This document shows, piece by piece, positions 1 to 64,000 of a stretch of DNA of 64,000 bases (its first letter is position 1; each line of letters starts with the position of its first letter). The stretch is from Gavia stellata (Eukaryota > Chordata > Aves > Gaviiformes > Gaviidae). Location of the stretch: the NCBI RefSeq assembly GCF_030936135.1, contig NC_082637.1, positions 10,429,001 through 10,493,000 on the forward strand, read 5' to 3'. The notes under the pieces were generated by a model. It made no database searches, was not told where the DNA came from, and worked only from the letters and a program-made list of their open reading frames with translations. The position numbers and the translations under genes are program-made.

Positions 1-89
1 AGTAGTTAAGAGAGTATCGCTGGGTATTTATGGTCAAAATGTTTTTTCCCATGTACACTACATTGTATTTTTCAACTCTGAAGTTCAAA

Positions 90-1110
90 AACCATTTTGT
101 TGCTCAATCAGTATCACAAGCTCCTTCTGCAGCTCTGCACAGTTGACTTCAGTTTTGATTATTGGGCATAGTTTTGTGCCATCAGCAAACTTTATTAGTT
201 CATTATTCACCACTTTTCCCAAGATCACTGTGTCAAACAGCACTGATGGTTGCTGGCACCTGCTGATAGCTTCACTTTGCTGTGATCACTGTCAACTTAT
301 TCCACCTCTTTGTTCCAGCCTGTGGGTGAAATCTCTCTCTTACTCTATGAGAACTGAGTTTCTTAAGGGCCTTGGTGGAAGAATCTTACCAAAAGCCTGT
401 TGCAAACATCAACACCAGGTCTAGATGATCTCACCACATGTATGCGCTCATTGATGCCATCACGGATGTCAAGCATTCCCACTACAAAAGCTGTATTGAC
501 TTTTCTCTTATTTATCTGTGTGTCTGCAAATTCTGTTCTTTGTTTCTACTGACTTGCCTGATGCTGAAATCAAACCAAGTGACCTGTGTTTCCCCAGTGC
601 AAGGATCCCTCTTAAGATGGACGTAATTGTCATAACGCAGTCCTTCGGTGTTGAGGCTGCTTTAGATAATAGTTTACATACTCCTTAGAAGTTTAAAAAA
701 AATGTCATCTTTACTTTCCTTTAACTCAGTGTGAATGCCATCTGGGCTGGTCATTTGCCACAGACTGTTTATTTTTTCCCTAAAAGTTCCTCTGTTGATG
801 ATTTTGTCTGATAACATTCTTCAGACTGCAGGGAGTGACTGCCATGTAAGGACCTGCCTGACCATGTCTGAAGTAAACACCAGCACCAATAATCCTTTCA
901 GCCTTTCAACCCTGCCCTGCCTTGGTTGTCCTTCTTACATTTACATCAGTTACTTATTGGCCTCCTTACCCCCACCAAGTTCCTACTTCAGATTGAAAAT
1001 TTCTATTAGTAGTTTTTTATGCTTTCTCTAGTTTGTTCCTCTAAATCTTTTTCTCATATGTTTTATTATGGCTTTTGTTATTAAACATGCCAGGATCTCT
1101 GGGGTTTTTT
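90..1110 (-). mobile_element. Very old CR1/L3-like LINE remnant
   Basis: Read on the minus strand, this stretch follows the order of a reverse-transcriptase region from an ancient CR1/L3-type LINE. On the plus strand I see the worn complement of familiar segments: a 'gccatcagcaaacttt' block (about 179-195), a 'ctgcaaattctgttctt' block (about 525-541) and a 'gaatgccatctgggctgg' block (about 733-750), with the expected spacing. No long reading frame survives, so it is far older than the two CR1 copies further right. The ends are vague and it may start before the window. The match is from memory of the family consensus, so family rank (CR1 or L3) is uncertain. Confidence 0.5.
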
Positions 1111-1530
1111 TTTATTTTCCTTGCTTGGAAATGACTGTCCATTTGAAAGTTTCATTTTTAAAAGAATTTTGAAGAGCATTGCTGTTCAACTCAGCCAGCA
1201 GATTTTTGTTTTGTTCCCTGTGTACAGTCCCTGATGGTATATGTTCCCCTCTAAAGAATCATTGTGTTACCTACATGTTAGCAGCAAGCATCATGTGCCC
1301 CCATGTTATCTACCAGCCTTTTGCACTTTTGAGCTGCTCCCTTCTACCAGCTTTCTTCGTTTTATGCATGTCTCAGTTTTCAGAGACTCACCTCACCAAA
1401 GGTCCAGGAACCTCAACACTGCAAGTGAAGTGCCTTCCTCTGAGATTTGTATAGCTCCTCAGCAGTGTATGACACCAAGTTATTAACAGATTTTTATCTT
1501 CACACCGTATCTCAGATCCAGAAGAATAAC

Positions 1531-1623
1531 CACCATTTTACAGCTTGGGAACAGAGGTCTAGCTAAACTTTGCTTGGTTCAACATTACGTGGGACGGTGG
1601 CAGCAAAGCTGGGGCCATAATCC
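1531..1623 (+). mobile_element. MIR-like SINE fragment
   Basis: The stretch runs from 'ccattttacag' through 'gggaacagagg' to 'cagcaaagctgggg', the order of the MIR/CORE-SINE core on its sense strand. It is strongly diverged, has no tRNA-like head and no visible target duplication. Confidence 0.4.
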
Positions 1624-4040
1624 TTCTCCTCTGAACTGTGCTCCAAGTGTCTTCCCTACCAACAGTGCTGCCTCTCATGATGTTGAGCTCTCGGTAAGGC
1701 TGGCTATCAACAGCAGGATTTTCCTTGTGATGTTTTGTGCGATCCTTGCCAAGATGTGGGCCTGTGTCCATCATACAGGTTCACCATTCACTACCCATAC
1801 ATTATTGCTTTCCGGAGATTGAGATGTTGCTCTCTAAGTGAGCAACCTACAATTAGGTACAGGTAACTGGCAGCAATCATTGCACATGTCCTATACAGTC
1901 ATAAGGAGTAGACCCACAAATAAAGCTGGAGCATATTTACTTTGGGATACCCATCAGGCACCAAGAATCCTTACTCAGGAGGCAAAATGACATTTTTTCC
2001 TCAACACTGCCAAGTCCCACTCTCCAGCAGCCCTGCAAATAAGGCCATCACCCTAACATTTTGGGAATGTTTACCTGGGGCAAGCAGAGCATCCAGTGTA
2101 CTCCCTGGGGATGGGACTCAGCGCCTCTGGAAAATGCCAGCCTTACCCACAGAGCCTGAGTAGATGCCTGCTTTGAGCTGCTCATGCTTGAACATTGTGG
2201 ACTCTTCGTATTTTTAGGAACAAAATAAACAATTTCTAGCAAAGGCACTTGATGCCAGCATGTTTGTCCTATAATACTGCCACTCCGTCTGGTTACAAGA
2301 AAGAAAAGCAAGCAAATATAGTCCCCTGCCTTTCTGCAGCATGGCCACCCTTGGGACATGCTGTTCCTTGTAGTATTAGGATCAAAAACCGTGCAATGTT
2401 CCTAATTAAGGTAATGCCACCAGGAAAGCCTTGGTTACCAGTAATCCCAGTCTGGCTGGGAAAGTTTCTGCTGTTGCTAAGCAGTGTCTGTGATGGTTTG
2501 ATCAAAGTCATTTGCAAAACGTTTGGGGATGGGTCGCTCCCTCTAAAGGCTCTGTGGAAGGAAGGGGTAAGTCAGAGCTGAGCAAGCACAGGTTCCCAAA
2601 ACACTCCAGGTCACCCAAGAACTCAGCATTGGCTTTGGCCTCTTTTGCCCTCCCTGGTGGGGTTCTTAACTTTAAAAAACCCTTTGATAAGCTCAATTTC
2701 CTTTGCCAAGTAAGTGTTTTCTGAAAGGAGAAGATGACTGCTGAGTCACAGTCAGGAATTTACCTTTTCCTGCTTCTACTCATCCTCGATGGCATGCATC
2801 CATCCTCTCATAGGGACTGCTTCGTGAGGACATCCCACAGCCCAGGAGAGCTCCCAAATGTGGCTTTTCCTTGGTACCACCATATGACTTGGGTCATCCC
2901 AAGTCATCCAGGCTGTGGCAACAGTGGCTTGGAGAAATGTCTCCAAGCTGTCCCTGCTGCTTCCACCCAACATGAGCACAGCAATAAGGGTACATGCGCC
3001 GTGGCTGAGAAACCTTGGAGCCAGCAGTGCCATAGCCTGAGTTATGGTTAGGCAAACCAGAGACCTTCCTGCTCAGGTTAATCTGCCTCCACCGTTCGCC
3101 ACTGCAGGTGATCGTATCTTCTCTATGGAGCATGCACCAATGGAGACTGACCCACACCGTTCTCATACACATTACATATGTTTGCCTCCTTGCATAACTT
3201 GGAATACCAGCTCTCCCAGGATTTAGGGTCCTCTCATTGGACTACTGCTGCAGTTCAAGGGACATCAGGTGGGAAGAGAATGTGGAAGACTCCCATCGTC
3301 TCAAGTTCCTCTGCCAGCAATTTGGTCTCTGCCCTATCTCTAAAAAGAGCTGTGAGGGACTCCAGCTCCTACCAGAAATGGCCCCAGTAGAAAAGAAGAA
3401 AAATTAACCAGAGAACGTGGGGAAAGCCATCTTCAGCTGCTCAGACACTGTGGTGATAGGGACAACACCACTCCCTACTGTGGTACTGATTATGCGACCT
3501 TCTTCCTTCAGGAAAGCACAACATCTAACCTCCCCTGCCCTCCTGCCCTCACTGCTGGGCCTCACACTGGTAATGCAGAGCTGCCACCCTCTTCTATCCG
3601 GATCCCTCACCAGGATTCAAATTCAGGACTAAATGTAGAGTGGGGCTCTTGTAGCACATCTACAAAACCAGGCAGTCTAGAAAGACGTTGGATGAAGGCA
3701 GAAGAGACTTTCATGTGACTAGCCATAGCAGCAGGAGCAATTCATTGTGATGGCCTGAGGTTATCATATTCTGCCATGATGCCTCTTCTGAACATGAGGG
3801 GAAGCTGCTTCTGAGCTGCCCTGGGCCCCGGAGCCCAGCAGGCTGTTCCCACCTCCTGCAGAGGGTCAAGACCAGATGACAGAAATGAGAAGATGCAGTA
3901 GCAGAAGAGGGCAGTTCCCAGTTAAGGCAGGAGGGTTCCCCTCCATGCAGATGGAGCTCTGTGCAAGACATTGCCCTGTAGTAAGATCACTCTCAGGAAC
4001 ATCACATTGAACCTAACTGAAGCAAGCAGCTTGAGATGCT
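1624..4040. other. Intergenic, no gene recognised
   Basis: Only short chance reading frames occur on either strand, with no protein family I recognise and no convincing splice-site pairs. No recent repeat is seen. Confidence 0.5.
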
Positions 4041-5062
4041 ATCATAGAATCATAAAATCGTTTAGGTTGGAAAAGAACTTTAAGATCATCAAGTCCAACC
4101 ATAAACCTAACACTGCCACGTCCACCACTAAACCATGTCCCTAAGCACCTCATCCACGTCTTTTAAACACCTCCAGGGTTGGTGACTCAACCACCTCCCT
4201 GGGCAGCCTGGTCCAATGTCTGACAACCCTTTCAATGAAGAAGTTTTTCCTAATATCCAATCTAAACCTCCCCTGGTGCAACTTGAGGCCATTTCCTCTT
4301 GTCCTGTTGCTTGTCACCTGGGAGAAGAGACGAGCACCCACCTCTCTGCAACGCCCTTTCAGGTAGTTATAGAGAGTGATAAGGTCTCCCCTCAGCCTCC
4401 TCTTCTCCAGGCTAAACAACTGCAGCTCTCTCAAACACTCTTCATAAGACTTGTGCTCCAGACCCCCAACGGCTTCGTTGCCCTTCTCTGGACAAGCTCC
4501 AGCACCTCAATGTCCTTCTTGGAGTGAGGGGCCCAAAACTGAACAAAGCATTCGAGGTGCGGCCTCACCAGCGCCGAGTACAGGGGCACAATCACCTCCC
4601 TGCTCCTGATGGCCACATTATTTCTGATACAGGCCAGGATGCCGTTGGCCTTCTTGGCCACCTGGGCACACTGCTGGCTCATATTCAGCCGGCTGTCGAC
4701 CAACACCCCCAGGTCCTTTTCTGCGGGGGAGCTTTCCAGCCACTTGTCCCCAAGCCTGTAGCGTTGCATGGGGTTGTTGTGACCCAAGTGCAGGACCCGG
4801 CACTTGGCCTTGTTGAACCTCATACAATTGGCCTCGGCCCATCGATCCAGCCTGTCCAGATCCCTCTGCAGAGCCTTCTACCCTCGAGCAGATCAACACT
4901 CCCGCCCAACTTGGTGTCGTCTGCAAACTTGCTGAGGGAGCACTCAATCCCCTCGTCCAGGTCATTGACAAAGATATTAAACAAGACCAGCCCCAGTACT
5001 GAGTCCTGGGAAACACCACTTATGACCGGCTGCCAACTGGATTTTCCTCCATTCACCACATG
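4041..5062 (-). mobile_element. CR1 LINE, 5'-truncated
   Basis: A chicken-repeat-1 non-LTR retrotransposon on the minus strand. Its 3' end lies at 4041, where the plus strand shows the complement of the CR1 tail (repeats of 'atcatagaat', then 'ttaggttggaaaag'). Minus-strand frames give the C-terminal half of the reverse transcriptase: the FADD catalytic motif with TKLGG (about 4905-4930), then [16 protein letters not shown] (about 4770-4815), [14 protein letters not shown] and RRLRGDL. The 5' part (endonuclease and early RT) is missing, with truncation near 5062. The reading frame shifts near 4860-4880 and again around 4430, so it is dead. It is fairly well preserved, so moderately young for an avian CR1. 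Confidence 0.93.
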
Positions 5063-8000
5063 TATATGGTGTACAGACAAACAGGGCGCTGAATAAGTGA
5101 GCAGGAGCAGACTTGAATGCAGCCCAGCAGTAACTCCTTCTCATGAAAAGATCTCCCTCCATCCAGTGGAGCAATGCTCCAATGGAGCAAGCCCCTGCTC
5201 GAACAAATGTCCACGACAGGTCAGTGGATGTGGCCAATTTACCTATGGAGAGAGTGACGCTAGATGGAGCCTGGTGAGTCCCTGTTGGTGAGCAAACAGG
5301 CGTCTGCCCTTCGGGCCCAGCAGAACAGGCAGAACTGGAGCTGGGTGAGCAGCTACCTGGCAACTGGGAGCTCTGGGTTTATGGCAGCACCATTTCCATC
5401 ACCTCGGGCAGCAGATCAGCTCTTATCAAGCTGTGTCATAGTCAACAAGGCCTATTGGTAACTGCCAGTAATTAGCTGGCAAATGGCTTGTCAGTGCAAG
5501 TACCTGATTGCAAATACTTCTTGGTCTGCACTCAGTTTATTTTCCAGTAACATGTCTCTCCAAGAGTAGTTCCCACCTGTTGCTTCTGGCAACCATATTG
5601 GGCTATGCACTTTCTTAAGAATATCTTGCTTCTGGTTCACCGACAAGGCTTCATAGCTTTCCGCATTACTGCAAGGTCCACTTTTGACCAAGTATCTCAG
5701 CAAAGGCCTCCAAAGGAGCAGAGCAGCCATAGGAAAAGAAGGAAGGTTTTGGTATGGAAAAACACATGGATAAATGATGGGAAGCAGGGGACGTTGGTGA
5801 AGTCAACACGAAGCTGATGCATGTAGGTAAAACAAGTCCCTGGGAGGGTATGATGAAGGTCTATAAAGTCCAGAGAGGTCTGGAGAGGATGGGCAGGGGC
5901 TGACTGGTCAAGGACTGATCCCAAATGGGACAAGGGGTGCCAAGGGAAGGATCACAGCATGCAGGAGGTGACTCTGCAACTAGCAGCTGTGCATCCTTGC
6001 TGCCAGGGAAAGCCTGCGCAAGCCGAGGGAGGGGATCTGATAGCATCTGAAGAGTTAAACACACAGGGGTCAGGAAATCCCCTGAGCAGAAAGTAGTTGG
6101 AGGCTCAAAAAGTATATGGGGGAGGAGAAGTATCAGACAAGCTTGGCCTTTCTGCCTCTTCAACTCTTAGGGCTGCCTTAGGTGAGTGGGGTGTGAGGGG
6201 TCAGGGAGCAGCCAGCACTGTACATGGGATTGAGAGGTAGGAGAGCGGCTCCCCGGGATATGGGATCGTGCCAGGGTGCCAAGCAGAACCACTGCCAGCC
6301 TCACACTCAGTGCATGAGAATCGAGAGTTAGTGTTAAATGCGGTGTTATTGCAGCAGTTTTCTTTCTGCTTCTACATGCACAGATCCTGCTGGTGCCTAA
6401 TTTCCCACCACCCATCATACCTCACTGGGTTACTGTTAAGCTTGACTTCTTAAGAAGGCGCTTCACCTCCCTCCCTTCTTGGAGGGACTTTCCAAAGAAA
6501 CAACTGTCAGAAACAGCTTAGGCAATTCCAGGATTTCCAGTTTCCAGCAGGAAGCTGAACCCTCTAAGGTCTATCAAAAGCAAGCACCTCTGTCCTGCCG
6601 GCAGCCTTAAAACTCAGCAGCCCCAAACAGGATGGGATGGGGAGAGGCTGCTGTAGGGGGATATCAGCCCCAAGCAAGAATAAGTTTGCTCTCTGCTCTT
6701 TGAGCTTGCTTTGGGCATTGCCAGGTATTGGGAAGATAAATTCCTTTCCTGCAAAACAGTTGTGGTCTTATTAGTGGTCTGGCTGAAATGCAGTGGCTGA
6801 TCATGCAATTGCACCGAAAGCATTTCACTGGAAAGGAAAAGAAATGTACTGTGGAAATGTCCTGTGATCCTCCTTAATTTACTAATAAAACATAGCCATG
6901 GAGCTCCTGTCATGCGGCAGCAGTAAAGAACCACTTTCTTCTAACACCAGACAAGATCTGTATTAAAGCGAGAGAAAGAGCAAGACGCTGAAGACTGTTC
7001 TGCTCTCCTGGCATCCCACCATGGTGCCACCTCCACGTCCTAACCAGATCTCCCGTAACTTTTAAAAGGTGCACCTGTATCTTCACCCCTCACTAGCACA
7101 GAGACATACCCTCACCCTGGGGCTTTAAAAAAAGTGAGATTCAATTCACTGGATTTACTTTAATTGGCAAGATCTGGGGTGCAAAAAACATCAGTAGATG
7201 GAGCAAAACTCAAACCTGTAGGAGCACAAATGTCTCCTTTGACCTGGCTGCAGAGCAAACTGAGGGCTAGCTGCTCAAAACAGCCCAGCGAACACACACT
7301 TAGAGGTTGTGGAGCAAAGAGTGGAAAATAAAAGGCATTATGGTCAGAGCTGCCAGTCTGAGGTTTGTATTTAAGTAATAAACATACCAGCCGTACAGCC
7401 CAAATAGTTTAGTCCTCTGGTTTAGGGAGCTTGAAAAGTTCTGAGCAGGTAACCTGCAAAACTGCAGGGCTGTCCTCTTTGCAGCTTCGGGGACTGAATG
7501 AGCCTTGAAGCACTTCAGGGATTTATTTCAATGAGTCCCTTTCAACCCGGCATCACAGGCATAATAAAAAGTGAATAACTTTTTAGCACAGGGGCTTTGC
7601 CCTTTTTTAAAGAAAGGAGATGTTGCCCACTGCCCATGATGGGATGGGTGAGACCGTGAGTAGCACCACTCCGGCTCTGCAGGCTGATCCTAGGCAGGAC
7701 TTCTGCTTTCCTCATATACCCATGCATGTCAAAAACAAGGCTGCTTTGATTCAAAATCCTCCTGTGTACAGGCGGGATACAGGATTCGAGCGACCTCAGC
7801 AAGGAGCTGACTGTTAACGTGAGCCACTACCAAGTCTGCTCCTCCATGATGAGAGGTGCAGACTCTGCAGCTTCCCAGCACATCCCGCTCCCAGCCGACC
7901 GCCACAGGAGCAGGACTAACACAATGAGTTCCCGCTCCCCTTCCCACCACCCTCTCCCATGCTGCCAGCACGGTCTGAGCCCACTCACCTCTGTCGGGAA

Positions 8001-10088
8001 GGAGCAGCCAGGGCAGGCAGCAAACACACTGCTTGGGAGGTCGTTTAGTGCCTGCTTCACCCCCAGAGCGGGTTTATTCATTCACTACTCTTAGCAGTTT
8101 AAAAGCACTTTATAAAAGCAGCCAGCATGATGCCATGGTGTCCCTGGCCAAGCCTTCCCAGCACCTTGCCAGCCTGTCCCTCACTCTCCCATTCCCCCGT
8201 GTTTAATCGCATTTTAAATGCTGCCTTGAAATGTGCCCGTAGGCACTTGTTTTACAGCTGGTGGGTTCAGAGCTTTGCAGCCCAAGCAACACTTTAGCAA
8301 GAAAGTGGGTTAAAACCTGGGAGGTTGTTCGCTTCCCGCTTTCCAGCTATCCCGAAAGAGGAGAAACTTACCCTCAAGCCAAGGAAGGAGGCAAATACAG
8401 CCTAGGCTCAGCCTGAAAAGCTCCATGGTCTGCCAGCACAGGGAGGGGGAAGGAGCCCCCAAAGCCTCTTGCCCACGAGGATTGCCAAGCAGCTCACTTT
8501 TCCCCCTTCCTCTGTCATTCACAGCAGAAAAACCTGCTGGGAAGAGAAAAACTGTTTCGTCTTAGCGCTGGAGACTTGGCAGCTGGCTTATCAGCAAAGG
8601 ATCAGCTTGGAGACGAGGTCCCGCTCAGTGGTTATCCCTTAGGAGAAATCATATGACGAGCCAGGATGGGGGGGACACTGGACCGAGATGCTCACAGCCA
8701 CTGAGCTCAGCTCCTTAGCAGCAGCGGTTGCTCCCAGCAGTGAGAGCCGAATGCTAAGCAGGCTGGCGGGCTGCCTTTGCAGAGGAGGACACAGGGCTTG
8801 CCTGGCAAGGCAAAATTTGGTGGGAGTGCCCGGTGGGGCGTGGGATGTGTCTGCTGAAACCCTGCACTTGACTGTTCCATCACTGGGTCATTTTCTCTTT
8901 AGGGAGAAATATCCCTGCCGAGATGAGTTTAAGCACAGTTATAGGTCACAGCGGAGATAAAACCTCACAATCTGGCTGCAGGGATCCTGGAGCCGGAGGG
9001 TGATGGGGGGGCGAGCTGAGCTCCTGGCTGGGGACCAGGGCCCTGATGCAAGTCTGCCCTGATGCTCCTCCTGAGGGTCACTCGGGTTGAGTTTGGCTTT
9101 TCATGCACCAGTCCGGGCTCTGCACAGGTGGAAAACATCACATCCCTCCCCGAGGGATGGCAGCAGTAAAGGCTGTTGGGTGAAACAGCAGCAGGGGAAG
9201 CCAGAGATATAATTTTGCTAGTGAGGTGCTCCCATTCAGCCACATCCTCTCCGCACGTGTCTGTCCCACCTGCTTGCTGGTGTCGTTCTCACCCAGGTAT
9301 ATCATTAGCCATTTTGCATAAAAATCATGGCTTCACTTTTACTTTGGGGTTGAGTCCTGGATGGCACCAATGCCGCACCTCCCCGCTCTGCCCATGAGAC
9401 CAGGAGTCACTTCAAGAGCTGGGAGCTGCTTCGTTTAGCCGCCAAGCTGTCAAACTAAAACAGCACAGTGTCAGCATCCATGCATGGGCACGGGCTCGGG
9501 TCAGAGCCTTGCGAAGGGGCAGTTCCCTCCGTGCCCAGTCCCAGGCTGATGGCTCCCAGCTTTCCCCCTCTCAGAGTGGGGATCTGGCTTCGAACCAGAC
9601 TGGCTTCTTCCCAGGTGGATGCAGATACGGTGAGGGATATTCTACAGCCAAACAAAAGGGGAGGTTGGGGTAAGTTCTTGCCCTGGTGAGGTTGATCCTG
9701 CCTGGCTGTAGTACTGAACTCAAGAAAAATACCACAGAACTGGTTTCTTTGGGATTACTGGTTTCTTTTCCCCATGGGAACATGTCAAGTTGCACTAAAT
9801 ACCAGGCATTTTTGATTTAAAAAAGCACAGATGTTAAACTCTCCTCCGCATGACTGGGGTTGAAAATGCAAACGTTCTCTACCGCGTTCGCTGAGCAAGC
9901 GTGTCTCTCCCACAGGAGAAGGAAGAGAGGGAAGAGGTTGGGGTGGAGGTGTCTCCCTGACGGATGGAGAGCGTCACAGCAAATATCCTGGTGAAAAGGT
10001 CGCTGTGCTTTTCTGCCATGGATCCTGCTATTGCTCTGACCCTGGGAGCTGGTACACCTCCTGTTTTTCTCCTCCTGGCCCTTCCATC

Positions 10089-10204
10089 CATTTCACACAA
10101 GGGAAACTAAGGCACAGAGAGTCTGTGATCTGCCCAAAGCCATGAAGGCTGTCTCTGAGCTCCTGAATCCCAGATTTCTCCCAATCCACTGGATCGCAGT
10201 TGCT
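10089..10204 (+). mobile_element. MIR SINE fragment
   Basis: The best MIR match in the window: 'gggaaactaaggcacagaga', then 'ctgcccaaagccatgaaggctgtc', then 'gaatcccagattt' and a tail near 'ccaatccact', in the order of the MIR sense strand. It is an ancient amniote SINE with heavy divergence and no target duplication left. Confidence 0.6.
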
Positions 10205-13200
10205 TTTTAACACCCAGAAAGCCTTTCCCTTTATGTGCTAGGAAGGTGTCCTCTTCCTGCCAGGTGGGGGGCTGTCAGGGGTCTTTGTTGCAGTTTTCCT
10301 GTGGGAAGGACCATACAGGGTCAGGCTACAGGTCTGGGTCCAGCAGGGACCCACAGAGGATGCTGAGGCAAAACTAAGAAAATGGTAAGTATGTCCCCTA
10401 CTCTTCTCCTGCCATTTTCAGCTCAGGATTTCCCAGTCCCAGTGTGTTTAGCAGATCTCCTGCCTCTGTGTGATGGGCAGCTCAGCTTTTGCCCTGGGCA
10501 AGTCCCTGTCACCTCCGTGGGGACAACTATCGTGTCCTCATTCCCACCGCTTCCCTTCTTTCTGCAGATATTTAACATTGCCAGGACCTTCCCTCTTATT
10601 CTGCATCTCCTCTGTTCCTGCTGGGGCCTTTTAAACTCTGTGTAAAGCCTTTAGGAAATCCAGGTGTTTTCTTGTCCAGGGTGTGATTCCAGCTTTTCAG
10701 AGGGTATCTTCTTGCTTCAAATAAGCTCTCCCATCTGCTGTTAAGCCACATTCATTTCCTTGCCCTAAGGAAAGGAAGGAAAGGAAGAAAAAGTATCCAA
10801 CTTTTCTTCTAGAGGGCATGTGCTGGTGCTTCTTTTCCAATGTGATGTCCTGAAGCACCTCCGCTCAGCTGTCCCCTGGATCTGGTGCCATCTCCTCGAG
10901 CTGGCATCGAGGGTGATGAGGGATGCCACAGAACAGAACCCAGCTGCTCTCCTTGCTGCCCACCGCCCTGCCCTTGAGCACTGGAATAGAGGTCTGCTCC
11001 ATCCGGAGATCTGCTCCATCCAGAGATGCAGCTTAATGCTGTATCCAAAGGCAAATCCTTTTTTTCTGGCTTTGGCAATCCTTAATGAGATACAGAACAT
11101 TCAGGATGCCACCGAACCCCACCCTAGCACCGGATTGAGGAGAGCCTAACCCAGAAACCAATGCCATTTTTAAGCCCTGGAGAAAAGGGGTCAGTCTAGC
11201 ACAGACCATGTCAGCACAGACCAAAGCGGATCAGTTGCACACTGAGATTTTTAGGGTTTCAGGACACCACTTTGGCCTTGTATTTATACATGCAAGAAAG
11301 TATTTGCATATGAAATTGCTCTGTAGCCTTAGAGCCCATTCTTCCATGGCGCATTGGCTTGCTTACAGCATGGCGTAGCCTCATGCGCAGGGATGCTTTC
11401 TCCAAATTGTTTCCACAGCTTTTCCCAGGCTGCCTCTAGGAGAGAGCAAGCTACTTTCCAGCTGTGGTCTCTCCCACGTGGAGCAGGATAGTCCTGTAAT
11501 TGCTGGCACTCAGTCACGTAATTTCCATGTTGGTTAGTCCTTGCTGACCCTAGTCCCATGGAGCAGCCTTGTTCTTGGCTCCATCGTCAGTTCGATGGCT
11601 GCATTGTTTTTTCTCGTTATTTTGCAGCTCATGGTGAATTTAATCAGAGTGTAGTGATGATCAAGTGAAACTTCATCTCCTGATGGGGACATGGTATTAC
11701 CTACCACATCTTCAAACACAGGGATCACTCACTGAACACCCAAATGCCTGGGTATCGTTTGGTGTCTGGTGTGGGACAGGTACTGCTTTCCGACACACAG
11801 CAGCTGGGAGAGCAAGTGGAGACAAACATTTCGCTAGCCATCCTGTGGGACACTCGGGAACAGCACAGCCATCCGATGGGCTTTCAACACAGCCTTGGAG
11901 CCAGCCAGACTCTGTGTGACACTGGGGACATCAGCAAGTGGCTTAAAATCTGAGCTCAATCCTGTACCCTCGGTGTCACCCGAGGACAGGGATGGCAAAA
12001 CTCACACAGGGTCCCTGGGGTGAGGAGGGCTGGGGCTCTGGGGAACTCTCCAGCTCAGTATTTTAGGGATGAAATCTTACTCTCTCCGTGGGCAACCTCC
12101 TTCGAGCAAAGGTGCAAATAATCATTAGCTTTCTTTTCAGCTGTCTGGCCTTTTGCAGGTTTTTCCGTCTGGGTGCCTGGTTCAAAGTGCTTGTGAAAGG
12201 ATCAGCTTCAGCCATGCTGGGTAATTTCTGAAGTCTCTCTTGCTTATGACCAGGCTGAGTTTTGGTGGTAAGACCTCTATCACATCCCTCTGGCTGCTGG
12301 CTGGCACTAATCACAATTCATTCCTCCATCCAAATCCACTTTGAAGATGGGCTTTCATTGCCTTAAAGCTGGATAAGTGCTGAGGCAAGCTGAGGGGTCT
12401 GGCCATCGCTGGGTTGTCTCTACAGTGAAACCTTTGATCACAGAAAAGCACTTGGCATCAAATGTATGGGAAAATAACCACAGTAAAGATCCTGTATCTC
12501 CAAGAAGGGATGCAGAAGGAAAAAGAGATTTTTACATACCAAAAGTCTCCTGTGGCTGGGAAGTGGAGCTGGTTTGGGATAAAGCAGCATCTCCAGAGAT
12601 GCCTGGGTTAGATGTGGTCCTCACAGCTCTGGTCCCATGTGAGCAGCAGGCTGACACTCTGGGGAGCCCAGAGCAGATGCCCTCAGCCTGCCCTAGAGCC
12701 TCATGTCCCACTGTGGGTGCATCAGTGCTGCAAGAAGTCCCACAGGGACAGGTATGAGACAAATTGCACAGGACCCCTCACCCTGGCAGGCAGTTGGCTT
12801 AACCCATGCAGAGCTTGAAGCATCCCTCAAGGACCTTCCTGGAGCTCATGGAAGGTTTCTGGCTTATTCTCACAAGAAAATAGCAACCAAGAGTGGTTCC
12901 CATCCTAGATGAAAGCCTTCAAGCTATTGACCCTCTTTATCTCGCTGTTGTTTTAGGCAGCTCCCAAGGGCTCCCTCTCCAAGCAGAGCCTCCAACCGAG
13001 CCTGGGTCTAAGTGGGAGAAAGCCCAGCTCAGACCCAAGTCCTTCACCTGGCATGAGCCCAGCTGACTTCTTTCAGAGCAGCCTGAGATGAAAGCACCCT
13101 TTTCCCCCTCCTTTTCCTATATTTCCACTGTCCCCTAGCCTGCTCACACGATTGCAGCTGTGGCACACAACGACCATTTTTCCCCTCATCTGTGCTCTGC

Positions 13201-14649
13201 TCGGTTTGCTTCTTCATCAGGGGAGGGCACCTCAAAAACTCCCTGGAGTTCCTCACAAGCACTGATCCTGGTGCAAGAGGGACTGACGGGCTCTGGGCTG
13301 CCCAGGGGATGCTGGATGACCGGTCACCCCACAGCCCTTGGACGAGTCTGGCAGCACTCCCTGGGTTTCAGCCTGGGCCACTGGCTCAGCAGATGGAGCT
13401 CCTTCCCAAGGATGCAGGCAGAGCGGCTCTCAGCGTGCAGTGGGATGCTGTGACCACTACTTGCAGCTTGGAGCAGCACATGGATACTGTGTGCAGGCTC
13501 AGGAGTCAGAGAGAGCCCTAAAATGGGGAAAATGTTGATTTTGCAGGTTTTTTCCTGCTGACTTGGGAAGGAGGAGTTTGTTCGTGTAAGAGGATGGGAG
13601 TGGGACTTTCCACTGCTTGCTTCTGCAGCAATTAGGACTGAAAGACCTGTGCAGTAAACTCTGCTTTATTCCCAGTAGTGAGAGACTGTGATCGTCTGGG
13701 TAAGGAAAAACCCCAGGTAGCATTTCTGCTCTAGACCTGGATTGGCTCCAGGGGACTTACAGCACATCAGGCTTGCACAGGGTTACCAGCTTTGCAGCAG
13801 CACTTTGTACGGGCACAGGCCAGCAGACTCTGTGCAGCCACTTTCACGTGGAGATCAGCTAAAAACTCTCCAGGCATCAGGAGCCGTGGGGAGCTGTGCA
13901 GAGACCCGCAAATCAGTATGGCTGCCAGAAATAAGCCTGCTCAGAGCAGTCTAGTGGGTGTGAGCTGGTGCAGGTCTCTCCATGCTGCTGGTGCATCCCT
14001 GCAGGATACAGCCGGAAGCCTCCCGGCAGGTCGGACTCTGCTGCTGATGTGGGGTTAATATGAACCAAACTGCTGTTTCAGCCCAAGGACCCAGATGAGA
14101 GCCCCATGGGCCAAGGGTCGAGGTAGTGAGACCAGCTATCACTGTTGCCCTCGCTGGAGCTATCAGGAATTGCTCAAAGCCCAGAGCTGGGGTGAGGGGT
14201 GCATGCCGTGCTGTGGCTAATATCCTCCCTGCTTCTGGGCACAAGCGAGCTTTGAGGTTTTTCCAGTTCTCAGGAAGAGCAGGATCGTGCACTGTGTATG
14301 GGAGGGACGCCAGCCATGCCCAGGGACATCGGTGCCCCTACCTGCACCACATGGACTGCAGAGCGTCCTTGGCAATGTCACCTCACTCTCTGCATCCATC
14401 CCCCAGCCACTTCCCCCTTGCGTTAAGCCTTGTTGGCTTTGTAGCTAATCTGTGGCAGCTCATGAGATAACCTTGGCTCTCCCTCGCTCCCCCTCCTTGC
14501 CTGCAGCGATAGCAGATACCTCTTTTCTCACGTCATCTATACATACAGAAAAAATGGTGAGCAAACCTCCCCCGGGCCCCTTTGAGCAATAAATCCCCCA
14601 TACAATGCCTGCGTGTGCCAGGCTGCTATGGGAAATGAGAGCTGATGGG

Positions 14650-15000
14650 AACTGCTTTCTTCTTTGCGTGTGTTTTCTGTTTAAAATGTCCCATTTGAAA
14701 CAGTTTAAAAGAGCTCAGTAAATGATTAATCAGTTCTTGCAGAGTTTGACAAGGCAATACTTTGTTTATGACCATGACTTATAGCTACCTATGGCGCTTT
14801 CTGCTAGAACATGTCATATACTCTCCCTATGAGCACCTGATAGCGACTCCTAAGTGTTTGATAACCTGTTATAAAAGGAATCTTAATATAGAAAACTATC
14901 CCTTTGTTTAAAGACAGAATTGTTTCCTGATGGGTTGTTTGATGAGTGATGCTCTCCCTGTATCAGAAGGCAGGTAAATGTGTTGGAAAGGTAAAAGTCT
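14650..15000. other. AT-rich unique block, possible conserved non-coding element
   Basis: An AT-rich block inside GC-richer surroundings, with homeobox-like ('aatgattaat'), GATA-like ('tgataacc') and 'atgaccatgactta' words and no repeat or reading frame I recognise. The composition and density of such words suggest an enhancer-type element, but I see no direct proof. Confidence 0.2.
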
Positions 15001-16639
15001 GAGGATTCAGGTGTCACATAGCTGGGACCTGGACCGAGGCCTGATAAACTTGTGCCACATGTGCCAAGAGATCAGTGTGGTTGCTGGGGATAGATGTGGT
15101 CTGGAGGAGGCTCTGAGGGTAGTTGTACAAAGGGGTTTAGGCACGTAGCTGCCCTTCGAGCTGGCTGACATGCATTTCCTCACATGAAACCCTTGCTTAG
15201 CTCCTGTTTAACTCTAAGAGGGTCTAAAGTCCCAGCTCATTTTCTGCATGTCGTGGTACTGGGTATGTCAATGTTTAATCTGTGCATGCTGAGGGCTGCT
15301 TAGATCCTCAGGGTGAGGAATCCTGGCTCATTTCAGAGGGAGGCCTGGGGGACTGATGGAGCCAGACCCATACCAGATCAGCATGTGATAAACCAGCCCA
15401 AATAAAATAGAACTGTGCCTGCATCCCTGGGGCATCTGGCTTTCGGGGCATGCTGGGAGCATTCAACCCATCCTTGCTTGGAAGCAGTTGCATGTTGTGT
15501 GGGTTAATTAAGTATTCACTGGAGCAGAGAGGCTTTGCAAGGACTGGTTAAATATTCATGGGGAAGGGACGCTGTGATGCCATAACCCCATGGATGGAGC
15601 AAGGATAAGGTTGGATCTGGGCTCTGGGTGACCGACGTGCACCCCTTGGAAAGAATCCTTCTCATTCCTGAGCAGTGCTCAGGCTGCTGGCTTGGGCAGT
15701 GGATGTTTAATGCTTTCATGAGACATAAGCCTTGAAGGACAGGAGTTTGTAGCTTCAGAGGCTCCCTTACCCTGGCAGGACCTATCCCGGGAATCCCAAT
15801 TTCATCCTGCTCTGCCTCCAGATGTGCCAGCACCTGCTTTTCCCACCTACTGACCACATCCCCCAGGCAGTACCTCTCCTCCATGAAGGCCAGGGCTGGG
15901 GTACCAACACAGCATCCCGCCACATCATAGGAGGGAGGAAAACCCAAAAGGCCCTGTGGACAGGACAGCTTGGCCCAGGACCCCTGACCCCCTCGTATAC
16001 TGTCTTTCTGTCACTGATCTTCCACCCCTAAGGTAAACCGACATATTTAAAGCAATTGTCTAGGAGAGAAATCACTGCATAGAAAGTTGGGAAACTTCCC
16101 ACACGTCCTTTATTCTTGTAGGAATTTTGGAGTCCTGATGTCCCTGGGTTTTTTTAACATGTTGCTGTTTAGTATTAAAAAAAAGCAGAAGTCCTGAAAA
16201 ACTTGTTTCCCTCTTCCTTTCCCTTCCTTATATTTTCACCCTGGAAAATGGTGGGGCTCATCTTGAAGGAAAGTCCTGTCTCCAGGCTGGCTGGGAGGGC
16301 AAAAGGAAGAAGGAAGAAGAGGAGGAAAGCTCTGAGGGCGGCAACCAAGGACTGACCCAGCACAAAAAAACATCTTCAAAGTGAAGAGATTGTTTTGCAA
16401 AAACCCCAGGGTTTCACTGGAAACCACTCGAGCTGGAGCCACAAAGCCCTGTCAGGAGCTGGGCCAGCACTGGGGAGGCTGCCAGGTCTGAGCGCTTTGG
16501 GGCTGGCAGAGTGCCCCGAGCACGCGTGTAACCCAACCTGCTCCCCAAAACTGTCCCCGTCCCAGATCACCATCTCTTTGGGGCAGTGACCTTCTTTCTC
16601 TCACCCCCTACCCCAGACAGGGGTCACCCAGGATGGGTT

Positions 16640-16880
16640 TTACCCGCTTTGTCTCTTTTTCGCAGCAAAGCCTCGCTCACCCTGAGAGCGCGTTACAAAA
16701 ACTAACCGAGCGGCTCATTCAGGTGGTTGGGAGGCAGATGCGATCGATCTCAAATATGGTGACCTCTGGTATTTCTAATGGCTCCCTGGGCAGCTTATCG
16801 TCTCTGTATACTTAGATACTGATGTCATGGCAGCCTGCGTAAATACGCCCGGCATGTATTGCCGGGCACGGCTCGGATGA
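16640..16880. other. CpG-retaining unique block, possible distal regulatory element
   Basis: About 1.3 kb before the plus-strand MYORG copy. It keeps many CpGs in otherwise CpG-poor DNA ('gagcgcgttac', 'accgagcggctc', 'gcgatcgatc', 'aaatacgcccggc') and holds a 'ctgatgtcatggcag' word. No reading frame or repeat explains it. It could be a regulatory element or distant promoter of that copy; this is inference from composition. Confidence 0.25.
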
Positions 16881-16969
16881 GCAAGTTGGCTCTTTTTCCT
16901 CCTCTCCATACAGGCTGCTCCTGCAAATTTTCATCCTGTCAGATCACACAGACCCCAGGATGGGGCCAG

Positions 16970-17045
16970 GGAAGCTAGGAGCCCGGTTGCACAGAGTGAG
17001 TTGCCTCGAGCCCTCTGCCTCAGTTTCCCCCGCCTGCCGTTTTTG
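16970..17045 (-). mobile_element. MIR-like fragment
   Basis: On the minus strand it reads 'gggggaaactgaggcagagg' followed by 'ggcaactcactctgtgcaa', resembling the MIR core. Short and uncertain. Confidence 0.35.
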
Positions 17046-18150
17046 TTGGCAGCAGATGCTCTTTCAGATGCTGTGAGCTGCACTGCACCAGCTGGCTTGG
17101 TGACGCTTGATGCAGCTGCGACATGTGTCATCTTGTGCGTTTCTCAGCAAAACAAGGTTTTAATGCAGTCCTGGTCTTGCAACAACTTCAGTTTAACACC
17201 CCCATCCCCAAACTCTGTACCTAAGTATCTTCCACCTCCACTGCACTATAGCAACTTTCCTGGCATAAGCCTGGGAGTTACAGAAACTGAATTAGGATAA
17301 AAAATGGAGAAGCGGAGGCAGGGAAACATCCTACTTTTCCCCTGCTCGGGCAAGAGGGGCTGTCCCAGGGTGACGTCTCCAGGATGGGCAGTAGGGCAGG
17401 CAGCTGAAGGGCTCTGCCCAGCCGACCTGGAGCCATGCAGCGCTGGCAACAAGGCGTGTGTGTATGTACCCTCACCCCATGCAGCTCAGGGAAGGAGCGA
17501 AGTGCAGGGAGATAACACATCACTTGCCGGCTGCATCCCCGGCGCGTGGTAGGGAACAGCAGACAGAGGCTGGTCGTTTCAGCATAGCATGTGTCTGCCT
17601 GCATTTGATGCAGAGAAGTTGTGACCAGTGGTAAAATTCAGCAGGGCGTATAGCTAATGTAAAAACAGATTAGCTTGTGATGTCCACCTTGTATGCTCAG
17701 GTACCAGCCCCTTTCCCTGGCCCCATTCTCCTCCAGGCTCTGCCCTGACTTTCATCCCTTCGCCCTTGCTCTGCGGGACGCAGTGAGGCTGCAGCCAAGA
17801 GAGGGTCACGGGAATCCTGGCACAGCCCTGCTCCAAAGAAGCTCAGCCCAGCTGCCAGTGGACAGGCTGCCACTGCACAGAGCAAAGCAAGCCAGAGCTG
17901 CAGAGCCAGGGAGGCTGCTGGGCTGCAAACGGGAGGAGAGGAGCTATGACTGTTATCAAGATTTAAGTGGTGGTTTTGTGTGTTTGTAACCCTCTGTTTC
18001 ATGAAATAACACTGCACGTGTGAGTGGCCAGGCTTTGGAAAGGAGACTGTGACAGCCTTCATGCAGCATCTTGGATTTTCTGTCCACCAGTTGGAGAAAA
18101 AAAATTCAGCAGGGAAGTTTCTATCCAAGCGTTGACGCTGCGAAGGAGTC

Positions 18151-20247
18151 ATGGACAGTCTGATTACCCACCGCACAGGAAAACACAGAAACGCTCAAAA
18201 GGAGGATGTCAAAGAAGCATGTTTGCCTGAAAACGTCACGCCAGTGAAGCAGAAGCCCTCCAAGGAGCTGAGGCCCATGCTCGGGGCCATCTTGCTGGGC
18301 CTCTTCCTGTTCATTGCTGCGGTGGTGGCCTGGTGCTACTACACCATGTCCCTGCGGAAGGCGGAGCGGCTCAAGACGGAGCTGATGGACCTGCGCGCAG
18401 ACGGCTTCGTCATCCGGAACCAGCACGGGGAGGTGGTCTTCCGGCTGGCCTTCCGCTCGGGCAGCCTTGACCTGGAGTCGTGCTCCAAGGAGGGCGAGAT
18501 TTTGAGCTGCACGCGGTCGGGCGGGGGGCCGCTCAACTTCTTCATCCAGACGGTGAAGCCCAAGGACACGGTCATGTGCTACCGTGTGCGCTGGGAAGAG
18601 CTGGCGGCCGGCCCGGCAGTGGAGCACACCATGTTCTGGGAGGATGCCCACTGGTACGGGGGCTCGGAGATGAGCACCCAGCACTGGCCCATCCGCCTGG
18701 CCGGCTACCAGGAGCCCGTGCCCTACGTGACAAGCGACGTCTACTCCTTCCGCGACAGCTTTGGCGGCATCCTCGAGCGCTACTGGCTCTCCTCCAAGGC
18801 AGCGGCCATCAAGATCAACGACTCCGTGCCCTTCCACCTGGGCTTCAACGCCACTGAGCGTGCCCTCTTCTTCCAGGCCCGCTACAAGGACTCCCCCTAC
18901 AAGCCCCCACCGGGGCAGCAGCCCTTCCCCGAGCTCAGCTACCGCGTCTGCGTGGGCTCCGATGTTACCTCCATCCACAAGTACATGGTGCGCCGGTACT
19001 TCAACAAGCCCTCCAAGATCCCTGCCGAGAACGCCTTCCGATATCCCATCTGGTCCACCTGGGCGCTCTACAAGAACAATATCGACCAAGATAAAGTTCT
19101 TCATTTTGCAAGAAACATTAAGAAGTACCATTTTAACTGCAGCCACATTGAAATTGATGACATGTACACGCAAGCCTATGGGGACTTTGACTTTGACCCT
19201 GTCAAGTTCCCCAATGTGACAGAGATGTTTGCAAAACTGAGGGAGGATGGGTTTAAGGTCACCCTGTGGATTCATCCCTTCATACACACAGATTCCTTCA
19301 ATTTTGGGGTGGGGATCGAGCGTCAGCTTTTCATCAAGGAGCCATCTGGGCGGCTGCCAGCCATGGTGGAGTGGTGGAATGGCATCGGGGCCATCCTGGA
19401 CTTCACCAACCCGGCAGCCCGGGACTGGTTCCAGAGCCACCTGCGTCAGCTCCGACACAAGTACGGCATCTCGTCCTTCAAGTTCGACGCGGGTGAGACC
19501 AGCTACCTGCCCAAGCAGTTCAGCACCTTCCGCCCACTCTCGGACCCCAGCATCTGGTCACGGCGCTACACGGAGATGGCCATCCCCTTCTACGAGCTGG
19601 CTGAGGTGCGGGTGGGCTACCAGTCGCAGAACATCTCCTGCTTCTTCCGCATCATTGACCGCGACTCCGTCTGGGGCTACGAGCTTGGCCTCAAGTCCCT
19701 CATCCCCACGGTGCTCACCATCAGCATGCTGGGGTACCCTTTTGTACTGCCAGATATGATTGGAGGAAACTTCCTCCCCAACAAGACAGAGGGGGCAGTG
19801 GAGATCCCCGACCGGGAGCTGTACGTGCGGTGGCTGGAGCTGTCGGCCTTCATGCCCTCCATGCAGTTCTCCATCCCGCCCTGGCTCTATGACAAGGAGG
19901 TGGTGGAGATCGCGCAGAAGTTCACAGAGCTCCACGAGTCGCTGGTGGCCCCGCTGCTGCTGGAGCTCGCTGGGGAGGTCACCGACACGGGTGACCCCAT
20001 CATCCGTCCCATCTGGTGGATCTCGCCCCGCGACGAGGCCACGCACAGGATCGACTCCCAGTTCCTCATTGGTGACACCCTCATGGTGGCCCCCGTCCTG
20101 GAGATGGGCAAGCAGGAGCGTGACGTCTACCTGCCAGCGGGCAAGTGGCGCAGCTACAAGGGGGAGTTGTTTGAGAAGACCCCCGTGCTGCTCACGGACT
20201 ATCCTGTCGACCTGGACGAAGTTGCCTATTTCCTCTGGGTTTCCTAA
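18151..20247 (+). CDS. MYORG-like family 31 glycosidase, inverted second copy
   Basis: 698 residues in one exon, intact. By family it is a type II membrane glycosidase of GH31 acting in the ER/secretory lumen; human MYORG is reported to be an alpha-galactosidase. Residues 1-43 are a short cytosolic tail, about 44-64 the single membrane anchor ([18 protein letters not shown]), the rest lumenal. The predicted nucleophile is D446 (FKFDAGE) and the acid/base D503 (IIDRDS), both present. Lumenal N-glycosylation sequons include NDS, NAT, NCS, NVT, NIS and NKT. An in-frame TGA precedes the ATG at 18151, fixing the start unless an upstream exon joins; a possible 3' splice site lies at 18089-18090 (ctgtccaccag). 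The first 29 residues are unlike the other copy and human. From residue 30 it is almost identical to the minus-strand copy except for residues 316-327, 374-383 and 532-542. Its orientation is opposite to human MYORG, so it is the probable derived duplicate. Confidence 0.95.
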
Positions 20248-20265
20248 CAGGCTCCTCCATCAGCT
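18236..20265 (+). repeat. Left arm of inverted repeat (MYORG duplicate)
   Basis: This 2,030-bp arm pairs with 27646-29675 on the other strand without any insertion or deletion. Identity begins at 'tcacgccagtg' in the coding region and ends with 'cagct' about 18 bases past the stop codon. Flanks on both sides are unrelated. Three short diverged patches interrupt it: about 19095-19131, 19271-19299 and 19740-19774. Confidence 0.95.
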
Positions 20266-20413
20266 ATGCAATGGTCTCAGGGATTAATGAACCAATGACT
20301 TTAATGACCTGGGCAGAGTAATAGTTTTTAAAGTCAAAATACTTCAGTATGAAATTCAAAGAGAACATTGCGACCTCTGTTTTGTGTTGCATGTGCTGTA
20401 AAATAACATACTT

Positions 20414-20419
20414 ATTAAA
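20414..20419 (+). terminator. Candidate poly(A) signal, plus-strand MYORG copy
   Basis: ATTAAA lies 167 bases after the stop codon in an AT-rich stretch. It is the first good signal downstream, but no transcript evidence is available. Confidence 0.35.
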
Positions 20420-21054
20420 ATACATTAGATGGCTGTCTTTTTATTGCAGTCTAAGTAATACAACGTATAGACACACAGTCTCTGGTCGTAATCTTTTCCC
20501 AGCAAGAAATGCCATGCACGTGTCTGGTTTATATAGGAAATTACATGGACTCCTTTGTTACCCAGTTTCACAGCTGATCCCTTGAGATATTTATAATTTC
20601 ATTTACTTAGTGGAGGAGGCAGTTGCAGCAGAGTACTTTTTTTTTTTACAAAAAGCAGTCTGTGATTATCATGAAAAGGAAGGCACCCAATTTTCTGCCT
20701 GCATGTCAGATGGGTGCTGATGCAGGAACAAGGGGAGTTTCCATTTCCCATGGCCTCAGCTATCTGAGCAAGGAGAAAGAAGCTATAGCACTTGCTATCG
20801 CTGTGGCAACCGCTTCCCACCTTTTGTTGGAAGAAATTGTTGAGAACCATGTCTGTGGTGTGGATTCAGCCAAGCCTGTAAACAGGTGGTGAAATCTCAT
20901 GGCAGTCAAGGTTAAAACTTAGCACCAAGTCATGCATGGGTTAGGACCTAATAGGATCCATTTGTGTTTTGGGACCACATTTAGAGCCAAAGAGTGCAAT
21001 CCATCAGGTCCCAGGAGAGAATTCGGCCATCATCCTCCTGAGAAAACTCAGACA

Positions 21055-21105
21055 ATTAACAACCAGCCCAAGTGCCCTTCTGCCTCAGTTTCCCCATGGA
21101 AAATA
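21055..21105 (-). mobile_element. MIR-like scrap
   Basis: The minus strand reads 'atggggaaactgaggcag', the diagnostic MIR word, followed by 'aagggcacttgggc'. Very short, so it may be chance. Confidence 0.3.
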
Positions 21106-24100
21106 TTCTCTCATGCCACAGCTGTGTTGAGGGAGATCCCTGTGCATGAGCCAGCATCCTTCTGCGCATGGAGGTGACTTCTTCTGGGTGAAGGTGTCTC
21201 AGCAGCACCTGCAGGCTTGCGGTAGGCAGGCTGGCTGTGAAATGGTCTCCACTCTTGGTCCAATCTTCTCCGTTTTTAAGCAAAGAGAAGTTTAAAGGTG
21301 ACAGGACTGAGGAGTTTAGAAGAGTCCTGGGTTATCTGGGCTGCAATGCCCCTTCCCAAAGCAAGAAGGTGACCCCAGTGCACTGCTAGTAGGCACCTGG
21401 CGGGTAAAGCTGTGCATGGCCCCAAAGCAGGAGAAAGCTCCTTTCTTTAGGGGTTTGCCCCAGAGCTGGTCCATATAAAAAATAAACAGGGGCTGGAGAA
21501 CATCACACTCACTCTAGATCTGGTTTGGTGCTCAGGTGAAGCATGTTCAAAACCGTCTCAGACCCCTCATCACTCATCAGTGGGTCCGTTGTGCCACAAG
21601 CACCCTGCGTGGTCACAGTGGCATAGCAGTGCCAAGTGAGATGAGCCAGAATATCTTCTAGGTGCCCCTGAATGCAGCTCAAGCTGCAGTAATGCTATTG
21701 CTGGTGTGGCAATGGGGAGGGAAAACCCCTCCTTTAATCTTGGGATGTGAAAGGGAAAGCAATGCTCAGTCTGGCAGCGGTATTCAGGGTTAACAGACCA
21801 CCTCTAGGTCTTTACCAAGGGCTTTCTCCCACTCCAGGATAGTGGTGTCCACTGATGTATCTCCCCCGAGGATGAGAAAGTGTTTTTGAATGCTTTCTTT
21901 CTCAGTTGGTGCTTTGAAGACCCAAGGGGTCCCCGACAATTGGGCTTGGGTCAACCAGACGGTCCCAACCAAAATTCCTTTGGCTGTTTTTGCAGCAAGA
22001 AAAAAGCTTTCTGAAAAGCTGATGCCCACGGTGCTGGGGAGAGGTGGGACAGCCAGGCTCCAGACCCCTCATACTGCACCTTTGCCCCTCTAATCAGTGT
22101 GCTCTATATGCACACACACGGCTCTGCCGCCCGCCTGCATTACAGGCTGGGGGGGAAAAAAAAGCATCACCAAGACTTTCTGCTGACTCTGCGGATGATA
22201 CGAGCTGCCTGGTCCCATTTGGCTGCAGAAATCTCTCCCCCAAATCCCCATCCCTTTCCAGCTTTCCCCCAGCACCTTTCCCTGCTGCCCAGCCGAACCG
22301 CAGGGAGCCACAGGGGACTGGTGCTGGTGGCATCCTGTGAGCAGGTGGCACCGCGGCCGTCCCTCCGCACCCTCCTCCTGCGCCGGGGCTGCGCGCTGCC
22401 AGAGGGACACCTTGTTTGCCTTGCTAAGCTTCAGTCCTGGTTGTTTTCTTGGCACTCCCAGTGCGGAGCAAGAGCTGTTTTCTGGAGGTACTGGTGACAT
22501 GGGACTCTCCCCCAGCACATTGCTCATCCCAGGCTGCCTGTTTTTTTGAAAGGGAATTTATTGCCCTTAATCTTTGATGATCACTGAGCTAAAAACCACC
22601 CAGACCTACTGGCAAAGAATAATAATAAAATAAATAAAAATACCTGCTTTTCTGTACTTGGCCTCTGGGATTTTGCATCAGCCCAGGCCATCTTTATGGC
22701 TCTCCTGGAGAGAAAGGGATCTGCAGGCTGGCAGCTCCTGCCTGGCTTCGGAGAAGCTGCGAATGAGGAGGTTGTTTTTTTCCTGAGGCTGCCAGCCTGG
22801 CCACGTGCCCAAAGGGACTCTGCTGCTGTCAGCTTGTCCTTTCACCACAGTCCTCCCCAGCCTTGGGCTCTGCCTGCCTGCCTGTTGTTTTTTTCTTACT
22901 TTTAATGAAAGCTGTGATTTTGGGCAGGGGTGCACATGCTCCCAGCCAGGATCTCATGGGTCAGCAGCCACTGCTGTGCTGTCACCCATAGGCACCTCCT
23001 TGAAATCCAATTTGAAATGAATTGGGCTTTTGCTGTAGCCCCACTGGAGTTTAGGACTTTGCCATTCATTAACATTCCTCCCTGTGCCGTACACAGCCGT
23101 GGACATGTTTTCAAGCACTGCCACTAAGCTGGAACCCAGCACAGAGCAGAACCCACTCCCTGTCCCCATGTCCCCAGCAAGCCTCATACCCCCTCCCTGT
23201 ACACAGCATCAGCTTTTGGGAGGTTGCAAACCAAAACCAAACCCAAACCCAAACCCACCGATTCCAGGGCGGACTCCTGCATTATTGAGGATTTGCTGCA
23301 AGTGCTGCAAGCTGCCAACCTGCCCCCAGGTCTCCAGCCATCGCCAGCTTCACCACCCCATGCATCAGCCAAGTCTATAGATGCCACTCACACCCAAGGG
23401 AGAAGGCAAAGGAAAAGCATTGGGAAAATGTCTTTTATTGCATAGAGAGCAAATCGAAGTCCCTCTCATTGCTCAAGCCAATGTTGGTCAGTGCTAGTGA
23501 TGGTGGCACAAGGCAGGCTGTGGTTTGTACAGTAACGATGGAAAGGGCAAGAACAACATTGTGTGGAGCAAAAGGGGTGGCGTGGGGCAAGGCAGGCTCC
23601 TAAACGAGTTTCAGACACTCCATTTCTGGCACTCCCATAGCCACAAACATCTACTCCACCACTGTCCCAGCCGTCAGCGCCATCTGGAAAGGGGGACCCC
23701 GGGGCAGTGGGGACAGCCATGGCCCAGACGGACCTTCTGGAGTGCCTGAGGGAAGCCAAAAGCAGGCTGCTCTTCTTGAGTGCCTGCAAACAGTCCAGAA
23801 GCATGTGTCCTCTGAAAGCACTGTGGACCAGCCAACCCCCTGGAATCACTGTCGATGGGTCCTTTTTGGGTGGATATCAGCAGAAATAGGGGCACGACAG
23901 TCTGGTCCCCACCCCCAGGGGTAGACACATCATTGGGGTTTGCCTGGACATGGTATTCTCCAGGCCAGCCCTAAAGCACAGCTATTTCCTTTGCTGTCAG
24001 GACCCAAGGGAGGGCGATCCATGATCCAGTAGGTCATCTCCATATCCCCATCTCCTGCCACCACTGCAAACACCAGAGTGGGGTGGCTGCCAGCTCCTCT

Positions 24101-27100
24101 CTTTAAAACATACATGAAAGCTGCAAACTGCAAACTTTAAATAAACCAACAATCTCAACTCTGATTTCAGTGAAGTCTAGGGTGAAAAAAACCCCAAATC
24201 TGCCTGAACCATCAGCCCCATGTACTCAGTACAGACAGACATAGTTAAACTGCCTTTTGTTTTCCAAAATTTTTTTATCAATCAAGGCGATTCATGTTAC
24301 AGTTCTGTTTTCATAAGAATTAAGAATTAGAAAAGTGGTTAAAAACAAACCCACCAGCATTACAGTCCAATGTAGGATGGCATGTGCAAACACAAGCATC
24401 AAGAAAACCCAATAAACATCAGTGCAAGCTTCAAAATTCTATCACACAGGCATCACGTTGACCTGCTGCTCAGCCATGGTCTGCTGTGGCTGGGTGGAAA
24501 AGGCTGACTCCAACTCCCAAACATGTTTCGGGGCTTTTCCTGGTCTAAGTCAACTAAACCCTGCTTTGGCCAGTGACCCGTGGTGTACATCAGAGAAATC
24601 TCCCTAGTAGCAGTTCCCAAGGTGTCTGTGTACAAAAGTGCTTGTGGTCTGCAAGGTCCTAGAGGTCCTTGAGTCCTGCAGTGATACAGCATAGTGTTAG
24701 AAACAGTGGTTTTGGTAAAAAGTTGGATGGAAAGGGCACCTAGAAGCCTGTGAGATAGCTTGAGGCAGCACTGCTGAGCCTGTCCCCAGCATGCAGGGAA
24801 GGCTTGGTGCCGTAGATCCCCAGAGAGCCACCCATATGGACCCGCTCTTCAGCATCATCCCTTATGTCCCCCCAACAGCTTTCCTTTCTCCCAGCTGGAG
24901 CACTGAATAGCCACAGCCATTTATGGCCTAACTACAGCATTCAGAAAAATAAGGGTGCTCTGTAATCTTACCCATTATTCATATAGTTGAATAAAAAGAA
25001 AATTAAAATCTTGATAGCAAAATCCTTTCTTTTGAGGGAAGGGGAAGAAAGATGGTGTGTCTAATGGAGAATTTCCTCCATGACCTTCCTGACAATGGCT
25101 GAACCCACTGAGAAGAGATTGAAGGCACTCATCTGGCTGTTCCCATCATTTTAACTATTAAGGGATACTAACAGGAATGCTGTGTTTCTCTTCATGTAGC
25201 TTCACCCCTTATTAGTGAGGGATGTGGTGAGTGGCACGGCAGAGACAGGGGAGGAGAAGACACGCAACAACTCCTGGTCACACTAGGATCCTTCCCATGA
25301 AGTCCTGTGCCAGGAATCCCACTTCTTCACTGGCAGTTGAGCCATGTAGCAACAACTCCTCCACCCAACGACTCCCGTGCCAAGGGAGGACAAGTATTTC
25401 ACAAGCAAAGATTGAAAGGGAAGAGCTGGACCCCCTCAAAGCATGGCTTTTAAGCATTTCTAGGACTGGAGAAGCCCTCTCCGTACCCTGTCCTCCTTAC
25501 AGGCTGTGGTCAGACTCATCTCCAGGAGCTCCTCACCTTCACCTCCACCCTCCAGTCCAAGGGCCAAATCCTGCCAGTGCCCTGATGACTGACACTGGGA
25601 CTTCAGGATTAACTCCTTGCCAGAAGGTGTCTGTAACTTGTAACAAAACCACTATTTGCACTGGTGGCAGGCAACAAACCTGAGTCCTTCATGGTTAAAA
25701 GCCACAAGAAACAGGCTTTGGGAAACACTTGTGCTCCAGCTGGGCAAGGACCTATAGGGCTTCCCTGCATCTTGTATTGAGGCTGAAACACCAAATTATG
25801 CAGGGCAGATTCAGACCTCAAGGGATGCTCCAAAGAGTCCATCAAACTGGACTTCCTCATGCCCTTCCTAATTATAAAAGCACTTCAGATTTTGCCCCAA
25901 ACACCCAAATTTCTACTCCTGGACCCCATCACAACCCCCAGGTTTAGTGCATCTCCTTTTCTGCCTCCTGCAAAGCCCAGCGGCAGGAGATGGGTTTTGA
26001 GAAAGATCCTCACTGGTACCCAACCCTACCCAAAACACAGCACCATCTCCCCAGGTGGCAGACTCGTGCTGGACCCATGCTCAGCCCAGACACAATCCCA
26101 TGAGAAACCCCGCAGATGCTGAGCTCTCCTTGGCTGGTCGTAGCCTGGGCAGGGTGCCCCAAACCTTCCCAGCCAATGCTGTTCAATTCTGCAGGGGCTC
26201 ATTAAAAATTCAGGGGCTGAAACACAGTCCCAACCAGGGCAATGCTGGGAATGTCCTGCCCTGGGGAGGAAGGCTGCCAGACTTCAATCCTGTTTGCTCT
26301 GTCTTGGAGTGGAGATTGCCCCCAGCTCTCTGTAAATGCATCTTCCCATACACAACCAAATGGGAAAGCTGAGAAAGAGGTAACTCTGCAGCTCCATACG
26401 GCTGCTGGGGACTTGGGGTGCAGGACCACGTCACCCCGCATCCCCTCCAGAAGCCTCTGACAGCAACCCCACCTCCAGCACCACAAACATTGCCTGAGGA
26501 AGGCCCCAAATTCTCCCGGGAGAGAGGAGGGCTGCTTCAGAAAAACCCTCAACAAAATCATCACCTCTAACTGCGACCTGAGATGGAAATGGGTATTAGC
26601 TTAATTTCATGGTAGACGAGAACATTTCCGCGGGTGCAGTGAGAACACCCGCTGGCACAGACCCGTCAGTGCAAAAGCCAGTGTTTTCCACCCACCGGCA
26701 AGCCGGCTAGCAGCAAACGTCACCGCCAATCCAAGACACGTGCCACTCGCGGGAACCGGCTGTTCCTGGGGAAGCGCTGCACGTACTTTTTGAGAACGGC
26801 TTTGCTCCAGGCAGTCCTTCTGCCAGCAACAAACCTGCAATCTCATCTGTCCTTAAAAACCAAAAGGGATGATATCAGCAGGATAATCATGTAATTGCTT
26901 TAAAAAGACTAATGGGGTGTGCTGGTACGGACAGCGCTGCTCTAGGAAAGGCAGTGTTGACACTCAAGGCAAAATACACGGGCAAGTACCGTGCAGCGGG
27001 TGTTAAATGGGCAAGGAGGTGGGATGCAGCTGTCCCATCAAGTGATATGCAGCCCATACAGTTAAAATACCACTCGAGTGGACATCACTCGAGTAACCTG

Positions 27101-27552
27101 GCCTGCCTGGTACCGGGGAAAGCAGGAGCATGGGGCAACTGTTAGTCCAGTGCCACACTAAGCCAAAGGGGGAGAAGACATATGTGTGTATACATGTGTC
27201 CCTAGTCTGTTTTCTGCTCTTAAAAAAGTCTTTTAAAATATATTTGCCATATTACAAAACTTAAGGCAGGCTGTGCGTAAGCAACCCTCCCATGTCACAC
27301 GCCCCCATGCCCAGTGCCAGGTGCTCCCATTGGCAGTAACCAACCTCCACCTCTGGAAATCCTTCGGAACTGATAAGGTATTGGGTTTACTACATGTCTG
27401 CAGACAGACAACTCCTTCCTGACCTATACAGAGAAAATTCTGCCGACCGTAACCCAACCAGAGTCTCCTACCAGCGTCAAATTAAAAAAAAAAAAAAATC
27501 ACACGCGACCCCCCCAAATAAAAAGAAATTACCCCAAGGACAGTGAAGTCTA

Positions 27553-27558
27553 TTTAAT
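27553..27558 (-). terminator. Candidate poly(A) signal, minus-strand MYORG
   Basis: The minus strand reads ATTAAA about 105 bases after the stop codon, in AT-rich DNA. It would give a short 3' UTR. Unconfirmed. Confidence 0.35.
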
Positions 27559-27645
27559 TCCCTTCCTCAAGCCCAGTCTCAAAAGAAATGTGCAATTAGA
27601 ATTATTATTTGTTACGAAGTCCTAGGTAAGGCATAGTTATCCCAA

Positions 27646-29675
27646 AGCTGATGGAGGAGCCTGTTAGGAAACCCAGAGGAAATAGGCAACTTCGTCCAGG
27701 TCGACAGGATAGTCCGTGAGCAGCACCGGGGTCTTCTCAAACAACTCCCCCTTGTAGCTGCGCCACTTGCCCGCTGGCAGGTAGACGTCACGCTCCTGCT
27801 TGCCCATCTCCAGGACGGGGGCCACCATGAGGGTGTCACCAATGAGGAACTGGGAGTCGATCCTGTGCGTGGCCTCGTCGCGGGGCGAGATCCACCAGAT
27901 GGGACGGATGATGGGGTCACCCGTGTCGGTGACCTCCCCAGCGAGCTCCAGCAGCAGCGGGGCCACCAGCGACTCGTGGAGCTCTGTGAACTTCTGCGCG
28001 ATCTCCACCACCTCCTTGTCATAGAGCCAGGGCGGGATGGAGAACTGCATGGAGGGCATGAAGGCAGACAGCTCCAGCCACCGCACGTACAGCTCCCGGT
28101 CGGGGATCTCCACTGCCCCCTCTGTCTTGTTGGGGAAAAAATTCCCCCCGATCATGTCAGCGGATATGAAGGGGTACCCCAGCATGCTGATGGTGAGCAC
28201 CGTGGGGATGAGGGACTTGAGGCCAAGCTCGTAGCCCCAGACGGAGTCGCGGTCAATGATGCGGAAGAAGCAGGAGATGTTCTGCGACTGGTAGCCCACC
28301 CGCACCTCAGCCAGCTCGTAGAAGGGGATGGCCATTTCCGTGTAGCGCCGTGACCAGATGCTGGGGTCCGAGAGTGGGCGGAAGGTGCTGAACTGCTTGG
28401 GCAGGTAGCTGGTCTCACCCGCGTCGAACTTGAAGGACGAGATGCCGTACTTGTGTCGGAGCTGACGCAGGTGGCTCTGGAACCAGTCCCGGGCTGCCGG
28501 GTTGGTGAAGTCCAGGATGGCCCCGATGCCATTCCACCACTCCACCATGGCTGGCAGCCGCCCAGATGGCTCCTTGATGAAAAGCTGACGCTCGATCCCC
28601 ACCCCAAAATTGGAGGAGTTGTAGTTTATGAAAGGGTGAGTCCACAGGGTGACCTTAAACCCATCCTCCCTCAGTTTTGCAAACATCTCTGTCACATTGG
28701 GGAACTTGACAGGGTCAAAGTCAAAGTCCCCATAGGCTTGCGTGTACATGTCATCAATTTCAATGTGGCTGCAGTTAAAACGGTACTTCTTGATCTTTTC
28801 GGCAAATCGCAAGAGTTTATCTTGGTCGATATTGTTCTTGTAGAGTGCCCAGGTGGACCAGATGGGATATCGGAAGGCGTTCTCGGCAGGGATCTTGGAG
28901 GGCTTGTTGAAGTACCGGCGCACCATGTACTTGTGGATGGAGGTGACATCGGAGCCCACGCAGACCCGGTAGCTGAGCTCGGGGAAGGGCTGCTGCCCCG
29001 GTGGGGGCTTGTAGGGGGAGTCCTTGTAGCGGGCCTGGAAGAAGAGGGCACGCTCAGTGGCGTTGAAGCCCAGGTGGAAGGGCACGGAGTCGTTGATCTT
29101 GATGGCCGCTGCCTTGGAGGAGAGCCAGTAGCGCTCGAGGATGCCGCCAAAGCTGTCGCGGAAGGAGTAGACGTCGCTCGTCACGTAGGGCACGGGCTCC
29201 TGGTAGCCGGCCAGGCGGATGGGCCAGTGCTGGGTGCTCATCTCCGAGCCCCCGTACCAGTGGGCATCCTCCCAGAACATGGTGTGCTCCACTGCCGGGC
29301 CGGCCGCCAGCTCTTCCCAGCGCACACGGTAGCACATGACCGTGTCCTTGGGCTTCACCGTCTGGATGAAGAAGTTGAGCGGCCCCCCGCCCGACCGCGT
29401 GCAGCTCAAAATCTCGCCCTCCTTGGAGCACGACTCCAGGTCGAGGCTGCCCGAGCGGAAGGCCAGCCGGAAGACCACCTCCCCGTGCTGGTTCCGGATG
29501 ACGAAGCCGTCTGCGCGCAGGTCCATCAGCTCCGTCTTGAGCCGCTCCGCCTTCCGCAGGGACATGGTGTAGTAGCACCAGGCCACCACCGCAGCAATGA
29601 ACAGGAAGAGGCCCAGCAAGATGGCCCCGAGCATGGGCCTCAGCTCCTTGGAGGGCTTCTGCTTCACTGGCGTGA
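27646..29675 (-). repeat. Right arm of inverted repeat (MYORG)
   Basis: The partner of 18236-20265, equal in length at 2,030 bp. Outside the three patches I counted 8 differences between the arms, all at silent codon positions; inside them 37 differences in about 101 bases. Confidence 0.95.
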
Positions 29676-29700
29676 AGTTCTCGGGCAGGAAGGTGTACAT
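27664..29700 (-). CDS. MYORG: MYORG, myogenesis-regulating glycosidase (GH31)
   Basis: 678 residues in one coding exon, intact, against about 714 in human, whose extra residues are mostly before the matching MYTFLP start. A type II ER membrane protein: cytosolic tail 1-23, anchor about 24-44 ([18 protein letters not shown]), then the lumenal GH31 barrel. Predicted nucleophile D426 (FKFDAGE) and acid/base D483 (IIDRDS) are present, as is the conserved WSTWALY...DQDK block. An in-frame TAG upstream supports the ATG at 29700. A good 3' splice site (long pyrimidine tract, then CAG at 29838-29840) lies 137 bases before it, so the gene probably has a non-coding first exon. Strand and position next to SPMIP6 match human MYORG, so this is the positional orthologue. 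It keeps the human-like [12 protein letters not shown] loop with an NSS sequon, but carries ISADMIGGN where human has ILPDMVGGN. Confidence 0.97.
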
Positions 29701-29837
29701 GGTGCTCTGTTTTCTCTAGCGCTTTTTGCAGAGGAGTGGGAAGGAAGATCTCTTTGCAGCAAGTCCGGGGTTCTCAGAAGGAGACCACGGACTGTTAGGA
29801 GAGTTCCCACCTCCACCGAGTCCTGGAGCACCTGTCT
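29701..29837 (-). other. MYORG: 5' UTR part of the MYORG coding exon
   Basis: Bounded upstream by 'ctcttctttttcag' on the minus strand, a textbook 3' splice site with the AG at 29838-29839. No in-frame extension of the protein is possible because a TAG lies just before the start codon. Confidence 0.6.
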
Positions 29838-32800
29838 CTGAAAAAGAAGAGGATATAAATGGTCTCAGAAGAATCTCTGAATCAAGGGACCGCTTGTCAT
29901 CCCTTTGCTGACTCCATTTCAGCAGCTCGCCCCGGCCCCGTGCTGCCAGACTGCGACGTGCCATGTGCTGCATGCCGAGTACCAGACATCATCTCCGATT
30001 ACCCCAGGCAGACAACACGTGTGGAGAACAGCCTGAGTCTCACGCGGAAAACAACCCCAGGGCAATAAGGGCCAAACCTTTTCCATAATTAGTTCTTTTT
30101 TGGGGGAAGACTTTCAGCGAGGCAGGAGCGAGACTGGGAGGGGGTAGGAGGAGGCTAAGCAGGTGCTGGATCAGCCCACTGACAGTATCTTTAAGGGACA
30201 GGGCTAATTAAGAGCCATAGAAGATACCACACAATGAATTCCAGGCAGCTGCTCCTCATTTTAATCAAACTGCCTCCCTGGCAGATTTAACTCAGCTCAT
30301 CCGCAGCACCATTCCCTTCCCACCCCCTCTGTGTCTCGGCTGCTCCGGGAATGCTTGGCAGTGAAGGTGGGTAAATCCCAGCTTCTCCACAGTCCCCGCA
30401 TGGCCAAATGTGTCCAGGGTACCTGCGCCTCGTGGCTGCTTTTGGGGGGGCACATAAGGGGTGCGCTGTGCAGCAAAGCACAGCTGCGGGAGGTACTGCA
30501 CCAGCAGTCCCATGCGGGAGGAGAGCGCCTTGCTCTTGCCGTGCACGCAGACCCCTGCAACGGCTCCGGGAGCGAGAAAGGCTAATTTTTTGGGGACTGA
30601 GTGGTGCAGGACCTCTAAAGGGTTTTTCCTCCGTTCAGCACAGCCCTGGGCTGTGTTTCGGCTCCATCCCGCTCTCCCCTGCGCGGCCCCGGGGAAGTGG
30701 GCTGTGCCGAGAGCCTAATGGCTTTTCCTTGGCCGTGGGCTGGCTGGGCTTGGCCAAGCGCAGCGCCGGGGATCCAGAGGGGAAAAGTAAAGTGAGGACA
30801 CGGGAGAGCGAGAAACAAGCCCAGCTGCAGGAGGAGCAGGGGAAGGAGAGGAGCTGCAGAGCCGCAGACCAGCTGGCCACTACCTGCCTAGCGCCAGCAC
30901 ACACGGGCACGCCACCTCCTCCCCAAGCCCCGGGGGCTGTAAGCCTGTCAGCTCTGGGGAAACCAGAGAAAAAACCCTTCTTTTTGGGCACGAACAAAGC
31001 TGGTTGCAGTGACTCCCTCTAAAGGGGTTTGTTTCTTTTTAAAAAAAAAAAATGAAGAAAAAGATCCAAAAGGAAATACCATACCCTCTCCCTGCCGCAA
31101 GCATGACAAGCTGGAGCACATTTTCCTCTGCACCTCGGACAGATCTTTCTCCCCAGAAATGGACAGCCAAAGCAGAAAGGGGTCCTGAGCATCACCTAAA
31201 CACCACCGCTCCACTACGGGGATACCCAGGTGTAAACCCAGAGTGGCACCTGAGCACAGCCTCAACAAAACACACAGCATTTTATATTCGTCATGCAGCA
31301 CGTATTGGGCCAGACCTTGCAGCTCAGGGGCCTTTTTCGTTGCCGGCCAGGTCATTTTAGCCTTCCCTTGGGAGCCAGTAACTTTCTAGGCTGCCAGTTG
31401 CTTTAAATGGGATTACAGCAGCATTAGGAAGCGATTAGCCTGAATGGGTGATAGGTTTAGCTAAATGACTTGTCCTGCGGCCAAGTCCCACGGAGCCCTC
31501 ACTTGCTGGTGGGGAGATCCGGCACAGGATGGGGGTGGCTCCAACCACCCCGATTGTGTCACCCAGGGCCAGATCCTGCACCCCAGGAACCGGGCCCTCA
31601 GCCACCAGCATGTGTGATGTGAGGCTGGCTGAGCCCAGCAAAAACGGGGCAACAAAGGCAGAGAGGAGACAGTTGCGAGAAGTTGCTGTGCTTGGGATAA
31701 ATGCTCATCCCCTCTATCAACCCCTCCTTGGCTTTAGGGTGAACCAGAAGCAGCACAGGATTGTAATGGGGATGGCGGGGTGGGGGGGTTTGCAGAAGGG
31801 TCTTGGCCAAAACCAGCACAGCTGAGCAATGCCACAAGTGGCAGGATGCTTCTGGAAATAGAGATGGGTATGCTGAGCCCAAACAAGCTCCCTCCCTCTC
31901 GGCACTGGGAATTTTTGGGATGCCAGCAAGGGAGATGAAAATACCTATCACTACCAGAGGCATGCCTGTGTCTCATGCATGCCTTATCTGGGGACTGCAA
32001 AGCTTAAGGGGGGAGAAAATAAAATGCAGCTGCCTACCAAGCAGGACTTGCAAATTATTTGGGAAAATAATTTTTTAAAGTTTTAATGTTTTCTGAAAAA
32101 AAAGAGGAAATAAATGGTGTTTTCTGTCTCAGATCTCATTTAGGGTTTTAAGCCCAAGAAATGGCAGATACTGCTGCTGCGGGGACAGCCACCTCCTCAT
32201 TCCACGTAAAATTGACAGCAGCTCCCAGGGCTTTAGGGAGTTTCTGGATTTTCATCTCCCTTTCAGGAGGCCGGTTTATTATTTATGAACTACTTCGAAG
32301 CTGCTCTATTTTTAGGCTGTTTCTTTCTTTTCCCCCCATGGGCTGGAGCTCATGACGTACACAAAGGAGCCGTCACTGCTGCTGCCAGTAGAGAAATAAT
32401 GTGTGTTTTAAGAAAGGTTTTGCAGCCTTTTGTGGCCCTTGGACACTGATCTGCCTCGGAGGGATTTGCAAGTCGGGTGTCTGAGCTGGCGGATTTAATC
32501 CTGCTTTGGTCGCTCTGGCTGGGCCAGGATCAAACCCCTGTGGCTGCCCGGGGCTGACGGACATCACCTGCTTGGGTACCAATCCAACAAAGATGCTGAG
32601 AAGGGTGTCTGCAGGCATCACCCAGCACACCAATGGGCCAGGGAGGTCTCTGAAAACAGGATCTCACTCTGTGCCCATCCAACCCCTCTATTTTTTTGCC
32701 TTGTTAACAAAATGCACGTTCTCCACTTGGTGATTTGGCTCCATCCCAGATGAGAAGTAAGTCTCCCAAGCTCCCTGGAGATGCCTGCTGCCTCGCACTC

Positions 32801-35241
32801 ATGAGCTGCAGCCTGCAGAGGTGCCTGCTCATGCAAAGCCTGTTTCAACATTTCTTTTGGAATGCAAACTTGTTATTTTGCTCCAAGATGACATTGTGGT
32901 GACCTTTAACGCCTCAAAAAAAAAAAAAAGAACACGGGAAGGGAGGGTGCCAAAGCCAAACAGCATGTTTGCAGCTTGCTGCGCTGGAGCTTCCCAGCTG
33001 ACCCAAAACAAAGCTTTTTCTTCCTGTTCTGTAGAAGCAGCATGTCGTCTTGCCTCAACTCGACATGAGAGTAAAACATCTGAGCAGGACACACTTTGCA
33101 GAGTAAAAATAAAAATCCATTTTTTGACTGCTTCTATTTTTACCAACACCACCCACTAACCACAGGCTGCGAGACCCACAGCACCACTAACCCCAGCAAC
33201 TTTGCAATTAGGGCATTCGTTTAAAGAGGGTCAATAACATTCAACTGGTCTCTATTGCTCCGGTGGCGTCCGGTCTGAACCATGCTGGAAGCCAACCTTG
33301 TGCCGGGGACACGCGCCCATTTCCCACACTTTGATGCCGGGAAACCCTCCCCTCCGGTGCAAGGTGCTGCCGCCTCCTCCCCAAACATCTTGGCAGGAGT
33401 GGAGCTAAGGAAACACCGCAGATTTCACCGGGAGGCATTTCCAACACCATAAAAGAGGAGGGAATTGGGATGGCAAATTAAAGGGGAAATTACTTCTCTG
33501 CAAAACAGCTGCAGGGGGGAAAAAAGCCTCCGTACGCACGGTCCTGGCTCTGCTCTGCAACACCCCCGCCGGGGAGACCGGCCCTGCCAAAGGGACTTGG
33601 CAAACCTGAGATGGGGGATGAGCAAACCCTTCCCGGGGGTTTCATTTCCCTTGGAGGGGTCTGCAGCAGCACTAGAGTTCTCTGTAGGGCTTTTTGGAGT
33701 CATAAAGGGTGAAATCACCGTTCCAGTCGCTTGGCGCTGATGGGAGCCGGTGGGACAGGCAAGGGCACGCTGCCTGCACGGATCAGAGGCATCGATTCCT
33801 CCCCCAGCCCTGCAGAGCCACCTGCAAGGATCCCCCCAAATACCGCACCCGATCATCCCGGGACCCTCGGATTTTCCCCACGGCGCACAAGCCACCACGG
33901 GCTGAACGTGGGTGGCATAGACTCTGGGCCCCCGAGCCAGGGCAGTGACTCTACCTTAGCAGGACAGGGACAGCCGGGGAGACACAGTGCTTCCTTCCCA
34001 GGGGACCCCCACCTTCACCGTCCCCACTGCGGTCGCAGCAGGGACCGACACGCTGCCTGGCCTGAGGGGCTTGGGGAAAGGCTGCGGTCGGAGGGGGGTC
34101 TCTGCGCTGCCTGCAAAGTGACAGATGCTTGCTGTTGGGGCTGCTGCCTCCGTGGCAAGATACGGCAGCAAATTCCCCGTAGGACCCGACTGTCGGATAC
34201 GGACAGCCCTGGCCAGAAGGTAGCTCATCCCGCTGGGGTCATGGTGCCGGTACTTACCCGTCCATCGCCTCCTCGGGATCCCTGCCTGCTGTCTGGCTCT
34301 GCCACAGATGGCTTTTTAAGCACATAAAAAATACACGCTGCTACGCCTCCGTGTCCCCAGCAGCTTCGTTCTCTCCATCACGCAGGAGTGTTTTGGGGCT
34401 ACGAGCTGGCTGCACCACGAACAGCACGTGTCCACGGGCAGGAGGAGGGGAGCCAGCACGTCACTGGTGTGTTTTCTCAGGCACTGTGACGGATGCGTGA
34501 GCAGCCAACCCTTTGGCCGGGGTACGCCGAGGCAGCAGCGCCTGGCCAAGAGGCAGCTGCCGCAGGCATCGCGGCGGCACGAAGCGCACGAGCTTCGCCA
34601 AGCCTCAGCTCCTGGAGTCGCGGGATTGGGGCTGGCAGCTCGCCTCCCTGCCAGGTGAACAGAAAGGGCTGGCGAAGGCTCATCCCCTCCTGCATTCACA
34701 GGCTCTCCCAAATCACAAAGTAAAACAAAAAACAACCCAGGGTTTTGTTTTTCTCTTCCCCAAGTCTTGTGATTTAAAGCAGAGTCATGATTCAGCAGAG
34801 TAACGAGGCTGCCTTGAGTGAAAAGAAACAAGCAGCCCCACTGCTGCTGGCTGGTTTGTAAGCCAGGATTAAACAACACCGGGCAGCCAGAGGATAAACC
34901 CCAAATCCAAGGGGGCCACAGGAATACAGAGCTCATCTGCAGAGTGCAGACACGCTGCCAGCACTTCGCTCCGTCTGCAGGAGGAGACAGGAGATTTGGA
35001 GCTGCAGCATTAGCTCTGCCCAGCCTTAAATACTTTCACCTATATTGTAGGAATCATCACTTTACAGCCCAGTTATGTCCCTTAAAGCTGCCAGTGTCAA
35101 GTGACGCTCCAAACCTATTTAGACACCTCATCCAGTGTCTGATCATGAATACAAAAAAGCCACTGGGAGTCAATTCTGGCAGCAAATGACTTAACATTTA
35201 ACAGCCCTAACAATTCCCCCATTACAACATCGTCTTTCTTT

Positions 35242-36171
35242 CACAGAATCACAGAATCATTAAGGTTGGAAAAGACCTGTAAGATCATCAAGTCCAACCA
35301 TAAAAAAAAACCAAAACAAAAGCAACAACAACAAAAAAAAAAACCACAAAAAACCCCCAAACCACCCACAAACCACAAAACACACCACAACCCACACCAA
35401 AACAACCCACCCACACCACACAGCACCATGCCCATCAAGCCACCTCCCACAATGCCATATCTAGACGCTCCTTGAACACCTCCAGGGAGGGTGACTCCAC
35501 CACCTCCCTGGGCAGTCTGTTCCAGTGTTTCACCACTCTCTCAGTAAAGAACTTTTTCCTAATATCCAGCCTGAACCTCCCCTGGCGCAACTTGAGGCCA
35601 TTTCCTCTAGTCCTGTCTCTAGTCACTTGGGAGAAGAGACCAACACCCACCTCTCTGCAACCCCCTTTCAGGTAGTTGTAGAGAGCGATAAGGTCTCCCC
35701 TCAGCCTCCTCTTCTCCAGGCTGAACAACCCCAGCTCCCTCAGCCGCTCCTCATCAGACTTGTGTTCCAGACCCCTCACCAGCTCCATCGCCCTTCTCTG
35801 GACACGCTCCAGCACCGCAATGTCCTTCTTGGAGTGAGGGGCCCAAAACTGAACACAGCATTCGAGGTGCAGCTTCACCAGCGCCGAGTACAGGGGCACG
35901 ATCACCTCCCTACTCCTGCTGCCACACTATTTCTGATACAGGCCAGGATGCCGTTGGCCTTCTTGGCCACCTGGGCACACTGCTGGCTCATATTCAGCCG
36001 GCTGTCGACCAGCACCCCCAGGTCCTTTTCTGTGGGGCAGCTTTCCAGCCACTCGTCCCCAAGCCTGTAGCGTTGCATGGGGTTGTTGTGACCCAAGTGC
36101 AGGACCCGGCACTTGGCCTTGTTGAACCTCATACAATTGGCCTCGGCCCATCGATCCAGCCTGTCCAGATC
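35242..36171 (-). mobile_element. CR1 LINE, 5'-truncated
   Basis: Same family and orientation as the copy at 4 kb. The 3' tail starts at 35242 ('tcacagaatcacagaatcat', then 'aggttggaaaag'). Minus-strand frames give the RT C-terminus: [16 protein letters not shown] (about 36085-36130), [43 protein letters not shown] and [16 protein letters not shown]. Truncation near 36171, just after 'cctgtccagatc', removes the catalytic FADD block present in the other copy. An A/C-rich tract interrupts the 3' non-coding part. A frame break near 35905 splits the coding remnant. Confidence 0.93.
35303..35423. repeat. A/C-only low-complexity tract inside the CR1
   Basis: About 120 bases made almost only of A and C on the plus strand, lying between 'gtccaaccat' and 'caccatgcccat' of the CR1 3' region. 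These CR1 words are normally much closer together, so it looks like an expansion or insertion. No regular period is visible. Confidence 0.85.
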
Positions 36172-38094
36172 ACCCTTTGTTCTTCACCCTGTACCAATTA
36201 GCAAGATGAAGTTTTAATAAGCTGGGTCTTCACTTTAACCCTGCACACCGCTTGCGGTGCTGCCGGCTCATGACTAAACCATGGCTGAGGACTCTCGCTT
36301 TCCCCTCCCTGGAGGCACATCACAGTGCCTGAATTTGTCTGAGTTGCAAAGATTTGTGGAGACTTTAAAACAAAGTGAGCTCTTCTGGTCCACTCGTATT
36401 GAAGTGCATTGGACACGTGGGAGAAAAAGCTCCAGTGCTCTCCCTTCAAGGACATCTCTGTGTCCACCTTGGAGATGCCCTACAGCCCCTGGGGGAGCAG
36501 GAGGCAGCCTGGCCCTGAAGCTGCGGTCCATGGGGTAACCCAGAGCCCAGCAGCCAGCTCCTCGGCACCTGCAGGGCCAGCAGCTCTTGGAGAGGCATCC
36601 ACTAAAACCACCCAGCTTGTGCCTGACAGCGGCAAAAGCAAAACACCAAATACAAGGAGTTCCAAGCGGCAGCATGCCGGGATGATATAAACTTCTGCCC
36701 AAAAAAAAATGGGAGAGATAACCGCAGTAACTACATTGCCCCGACTGAAGGAGCTAGCACCAGGCAGGGACGTGGCCCAGTGGGGCTGGTCCAGCGGGCA
36801 GGCATATGAAATCCTGGCACGAGGCACTGGTCCACTATTAGTTTATTTCATTTGCCATGTGTGCTGTATAATATACACAGCCAGAAAGATTTTGGTGTCT
36901 TTGCTGCTGTCCTTCGGTCCCACAGCCCAGTTCCTTCTGGCACAAGTTGTGCTTCATCTACCACCCTATCACTCCAACAGCCTCTCTCCCCAGTGCTCCC
37001 GCGGGCATTAATCTCACTCCTGCTCATTTCCATCCTCCAAGGCAAACTGCCTCACAGCGGGACTCAGTGTCCTGTTTTGCCCCCAGATCCTTTCTTAAAA
37101 GAGCTGATTCAGCACTTTGGGAGCACTCAGCATTCTGGATGCCGAGGCTGGCTGAAACCCGAGCATATCCCAACACCCAAGCACTACAACACGATATGGG
37201 GAAGAAATGGAAACCGAAGCCCATCCCTCTGGCATGGCGATTTTCCAGACATTGAGTTACCATGAAACTCCAGGTGCTGGCAGCTCCAGAGAGCAGTGGA
37301 TGGCTCATGGGGCTGGGCTGGCCACTCAGGACCCCGAAAGTCCATCTGTATCCCACAGCCAGCGGTGCTGGACAACCTTGGGCCAAGTGCAATCACCAAT
37401 CCTTTAAAGTGCTCCCTGGCAGCTCTTCCATGTGCAGATCCAGCCATGCAGACACAACCCCCTGACCCTCATCCCCCACGGGGCTGCAGGTGTCTGCTGT
37501 GCCAGGCACTTGCCCTTTGGGCATCATGAGTATCCCAAGAGGGAGAGGGAAAACAGAAAGAAGGATTTGTGCTTTCTAAAACAGCTTTGGCCGCTCTTCA
37601 CCACTGCCAGCACTTGCTGATGGAGGGGCTGTCCCAGAAAACACTGCAAACCCAACACAGTACATCGCACGATGTGCTGTGTAAACCCATCTGCTTAAGT
37701 TTTCGCTGCCAAACATCTGTCTAGCGGCAAAAGTTGAAGATGCACCTTGCAAAGCGGAGCCGGGGTCGTGTCTCCGGGCCCCGTTAACCTTCTCCAGGCG
37801 GCAAGACTCCTACCCATCACAAGAAAAACGTGCGCAGCCCCTCCGTGGCGGAGTGCGAAAGCCTGGCACCCAGGGTCAGGGTGCAGGTTGGCACCCACAC
37901 CCCGCTCCCCGCGGGCCTTCCGAGCCCGCCCCTGCTACCGGCTGCCGCCTGGGCTCTGCGGGACGGGGCAACCCCGCCCGCCTCCAGCCCCCCCACCCGC
38001 TCATCCCCCCCGCCCCGGGATGCACACCCCAAACCCGCCCCGGGGGCTGCCGCATCCGTCCCCGGCGGGCAGCCCCGGCAGCCGGCAAACTTAC

Positions 38095-38250
38095 CGGCGG
38101 CGCCGGGCCATGCCTGGGCTCTGCGCGGCACCGGGGACGGGGCGGGGGGCACCGGCTCTGGGCGCAGCCGGCGGCCCGCAGCGGTTCCGGGGTTGGGCGC
38201 TCCCCGCCGTCCCGCCCCGGCTCCAGCCCCGCCCCGGCGCGGCGCTCCCC
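38095..38250 (-). other. MYORG: Probable non-coding first exon of MYORG
   Basis: Its 3' edge is the donor CCG|GTAAGT, with GTAAGT at 38089-38094 on the plus-strand scale. The 5' edge is unknown but must lie below the promoter element at 38251-38266, giving at most about 155 bases. It holds one ATG (MARRR...) near its end; joined to the acceptor at 29838 this frame closes after 19 codons, before the MYORG start, so it would be a short upstream ORF. Confidence 0.5.
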
Positions 38251-38266
38251 GCTGGGAGATGTAGTT
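38251..38266 (-). promoter_or_regulatory. ZNF143/THAP11-type promoter element
   Basis: The minus strand reads AACTACATCTCCCAGC, close to the known ACTACAATTCCCAGC promoter motif bound by ZNF143 and THAP11. Such sites usually lie close to the transcription start in CpG islands, which fits the first-exon model here. Confidence 0.7.
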
Positions 38267-38345
38267 CGGCCCCCGCCGCTCCCCCGGCGGCGGCAGCAGC
38301 CCCGGCGGGTGGCGACGGGGCCGCTCCGGGGGGTGGGAGTGGCTG

Positions 38346-40410
38346 GGGATGCGCGGGGGCACTTGCGGGTGGGGGTACCCCTGGGGCTGAGCTGGGACCA
38401 CCCGGGTTTTGGCACTGGTGGGGCTGTGCCGGGATGCTTTTGGGCTGGGAGGGGGTTTTCCCTGCCCCAAGCAGGGTTGGGGTGCTGCTTGGTGTGGGCA
38501 CAGCGCGGCGGCGGTGCTGCCCCACAGGAACGCGGAGCCCCAGATGGCTCTGTGCTGGAGCATCCCTCTCGTGGGGACCGCAGCTCCATGGGTTTATGAT
38601 CTGCAGCACAGGTGGAAGGCCCTGGATGGTGTTCCCCGCTGGCACTGGGCTCCCAGATCATAGAGAAGGGCATTTCATGCCTTCATTAATTATGTGCTCC
38701 TTTCAAATCCCCCTCCATATTTAGCCCGTGTCCATGCTCGGTATCCCAGATGGACAGCAGCTCTTCTTGGATAACTTGGCAAAAGCAACCATGTCCTAAG
38801 CAGCCCAGCACGAAGCCGACAAACACGGGTATCAACGACTGCTTCTATTTCTGTCTGTGTTACTATGCTCTGAGAGCTTCTCTTTGCATGTTTTCTTGAT
38901 CTCCAGACTTGTGGGTGGTGGCAGGGTACCAGCCCCTGAGGGCCGTTAAAGTGCCCACCAAGCCAGCAGTCGCTGAAGTTTCTCCTCCCTCCCCAGGGAC
39001 TTCCCCAGCCTGTAGGAAAGGGTCTGAGGGGAACAGTTGCCCAAGACAGTTTTAATGAAAGCCCATCTTTGCTCTTCACCAGCACCACAGGGCAGAGTAA
39101 GCCTCCGAGATAAACTCAGGGTGGATGGTGTAGCTGCCTCTCTGGACTCCTCCTGTCTTCTTGAAGTGGCTCATGTCCCACCTAGGAGAGCAGATAATGT
39201 TATCAGCCATGGGAGGATGAAACTCTGGTGAGGAAGAAGAGCAGAAAACCTGTTTCTGGCTGCCAGCATCGCTTAGGGGTGAGCAGCGGACACCCAGCTT
39301 TCTGCATCCACTTTGGTGTGTGTCTTTGGGTGCTGAGACCAAAGTGAAGTCCTGGCAGAAGAGCTGAAGCTCCCTGGTGCTGCCATCTCAGTGAGCTGCT
39401 TCCAGTGGGTCTCCCACCCTGCAGACACCCACTTTCTCTTGCACTGTCGTTTTCCCAAAACCTTCATTCCCAACGTCACGCCACTCCAGGAAAATCTGCC
39501 TGTTTCTCAGCAGAGAAGACCTTGAGAAACATCTCACCAAGGCTCAGGCATAGGAAGATCTATAGGGAACCCAGCACTCCCTGTTTGTTCTTCTTGGTTT
39601 TTGGTTTTAGTTTCTGGGCTCAGGAATCTAAAGCCACTCACATGTTTTCTGCAAAGCCTGCTGCCTAATTTTGGCCCACGGGGGGTTGATGCAGTAGCAG
39701 AGTGATGACTAAGCTGGTTGAACAGCCGCCTCTCTCCCCTCACTGCTTCCCCAGGGCTGAAAAAAGCTGCCTCGGCAATGGAGACATCCTAAGGATAAGC
39801 ATGTGGGGATTGAACGTTGCTGTCAAACCTGCAGCGGGTGAAGGACAGGGCTGATTACTTCATAACGAACAGTATGACCAGGGAACAGGTTCTTGGATAA
39901 GAAGAGCAAACAATAACAGAAAATATGAGAGCAGCACAAGAAACACTGAAATGGCCCCAAAATCTGGGAGATGCTAAGCTACATACAGCTGGGCTCAGGG
40001 GTGCCGGCAAGATTTCAGGTGCCGTACAGTCCCAAGGACCGCTGGATGAGACCAAGCATAGAAACGCCTGTCCTGGGAGTAAATTTGGCAACTGCTTCTC
40101 CACGGGTAGCAACAACACACCCCACAGCCCAGCACATCAACAGTGTCCTGCTCTCCCTTGTCACGTCCACTTAGCCTGCGAGACGGAGGTGCGAAGGCTG
40201 CATCACTGCCTGCATGGGCACTGCGATGGGACCTGCTACTCCTCGAGGTCTGCAGTCTGCACCATCACCCCCAGAATAACCCTCTGAGCAATTTTGCACG
40301 AAACCCTAGTGAAAAGAGAGCTAGTGGCTGGCTGGCATTTGGAAAAAACAAGAGGCTTTTTCCTGAGGGCAACTGGCTTGGAGCATTCCCCGCACTGAAC
40401 CTGTCTGCAC
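38346..40410. other. Between MYORG promoter and SPMIP6, no gene recognised
   Basis: Holds the 3' flank of SPMIP6. No clear AATAAA is seen on the minus strand soon after its stop; the nearest ATTAAA is at about 39051-39056, 1.35 kb away. Confidence 0.45.
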
Positions 40411-40500
40411 CTAGGGCTCCTGTACGGGAAGGATGGCTGGGGGCGATGTGTAGATGTACAGAACATTGCTCTGGGGCTGTAACTGCAGCACGGGATACTC
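40411..40500 (-). CDS. SPMIP6: SPMIP6 coding exon 6
   Basis: Acceptor GTCTCTTGCAG, then EYPVLQLQPQ to SPPAILPVQEP and a TAG at 40411-40413. Confidence 0.93.
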   Translation of the reverse strand, partial: EYPVLQLQPQSNVLYIYTSPPAILPVQEP

Positions 40501-43267
40501 CTGCAAGAGACAGAGGAGGTAGGGTGAGCGGTGGCCCTGAGGACAAGGGAGGTCATGTCCTTCCCAACCCATCCCAATCCAAGGCAACCCATCCCCACCC
40601 AATCCAAGCCAACCCATCCCTCCCCAAGCCACCTCAACTTACAGCCCTCTCTCCTAGTGCGTGGAGATGCTTTCTGATGGCAGGTGCCCCATCAACGTTG
40701 TAGTCCATCCCTCGCAGGCAGTAGTGGCGCCCAAAGCAGGGGCTGTAGTAGCCCTGGAAGGGTCCCCTCCCCGTCACGGTGTACACAGGCAGCCTGTGCG
40801 GCATGTCAGCAATCACCTCTCTCTCTGCAAACAGAGGGATGGTGAGGGTAAGGGTGAGGAGGAGCAGCCAGCCCATCAACCGGATGGACACCAGCATGGC
40901 ACAGGCACAGCTACAGCCAGAGTACAGGGAAGGGTGAGGCTACTTACCGGGTTGATTGAGGCAGGTGGGTTTTGGGGGGTACGGCATGGGTATGCTGTGC
41001 AGGAAGGTCTCCATCCTTGTCTCCTGCAAGGAGCGATGGCAGCCCTTGCAGGACTGCCACCCTTTTGCTGCAGAGCCCGAGGTGCTGGTGGCACCTGAAG
41101 TGGCTCCATTTTGGGGAGGCCAGGGGGGCTAGACTCTACCTTGGGCAGGAGGGGGAGGTAAGAGGAGTGCTTATTCCAGGCTGGGCTGTTGTAAGGACTT
41201 GTTCTCCAGGTGATGTGTTTGTCCTCGTTGACAAAAACTGGGCTGTACTTCTCTGCAATGCAAAAGCAACAGGCAGGGGTGTCCTATAGAGCTGGGGATG
41301 TGAGGGGATGGCTGGAAAGTCCCAACTGTTCCCCCTCTCCTCAAAACACAATGCCACGGGGCCAGGGGGCATGTCAGAGGTGCTGCTCCCAGGGTCCTTG
41401 TGAAGGATCTGTGATGGAGGTGACACCACCACTTCCAGCTCATTGGTCACTCGTCCCTGCTCATGTAGCCTTGGTCCCTGGGGGCTATGGGGTGCCAGGA
41501 GGGTGTCTGCAGGCAGTACCTACCACCGGGGGTATTTAGGGGCCACCATGGGAGAGAACCCTGGGGACCTGAGGACATCTATGGGATAGGGACAGTCTCA
41601 GTGCAGGGATGGGGAAGGGTGGCTGCGGCAAAGCCACAAGCGCAGGTGCCGAGGGAGGGTCCCTTCACCACTGTGGGGGGTTTGCAGGGCGCAGAAGGGG
41701 GGATGAACAGAGCTGCTGCCGGCACCCTCAGCCCCCTGACCCCATGGGGATGTGCCCCGTGTGACACAGGAGGACAGTTGGGACCTCGGCAGTACCTTCC
41801 GACCTGGCCAGCCAGTACTTCTCGGGCCAGTAGGTAGCAGGGTCAATGGTGTTCCTGTAGTAGTCCTGCATCGCTGCCTTAATCTGCTGCTCGGGCTGAC
41901 CTTGGCTCACCGGATTTTGCACGGGGGGCATCGTTAATCCCTACAGAGAGCGGGGAGAGACACCCAGGCCAGGTGGCAGCGTCTGCCTTCACGGCCATCG
42001 GGGCACACAGCGAAGCTGATTACCAGGCAGGGTCTAATGCTAGAGTTGCAGCTGGAGATCTGAGCACCAAGCCTCTCTTTGCAGCGGGTGGGCATGGGGG
42101 TCATAGCAGCACTGTGCTCTCCCCCCACAAGCTTCCCACTCACCCGAAACTGGAGGATGGAAGATGACTGGGCATCACTGGCTCCTCTCCCCCTGCACCC
42201 AGGGTGTCCACAGGCATCCGGGCACTTTGCAGAGTAAGAGATGGGGTCGGTGCACTGGAACTGCCAGGTGTGGGGCCAGCAGCGGTTGGGAAGGGAGTTA
42301 CAGGACCAAACCAATGCCCTACAGCTGGCAAAGCTCAAGAGGGCTGGGGTCTTGCAGGCAGTCTGGTGCCCTGGCTGCATGAGCCATTTCTGTCCCTGCA
42401 CAGTGGTGGCATCCCTCTCCATGCCCTCTGCTGGCTCCCTCATTATAATGCACATGCTAACGAGTCTGAAAGAGATGAGCCAGTTTGCAGTGTGCCTCAC
42501 ATCAGAGCCTGCATGCTTGTTAGCCCATGTGGGGAAAGCTGCATGTCCCACAGACACCCCCCGCAGTGAAGCCATGGCTCAGGGATCCCTCCTCCTCCAG
42601 GACCAGGGCTGGGAGGGGTTTTTTGGTGCTCAGATCTCCCCCTGGCCCTTTGTACAGCCCCCCGGCATGGAAGGCCCCCACAGTCAGAACTGAGCTGAGC
42701 CTAAGGGCTGTGTGTTGGAGCAGCTCTCAGAGCCACCTGATCAGTCCCTCCATCGCCACCACATCACACAATAGCCGTGGGCTGAGCCCCGCCACTGCCT
42801 CAGTTTCCCCTTCCTCAGCAGATCCTGCCCCTTGCACACTCTGAAACCTACTGATGGACAGGGCTGATGTGTGAGAGCTTGTGCTGGTGACTGTCAGCCC
42901 CAAGAGCCTGAAGCCACTGTGGGATGCATCTCTACGGGAAAAGAAACCAGCGAGCACAGGCCATGGGGCTTCAAACACTTTCCTAACCAGGGAGCACCCC
43001 CCCCCCCTCCTTTACACACATGCAGCAAGGCACCCCGCGAGTCCCCGTGCCACCCCCCTGCCCAGCACCGAGCATCCGCAGCTGGGTAGGGGTAGAAACT
43101 CTGAGGTTTCCGTCTCCCGCAGCATTTACCTGCGTCACAAACTTGTTTTCTCTCCAGAGCTGCTGTGGAGCCTGCTCTTGGATGGTCTTCTTGACGGAGC
43201 ATGGCGGGCGGTAAGAGTCGGTGTAAGTGCTGACAGGGGTCTTGTGTTTTTTGGAGGAGAGGAACAT
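40411..43267 (-). CDS. SPMIP6: SPMIP6 (C9orf24), sperm microtubule inner protein, six exons
   Basis: Joined exons 43267-43130, 41940-41796, 41252-41140, 41023-40948, 40824-40643 and 40500-40411 give 247 residues, against 262 in human. All boundaries have GT-AG sites and phases agree. Matches to human: the start MFLSSKKHKTPVSTYTDSYR, WPEKYWL in exon 2, TWRTSPYNSPAWNKHSSYLP in exon 3, GRHYCLRGMDY in exon 5 and the ending SPPAILPVQEP in exon 6. The human protein is known from the spermatid manchette (SMRP1) and inside sperm doublet microtubules; it has no enzyme domain, membrane segment or signal peptide. Complete and with no disabling change, so likely functional. It lies between FAM219A and MYORG on the same strand, as in human. 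Confidence 0.95.
40561..40630. repeat. Short minisatellite in SPMIP6 intron 5
   Basis: Three units of about 20, 25 and 20 bases starting 'aacccatccc' and ending 'ccaagcc' or 'ccaaggc'. The minus strand, which is the transcript strand, is G-rich (GGGATGGGTTGG). Confidence 0.8.
40643..40824 (-). CDS. SPMIP6: SPMIP6 coding exon 5
   Basis: Acceptor GTTTGCAG, donor GTAAGT, ends in phase 0. Holds the most conserved block, FGRHYCLRGMDY, then the variable ALGERA end. Confidence 0.95.
40948..41023 (-). CDS. SPMIP6: SPMIP6 coding exon 4
   Basis: Acceptor CTCCTTGCAG, donor GTAAGT, ends after one base. Encodes ETRMETFLHSIPMPYPPKP and LNQP. Confidence 0.93.
41140..41252 (-). CDS. SPMIP6: SPMIP6 coding exon 3
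   Basis: Acceptor GCATTGCAG, donor GTAGAG, ends in phase 0. Encodes EKYSPVFVNEDKHITW to SSYLPLLPK. Confidence 0.93.
41796..41940 (-). CDS. SPMIP6: SPMIP6 coding exon 2
   Basis: Acceptor CTCTGTAG, donor GTACTG, ends after the first base of a codon. Encodes GLTMPPVQNP to WPEKYWLARSE; the opening GLT and WPEKYWL match human. Confidence 0.93.
43130..43267 (-). CDS. SPMIP6: SPMIP6 coding exon 1
   Basis: 46 codons from the ATG at 43267 to CAG, donor GTAAAT, phase 0. Encodes MFLSSKKHKTP to NKFVTQ. Confidence 0.95.
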
Positions 43268-44480
43268 GGTGCAGCAGCCCGCTGGGAAGGGAGCACTTGG
43301 AGTCCCAAAGGGTCCCAGGGATGCCCCACTGGATAAGCAGCACTGCGTGGGGCTGGGGACTCGCAGCCCACGCAGGAAAGGGAACAGAGCTGGTGCCACT
43401 GCTCTGCCAGCCCAGGGTGGTGCTTATGTCATCAGTGATGTCATAGTGTGGGAGCAGGAGGATTTGGTAGCTTTCTGTCAGTCACATAGCTACGCTCTGG
43501 TTCTCACCTAGGGCACAGCAGTTGCTGCCTGCATCCCTCCATGGGCTGCACCCTCCTGGCTTTGTCCTGGTGCTGGGCTTCCTCCCCTCCTGCAGGCAAT
43601 TACCTCAACAATGGTAGGAAACAGTTTCAGCTGGTCCTAGTCAAGATGATAATTCTATTTTGGGAGGTGCAGGAGCAGTGATTGTGGCTTTTCCAGCCCC
43701 TCTCTCCCGTATTTCCTTGGAAACCCCACAGCAACAGGGGAAACCCCATTGATTTTCACACCCTGCTGGTCTCTGCTGAGCCAGGCTTAGGCTCTCCATC
43801 AGCCCCGTACCCTCCTGGGAGCCAGTGGGAGGCTGGAAGGGAAGGGTGGACACGGGGGTGCCTACCCTCCCCTCAGCTCCGTGGCCTTGGAGCACCCCAG
43901 GGCACAGATCTGAGGAGCACTGCCCTGCAGAGAGGTGGAGTCCAAGCCTCTCGGTTGGGGTGGGGACTCATTCTGCACTGGACCGGCTGCCAGCATGAGC
44001 CACTGCCCCACACCTCCCCAGCTGTCCCCTGTCCCTGGCAGTCTCCGGGGTTTCCAGCTGCTGGCATTGGACTTTAAAATCAGTGCTCGGCTCTTGTGCC
44101 AGCAGTTTGGAAGGTCAGAAATAGCTGCAATGCTGGAGAAAAGGTTATTTCACCTGCCAGTGTCGTACAGATGCAGCACTTCCTTCTGCTTCTGTCGCAG
44201 CCCAGATGCAGGAGCCGGGTCCAGCCCTCATGCCTTCCTGCTGCCTCGGGGAGAAGCATTTCCCAAATGCTGGCTGGGGGCTGGCTGGCCCCAGCAGGTT
44301 TACCTGTGCCATATGGCACAGCTCCACACCAGCCACTTCTACAGCACCCAGGCAGGGTGGCATTGGCTACGGCGTGAAGGCTGGCACCCCCTGATACCTG
44401 TAACTGCGGTTGCTGGGGGTTCAGAAGAGGTGGTGCAGTTTGTACCCTCTCACCCCGGTTTGCTCCAATGAGAAAGGCTG
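43268..44480. other. SPMIP6 upstream region and FAM219A 3' flank
   Basis: No further coding exon seen. A run of ten or so C residues lies near 43004-43015, just inside SPMIP6 intron 1. The SPMIP6 5' UTR should begin within the first 200 bases above 43267. Confidence 0.45.
43426..43449. promoter_or_regulatory. CRE-like tandem words upstream of SPMIP6
   Basis: Two back-to-back 12-base words, ATGTCATCAGTG and ATGTCATAGTGT, create TGATGTCA (43436-43443), one base from the cAMP response element TGACGTCA. The site is about 170 bases before the SPMIP6 start codon. CREM drives many spermatid genes through such elements, so a role is plausible but unproven. Confidence 0.3.
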
Positions 44481-44506
44481 GCAAGATGGTTTTCATATGT
44501 ATGCTT

Positions 44507-44512
44507 TTTAAT
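44507..44512 (-). terminator. FAM219A: Candidate distal poly(A) signal of FAM219A
   Basis: The minus strand reads GATATTAAAAAGC; composition changes sharply just downstream. Distance to SPMIP6 agrees with human synteny. Confidence 0.45.
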
Positions 44513-47500
44513 ATCATTAATTCTGTTACACTACACACAACCAGTAACAATGATAAATACTGCAATGGAAATGTTAAAAAAAATATTATACATGTTTCAT
44601 GTTTTTGAAAAAAAACCCACAGTTTTTAAATAAATTAACGCATAAAACTGATGGTAGAAAAAAGAAAACCCAAAACAAACCACAACACAACTGATCTGTT
44701 TAAGGCAATACTCTACGCAGACGGGAACAGAAGTACAAGAGTGTGCTACATGTTCTGAATGGGAAAAAAGAAAGAAAAAAAACCCATACAAGATGCAGAT
44801 TGATGCTTCAGGAGTGAAAAAACTCCCAAAACCAGATAATAAAACCAATGGCCAAGTTAAGTGCAGCATTAATACACTCTGCATGTCAAATGATTAGCAG
44901 GTTCCTAACATGGACTAAGGTCAAGCTACAACAAATTTATCTTCCTAATTAAAAGGTTATTCAGGTCAAACCCTATGTTTAACTCTACTTTGCACTTTGG
45001 CTGTTTCATCTATGTTTCACTATATGTAAGGACAGCCAGAAATTCATCTCCTGCTCTGAGATTAACGCAAAGGTCGGGAGGTCTCTCCTCCTGAAAGATA
45101 TTTCCATTAAATACATCCAAAAAGGATCTCGCTTTTGGTGACCCTCAAATGCCTCCTGCCACCCCCTCCACTGGGGTGCCAGGTACCACACAGGGAAAGG
45201 AGACCTGGGAAGCATTTGCTTAGGCTGAGTTTTTTCCAAGCTGAGGACACAGAATGGAACTGCAGATTTGATCCAGACTTGGAGTGCTGCTTCCCTGTCT
45301 GCCAGAATTGTCTGTCTGGAGCCTGCTGAAAGCACTTTGCCAGCATGGGAGAAACCCAGCCTGTATCCAGGCTCTGGACACATCCACGGCATTTGCTATT
45401 AAGGTTGGTGCAAAGCTCCATACCTGCCTGGACAGCCAATGAACGCCAATTATTAATGCAGCCCAGAACTTGGCCACTGGACGGTGTACAATAATCATAA
45501 TGGCAAAAAATCCCCCTCTCCCTCAAAAAAGAAAAGAAAAGGGACAGTAGCCACTTTCTGCCAGCTTCCCCCAGTGGATCCCCATCAGCTGCCACCTACG
45601 CAAGATCAGCAGTGCAGGATCTCACCAGCATCTACCCAGTACATTCCCAGTAAGCTGCGTGTCTGCAAGGTGCTGCCAGGGGGCAAAGAAGCTTCTTGGG
45701 ACACGGTCAGAGCCTCTGGTACTGCCCTGCTAGAATGTGTGCAGAGGAAGCTATGGTACATGAGGAAAGAAACCCAAGCGGAGTTACTAGACTTGTGATG
45801 GCCAACAACTGTCCGGGCGGCCTTGGTTTCGGGTGGGAGAGGAGGATGCAGAACTGGGCTGAGAGTCACTTTGGTGCAACTGCCTCTGATGCTCATCACT
45901 AGTACATGGGGCAGGGTGGAGGAAAGGCGAAGGCTGCTTTGAGAAAAGAGGAGAGGAAGGAGGACGTGTGCAATATAACAAGGCTTGCAATTCTAGGACT
46001 AACCACTGGATACCGAAGATTACCTGTGACAACCAGCTATCCATCTACTTTCACTGCTCCTTCCCCTACTTCCTAGTCTGATTCTTCTTCAGTCTGGGAA
46101 GCCGTGGCTGTTTGGCATGATGGCCAGTGCCGACTGTCCCACCCCAGTCCCTGCACAGCACACGGGGTGACTCAGCTACAGGATGTTGCAATGAGGTCTG
46201 GAAGTTGCATGTCAGGCACAGATCAGCTCTGCATGCAAGTAGTGCCTGCTTTCAGACCCTTCAGAAAGGTATTTAATGGTAGCTCATTTCCTTTATTAAA
46301 CTGAAGGTTCAATAACCTCTGTGGAAGGAGTAAGAATGGTTTAAACTGTGCAAAAAGAGGGGGGGAACTTTCTGAATTTCTCCCCTGCAAAGACTTCATC
46401 CTCTGCAAGAGTCTTTCTTCCTGCAGAACTACAGCCCTACCAGTGTGTCTTACAGCACCCTGCCCCAGCGCAGCAAGAGCACAGCTGACAGGCATCCCAC
46501 CTGCACTTCTGCTGCAGCTCTCCAGCCTGCAGCAGGACCATACGTGCTGGCAGGCCTGGGACCTGGCGTTAGGGTCCCAGACCTCCTGCAGCATTGAGAC
46601 TGGAAGGGTGAAGGTGGCCGGCTTGGCTTGCTGCATCACAGCAAGGTTTTACACTAGCCTGGTGAACCCTCAGCCCCACAGCCTTCAGGGGGGTGAAGAG
46701 AAATCCCAGCCTGCTTTCTGGCTCACCCACCATCCAGCGTTTGTTGGCTCTCCTGCTGGTCTGACATTTGCCTTGGGTTTGTCTTCAGGACAGAGGCAGC
46801 TACAAGCCAAACACAGCCGCTACTGCAGCTTTTCCATTCAAAGAAACTGAGGAAAGAAATCTGTGAGCTGGGGATTGAGATGAAGGTGATAAAAACTAGA
46901 AGGGCTCTTGTGAAGAGAGCTTGTGCAAGTTTTCCAGCTCTCTCCATGTGTCTGTATTACATCTCCCAACAAACTTTGCATCTCCCAAATCATGCAGGCT
47001 TGAGGAAGGCAGGTGACAAATGGAGTCACAGCTTTTTTGGGGTGCGGAAGCAAGAAGGCAGCCTGGGTGGAGAGCAGTGCTTCCCAGTGAGCTCACCTGG
47101 GGCAGCTGGATGGGCAACTAGGGAAGAAATTCTGCTCCAGGAGTGTAAACAAGCAGGTAATGGGACTTACCTCAGCACAGCTTTTCGGTGGCCTTTTCTT
47201 TTCCTGGTGCCTACTGTGCCGATATCCAGTGACAGGTCTGAGACAGTCACATTTTAATGAGGCTTCTTTTGTACCTTACACCCCCTGATGAAATCCCACC
47301 GCCTGTATCACCATTTGTTACTATGGAAATGGCTCCACAGACCATGCCCAACCAGCAAGTTGGGCTCCTTCCAGGAGGAAATCCATCTTTTGCTGGAGCA
47401 GCTTTTTAGAGAAAGGCTTGGAGCCACCACCAGTGGCAAATGGGTCTGGGAAGCAATGGGAAGAGCTGCTCTCCACAGGCACCAGGGAAAGTTGAAACCT

Positions 47501-48734
47501 GTCCTTCCAGTGTCCGTGCTGCTCTGCAACACGGCTTGCTGCATGGTTGTGTGGGCCATGGTGCTCTGCTCCATGTAATCTCAATTAGTCCCCAACCTCT
47601 GTCTTCCCAGCAAGCTGCCAAAGCAGTGCTCAGCCAGGCAGCATTTAGCTGCTGTGATCCTGGGATGGCCACCAATGTCAAGAGGGGCAAAGGAGGGGAT
47701 ATAGCTGTAATTTTTGGAAGCAATGCAGCAGCTCAGCTGCATAATACAGGGATTTAAAATACAGATGCCAGCCCCTGTGAGAAACCTGCATTAATCTTCT
47801 GTAGGTAATCCCAGGTCACAACCTCTTCCTCTATGCTAAATTGCTGGCTCTTCTGCTTCAGGGCTTCTGTGGCCCAGTAACAGGCGGGTTTGTCTGATGA
47901 GATGTGGTTCAAGGTTTGAAGCAATCCTTCTCACCGGAAAGCCTTGAAAGGATGTGGCAAGGATGCAATGTACTGCTAGAGATGAAAAGCACCTTAAAAT
48001 GAAGACCTTCCCATGCCTTCCCCTCAGGATCAAAGTAGCCCAGCTTGCCCTGTGGCACTGCCCATCTATGCAGATGTTTCTTTTGAACACACAGCCTGTG
48101 CTTGCTGAGCCAAGCAGCAGCCAGGTGACAAAGCCTACTTCATTCTAGGTAAGAGTGGCCATACCCTGTGTAAGCTTGAAGGGAGAATGGAAAAGTAAAG
48201 GAAGAGCCCAGGCAAAACTGACAGTTTATACCCTCAGATGATTACACAGATGCTAAAAGTCAGAGCATGAAACTGCCATGGGAATATCCCAAATGAGCCC
48301 TTCAATGCTCTCTTCCCTCCCATTAGCACTCACTATCCCAGCTGCACTCCTAAGTTCCTTAATTCTACTAACAGGGGATGGTGCTGTTGGGCCACCAAAT
48401 CTTTTTACGTGTTCCCTGTGGCAGCATGCAGATTGAGAAGCCAGTTGTGTGAGAGTCAGCTGCCAAATAACTGGGAAACACATCCTTGCCAAACATCTTC
48501 CCCCAAAGCTGTTTGATCTACTAACCTCCACCCCGCAGCCTTCTGGCACATGCAAGCAATGTCAGAAGCTGGTAAACTGAGGGAAAGCAGAGTAGTACTT
48601 TGAAAATATGTGTAACATTTCTATAGCATGCTTTTTGCATCTTGCTTGCAGAGCTATCCTATCAATGGTGCCCATCACACACTTGGCAACATCCATGCAG
48701 GGTGGTTCTAGCATCTTGCGAAGGCAGGTTTCTC

Positions 48735-48860
48735 CCCTATGCTGCAGAAGGGAATGGAAAGCAAGAGGGGATGTGACTTGCCTGAGGTTAAATCAAATGT
48801 GTACCACGTGCCAACAGTAGCAAGGGACCCCAGATCTCATTTCTGTGCTCTAACAGTCCA
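48735..48860 (+). mobile_element. MIR-like SINE fragment
   Basis: 'gaggggatgtgacttgcctgaggtt', then 'cagtagcaagggaccccagatctc', follow the MIR order 'taagtgacttgcccaaggtc' and 'gggattcgaacccaggtct'. Old and diverged. Confidence 0.5.
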
Positions 48861-51373
48861 GCAGGCTCTCTGCAGTAGTATCTGGCTGCGGTGCCAGCTC
48901 AGGGACACGGTGTTTCTGGTGTGTGCATCTGAAAGCAAGCTTTGCTCCCTGCTGGTATCAGCACTGCACTGAGATAGATTAACTCGGACAACTGGGATCT
49001 GCCATAGGCCAAGACAGCACTTGGCAACCTTTCTAGTTACCGCTTGTTTTCCTTTTCCTTTCATTCCATTTGGTGCCTAGCTGGTTCCTTCCTTTCTTCA
49101 AAAGCATCTTCATGTTTCTGTTGAGTCACATACAGGGCGCTGTACGTTTCAAGCCTCCTGCATGCCGTTGTACAGCTTGCAGGCCAGCCTGAGGACAGAC
49201 TCTGCATGAAGAGGAAAGGATTCTGCTCAGGATCACAGACCAATGTGTCAGCCAGCACACAGCTAAGCAGAGCAGGTGCCTCCTTTTGGGAAAGGAGCTG
49301 GAGAGGCAAACCAGAAACAGCTGAGTCCATCCTGTCCATAGGGGAGCATCCTGAAGTCCCTTTCAAAGTCCATGCAGCAGGCCTGGTTGCCTGCTTTTCC
49401 AGTCGCAAGGCATCTGCAGGCAAGACAGCCAGAATAGCATAGGAGACCCAATGGCCAAGCGTACATGTTGGGGGTAGACATGCAGCAACATCAGATATGA
49501 TCCAGTGGCTCTTCCAAGGATTGGCTTCAAGATATATCCGTAAGACATCAAATGAGCCTTTGGGATGGTCATCTGGACATCAGCCTCCTTTCAACCAAAG
49601 TTCATTTACAACGACCAGAAAAGCTGACTAGACCATGCTATCTAAAGACCTTCCTCAACACTAGGAGGGAGTTCCTCCTCACACAGACATCTGGAAACAG
49701 GGAGTTTGCTGACTGGAGAGACAGAGTTGAGTGCTGAGACCCTGGAGTTCAAAGTCAGCTCACATTAAAGGGCAAAACTAACATCTGATAAAAGGAAACG
49801 ACTTGCTTAAACTCAGGTAATTTGGTGACTGAAATGACATAAAATCCTAACAAAAAGCCAGGCTTTAGGAGGCATCAAATGCAAATTCCTTTGTGGAGGC
49901 ACCAGCGTCAATATCCTTAAATCCTATTTGCATGGTAATTTAGATGGACAGTGATGCAGCCTTTCATACTCCATGGTGCTCCTCCCCTTGGTATTCTGTA
50001 CAACTTTGGACTGAAAATGGGGCCTGAGAAGACCATCTGGTTTGGTGCAAAGACTGGAACAAAGAACAATTTGCTTTCTTGCATGCAATCTGCATTTAGG
50101 AGGGTGCCCATCAGCTCTACAGATTTTAGGGTTTTATAATGCTGCAACAGAGTCAGAGTCTGTGCTCTTTGCTTTTGCCTTCTCCAGGGCATGGCGGCAG
50201 AGACTGGTCTAAGGAGAGCAGTGCCAGAACAGCCATGTATGTCTACACACCTTCCCAGGAAGTCACCACAGCGTAACCTCCTGTGAGGGCACAGGAAAAC
50301 CTTCTGGCTGAAGCAAAGGTCTGAAGATGAGACCAGATAGGTGGAGGCAGCCCAATCTGTGGTTAATACATACTGACAGGCTGTCAGCCATATTCCATAA
50401 TGAGCCAACAAACACGCCGCATAGTCATAACCTGCATAAGGGGCTGCAGTTCAGAAGGGTTAGTGTTCAATTTTCTATGATAGCCACATGTGCATTGCCT
50501 TAATCCATTCAGCCTTCCTGATAATGACCCTACACAGGTAACTACTTTTCCCCACCCTTTCTACTTTATTCCCCTAATAAAATATATGAACACAAAGCAT
50601 AGAGAGGAGAAGCCAAAAAATTGCCATTTTACGGTCCTGTACCGTCATGCCAAACCAGCTATTTGTGCAACCAACTCCTTCTGTGCGCAGGGAAAAACAC
50701 TTGGCTTGTGCTTCGGTCTGTATTTGGAGGAAGCACTCGATGTAACATTTAAATTCATCTCCCCCCCTCCCTAAAGGGTTGTGCTAGAAGCAGATGCACA
50801 TCACACAACGCAAAGGGCTGAGGGCAGTTGCAGGGTTGCAGGGTTGAGGAATGCCTCAGGGCACATGGCAGGCAAAAATCAGCAATAGGGGCAATAAAAG
50901 GACTTGGTCGTGGTGCCATGGGGCAGTGGTTATCAGGGAAGGTCTGTCCTTCAGAGGAGAGGTGTTAATGCTGGGAGACAGTGTTAGCGAGCCTCATTCT
51001 GTCTTAGACCGAACATGAAGGCAGCATGATGGAGACCTGTGGGACTTGCAGTCCTCTGTGACTGACCCATGTAAACAGATGGCTTGTTGCTCTAGCAGGC
51101 ACACTGAAATGCTCCGAGCTCCTGAGCAAGGGCTGCAAGAAAGGCTGAGCCTGTGCAGCCTGGCTGGAAGGCACAGAGACTGACCCAGGAGGATAAATGC
51201 GATGAAGACGTTGCATGGTACCAATACTGAACTGCAAAGTTCCTCTTTAGAAGAGTGAAGATTAAAGAGGCTTGGTCATGTCCTATAGGATTTGGTTTGA
51301 CCATGGTGTTTCTGCTAGATTTTGACTACGTTCCCCATAAAAAAAAAGACTCCTTAAGGAATGTTTTTTCCCT

Positions 51374-51379
51374 TTTATT
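51374..51379 (-). terminator. FAM219A: Candidate proximal poly(A) signal of FAM219A
   Basis: The minus strand reads AATAAA in an A-rich stretch, about 2.1 kb after the stop codon. It would give a 3' UTR of ordinary length. Confidence 0.35.
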
Positions 51380-53487
51380 TTTTCTTTCTACACAGCATTG
51401 TTAAAGCTCTTCCCCCACCTCCAGACAACTTGGTAACCTCAACCTGAGCTACCCCTGGAGAGGAAAGCAGGCACACAAAGGAAGAGGCAAAGAATTGGAG
51501 ACCTGATGCTTTGTGCTGCTTTAGGAACATTTTGGAAATATTCCCCCTCAGCATTACCAGGTGGTGAAAAAGGGAGAGAAATTCACTTGAGGAACGCTCT
51601 CCCTAGAGGAGCTGGCAAGTTAACCAGCGCTTCTGCACAAGGAGGCAGGGATGCTCAGTAAACAGCACCACTCAGTCCTTCTTCTACAGCCTGGAGCCAG
51701 GGTGGCAGCGTGCGGTTTTAGGGAGGGAGGGCAAACATAGCTTTAACAGTTGCCCATACCAGGTAGTGAATAATAAAGCACAAGAATCTTGTATGCCTGC
51801 TCTTTTGCACATGCTGTGGATGGTATTGTGCTCTGCACTGCACAGAGTGAAACCTCAGGATGTTAAATAAATCTCCTCCTAATCATGAAGACGACTTCTT
51901 AAAGACTCAGCTCACTTCATGTAGAGTTCAGATGGGGGATCTGTCTGTCAGGGTGGAGGTCAGGCTCTGCCTTGTGACTCAGGAATTCTGATGGGAAGCT
52001 CAGAATTGCTCTCGATTTTTCCCTTCCCCAGGCTATAAAGCAAGTGATGACCCAAGACAGGCGGTCCTTCCTCCTGGCAGGGTAGGAAAACACACAGTCA
52101 TGCCTATGGCAAAAAATCTCAGCACTGAGAAAAATGCCAGCCCATCTCTCTCCTGAGACCCACATATACTGAAGCCAGCAGTGTAAGACCAGCCAGGGAG
52201 AGGACACATTTCCTAATTGATAAATGATTTTGCATTCAAAACAATCTGCTGGTAAACTGGCTATTCAGTCCAGCAACCTAACGTAACGCTAGGTTTCCTG
52301 ACTATTCCAGCACCAAATAAACACGATTGCTCCCAACATGGGACAGTTCTAACACAGACCAAGCCTGGTTCACAAGTGGGCAGAGATCAGATAAACAGTA
52401 GTTTCATCTCATGTTTTTTTTCAGCTGAATCTGTTCATAATCCTGCTGTTGCTGAAAACTCCCCTAAAGTCTGACACCACCACACCGACACCTTCAGCAT
52501 TAACAAATCTCTCCCACAGGCACCAAGGGACACAGTGTCAAGAGAATATCAACAGTCGTGCACTGTAAAAATGTGCCTTCTTCAACTAGCTTTTCCAGCA
52601 CTGACCTTCAGACTGTACAGCTCCAGTCCTGTCTCGCGCAGGACTCATTTTTTCTTAGTTGAACAAAGTTTAAGATTTTTGGAAGCAGATGGGCCTCACA
52701 GGAATTAAGTACAGGCTGACGTCAGTATATGTGACTGGACTGAACTCAGGAGCATGGTATTCTTGGGCAAGGACTGAATCCCTAAAGAGCGAGTATGGAT
52801 TGCAGATTGAATCCGATGTGCGATGTGTTTGGTGATAATCTAATGTGGAGCTAAGGGTAGACTGCATTGGATGTGTGACATGACAACTCTAGCTAGTACT
52901 TACAGTGAAATGCCACCTATTTGTCCTCTTTGCAAGTGAATGAATTGTGTCCTGCTAGTCCTGGCTAGCCTTGCCATCAGAAAGGACGCCCTGCTCCATT
53001 CATTCGTATGCTCCAGTTACGTTATCATTTTGGTTATGCAAATGAAACAGGTTTAGTGAATGAATTAAGAACTGACCTCCTCTCACTAGTAAAACCCTCT
53101 GACACCTCAGACTCACCCCTGATCTCGCAGATGGATTGGTTTTGGTGGACAGGATTACCTGCAGCCCCATCTGACCCTTCACATTCTGGAACAGACACCT
53201 TACAAAACATCCCCAGTGCCTACACAAACCAAGGAGGTATCTCTGGACTCCTCTGCATTCGCCCTCCAGGCCAGTCAGTTCTGCCAGGCGCTGCCTGGCA
53301 CTTTGAGCAACTTCTCTTTCGTTTAACCACAGTTTAAAATAACTTATCAACCAATCATAAAATGAATTTTTTGGTTTCTCCTGGCTCCATGAACACAAAG
53401 AGGTGCACGTCCTACCATAGGAGGAAGCAATGGCTGTTAAGTTTTACAGTTATAGTGGAAAGCACTGATCACAGCCTGCCGGCTTCA

Positions 53488-53646
53488 CTACTGGATGTGA
53501 CAGGCGGTGGAGGAGGTGGCTTGGCAACACATGCAGGTAGGGTTGACCGATTTAGGGGGGATTAGGTCGAGGTCCTCGTCATCTGGGATCTCATCTAACC
53601 GGTACCCATCCTTTAGCAGCTGGATGTTCAAGTCTTGGTTGATCTG
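53488..53646 (-). CDS. FAM219A: FAM219A last coding exon
   Basis: Encodes QINQDLNIQLLKDGY to TACHIQ, TAG at 53488-53490. The acceptor is a tandem TAGCAG, so the first Gln may be included or skipped. Confidence 0.95.
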   Translation of the reverse strand, partial: QINQDLNIQLLKDGYRLDEIPDDEDLDLIPPKSVNPTCMCCQATSSTACHIQ

Positions 53647-56600
53647 CTACAAAGAGACAAACAGTCAAACACTTGAGACTTCTTACTTCTGATGGTCGGA
53701 AGATGAAGGAGGTCCCTTATTCTGGAGTATAGTTCCCCATTACTAGCAGCTGCCCCACCAATGAAAGAGTCCCAGTTTTTGACCACAGGTGAGGGCTGCC
53801 TTCTGTTCTAGCTTCTTCCAGAATAGGAATATCCTGAATGAGATATTCCAGAGTAGCAAGTCAATACACTATTTCATTCTGGAATAACCTTTCCATGAAG
53901 GCAAGCCCTCATTTAAAGTAATGTAATAATAACGTTAATAAACCAACTGGCAGCTAGGCAGTCCCTCCTCTCAGTCTGGGGCACACTATAGCAGCTGAAA
54001 GGTCGTAATGCCTCTTGGCTCTTTGTAATCTCAGATTCAAATGCTGTCTAACCAGATCTGAGGGAACAACACTTCATCAGGGCCCAGAGATGGCCCAGAT
54101 CATTTGATCAGGTCACTGCTTTTGGCTATTTCTCTGTGTTTCAGACGCATTTTGCCCAAGGAAGGAATACAAGGGGAGAGAGTTCCCAGAAGCTTGTGTG
54201 CAGAATGGCTGCTCAGCATCCTGGATGTAAAATCAGATCCCGCAGAAGCAGTAGCCAGAGGCTGAGCAACTAATTCAGGAGAGAGCTTGGGAATACATTC
54301 AGAAACAATGCAGAGGGATTAACAAACCTGAGCTTCCTGCCTTTTCTCTTTGAAAGAGCAAGAGTTCATAACTGCAAGTCCTCCCTGGAATTTCTGCCTG
54401 CTTCAAGTGAACATGCACTGGGTGACCCTGACTGCCCCAAGAACTGGAAATCACAGCACACCCTCAGATCCTTTATTTGTGTCTTTGGCAAACATATGGT
54501 TGCTGAGTGGGCGTGACAGACAGGTTGATGCTTTTGCACCACATGGGCCAGCACCGCAGGACTAAGCAGAACTGGGAAAAGCTTGAGTGAAGCCAAAGGC
54601 AGCTGTGAAAACAACCAATGGGCAGATCTCTGTGCCACAGCAGTGCGGGCATGGAGCCAACTGGATCACCAGGGAAGAAAGAAACATGACACAGTTTCTG
54701 CCATGGCCCTTTGCAGACTCACGAAGTCTACACCACTGGTAAATTCATTGTGTAGCCATTTCTGGCAGTACAAGGCCACTCTAAGCCATTTCTGGCTGCT
54801 CTACTATTAGCCTTATGGCAAGGATGGCAGGGGAGGGTATAACTCACCTCAGCTGATGAGTATCCCGAGGAGGAATATCTGGACATGTCAAAGTCATCAT
54901 CACTGCAGGGAAGGGCAAGATATAGCAAAGAAGGAAACAGTTAGAGATACCTGTATTCCCTGGTTAGCCCTATCTTTCTCGTGACATGAAGCTGTCCTTG
55001 AGGCACGGAGAAATTACATCAAGGGAGCCTGGAGAGCAACTTTCATCCATGACCCTCAGATCTTTCCATCACAGTGCTCTTCACTCACGTCTCTTCCTAC
55101 TTGTTTACACACACAGACCAGTTACGGCATATGCCAAAGGGCACAGCAAAGAAAAGTGCGAGCAGCCTGCAAGAGCAGTTTCAGCAGGAGTTAGCTTCAG
55201 TGCTGCACTCCGGCATGAAAACTTGCTCGCACCATAATGTACATCATATTATTAACACTTTGCATACCTGTCCGTATCCAGGGCTACCAGTGGCTTTTCA
55301 TCTGGACTCTGGTCTAATGATGAATAGCCCTTATTGGGAACGACGAGCCTGAAATAATTAAATGTTGTCCGTTAACCACACAGTAAAGCTCAGTACCACA
55401 CATAGTCTAGGGCAAATCTAAACGATAGTTAGGCTTTTGCCGTTTCACTTCCTTGCAAGCCCTCCCTTATTGGTGAAAACATTTAAATGGGTGCAATTCA
55501 GAGGAAGCAAGCTGTGTCTCTGGGTAGCTTACAGCAGTTTCACAGGGATGAATGCTGGACATGCCTTGGGAACATGCTCCTCCCTGGAAGAAAAAACTGT
55601 TGGGACGCTCTGCGCGTCATTCTGGTGAACCTGTTCAGCTACCACTGTTTGTCATAACAGATTGCTCAATTTTATGTTGCTTTTTTTTCCTAGCAATGAG
55701 TACATGACACTAGCAACAAATAAATAGGAGAAGGAGGTTAGGGGAAGGCAGAGGCTCAGTGCTCCTACTATTCTACTGTTGGAAATCATGGATGTGGTCT
55801 TTCTGCCTGAGTGCCTACCCAGCCCACCCCAACACAACATTTCTGAGGTCTCAGTCCTAAATTTAGTAATATGAGAAATACGAGCTGGTGGGTGCAGCGT
55901 AAGACCCCAGTCAGACTAGCACTTTTTAAATCCCATTAGTTTATAATGACTTTCACTTCATCAGAACTGTTACAAAGGCTGACGATGACTTTGCACCTTT
56001 AATTGCCTGAGAGAGTTTGTGAAATGGAATACAGGCTTCAGAGCTTCTAGGATAAGGAAAATGCATTAATACAATGGTATCTAGTTCACAACGGAGTTCT
56101 TTCATCCACAAAACTGCACAAAGACTTTGGTTCATACTTAAAATAAGATCAACCAAACCAAGCAAATGGAGGAAGATTCTGTGTTCAGCCGGTAGGAACC
56201 ATAAGAGTCATGAATATCTCCTTGTTCAGTGGGTTAACTCAGGTTTTCTCCCAAATGAAGAACTGGTCTTTAACAACACACACAGAAGCACAATGACGCT
56301 TCACTAAGAGTTTGGGAAATAAAAATCTAAAGATGATAATCCATCTCATCCATACCCCGACTGGTCTCTAACTACCTGAAATGTTTTTCTGCTTCGCTCA
56401 GAAAATTTCAGGAAGCCATTACAATTTCAGCAATACAAAGACCTTCCAGGCAGTAAAGATGGGTAGGCGCAGATATATAGGTTCATGACTAGTTGGATTT
56501 TCTTATTGTGTTCATTTAAACACAAGATTAAATAAATTAATTTTAAAACTGATGCACAATTTCCAACCTGTTGCACCAGGGGACTAGAGAAAATGGGATC

Positions 56601-59567
56601 CACTTGCAAAATTCAATAACCCTACTCATAACACTGGGATGGTCCTTCTTCTTCTAAAGCATGTAGGAAGGAAGTCAATTTACAAAGATGTCTGGAACTG
56701 AAGCTGTGATCTGGCAGCAGCAGCTTGCCCATACAGATATCAGAAATACTGATTTCCATGCTCACTCTCCAGTTTTCAAGTCACTGTTCCATATATAGTC
56801 ACTGACAGTTGTTACTATATCATGAGTGAACAAAGCACTATCAGGGGATCTAGGAGAAGAACGTGTTGTGGTGCTATTTACTTGATTAAAAAAAAATCGC
56901 TACATATTTTTCTTGCAAAATGTCTTTTTTCTTAATAACACAGAACTTCAATTTTTCTGCAATAGACAAAAACTGTGATAATGTCTCTGCCCCTAATCTA
57001 AGTCTTTCCCTCACATCCTGATTGTCCTTATTTTCGCTTCCCACTGTCCTTGGAACAAAGCTGGGTAGCAGTTGTAGCTGCCTTCATCCGCAGCTGTCCC
57101 AGTATGAGCTTCTTGTCTTGGTGTTTTTGCTCACTTAACACGAAATATGTTGTGATTGAGTTTAGGTTATCCTCAGAATGGACTGCAATATCTGGCTGTG
57201 CCCAAGTGGTGCAGATGGTGTTGTGGTCTCTGCCTATGTTCATAGCAAGTGTGCCAGCAGCACCCCAACCTTGTTCACATTTTATTTGCTCTTAGGGAGA
57301 CTGAGCATATTATGGATCCAGATTCTTTCACCTCTAAGGCTGGCTGTGCCCCTGCCCCAGCAGAAGATGGAATGGTGAAGGCAACTTGGTACTAGAGACT
57401 GGATGTCAGAAATTCATACAGATAATACAAAAGAACAGAAGTCTTGGGGAAGGAGGAGGAGGTAGAGTCTAGGAGCGGCAATGTGGTTTGCCTGAATGAA
57501 GCAAAATATATTTGATGAGAACAGCACAACTGTTATAAAGGGGGAAATGGCTTTAGCTTATTCTGCTCCTGCAGAGACCAGAGGAAGCCAACAGTTCAGA
57601 CTTAAACCATAACCTGGATGTTTTGCAGCGTACCTCACTGGAGTATCTCCCAATATACTGCAACTGTTATATTGTGAAAAGAAGCTCCTTCAACAATCTT
57701 GTGGCATTTCTGCCTTCCTGGGATTGCCGTGTCTGTGGCAAGACAGATTGAACCATTCTGAGGTATTACTAGGTCTGTGCTTGTGGTGCAGCTTGGTTCC
57801 CAGAAAGACAGGGGAGCTGCGGGATGAAGGGACTTGGGCCAGCGAGACCCTGTGCCAGACACCTCCCATCCATATGGGAACAACAGAGCTCGGCTACATC
57901 TGCTACGAAAGCAATGGCTGCAAACCTCTGTTTTGCAGATCCCGAGGGATGCTTCTAAAAGCTGTATGAAAAGTGACTAAGAAAAGCAAGTCTACTGCCA
58001 GCAGGCTTCGCTTGGATGTGGAGGGGTCTATGTGCCCTCTACACAGTGCTCAGGGTCCACAAATGGAATAAAACTGAGCTGGCTGTTTGAAAGCTTTTGT
58101 CAATAGGTGTCACTACTCTGTTCTTCCCCACTCAAATCACTCTTTTTTCCACTGGCAGCTCGAAAACAACAACTTCACCAAGCAGAAGTCACTACTTTTA
58201 CAGGTAGGCACTTGTACTTATCCCATCTTCTCTCCCTTACCATCTTGCTCTCAAGCAGCAAATCTGCTACCATTGCTCTTGGGAAGCTAGCATGCAGCCT
58301 ACTGCCAAAAACACCCAAGTCTTTTCAGCTTGTATGTGGAAGACAAGGAGGAACAGGGGGCATGGAAAACCCAGCTGAGAGCATTTGCTGAATTTCTTGC
58401 TGCCACGAAGGGCCTGGCTCCTTTACATGGTCTCAACAACCAAACAGAGCAGGGAGCAATGCAGCGTATTCCACCAACTTCATAGGCACTTACAAATAAA
58501 ACTTGACAAAGTCCTGGCATGATTTGTGACTACTATTTGGGTTTTGGGAATTAATGTGAACAAAGAACTTCATCTGTTGGATGTGTTGCATACAGAAAGG
58601 CTCTGACCTGCCGCTCCTACATGGTAATCTATGCAACTTTCTCATTCATCAGTAAACACTCTGCATTCACGCAGATTCTTCTGTCATTTTAAGTGAGGTT
58701 CTCCACTAAAAACTACCACCTTTCTAGTAGCATACAAAGCATGTAATCTTGTGGGCTCAGGGGGTTCCTGCCTCCTGAATGCAGTTAAGTAATACATTGG
58801 TGTACTGAAGCATGCATGGAGAAAATAGAAATACTTTAAAAGAAAGTATTCAGCTAGGAACATCTTTGTTTACAGCGGTTTGTAGCACTGTCTGATACTG
58901 TTGTGCAGAGATGTGCCAAAGCAGCTCCAGCAAAGTATGACCATGCTGTTCAAAGTGTGGAGGAGGTGTATAGCAAAGCACACAGAGATGGATTATTTAC
59001 AAGCCTTCATTAAGTCATTCAGTATGGGGAAGGGGTCATCATCAAAAAGGAGCATGGGAACTACTGTGATAAAAGCAGTCAAGGCAGAACTAAGCTCTAA
59101 ACCAGTCTTGCATTACACGAAGCAGCTCATACCTCTCCCCCGGCAGGATTTTGTGTTACATGAGGCTACCCAGAACATGCAAGACAGGCATATCAAACCC
59201 CTGATTTCGACCAAGCTGGGATGCCTCTGCCTTCTGTAGGCTGCACTGTCCCTGGTCCTGAGCTCAGCTGTCCCTGCATCTCCTCAGGGGATGGGATGCA
59301 ACACAGCACGGAGTGTTCGGGCCTGCCAGCTCCAGAAAGGGCCATCACTGCTGTCGCAGCATGTTTGGCAGAAGGTGAATGGCAATAAACATCATCCTTG
59401 CCCATCCTAAGGCCATTAGGGATTGAAGCTTAGAGCACAGCTGAGTGCATTTCCAGTCCTTTACCTTGTTCGTGCCATCACATTGTTCTTCTTGGGCTGC
59501 TGATTAACTGGGCTTCCCATGTTGCCGTTCTTCAGGGAGCCCTTCCGAGCCAGCTCCCTCTGCTTCT
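53488..59567 (-). CDS. FAM219A: FAM219A, 3' four coding exons (5' end beyond window)
   Basis: Exons 59567-59465, 55348-55268, 54902-54848 and 53646-53488 join in frame to about 132 residues from KQRELARKGSLKNGN to the ending TACHIQ, nearly identical to human FAM219A (185 residues). The first about 53 residues are not found in the window, so the first coding exon lies past 64000. The protein is small, soluble and of unknown function, with a serine- and acid-rich middle (DTDSDDDFDMSRYSSSGYSSAE) and a cysteine-rich end (CMCCQATSSTAC). No enzyme domain, signal or membrane segment is seen. All introns are GT-AG. The near-perfect protein conservation implies strong purifying selection. Confidence 0.95.
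53643..53650 (-). promoter_or_regulatory. FAM219A: Tandem NAGNAG splice acceptor in FAM219A
   Basis: The minus strand reads TTTGTAGCAG|ATC. Use of TAG gives ...SSAEQINQ; use of CAG gives ...SSAEINQ, a one-residue difference without frame change. Confidence 0.8.
54848..54902 (-). CDS. FAM219A: FAM219A coding exon with DDDFDMSRYSSS
   Basis: A 55-base exon, acceptor CCCTGCAG, donor GTGAGT. Encodes DDDFDMSRYSSSGYSSAE, phase 0 at its end. Confidence 0.95.
55268..55348 (-). CDS. FAM219A: FAM219A coding exon with LVVPNKGYSSLD
   Basis: Acceptor AATTATTTCAG, donor GTATGC. Encodes LVVPNKGYSSLDQSPDEKP and VALDTD; ends with two bases of the next Ser codon. Confidence 0.95.
59465..59567 (-). CDS. FAM219A: FAM219A coding exon with ELARKGSLKNGN
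   Basis: Acceptor CCATATGCAG, donor GTAAAG. Begins with the last two bases of a GAG codon and ends with AG of an AGG codon. Encodes KQRELARKGSLKNGN to NNVMART. Confidence 0.95.
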
Positions 59568-62500
59568 CTGCATATGGGATACAAAGGGGAAAAGCAAAAT
59601 TAGGGCAACAGCCTGGCGGGCCACCACAGAGCTGCAGAAACCCAGATTTGATAGTGGCAAAAGGCATAGCAGAATTAATAGCATAGGACATGACCTCTCC
59701 ATCCTCCAAGGAGGGACACTGTAAAGGTCAGATGAGCTGTGTCCCATTGCCTCTGAGGTTACCAGGGACTAAAACTAATGTACCTTGACTCATGGCAGCT
59801 TGTTGAACATGCCACACTAAGATGGTCACGGAATTTCTGGATGAAACCCAGCTGGGGCAGAGGAAGGGCAGAGACCTTGTCTCTTACCTGCACCCGGCTG
59901 CTGCATGGACCCTAAGACTGTGCTTCGTGGTGGGCAAGGGAATTTATTCTTCTACATTTTCTTCTCCTACTGAGGCTGCCGCTGAGAGGCCCAATTGGGC
60001 TAGAAAAGTGTCTCCATCAAAGCATCATCATCATTTAGTGTTAGTCCAGCCTAGCTTGACACCAGGCCTGAGTTATTACTGTTTCCCTAGACGGCAACTC
60101 ACCAGACTAACACACCCTACAGCAGAAAGTGTTGCTGCCTTCCCTGCTTCTCCTCCTGGCAACCTGTGATGTCCCCCATGTGTCCTTCTCTTTTCTCTCA
60201 CATTGATTCTTGGGAGCTTGCTTTCTTTATTTAAAAAAAAAAAAGTGAAATATTTTGCAGCTGTATTTTTAAACAGCATATTGTTTGCTTAAATTTTCAG
60301 AGCATGTTCTACTCGCTGCTGAAATTGTACCTTAAAATGCAGACAGTACATCAAGGTTTATGTATTCAGTGCAAGAGGGGATTTAAATTGGCTTCTCATT
60401 TAGGAGAGACTATTTCTCTTAATAACTTCTCACCACAGGATCACAACCTGAATTCAGGTCCAAAAGCTAAGCCTTCTGCAGGTATGCAATGTCTGTGCTG
60501 TATTAATATGTCCCTGCCTCCAGCAGGGATAGGAGCCCATGTACAATGGTTATCATATAAACTGATATTCAGTTTTCTGATTCAAAGTCCTTCCTTGTTT
60601 CTTTTGGGAAATCAGTTGGGTTGAGTTAGCAATTAGCCGCAGAAGTTGAGCTAACTGCCCCAATCACATCCTGCAACGCCAGGGCAATGCCTGTAGGGAA
60701 AAGCTGAGCGTGGGGCCAGTAAGGCAGGAAAGGGTCCGGTTAAAAACATTCTCCAGAGTGTGAGAAAAATTTGGGAACTATTTCTGTGCCATGCCTGAGT
60801 AATAGGGATTTATCAGACTGCTGGCTGGGGAACCTAACTAGTGAATTCGTTTTGCTTCTGCTTCCCCTGCAGTGTGTGAAATGTGCTGATATATTTTTTC
60901 TCTTGCAGATTTTATTCCCCTTGGAGAGAAAAGCACCTCTTCCCACTTGTTGTGGGAAAACAGTGTGCCTACCAGGGCGAGGAAGTTCAAGGTGAGCCAA
61001 CTCTGTCCTTTCCACACAGGTAAGAGCAGGGGGACACATGTCCAAGGCCACCTTTTTTGAGGGACAAATAAGCAGCAGAGATGTATAGGATCGTGATGAT
61101 GAGCATGGCTGAGAAACCTGCAGGGAACAGTACATTCTCATACAAACCATGCCCAGCCCTGCTCCTGCTGACAGCAGAGGTGAATAAATGCTCATTGAAC
61201 TCGGCAGGAAAAGGATCGGATTAATAATTCTCTCTGACATGAGCAACAAAGATACTGATACAGGATCGAAGTCAAAACCTTAAATCAGAGTAATTTCTCA
61301 GGACTGGAACTTGCAAATGCATTGGTTATCCCTGTCTCCAGAATAAAAGCCTGGTATTTTGCAGGCCACGTGAATTCTGCTATTCAGACACAGAGGGAAT
61401 AAAGCGGGGTTTTATGGAGGCAAATGTTTACAACCCTGAATACAACCCAACTTCCACCCATACACACCAGAAGCTCCAGCACTGACCACAAATACACATG
61501 CTGAGACAAGCTGCCAATACTTTAAGAGGCTGTATAATTCACAAAAGGCACCTGACTCAGAAACAAGGTTACAGGTTTCGCTTTCTGTCAAGACAGCTAA
61601 GGCCTGCCTGAGCCTTTTAAATGGACTGGCGCTCTCTGCTTTTTATCGATTGCTCAGTACAAGCACTAATTGCTCTTCTCCAACTCAGACTACTCATTCG
61701 GGTGATGAATCTGGGCTTTTGCCAAGTGTCTTTTTTCTCCAGTATGTCTCTCCATGACTATTTCTATGCTATTACTGAGTCCTATTGCAACGTGTGGGTC
61801 TGAATGATACAAGATTTCCTATTTAACCTCTTCTTTCACTTATTTAGCGTTGGGTCTGAATGATACAAGATTTCCTATTTAACCTCTTCTTTCACTTATT
61901 TAGCGGCTTGGAGTATGTAAGTGTGGTAGGAACATCCATGCCTGTGTCCCCAGCTGAATTTCTTAAGCATGAATCAACAGTCCATCTCCCTCTTGGATGC
62001 TATGAATCCTGAGTCCCTGGTGGCCAAAATGCGATGGCTTCCAGGGGGAATGGGAGGTATACTCAGCCCTGGTGTGTTAGGACAAGCTCTTGGAAGGCGG
62101 TGGAGATGTGGATGAGTCACATCAGGCTTTGAGGCAAGGAAACCTAGTATTTGAGCCTTACAAGTATTACAAACTACTGCTACTTCCACCATCACCCAAG
62201 GGAGCTTTTGGGTGCCAATCTCTTGCAGTAATTCTGGGCTATAAATTCCAGCCTCACACACCAACCATCAGGTCCATCAGAATGGGGGAAGGAGGTTTTC
62301 AGTGCCCGTTTTCTGCATGGTGCTTTTGCCTGCTGTAGCAGGTGGAGATTGTGAACTCCATTTCTAGGTACTGAGCTCTTTCCCTGGCTTCCAGCTCATC
62401 TGGTTTTCACCCCCAGATGTTTGTTTGAAGGTCAGGTCCCCAAACTCTAAGAATCTGAGTTCTTTTTAGAAATGTGACTGATTTAGGCACTTCTGAACAT

Positions 62501-64000
62501 GTTACTTTCAGGGTCCAACTTTTTAACAAAACCCTGTCATTTCACAAATCAAAGTAGTTCTCACAGAATCTGCGATCAGACACATAACCAGCACAGTGAA
62601 GACAAGGTGAGAGAAGGAACCACAACCTAGTCTTGGTAACTAAATGGCATTTTTCTTTAACATCTGACCCATACTGGCTGATGCTACACTCACATGAGCA
62701 TGAATCCTAAGATCACAACTCTCCACTGACCCAACTATGCTAACCTTTGTGTGAAACGTGGCAACTATGCACCTGGGCAATTCTCAGGGAATGAAAAGCT
62801 AAGATGCTCTTTCCTTCTGAGTCATCCCAGACTCTCTGATATTGTAGTCAAGTATTCCCCATTGGACTTAGATGAGACCTGTGTCTCCCCCAGCCTCAAG
62901 GCCACTGCTTAGCTTGAGACATTGAGGGCATATTCCCATCAGAGAGGATAGGCAGAGCTTGTCTTCAGCACCTGGCGGATCCTGGTGCTGGCTATGAAAA
63001 GGGTTTCCATGTCCGTGACTGCCTCTGCTGCCTGCAGCATTCCAGTACTTGCAATGAACTTTCAGGCAGCCAGTGTGGCTTGATGGAAAATCGATGTTGA
63101 CCCTACAAAGCTGCCTAATTCTGGGCAACCCTTGGGCACCGGAAGAATGAGGAAGGGTTAACAGGCACTCCTGCCAAATGCAGAGAAAATGGGGCATACA
63201 AGAACAAATGAAAAGCCAGAAGGCTGTGATTTCGAGCACTGGTTATTTCATGTCTGGTGAGTTTGCTGTTGGATGATCAATGAAAAGATAATACAGCAGA
63301 GATACAAGGTGAAGGACAGAGATTTGGAGATAGGGAAGCCAGAATGAAACAAGGCTGTTCTCCAGCTACTTCAGAGAAATCACTAATAACTGGCAGTAAA
63401 AGAACAGTATAACAGCAGAGCTCCAGCAATGCTCTTTAAATGGAATTTGCAAGTATTCGAAATAAATTGTTTAGCTTTCATTTCTCTTGGCTTTTCTACT
63501 TTTTACCATTGTACCAGTGAAATGCTCACACTCGCGGTTTGTCAGCCCCCTTCCCATGAAACGGTTATGGGTGACTGAGCACGCTGCAAGTACAGGTGTG
63601 ATGGCTTGTAGAGCCAACAGACAATCATTAGCAATACCAGCAGGGCTGGTACAGTTGGGGGAGAGACAGCTTTAACCAAATCCAGGTTTCGGCTGGCTTT
63701 TCACTTTTTCCAAACAGATTTTCAGCTTTTCAGCTTTTCCAAACAGATACTTCCTTGAAGAAGAAGGATAGAGCAGGGGAGGTTGGGAGGGCATGAAGCA
63801 GCCTGCCTGTGCCTTTGACGTTAAGAAGTATGCTCAATTAGGAGTCTGAAGATCCTGCCTGATCATTAGCAGGGTTGCTGTGTTGTGTCATGTATTGGGT
63901 TTCAGTGGCATGGTTTTGGTAGCGGGGACAGGGGTGTACAGGGGTGGCTTCTGTGAGAAGCCTCTAGAAGCTTCCCGTATGTCTGATTGATAGAGCCAAT
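59568..64000 (-). other. FAM219A: FAM219A intron 1, continuing past the window
   Basis: No coding exon matching the FAM219A N-terminus (around SPLQVKL) was found on the minus strand. No other gene recognised. Contains the 56-base tandem duplication at 61.8 kb and a short repeated word 'cttttccaaacagat' near 63.70-63.75 kb. Confidence 0.55.
61795..61905. repeat. Perfect 56-base tandem duplication
   Basis: 'tgggtctgaatgatacaaga...' to '...cacttatttagcg' occurs at 61795-61849 and again at 61851-61905, period 56, with no mismatch across 55 bases. The lack of differences suggests a recent duplication. Confidence 0.97.

What the first reader, a model, noticed from the sequence alone, without database searches (positions are those of the whole stretch)
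19095..19774. Three islands of very high divergence that escaped homogenisation
Between the arms, 12 differences fall in about 19095-19131, 10 in 19271-19299 and 15 in 19740-19774, about 37% against 0.4% elsewhere. They hold 14 of the 15 amino-acid differences in the roughly 668 shared residues (316-327, 374-383 and 532-542 in the plus copy). The 139 bases between the first two islands are identical. Conversion tracts this tightly interrupted suggest selection against converting these sites, or later import of the patches from a third copy.
Basis: seen in the sequence. Interest (0 to 1): 0.9.

Follow-up and report, generated by a model that had tools for sequence, protein, structure and literature searches.

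The report
Twin MYORG genes with preserved differences
Two facing copies of an ER sugar-cutting enzyme gene on what looks like a bird Z chromosome are nearly identical, probably because they keep copying each other, except in three tiny protein segments that stayed very different, which suggests that evolution protects a functional difference exactly there.

Summary
In detail: the 2,045-base inverted arms carry 49 differences, 37 of them in three islands of 35, 28 and 35 bases. Island synonymous sites are saturated (pS 0.84), whereas the rest, from codon 30 on, has dS 0.019 and no amino-acid change: the islands are old divergence, not a recent burst. Recognisable homology stops just outside the coding frame. 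This fits an old tail-to-tail MYORG duplication whose coding exon is kept alike by gene conversion. In the 1.32 Gb assembly the coding DNA matches only these two loci, and the four island sequences that got an answer are each unique, so import from a surviving third copy is not supported. Simulations with protected island cores reproduce the pattern in 10-60 of 100 runs; plain neutral conversion kept an island in 0 of 120, and a heterology barrier matched in 1 of 900. Island 1 lies in barrel helix 1; island 2 removes the dimer-contact tyrosine and the N398 glycan site from the plus copy; island 3 holds the DMIGGN loop. Selection is the favoured, unproven cause. Known kind (opsins, bird TLR2), attractive new member.

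The parts
18151..20247 (+). Plus copy: MYORG-like GH31 gene, 698 aa, coding sequence in one open frame
   Evidence: ORF; Pfam Glyco_hydro_31 TIM barrel and C-terminal domain; best solved match MYORG 7qqf, 1165 bits; 0 nonsynonymous against 8 synonymous differences outside islands from codon 30 on
27664..29700 (-). Minus copy: MYORG, 678 aa, taken as the gene in the ancestral position
   Evidence: ORF; 1166 bits to 7qqf; same strand as the neighbouring SMRP1 gene; the ancestral order MYORG-SPMIP6 is recalled, not tested
18224..20268 (+). Plus arm of the inverted repeat (codon 25 to 21 bases past the stop)
   Evidence: the same edges in a word-size-7 blastn of 10001-27000 against 27001-38000, inverted orientation
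27643..29687 (-). Minus arm of the inverted repeat
19096..19130 (+). Island 1 in the plus copy: codons 316-327, 12 differences, 5 amino-acid changes; solved-MYORG residues 333-344 (helix alpha1 is 330-342)
   Evidence: helix limits from a passage of PMC9491548
28781..28815 (-). Island 1 in the minus copy
19271..19298 (+). Island 2 in the plus copy: codons 374-383, 10 differences, 5 amino-acid changes; residues 391-400; plus lacks Y397 and the N398-S-S sequon
   Evidence: dimer and glycan facts from PMC9491548
28613..28640 (-). Island 2 in the minus copy: Y397 and N398-S-S kept
19740..19774 (+). Island 3 in the plus copy: codons 530-542, 15 differences, 4 amino-acid changes; residues 547-559; contains LPDMIGGN
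28137..28171 (-). Island 3 in the minus copy: contains SADMIGGN, without the proline that the plus copy, solved MYORG, five bacterial proteins and the C17 relative have
18211..18237 (+). 5' edge of the arm: plus codons 21-29; codons 25-29 differ at 4 of 15 bases, codons 21-24 at 8 of 12; no difference in codons 30-39
   Evidence: codon table
19131..19270 (+). 140 identical bases between islands 1 and 2

Best explanation
On a bird Z chromosome the ER alpha-galactosidase gene MYORG exists as an old, tail-to-tail inverted pair 7.4 kb apart. Recurrent interlocus gene conversion (short tracts) keeps the coding exon of the two copies nearly identical. Three segments of 28-35 bases are exempt: whenever a conversion carried them across, the resulting allele was selected against, because the two proteins differ usefully there. 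The segments are barrel helix alpha1, the start of the dimer insert with its contact tyrosine and the N398 glycan site, and the stretch with the DMIGGN loop (after barrel strand 7 by my reading of the barrel order, not measured). Shown: the mosaic, its extreme clustering, synonymous saturation of the islands, lack of amino-acid change elsewhere, sharp homology edges, no third copy found in this assembly. Inferred: age, recurrence, short tracts, selection as the keeper. Most likely functional meaning (inferred, weakest step): the plus protein no longer makes the same dimer or carries the same interface glycan, so the copies avoid pairing with each other and/or differ in what they act on.
For: Islands saturated (pS 0.84, pN 0.22; 22 synonymous sites) against dS 0.019 and dN 0 elsewhere from codon 30 on. 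0 nonsynonymous of 8 such differences, p 7e-6 under neutrality. Recognisable homology ends just past the coding frame on both sides; the 5' edge codons 25-29 differ at 4 of 15 bases before identity starts. Only two loci match the coding DNA in the assembly. GC3 in islands 0.40 (plus, Fisher p 1e-12) and 0.69 (minus, p 3e-4) against 0.91 in the far remainder of both copies, as if the rest but not the islands had long been under GC-biased conversion. 5 of the 6 island edges are amino-acid-changing differences (table). Protected-core simulations match in 10, 27, 30, 60, 40 and 14 of 100 runs in six settings. Plus lacks one of the six MYORG sequons, N398 near the dimer interface, and contact Tyr397.
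Against: Island dN/dS is not above 1; the islands look like ordinary old divergence under constraint, so selection for difference is inferred from their survival. If the whole island is protected, simulated islands come out too wide (match 2 of 300 runs over five tract lengths). Asking also for zero differences in the 140 bases between islands 1 and 2 cuts the core model to 8, 5, 4, 31, 9 and 1 of 100. 5 of 6 edges nonsynonymous has p about 0.11 by hand if each kind is equally likely. Both copies are less like solved MYORG in the islands than elsewhere (19/35 and 21/35 against 459/597), so these segments may simply evolve fast. Codons 307-404 outside the islands also have low GC3 (0.63) though converted. 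No other species or individual was available. No structure could be modelled.
Confidence: 0.62

Rival explanations
1. Neutral escape: old duplicates under gene conversion, in which clusters of substitutions became too divergent for heteroduplex to form or spread, so the islands persist without selection.
For: Divergent patches do form in simulations if tracts stop at dense mismatches: 3 or more islands in 0, 9, 47, 10, 8 and 50 of 60 runs in six settings and in 42, 5 and 36 of 300 in three. The islands lie in segments that differ more from solved MYORG in both copies. Island dN/dS is below 1.
Against: Such islands grow wide (95-124 bp on average, against 143 masked bp for all three observed); only 1 of 900 runs gave three or more islands, at most 160 masked bp and background at most 1%. 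Stopping at 3 mismatches in 20 bp lets nearly the whole gene escape, and at 4 it leaves 652-838 masked bp on average; those settings were not scored on the joint criterion. Few settings were tried.
Confidence: 0.23
2. Recent duplication, followed by import of three short patches from a divergent third MYORG-like gene.
For: Patches are sharply bounded and synonymously saturated, as a foreign insert would be.
Against: No third copy found in the assembly by coding DNA or by four island patterns; the C17 relative is equally distant from both versions (23 and 24 of 45). Recognisable homology breaks off at the coding frame, which a recent segmental duplication does not explain. Three imports of about 30 bases from 37% divergent DNA are mechanistically hard (recalled principle).
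Confidence: 0.05
3. A single recent burst of conversion between long-diverged paralogs left three unconverted or mismatch-restored remnants by chance.
For: Differences outside the islands are few and spread over the segments (5, 0, 1 and 2 in 858, 138, 438 and 468 bases), so one age for all converted parts is possible.
Against: Conversion over 2 kb between genes about 63% identical would lack the homology that recombination needs (recalled principle). Lower GC3 in the islands than in the far remainder, in both copies, points to long-standing exclusion.
Confidence: 0.07
4. Assembly artefact.
For: Inverted repeats 98% alike are hard to assemble; read data were not available.
Against: Both copies lie on one 89.5 Mb contig between unlike flanks; both frames are open through the islands and keep GH31 motifs; four island sequences are unique in the assembly.
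Confidence: 0.03

Closest known systems
[quoted passage not shown]
   Same: Neighbouring duplicates kept alike by conversion, with a peak of divergence around functional amino-acid differences, read as selection restricting conversion (PMC3924837, passages)
   Different: One peak in one exon with a known function; here three peaks of 28-35 bases, function unknown, inverted orientation
Avian TLR2A/TLR2B and TLR1A/TLR1B
   Same: Bird duplicates with the coding sequence in a single exon, homogenised by conversion except a divergent region (PMC3125219, passages)
   Different: One large unconverted region per pair (centre of TLR2, N-terminal half of TLR1); here three tiny islands inside otherwise converted sequence
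GOT1p1/GOT1p2 of the copepod Tigriopus californicus
   Same: Mosaic of high and low divergence in the face of conversion, described as islands of divergence that can point to selection (PMC3728101, abstract and one results section)
   Different: Seen across four populations there; another enzyme; peak widths not compared
MYORG (GH31 alpha-galactosidase; PDB 7qqf, 7qqg, 7qqh)
   Same: Both copies align over the whole solved luminal domain; ten reported catalytic and sugar-contact residues lie outside the islands and are conserved (read by eye)
   Different: One MYORG gene in mammals (recalled); here two, and the plus copy lacks Tyr397 and the N398 glycan site while the minus copy lacks Pro551

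Membership tests
MYORG, GH31 alpha-galactosidase | GH31 barrel and C-terminal domain | tested here: met
   Pfam PF01055 and PF21365 above cut-off in both copies
MYORG, GH31 alpha-galactosidase | Catalytic D463/D520 and substrate residues D213, W321, D353, D354, W426, K461, R504, R517 | tested here: met
   Residue list from PMC9491548 read by eye on the alignments; all ten conserved in both copies, none in an island
MYORG, GH31 alpha-galactosidase | Six N-glycosylation sites including N398 (a reported property, not a definition) | tested here: not met
   Minus copy keeps all six; plus copy keeps five, N398 lost. Concerns the plus copy only
MYORG, GH31 alpha-galactosidase | Homodimer through the insert region, with Y397-E407 contact | not testable with these tools
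   Y397 present in minus, Thr in plus; dimerisation needs an experiment
MYORG, GH31 alpha-galactosidase | Activity on Gal-alpha1,4-Glc | not testable with these tools
   Needs purified protein
Duplicates with selection-protected peaks under gene conversion | Paralogs nearly identical at synonymous sites outside peaks, very divergent inside | tested here: met
   dS 0.019 against pS 0.84
Duplicates with selection-protected peaks under gene conversion | Duplication older than the last conversion | tested here: met
   Recognisable homology ends at the coding frame; divergent 5' edge
Duplicates with selection-protected peaks under gene conversion | Same peaks kept in several species, paralogs closer than orthologs elsewhere | not testable with these tools
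   No other bird genome held; the tool reports no relatives
Duplicates with selection-protected peaks under gene conversion | Peak residues carry a functional difference | not testable with these tools
   Only positional evidence
Sex-chromosome palindrome with arm-to-arm conversion | Inverted arms on a sex chromosome, homogenised including non-coding sequence (definition recalled) | tested here: not met
   Contig C44 carries three DM domains within 100 kb, read as the Z-linked DMRT cluster (recalled); but homology is confined to the coding exon

The most novel reading that the evidence does not exclude
The islands are a partner and glycan code: an amniote-old second MYORG lineage survives in birds almost entirely overwritten by MYORG sequence, keeping only the minimal residues (helix alpha1, the Y397/N398 dimer edge, the DMIGGN-loop stretch) that stop it from pairing with its twin or that give it another substrate, so that gene conversion has in effect mapped the functional difference to about 14 residues. 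The plus copy's Asp at position 398 and Pro at 551 agree with 4 of 5 and 5 of 5 bacterial relatives, while the minus copy shares Y397/N398-S-S with solved MYORG, which would fit a split before birds and mammals parted.
Probability: 0.22. Interest if true: 0.7.

Novelty: new member of a known kind. Interest (0 to 1): 0.5.

Why it matters
If selection keeps the islands, conversion has done a natural fine-mapping experiment: of about 670 shared residues, 14 suffice to keep two enzymes distinct. MYORG is a human brain-calcification gene for whose preferred sugar no natural glycan is known in humans (PMC9491548); a bird with two versions differing at the dimer edge, one glycan site, a helix and a loop gives a ready test of what those parts do. 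For genome evolution it would be an unusually sharp case, with protected segments of about 30 bases and 140 identical bases between two of them, that constrains conversion tract lengths.

Tried and rejected
Third-copy donor: searched in the assembly by plus coding DNA, plus protein, GH31 family and four of the six island sequences. The one extra protein match, on C17, was fetched and compared and rejected as donor; it resembles a SITS-binding-protein gene (name recalled). Only its island-3 counterpart was found and compared; counterparts of islands 1 and 2 were not located. One search listed 44 GH31 matches on C4, C7, C11, C18, C22 and C44; the genes on contigs other than C44 were not examined. 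The minus island-1 pattern was never sent, the minus island-2 pattern did not complete, and the protein search with the minus copy did not complete.

Retrocopy: judged unlikely, since no UTR homology is seen and each copy has an acceptor-like CAG ahead of its coding frame (sequence printed; splice sites read by eye, not tested).

Recent rapid adaptation in the islands: rejected, because synonymous sites are saturated. Caveat: islands were delimited by their own differences, so their divergence is biased upward, and only 22 synonymous sites are involved. The 'rest' starts at codon 30, so the three differences in codons 26-29 and the one past the stop were left out of it.

Simulations are toy models: neutral bases, fixed divergence 0.5%, 200 turnover times, few settings. 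In the protected-core runs the island positions were given, so only shape and background were tested, and exactly three islands were asked for, against three or more in the barrier runs. The zero-difference condition on the 140 bases was not scored for the barrier runs.

Bacterial relatives: 2 loci of 10 candidate stretches, giving three proteins, plus the solved 8j53 and 8j50 proteins shown.

Papers: PMC9491548 abstract, passages and two sections; PMC3125219 passages; PMC3728101 abstract and one section; PMC3924837 passages; PMC8570371 and PMC10342144 passages. Searches seen as listings only: 2 papers; 15 of 2,465 listed, none of those titles on this gene; 20 of 110; 10 of 29; 'MYORG' and 'avian', 3 papers; 10 of 18. 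No paper of the held library has both 'MYORG' and 'gene conversion'.

Full report
What is there. The window lies on contig C44 (89.5 Mb) of a 1.32 Gb assembly. C44 carries three DM-domain matches within 100 kb near 30.2 Mb; from recalled knowledge that is the DMRT1-3-2 cluster of the avian Z, so the contig is taken as a bird Z chromosome. Two genes face each other tail to tail: 18151-20247 (+, 698 aa) and 27664-29700 (-, 678 aa). Both are GH31 proteins whose best solved relative is MYORG, an ER alpha-galactosidase (7qqf; 1166 bits for minus, 1165 for plus). The minus copy shares its strand with an SMRP1 gene at 40.6-43.4 kb (three Pfam matches); MYORG next to SPMIP6 on one strand is the recalled human order, so the minus copy is taken as the gene in the old place.

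The observation. The arms differ at 49 of 2,045 aligned positions; 37 fall in three islands of 35, 28 and 35 bases. Random placement never put more than 9 differences in 40 bases in 5,000 trials, against 15 observed. Fourteen of 15 amino-acid differences are in the islands; the other is at the 5' edge.

The islands are old. Nei-Gojobori counts give pS 0.84 and pN 0.22 over 35 island codons, against 8 synonymous and 0 nonsynonymous differences over the remaining 634 codons from codon 30 on. Rapid amino-acid change alone would not saturate synonymous sites. Zero nonsynonymous of eight has p 7e-6 without constraint, so I infer that both copies have been working genes since they were last made alike.

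The duplication is old and the likeness is by conversion. A word-size-7 search of 10001-27000 against 27001-38000 in inverted orientation finds, beyond the arms, only chance-like matches of at most 26 bases; the arms end 21 bases past the stop. At the 5' edge plus codons 25-29 differ at 4 of 15 bases and codons 21-24 at 8 of 12, while codons 30-39 show none. A recent duplication would have carried flanks along.

No donor found. The plus coding sequence as DNA hits only the two arms in the assembly. Three plus islands and minus island 3 are each found once with up to 3 mismatches allowed. The protein search adds one weak match on C17, part of a multi-exon relative whose island-3 counterpart matches 23 of 45 bases of the plus and 24 of 45 of the minus version. 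Other GH31 genes exist (44 family matches on six contigs, C44 included) and were not compared.

Why the islands survive. Under plain neutral conversion with the observed background, 0 of 120 runs kept any island. If tracts stop at dense mismatches, islands arise but are wide: 1 of 900 runs had at least three islands, at most 160 masked bases and background at most 1%; the observed values are 3, 143 and 0.42%. If conversions touching a core of about 15 or 23 bases in each island are rejected, 10, 27, 30, 60, 40 and 14 of 100 runs match in the six settings; with the whole island as core, 2 of 300 match over five tract lengths. The protected-core model has trouble with the 140 identical bases unless tracts are short: both conditions together in 8, 5, 4, 31, 9 and 1 of 100. 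Five of six island edges are amino-acid-changing differences, suggestive only. GC3 is 0.40 and 0.69 in plus and minus islands against 0.91 in the far remainder of each copy, consistent with long exclusion from GC-biased conversion; but the converted stretch around islands 1 and 2 (codons 307-404) also has low GC3 (0.63) in both copies, which I do not explain.

What lies there. Solved-structure number = plus codon + 17 in the barrel (anchored on K461, D463, Y397 and N398). Island 1 is 333-344; helix alpha1 is 330-342. Island 2 is 391-400, running into the insert 393-436 to which the dimer contact is confined; Y397 bonds E407 and N398 carries a glycan near the interface. The plus copy has Thr and Asp there and keeps five of six MYORG sequons; the minus copy keeps all six. 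Island 3 is 547-559 and contains the DMIGGN loop (placed after barrel strand 7 by recalled GH31 order); the plus copy keeps Leu-Pro before the Asp as solved MYORG does, the minus copy has Ser-Ala. The proline is present in 5 of 5 distinct bacterial relatives aligned and in the C17 relative. At residue 398, 4 of 5 bacterial relatives have Asp like the plus copy. Of 14 differing residues, solved MYORG agrees with plus at 4, minus at 6 and neither at 4, so neither copy is simply ancestral. None of the ten reported catalytic or sugar-contact residues is in an island.

Verdict. The mosaic is real, old and best explained by gene conversion with selection guarding three short segments. The kind is known: opsin exon 5, bird TLR2A/B, copepod GOT1. 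This is a sharp new member, in a gene where the guarded segments point to dimer and glycan differences. Selection itself and the functional meaning remain to be tested.

Noticed in passing
window 29698-29718 (-): The minus gene's first Met, with an in-frame TAG six codons ahead, corresponds by offset (no gap assumed in residues 1-45) to residue 35 of MYORG numbering. M35V and M35K are linked to brain calcification, how being called unknown (PMC9491548). M35 may be the true start codon; no paper of the library holds 'MYORG', 'M35' and 'start codon' together.
   Followed up: partly
window 40634-43420 (-): Exons of SMRP1/SPMIP6 (C9orf24; gene names recalled): three Pfam SMRP1 matches in profile order.
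   Followed up: yes
window 19069-19362 and minus counterpart: Codons 307-404 outside the islands have GC3 0.63 in both copies against 0.91 elsewhere, including the 140 identical bases between islands.
   Followed up: partly
L030, L031 (C17:846000-865999): Multi-exon MYORG-like gene, probably SITS-binding protein (name recalled), 30-65% identical in pieces; the residue aligned with the GH31 acid/base is Pro (read by eye).
   Followed up: partly
window 4150-5140 and 35435-36183 (-): Open frames resembling CR1 retrotransposon reverse transcriptase remains (recalled from their translation; two of them gave no Pfam match).
   Followed up: no
window 18121-19458 (-) and 28453-29841 (+): Antisense open frames of 445 and 462 codons over the two genes, a likely by-product of GC-rich third positions.
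   Followed up: no
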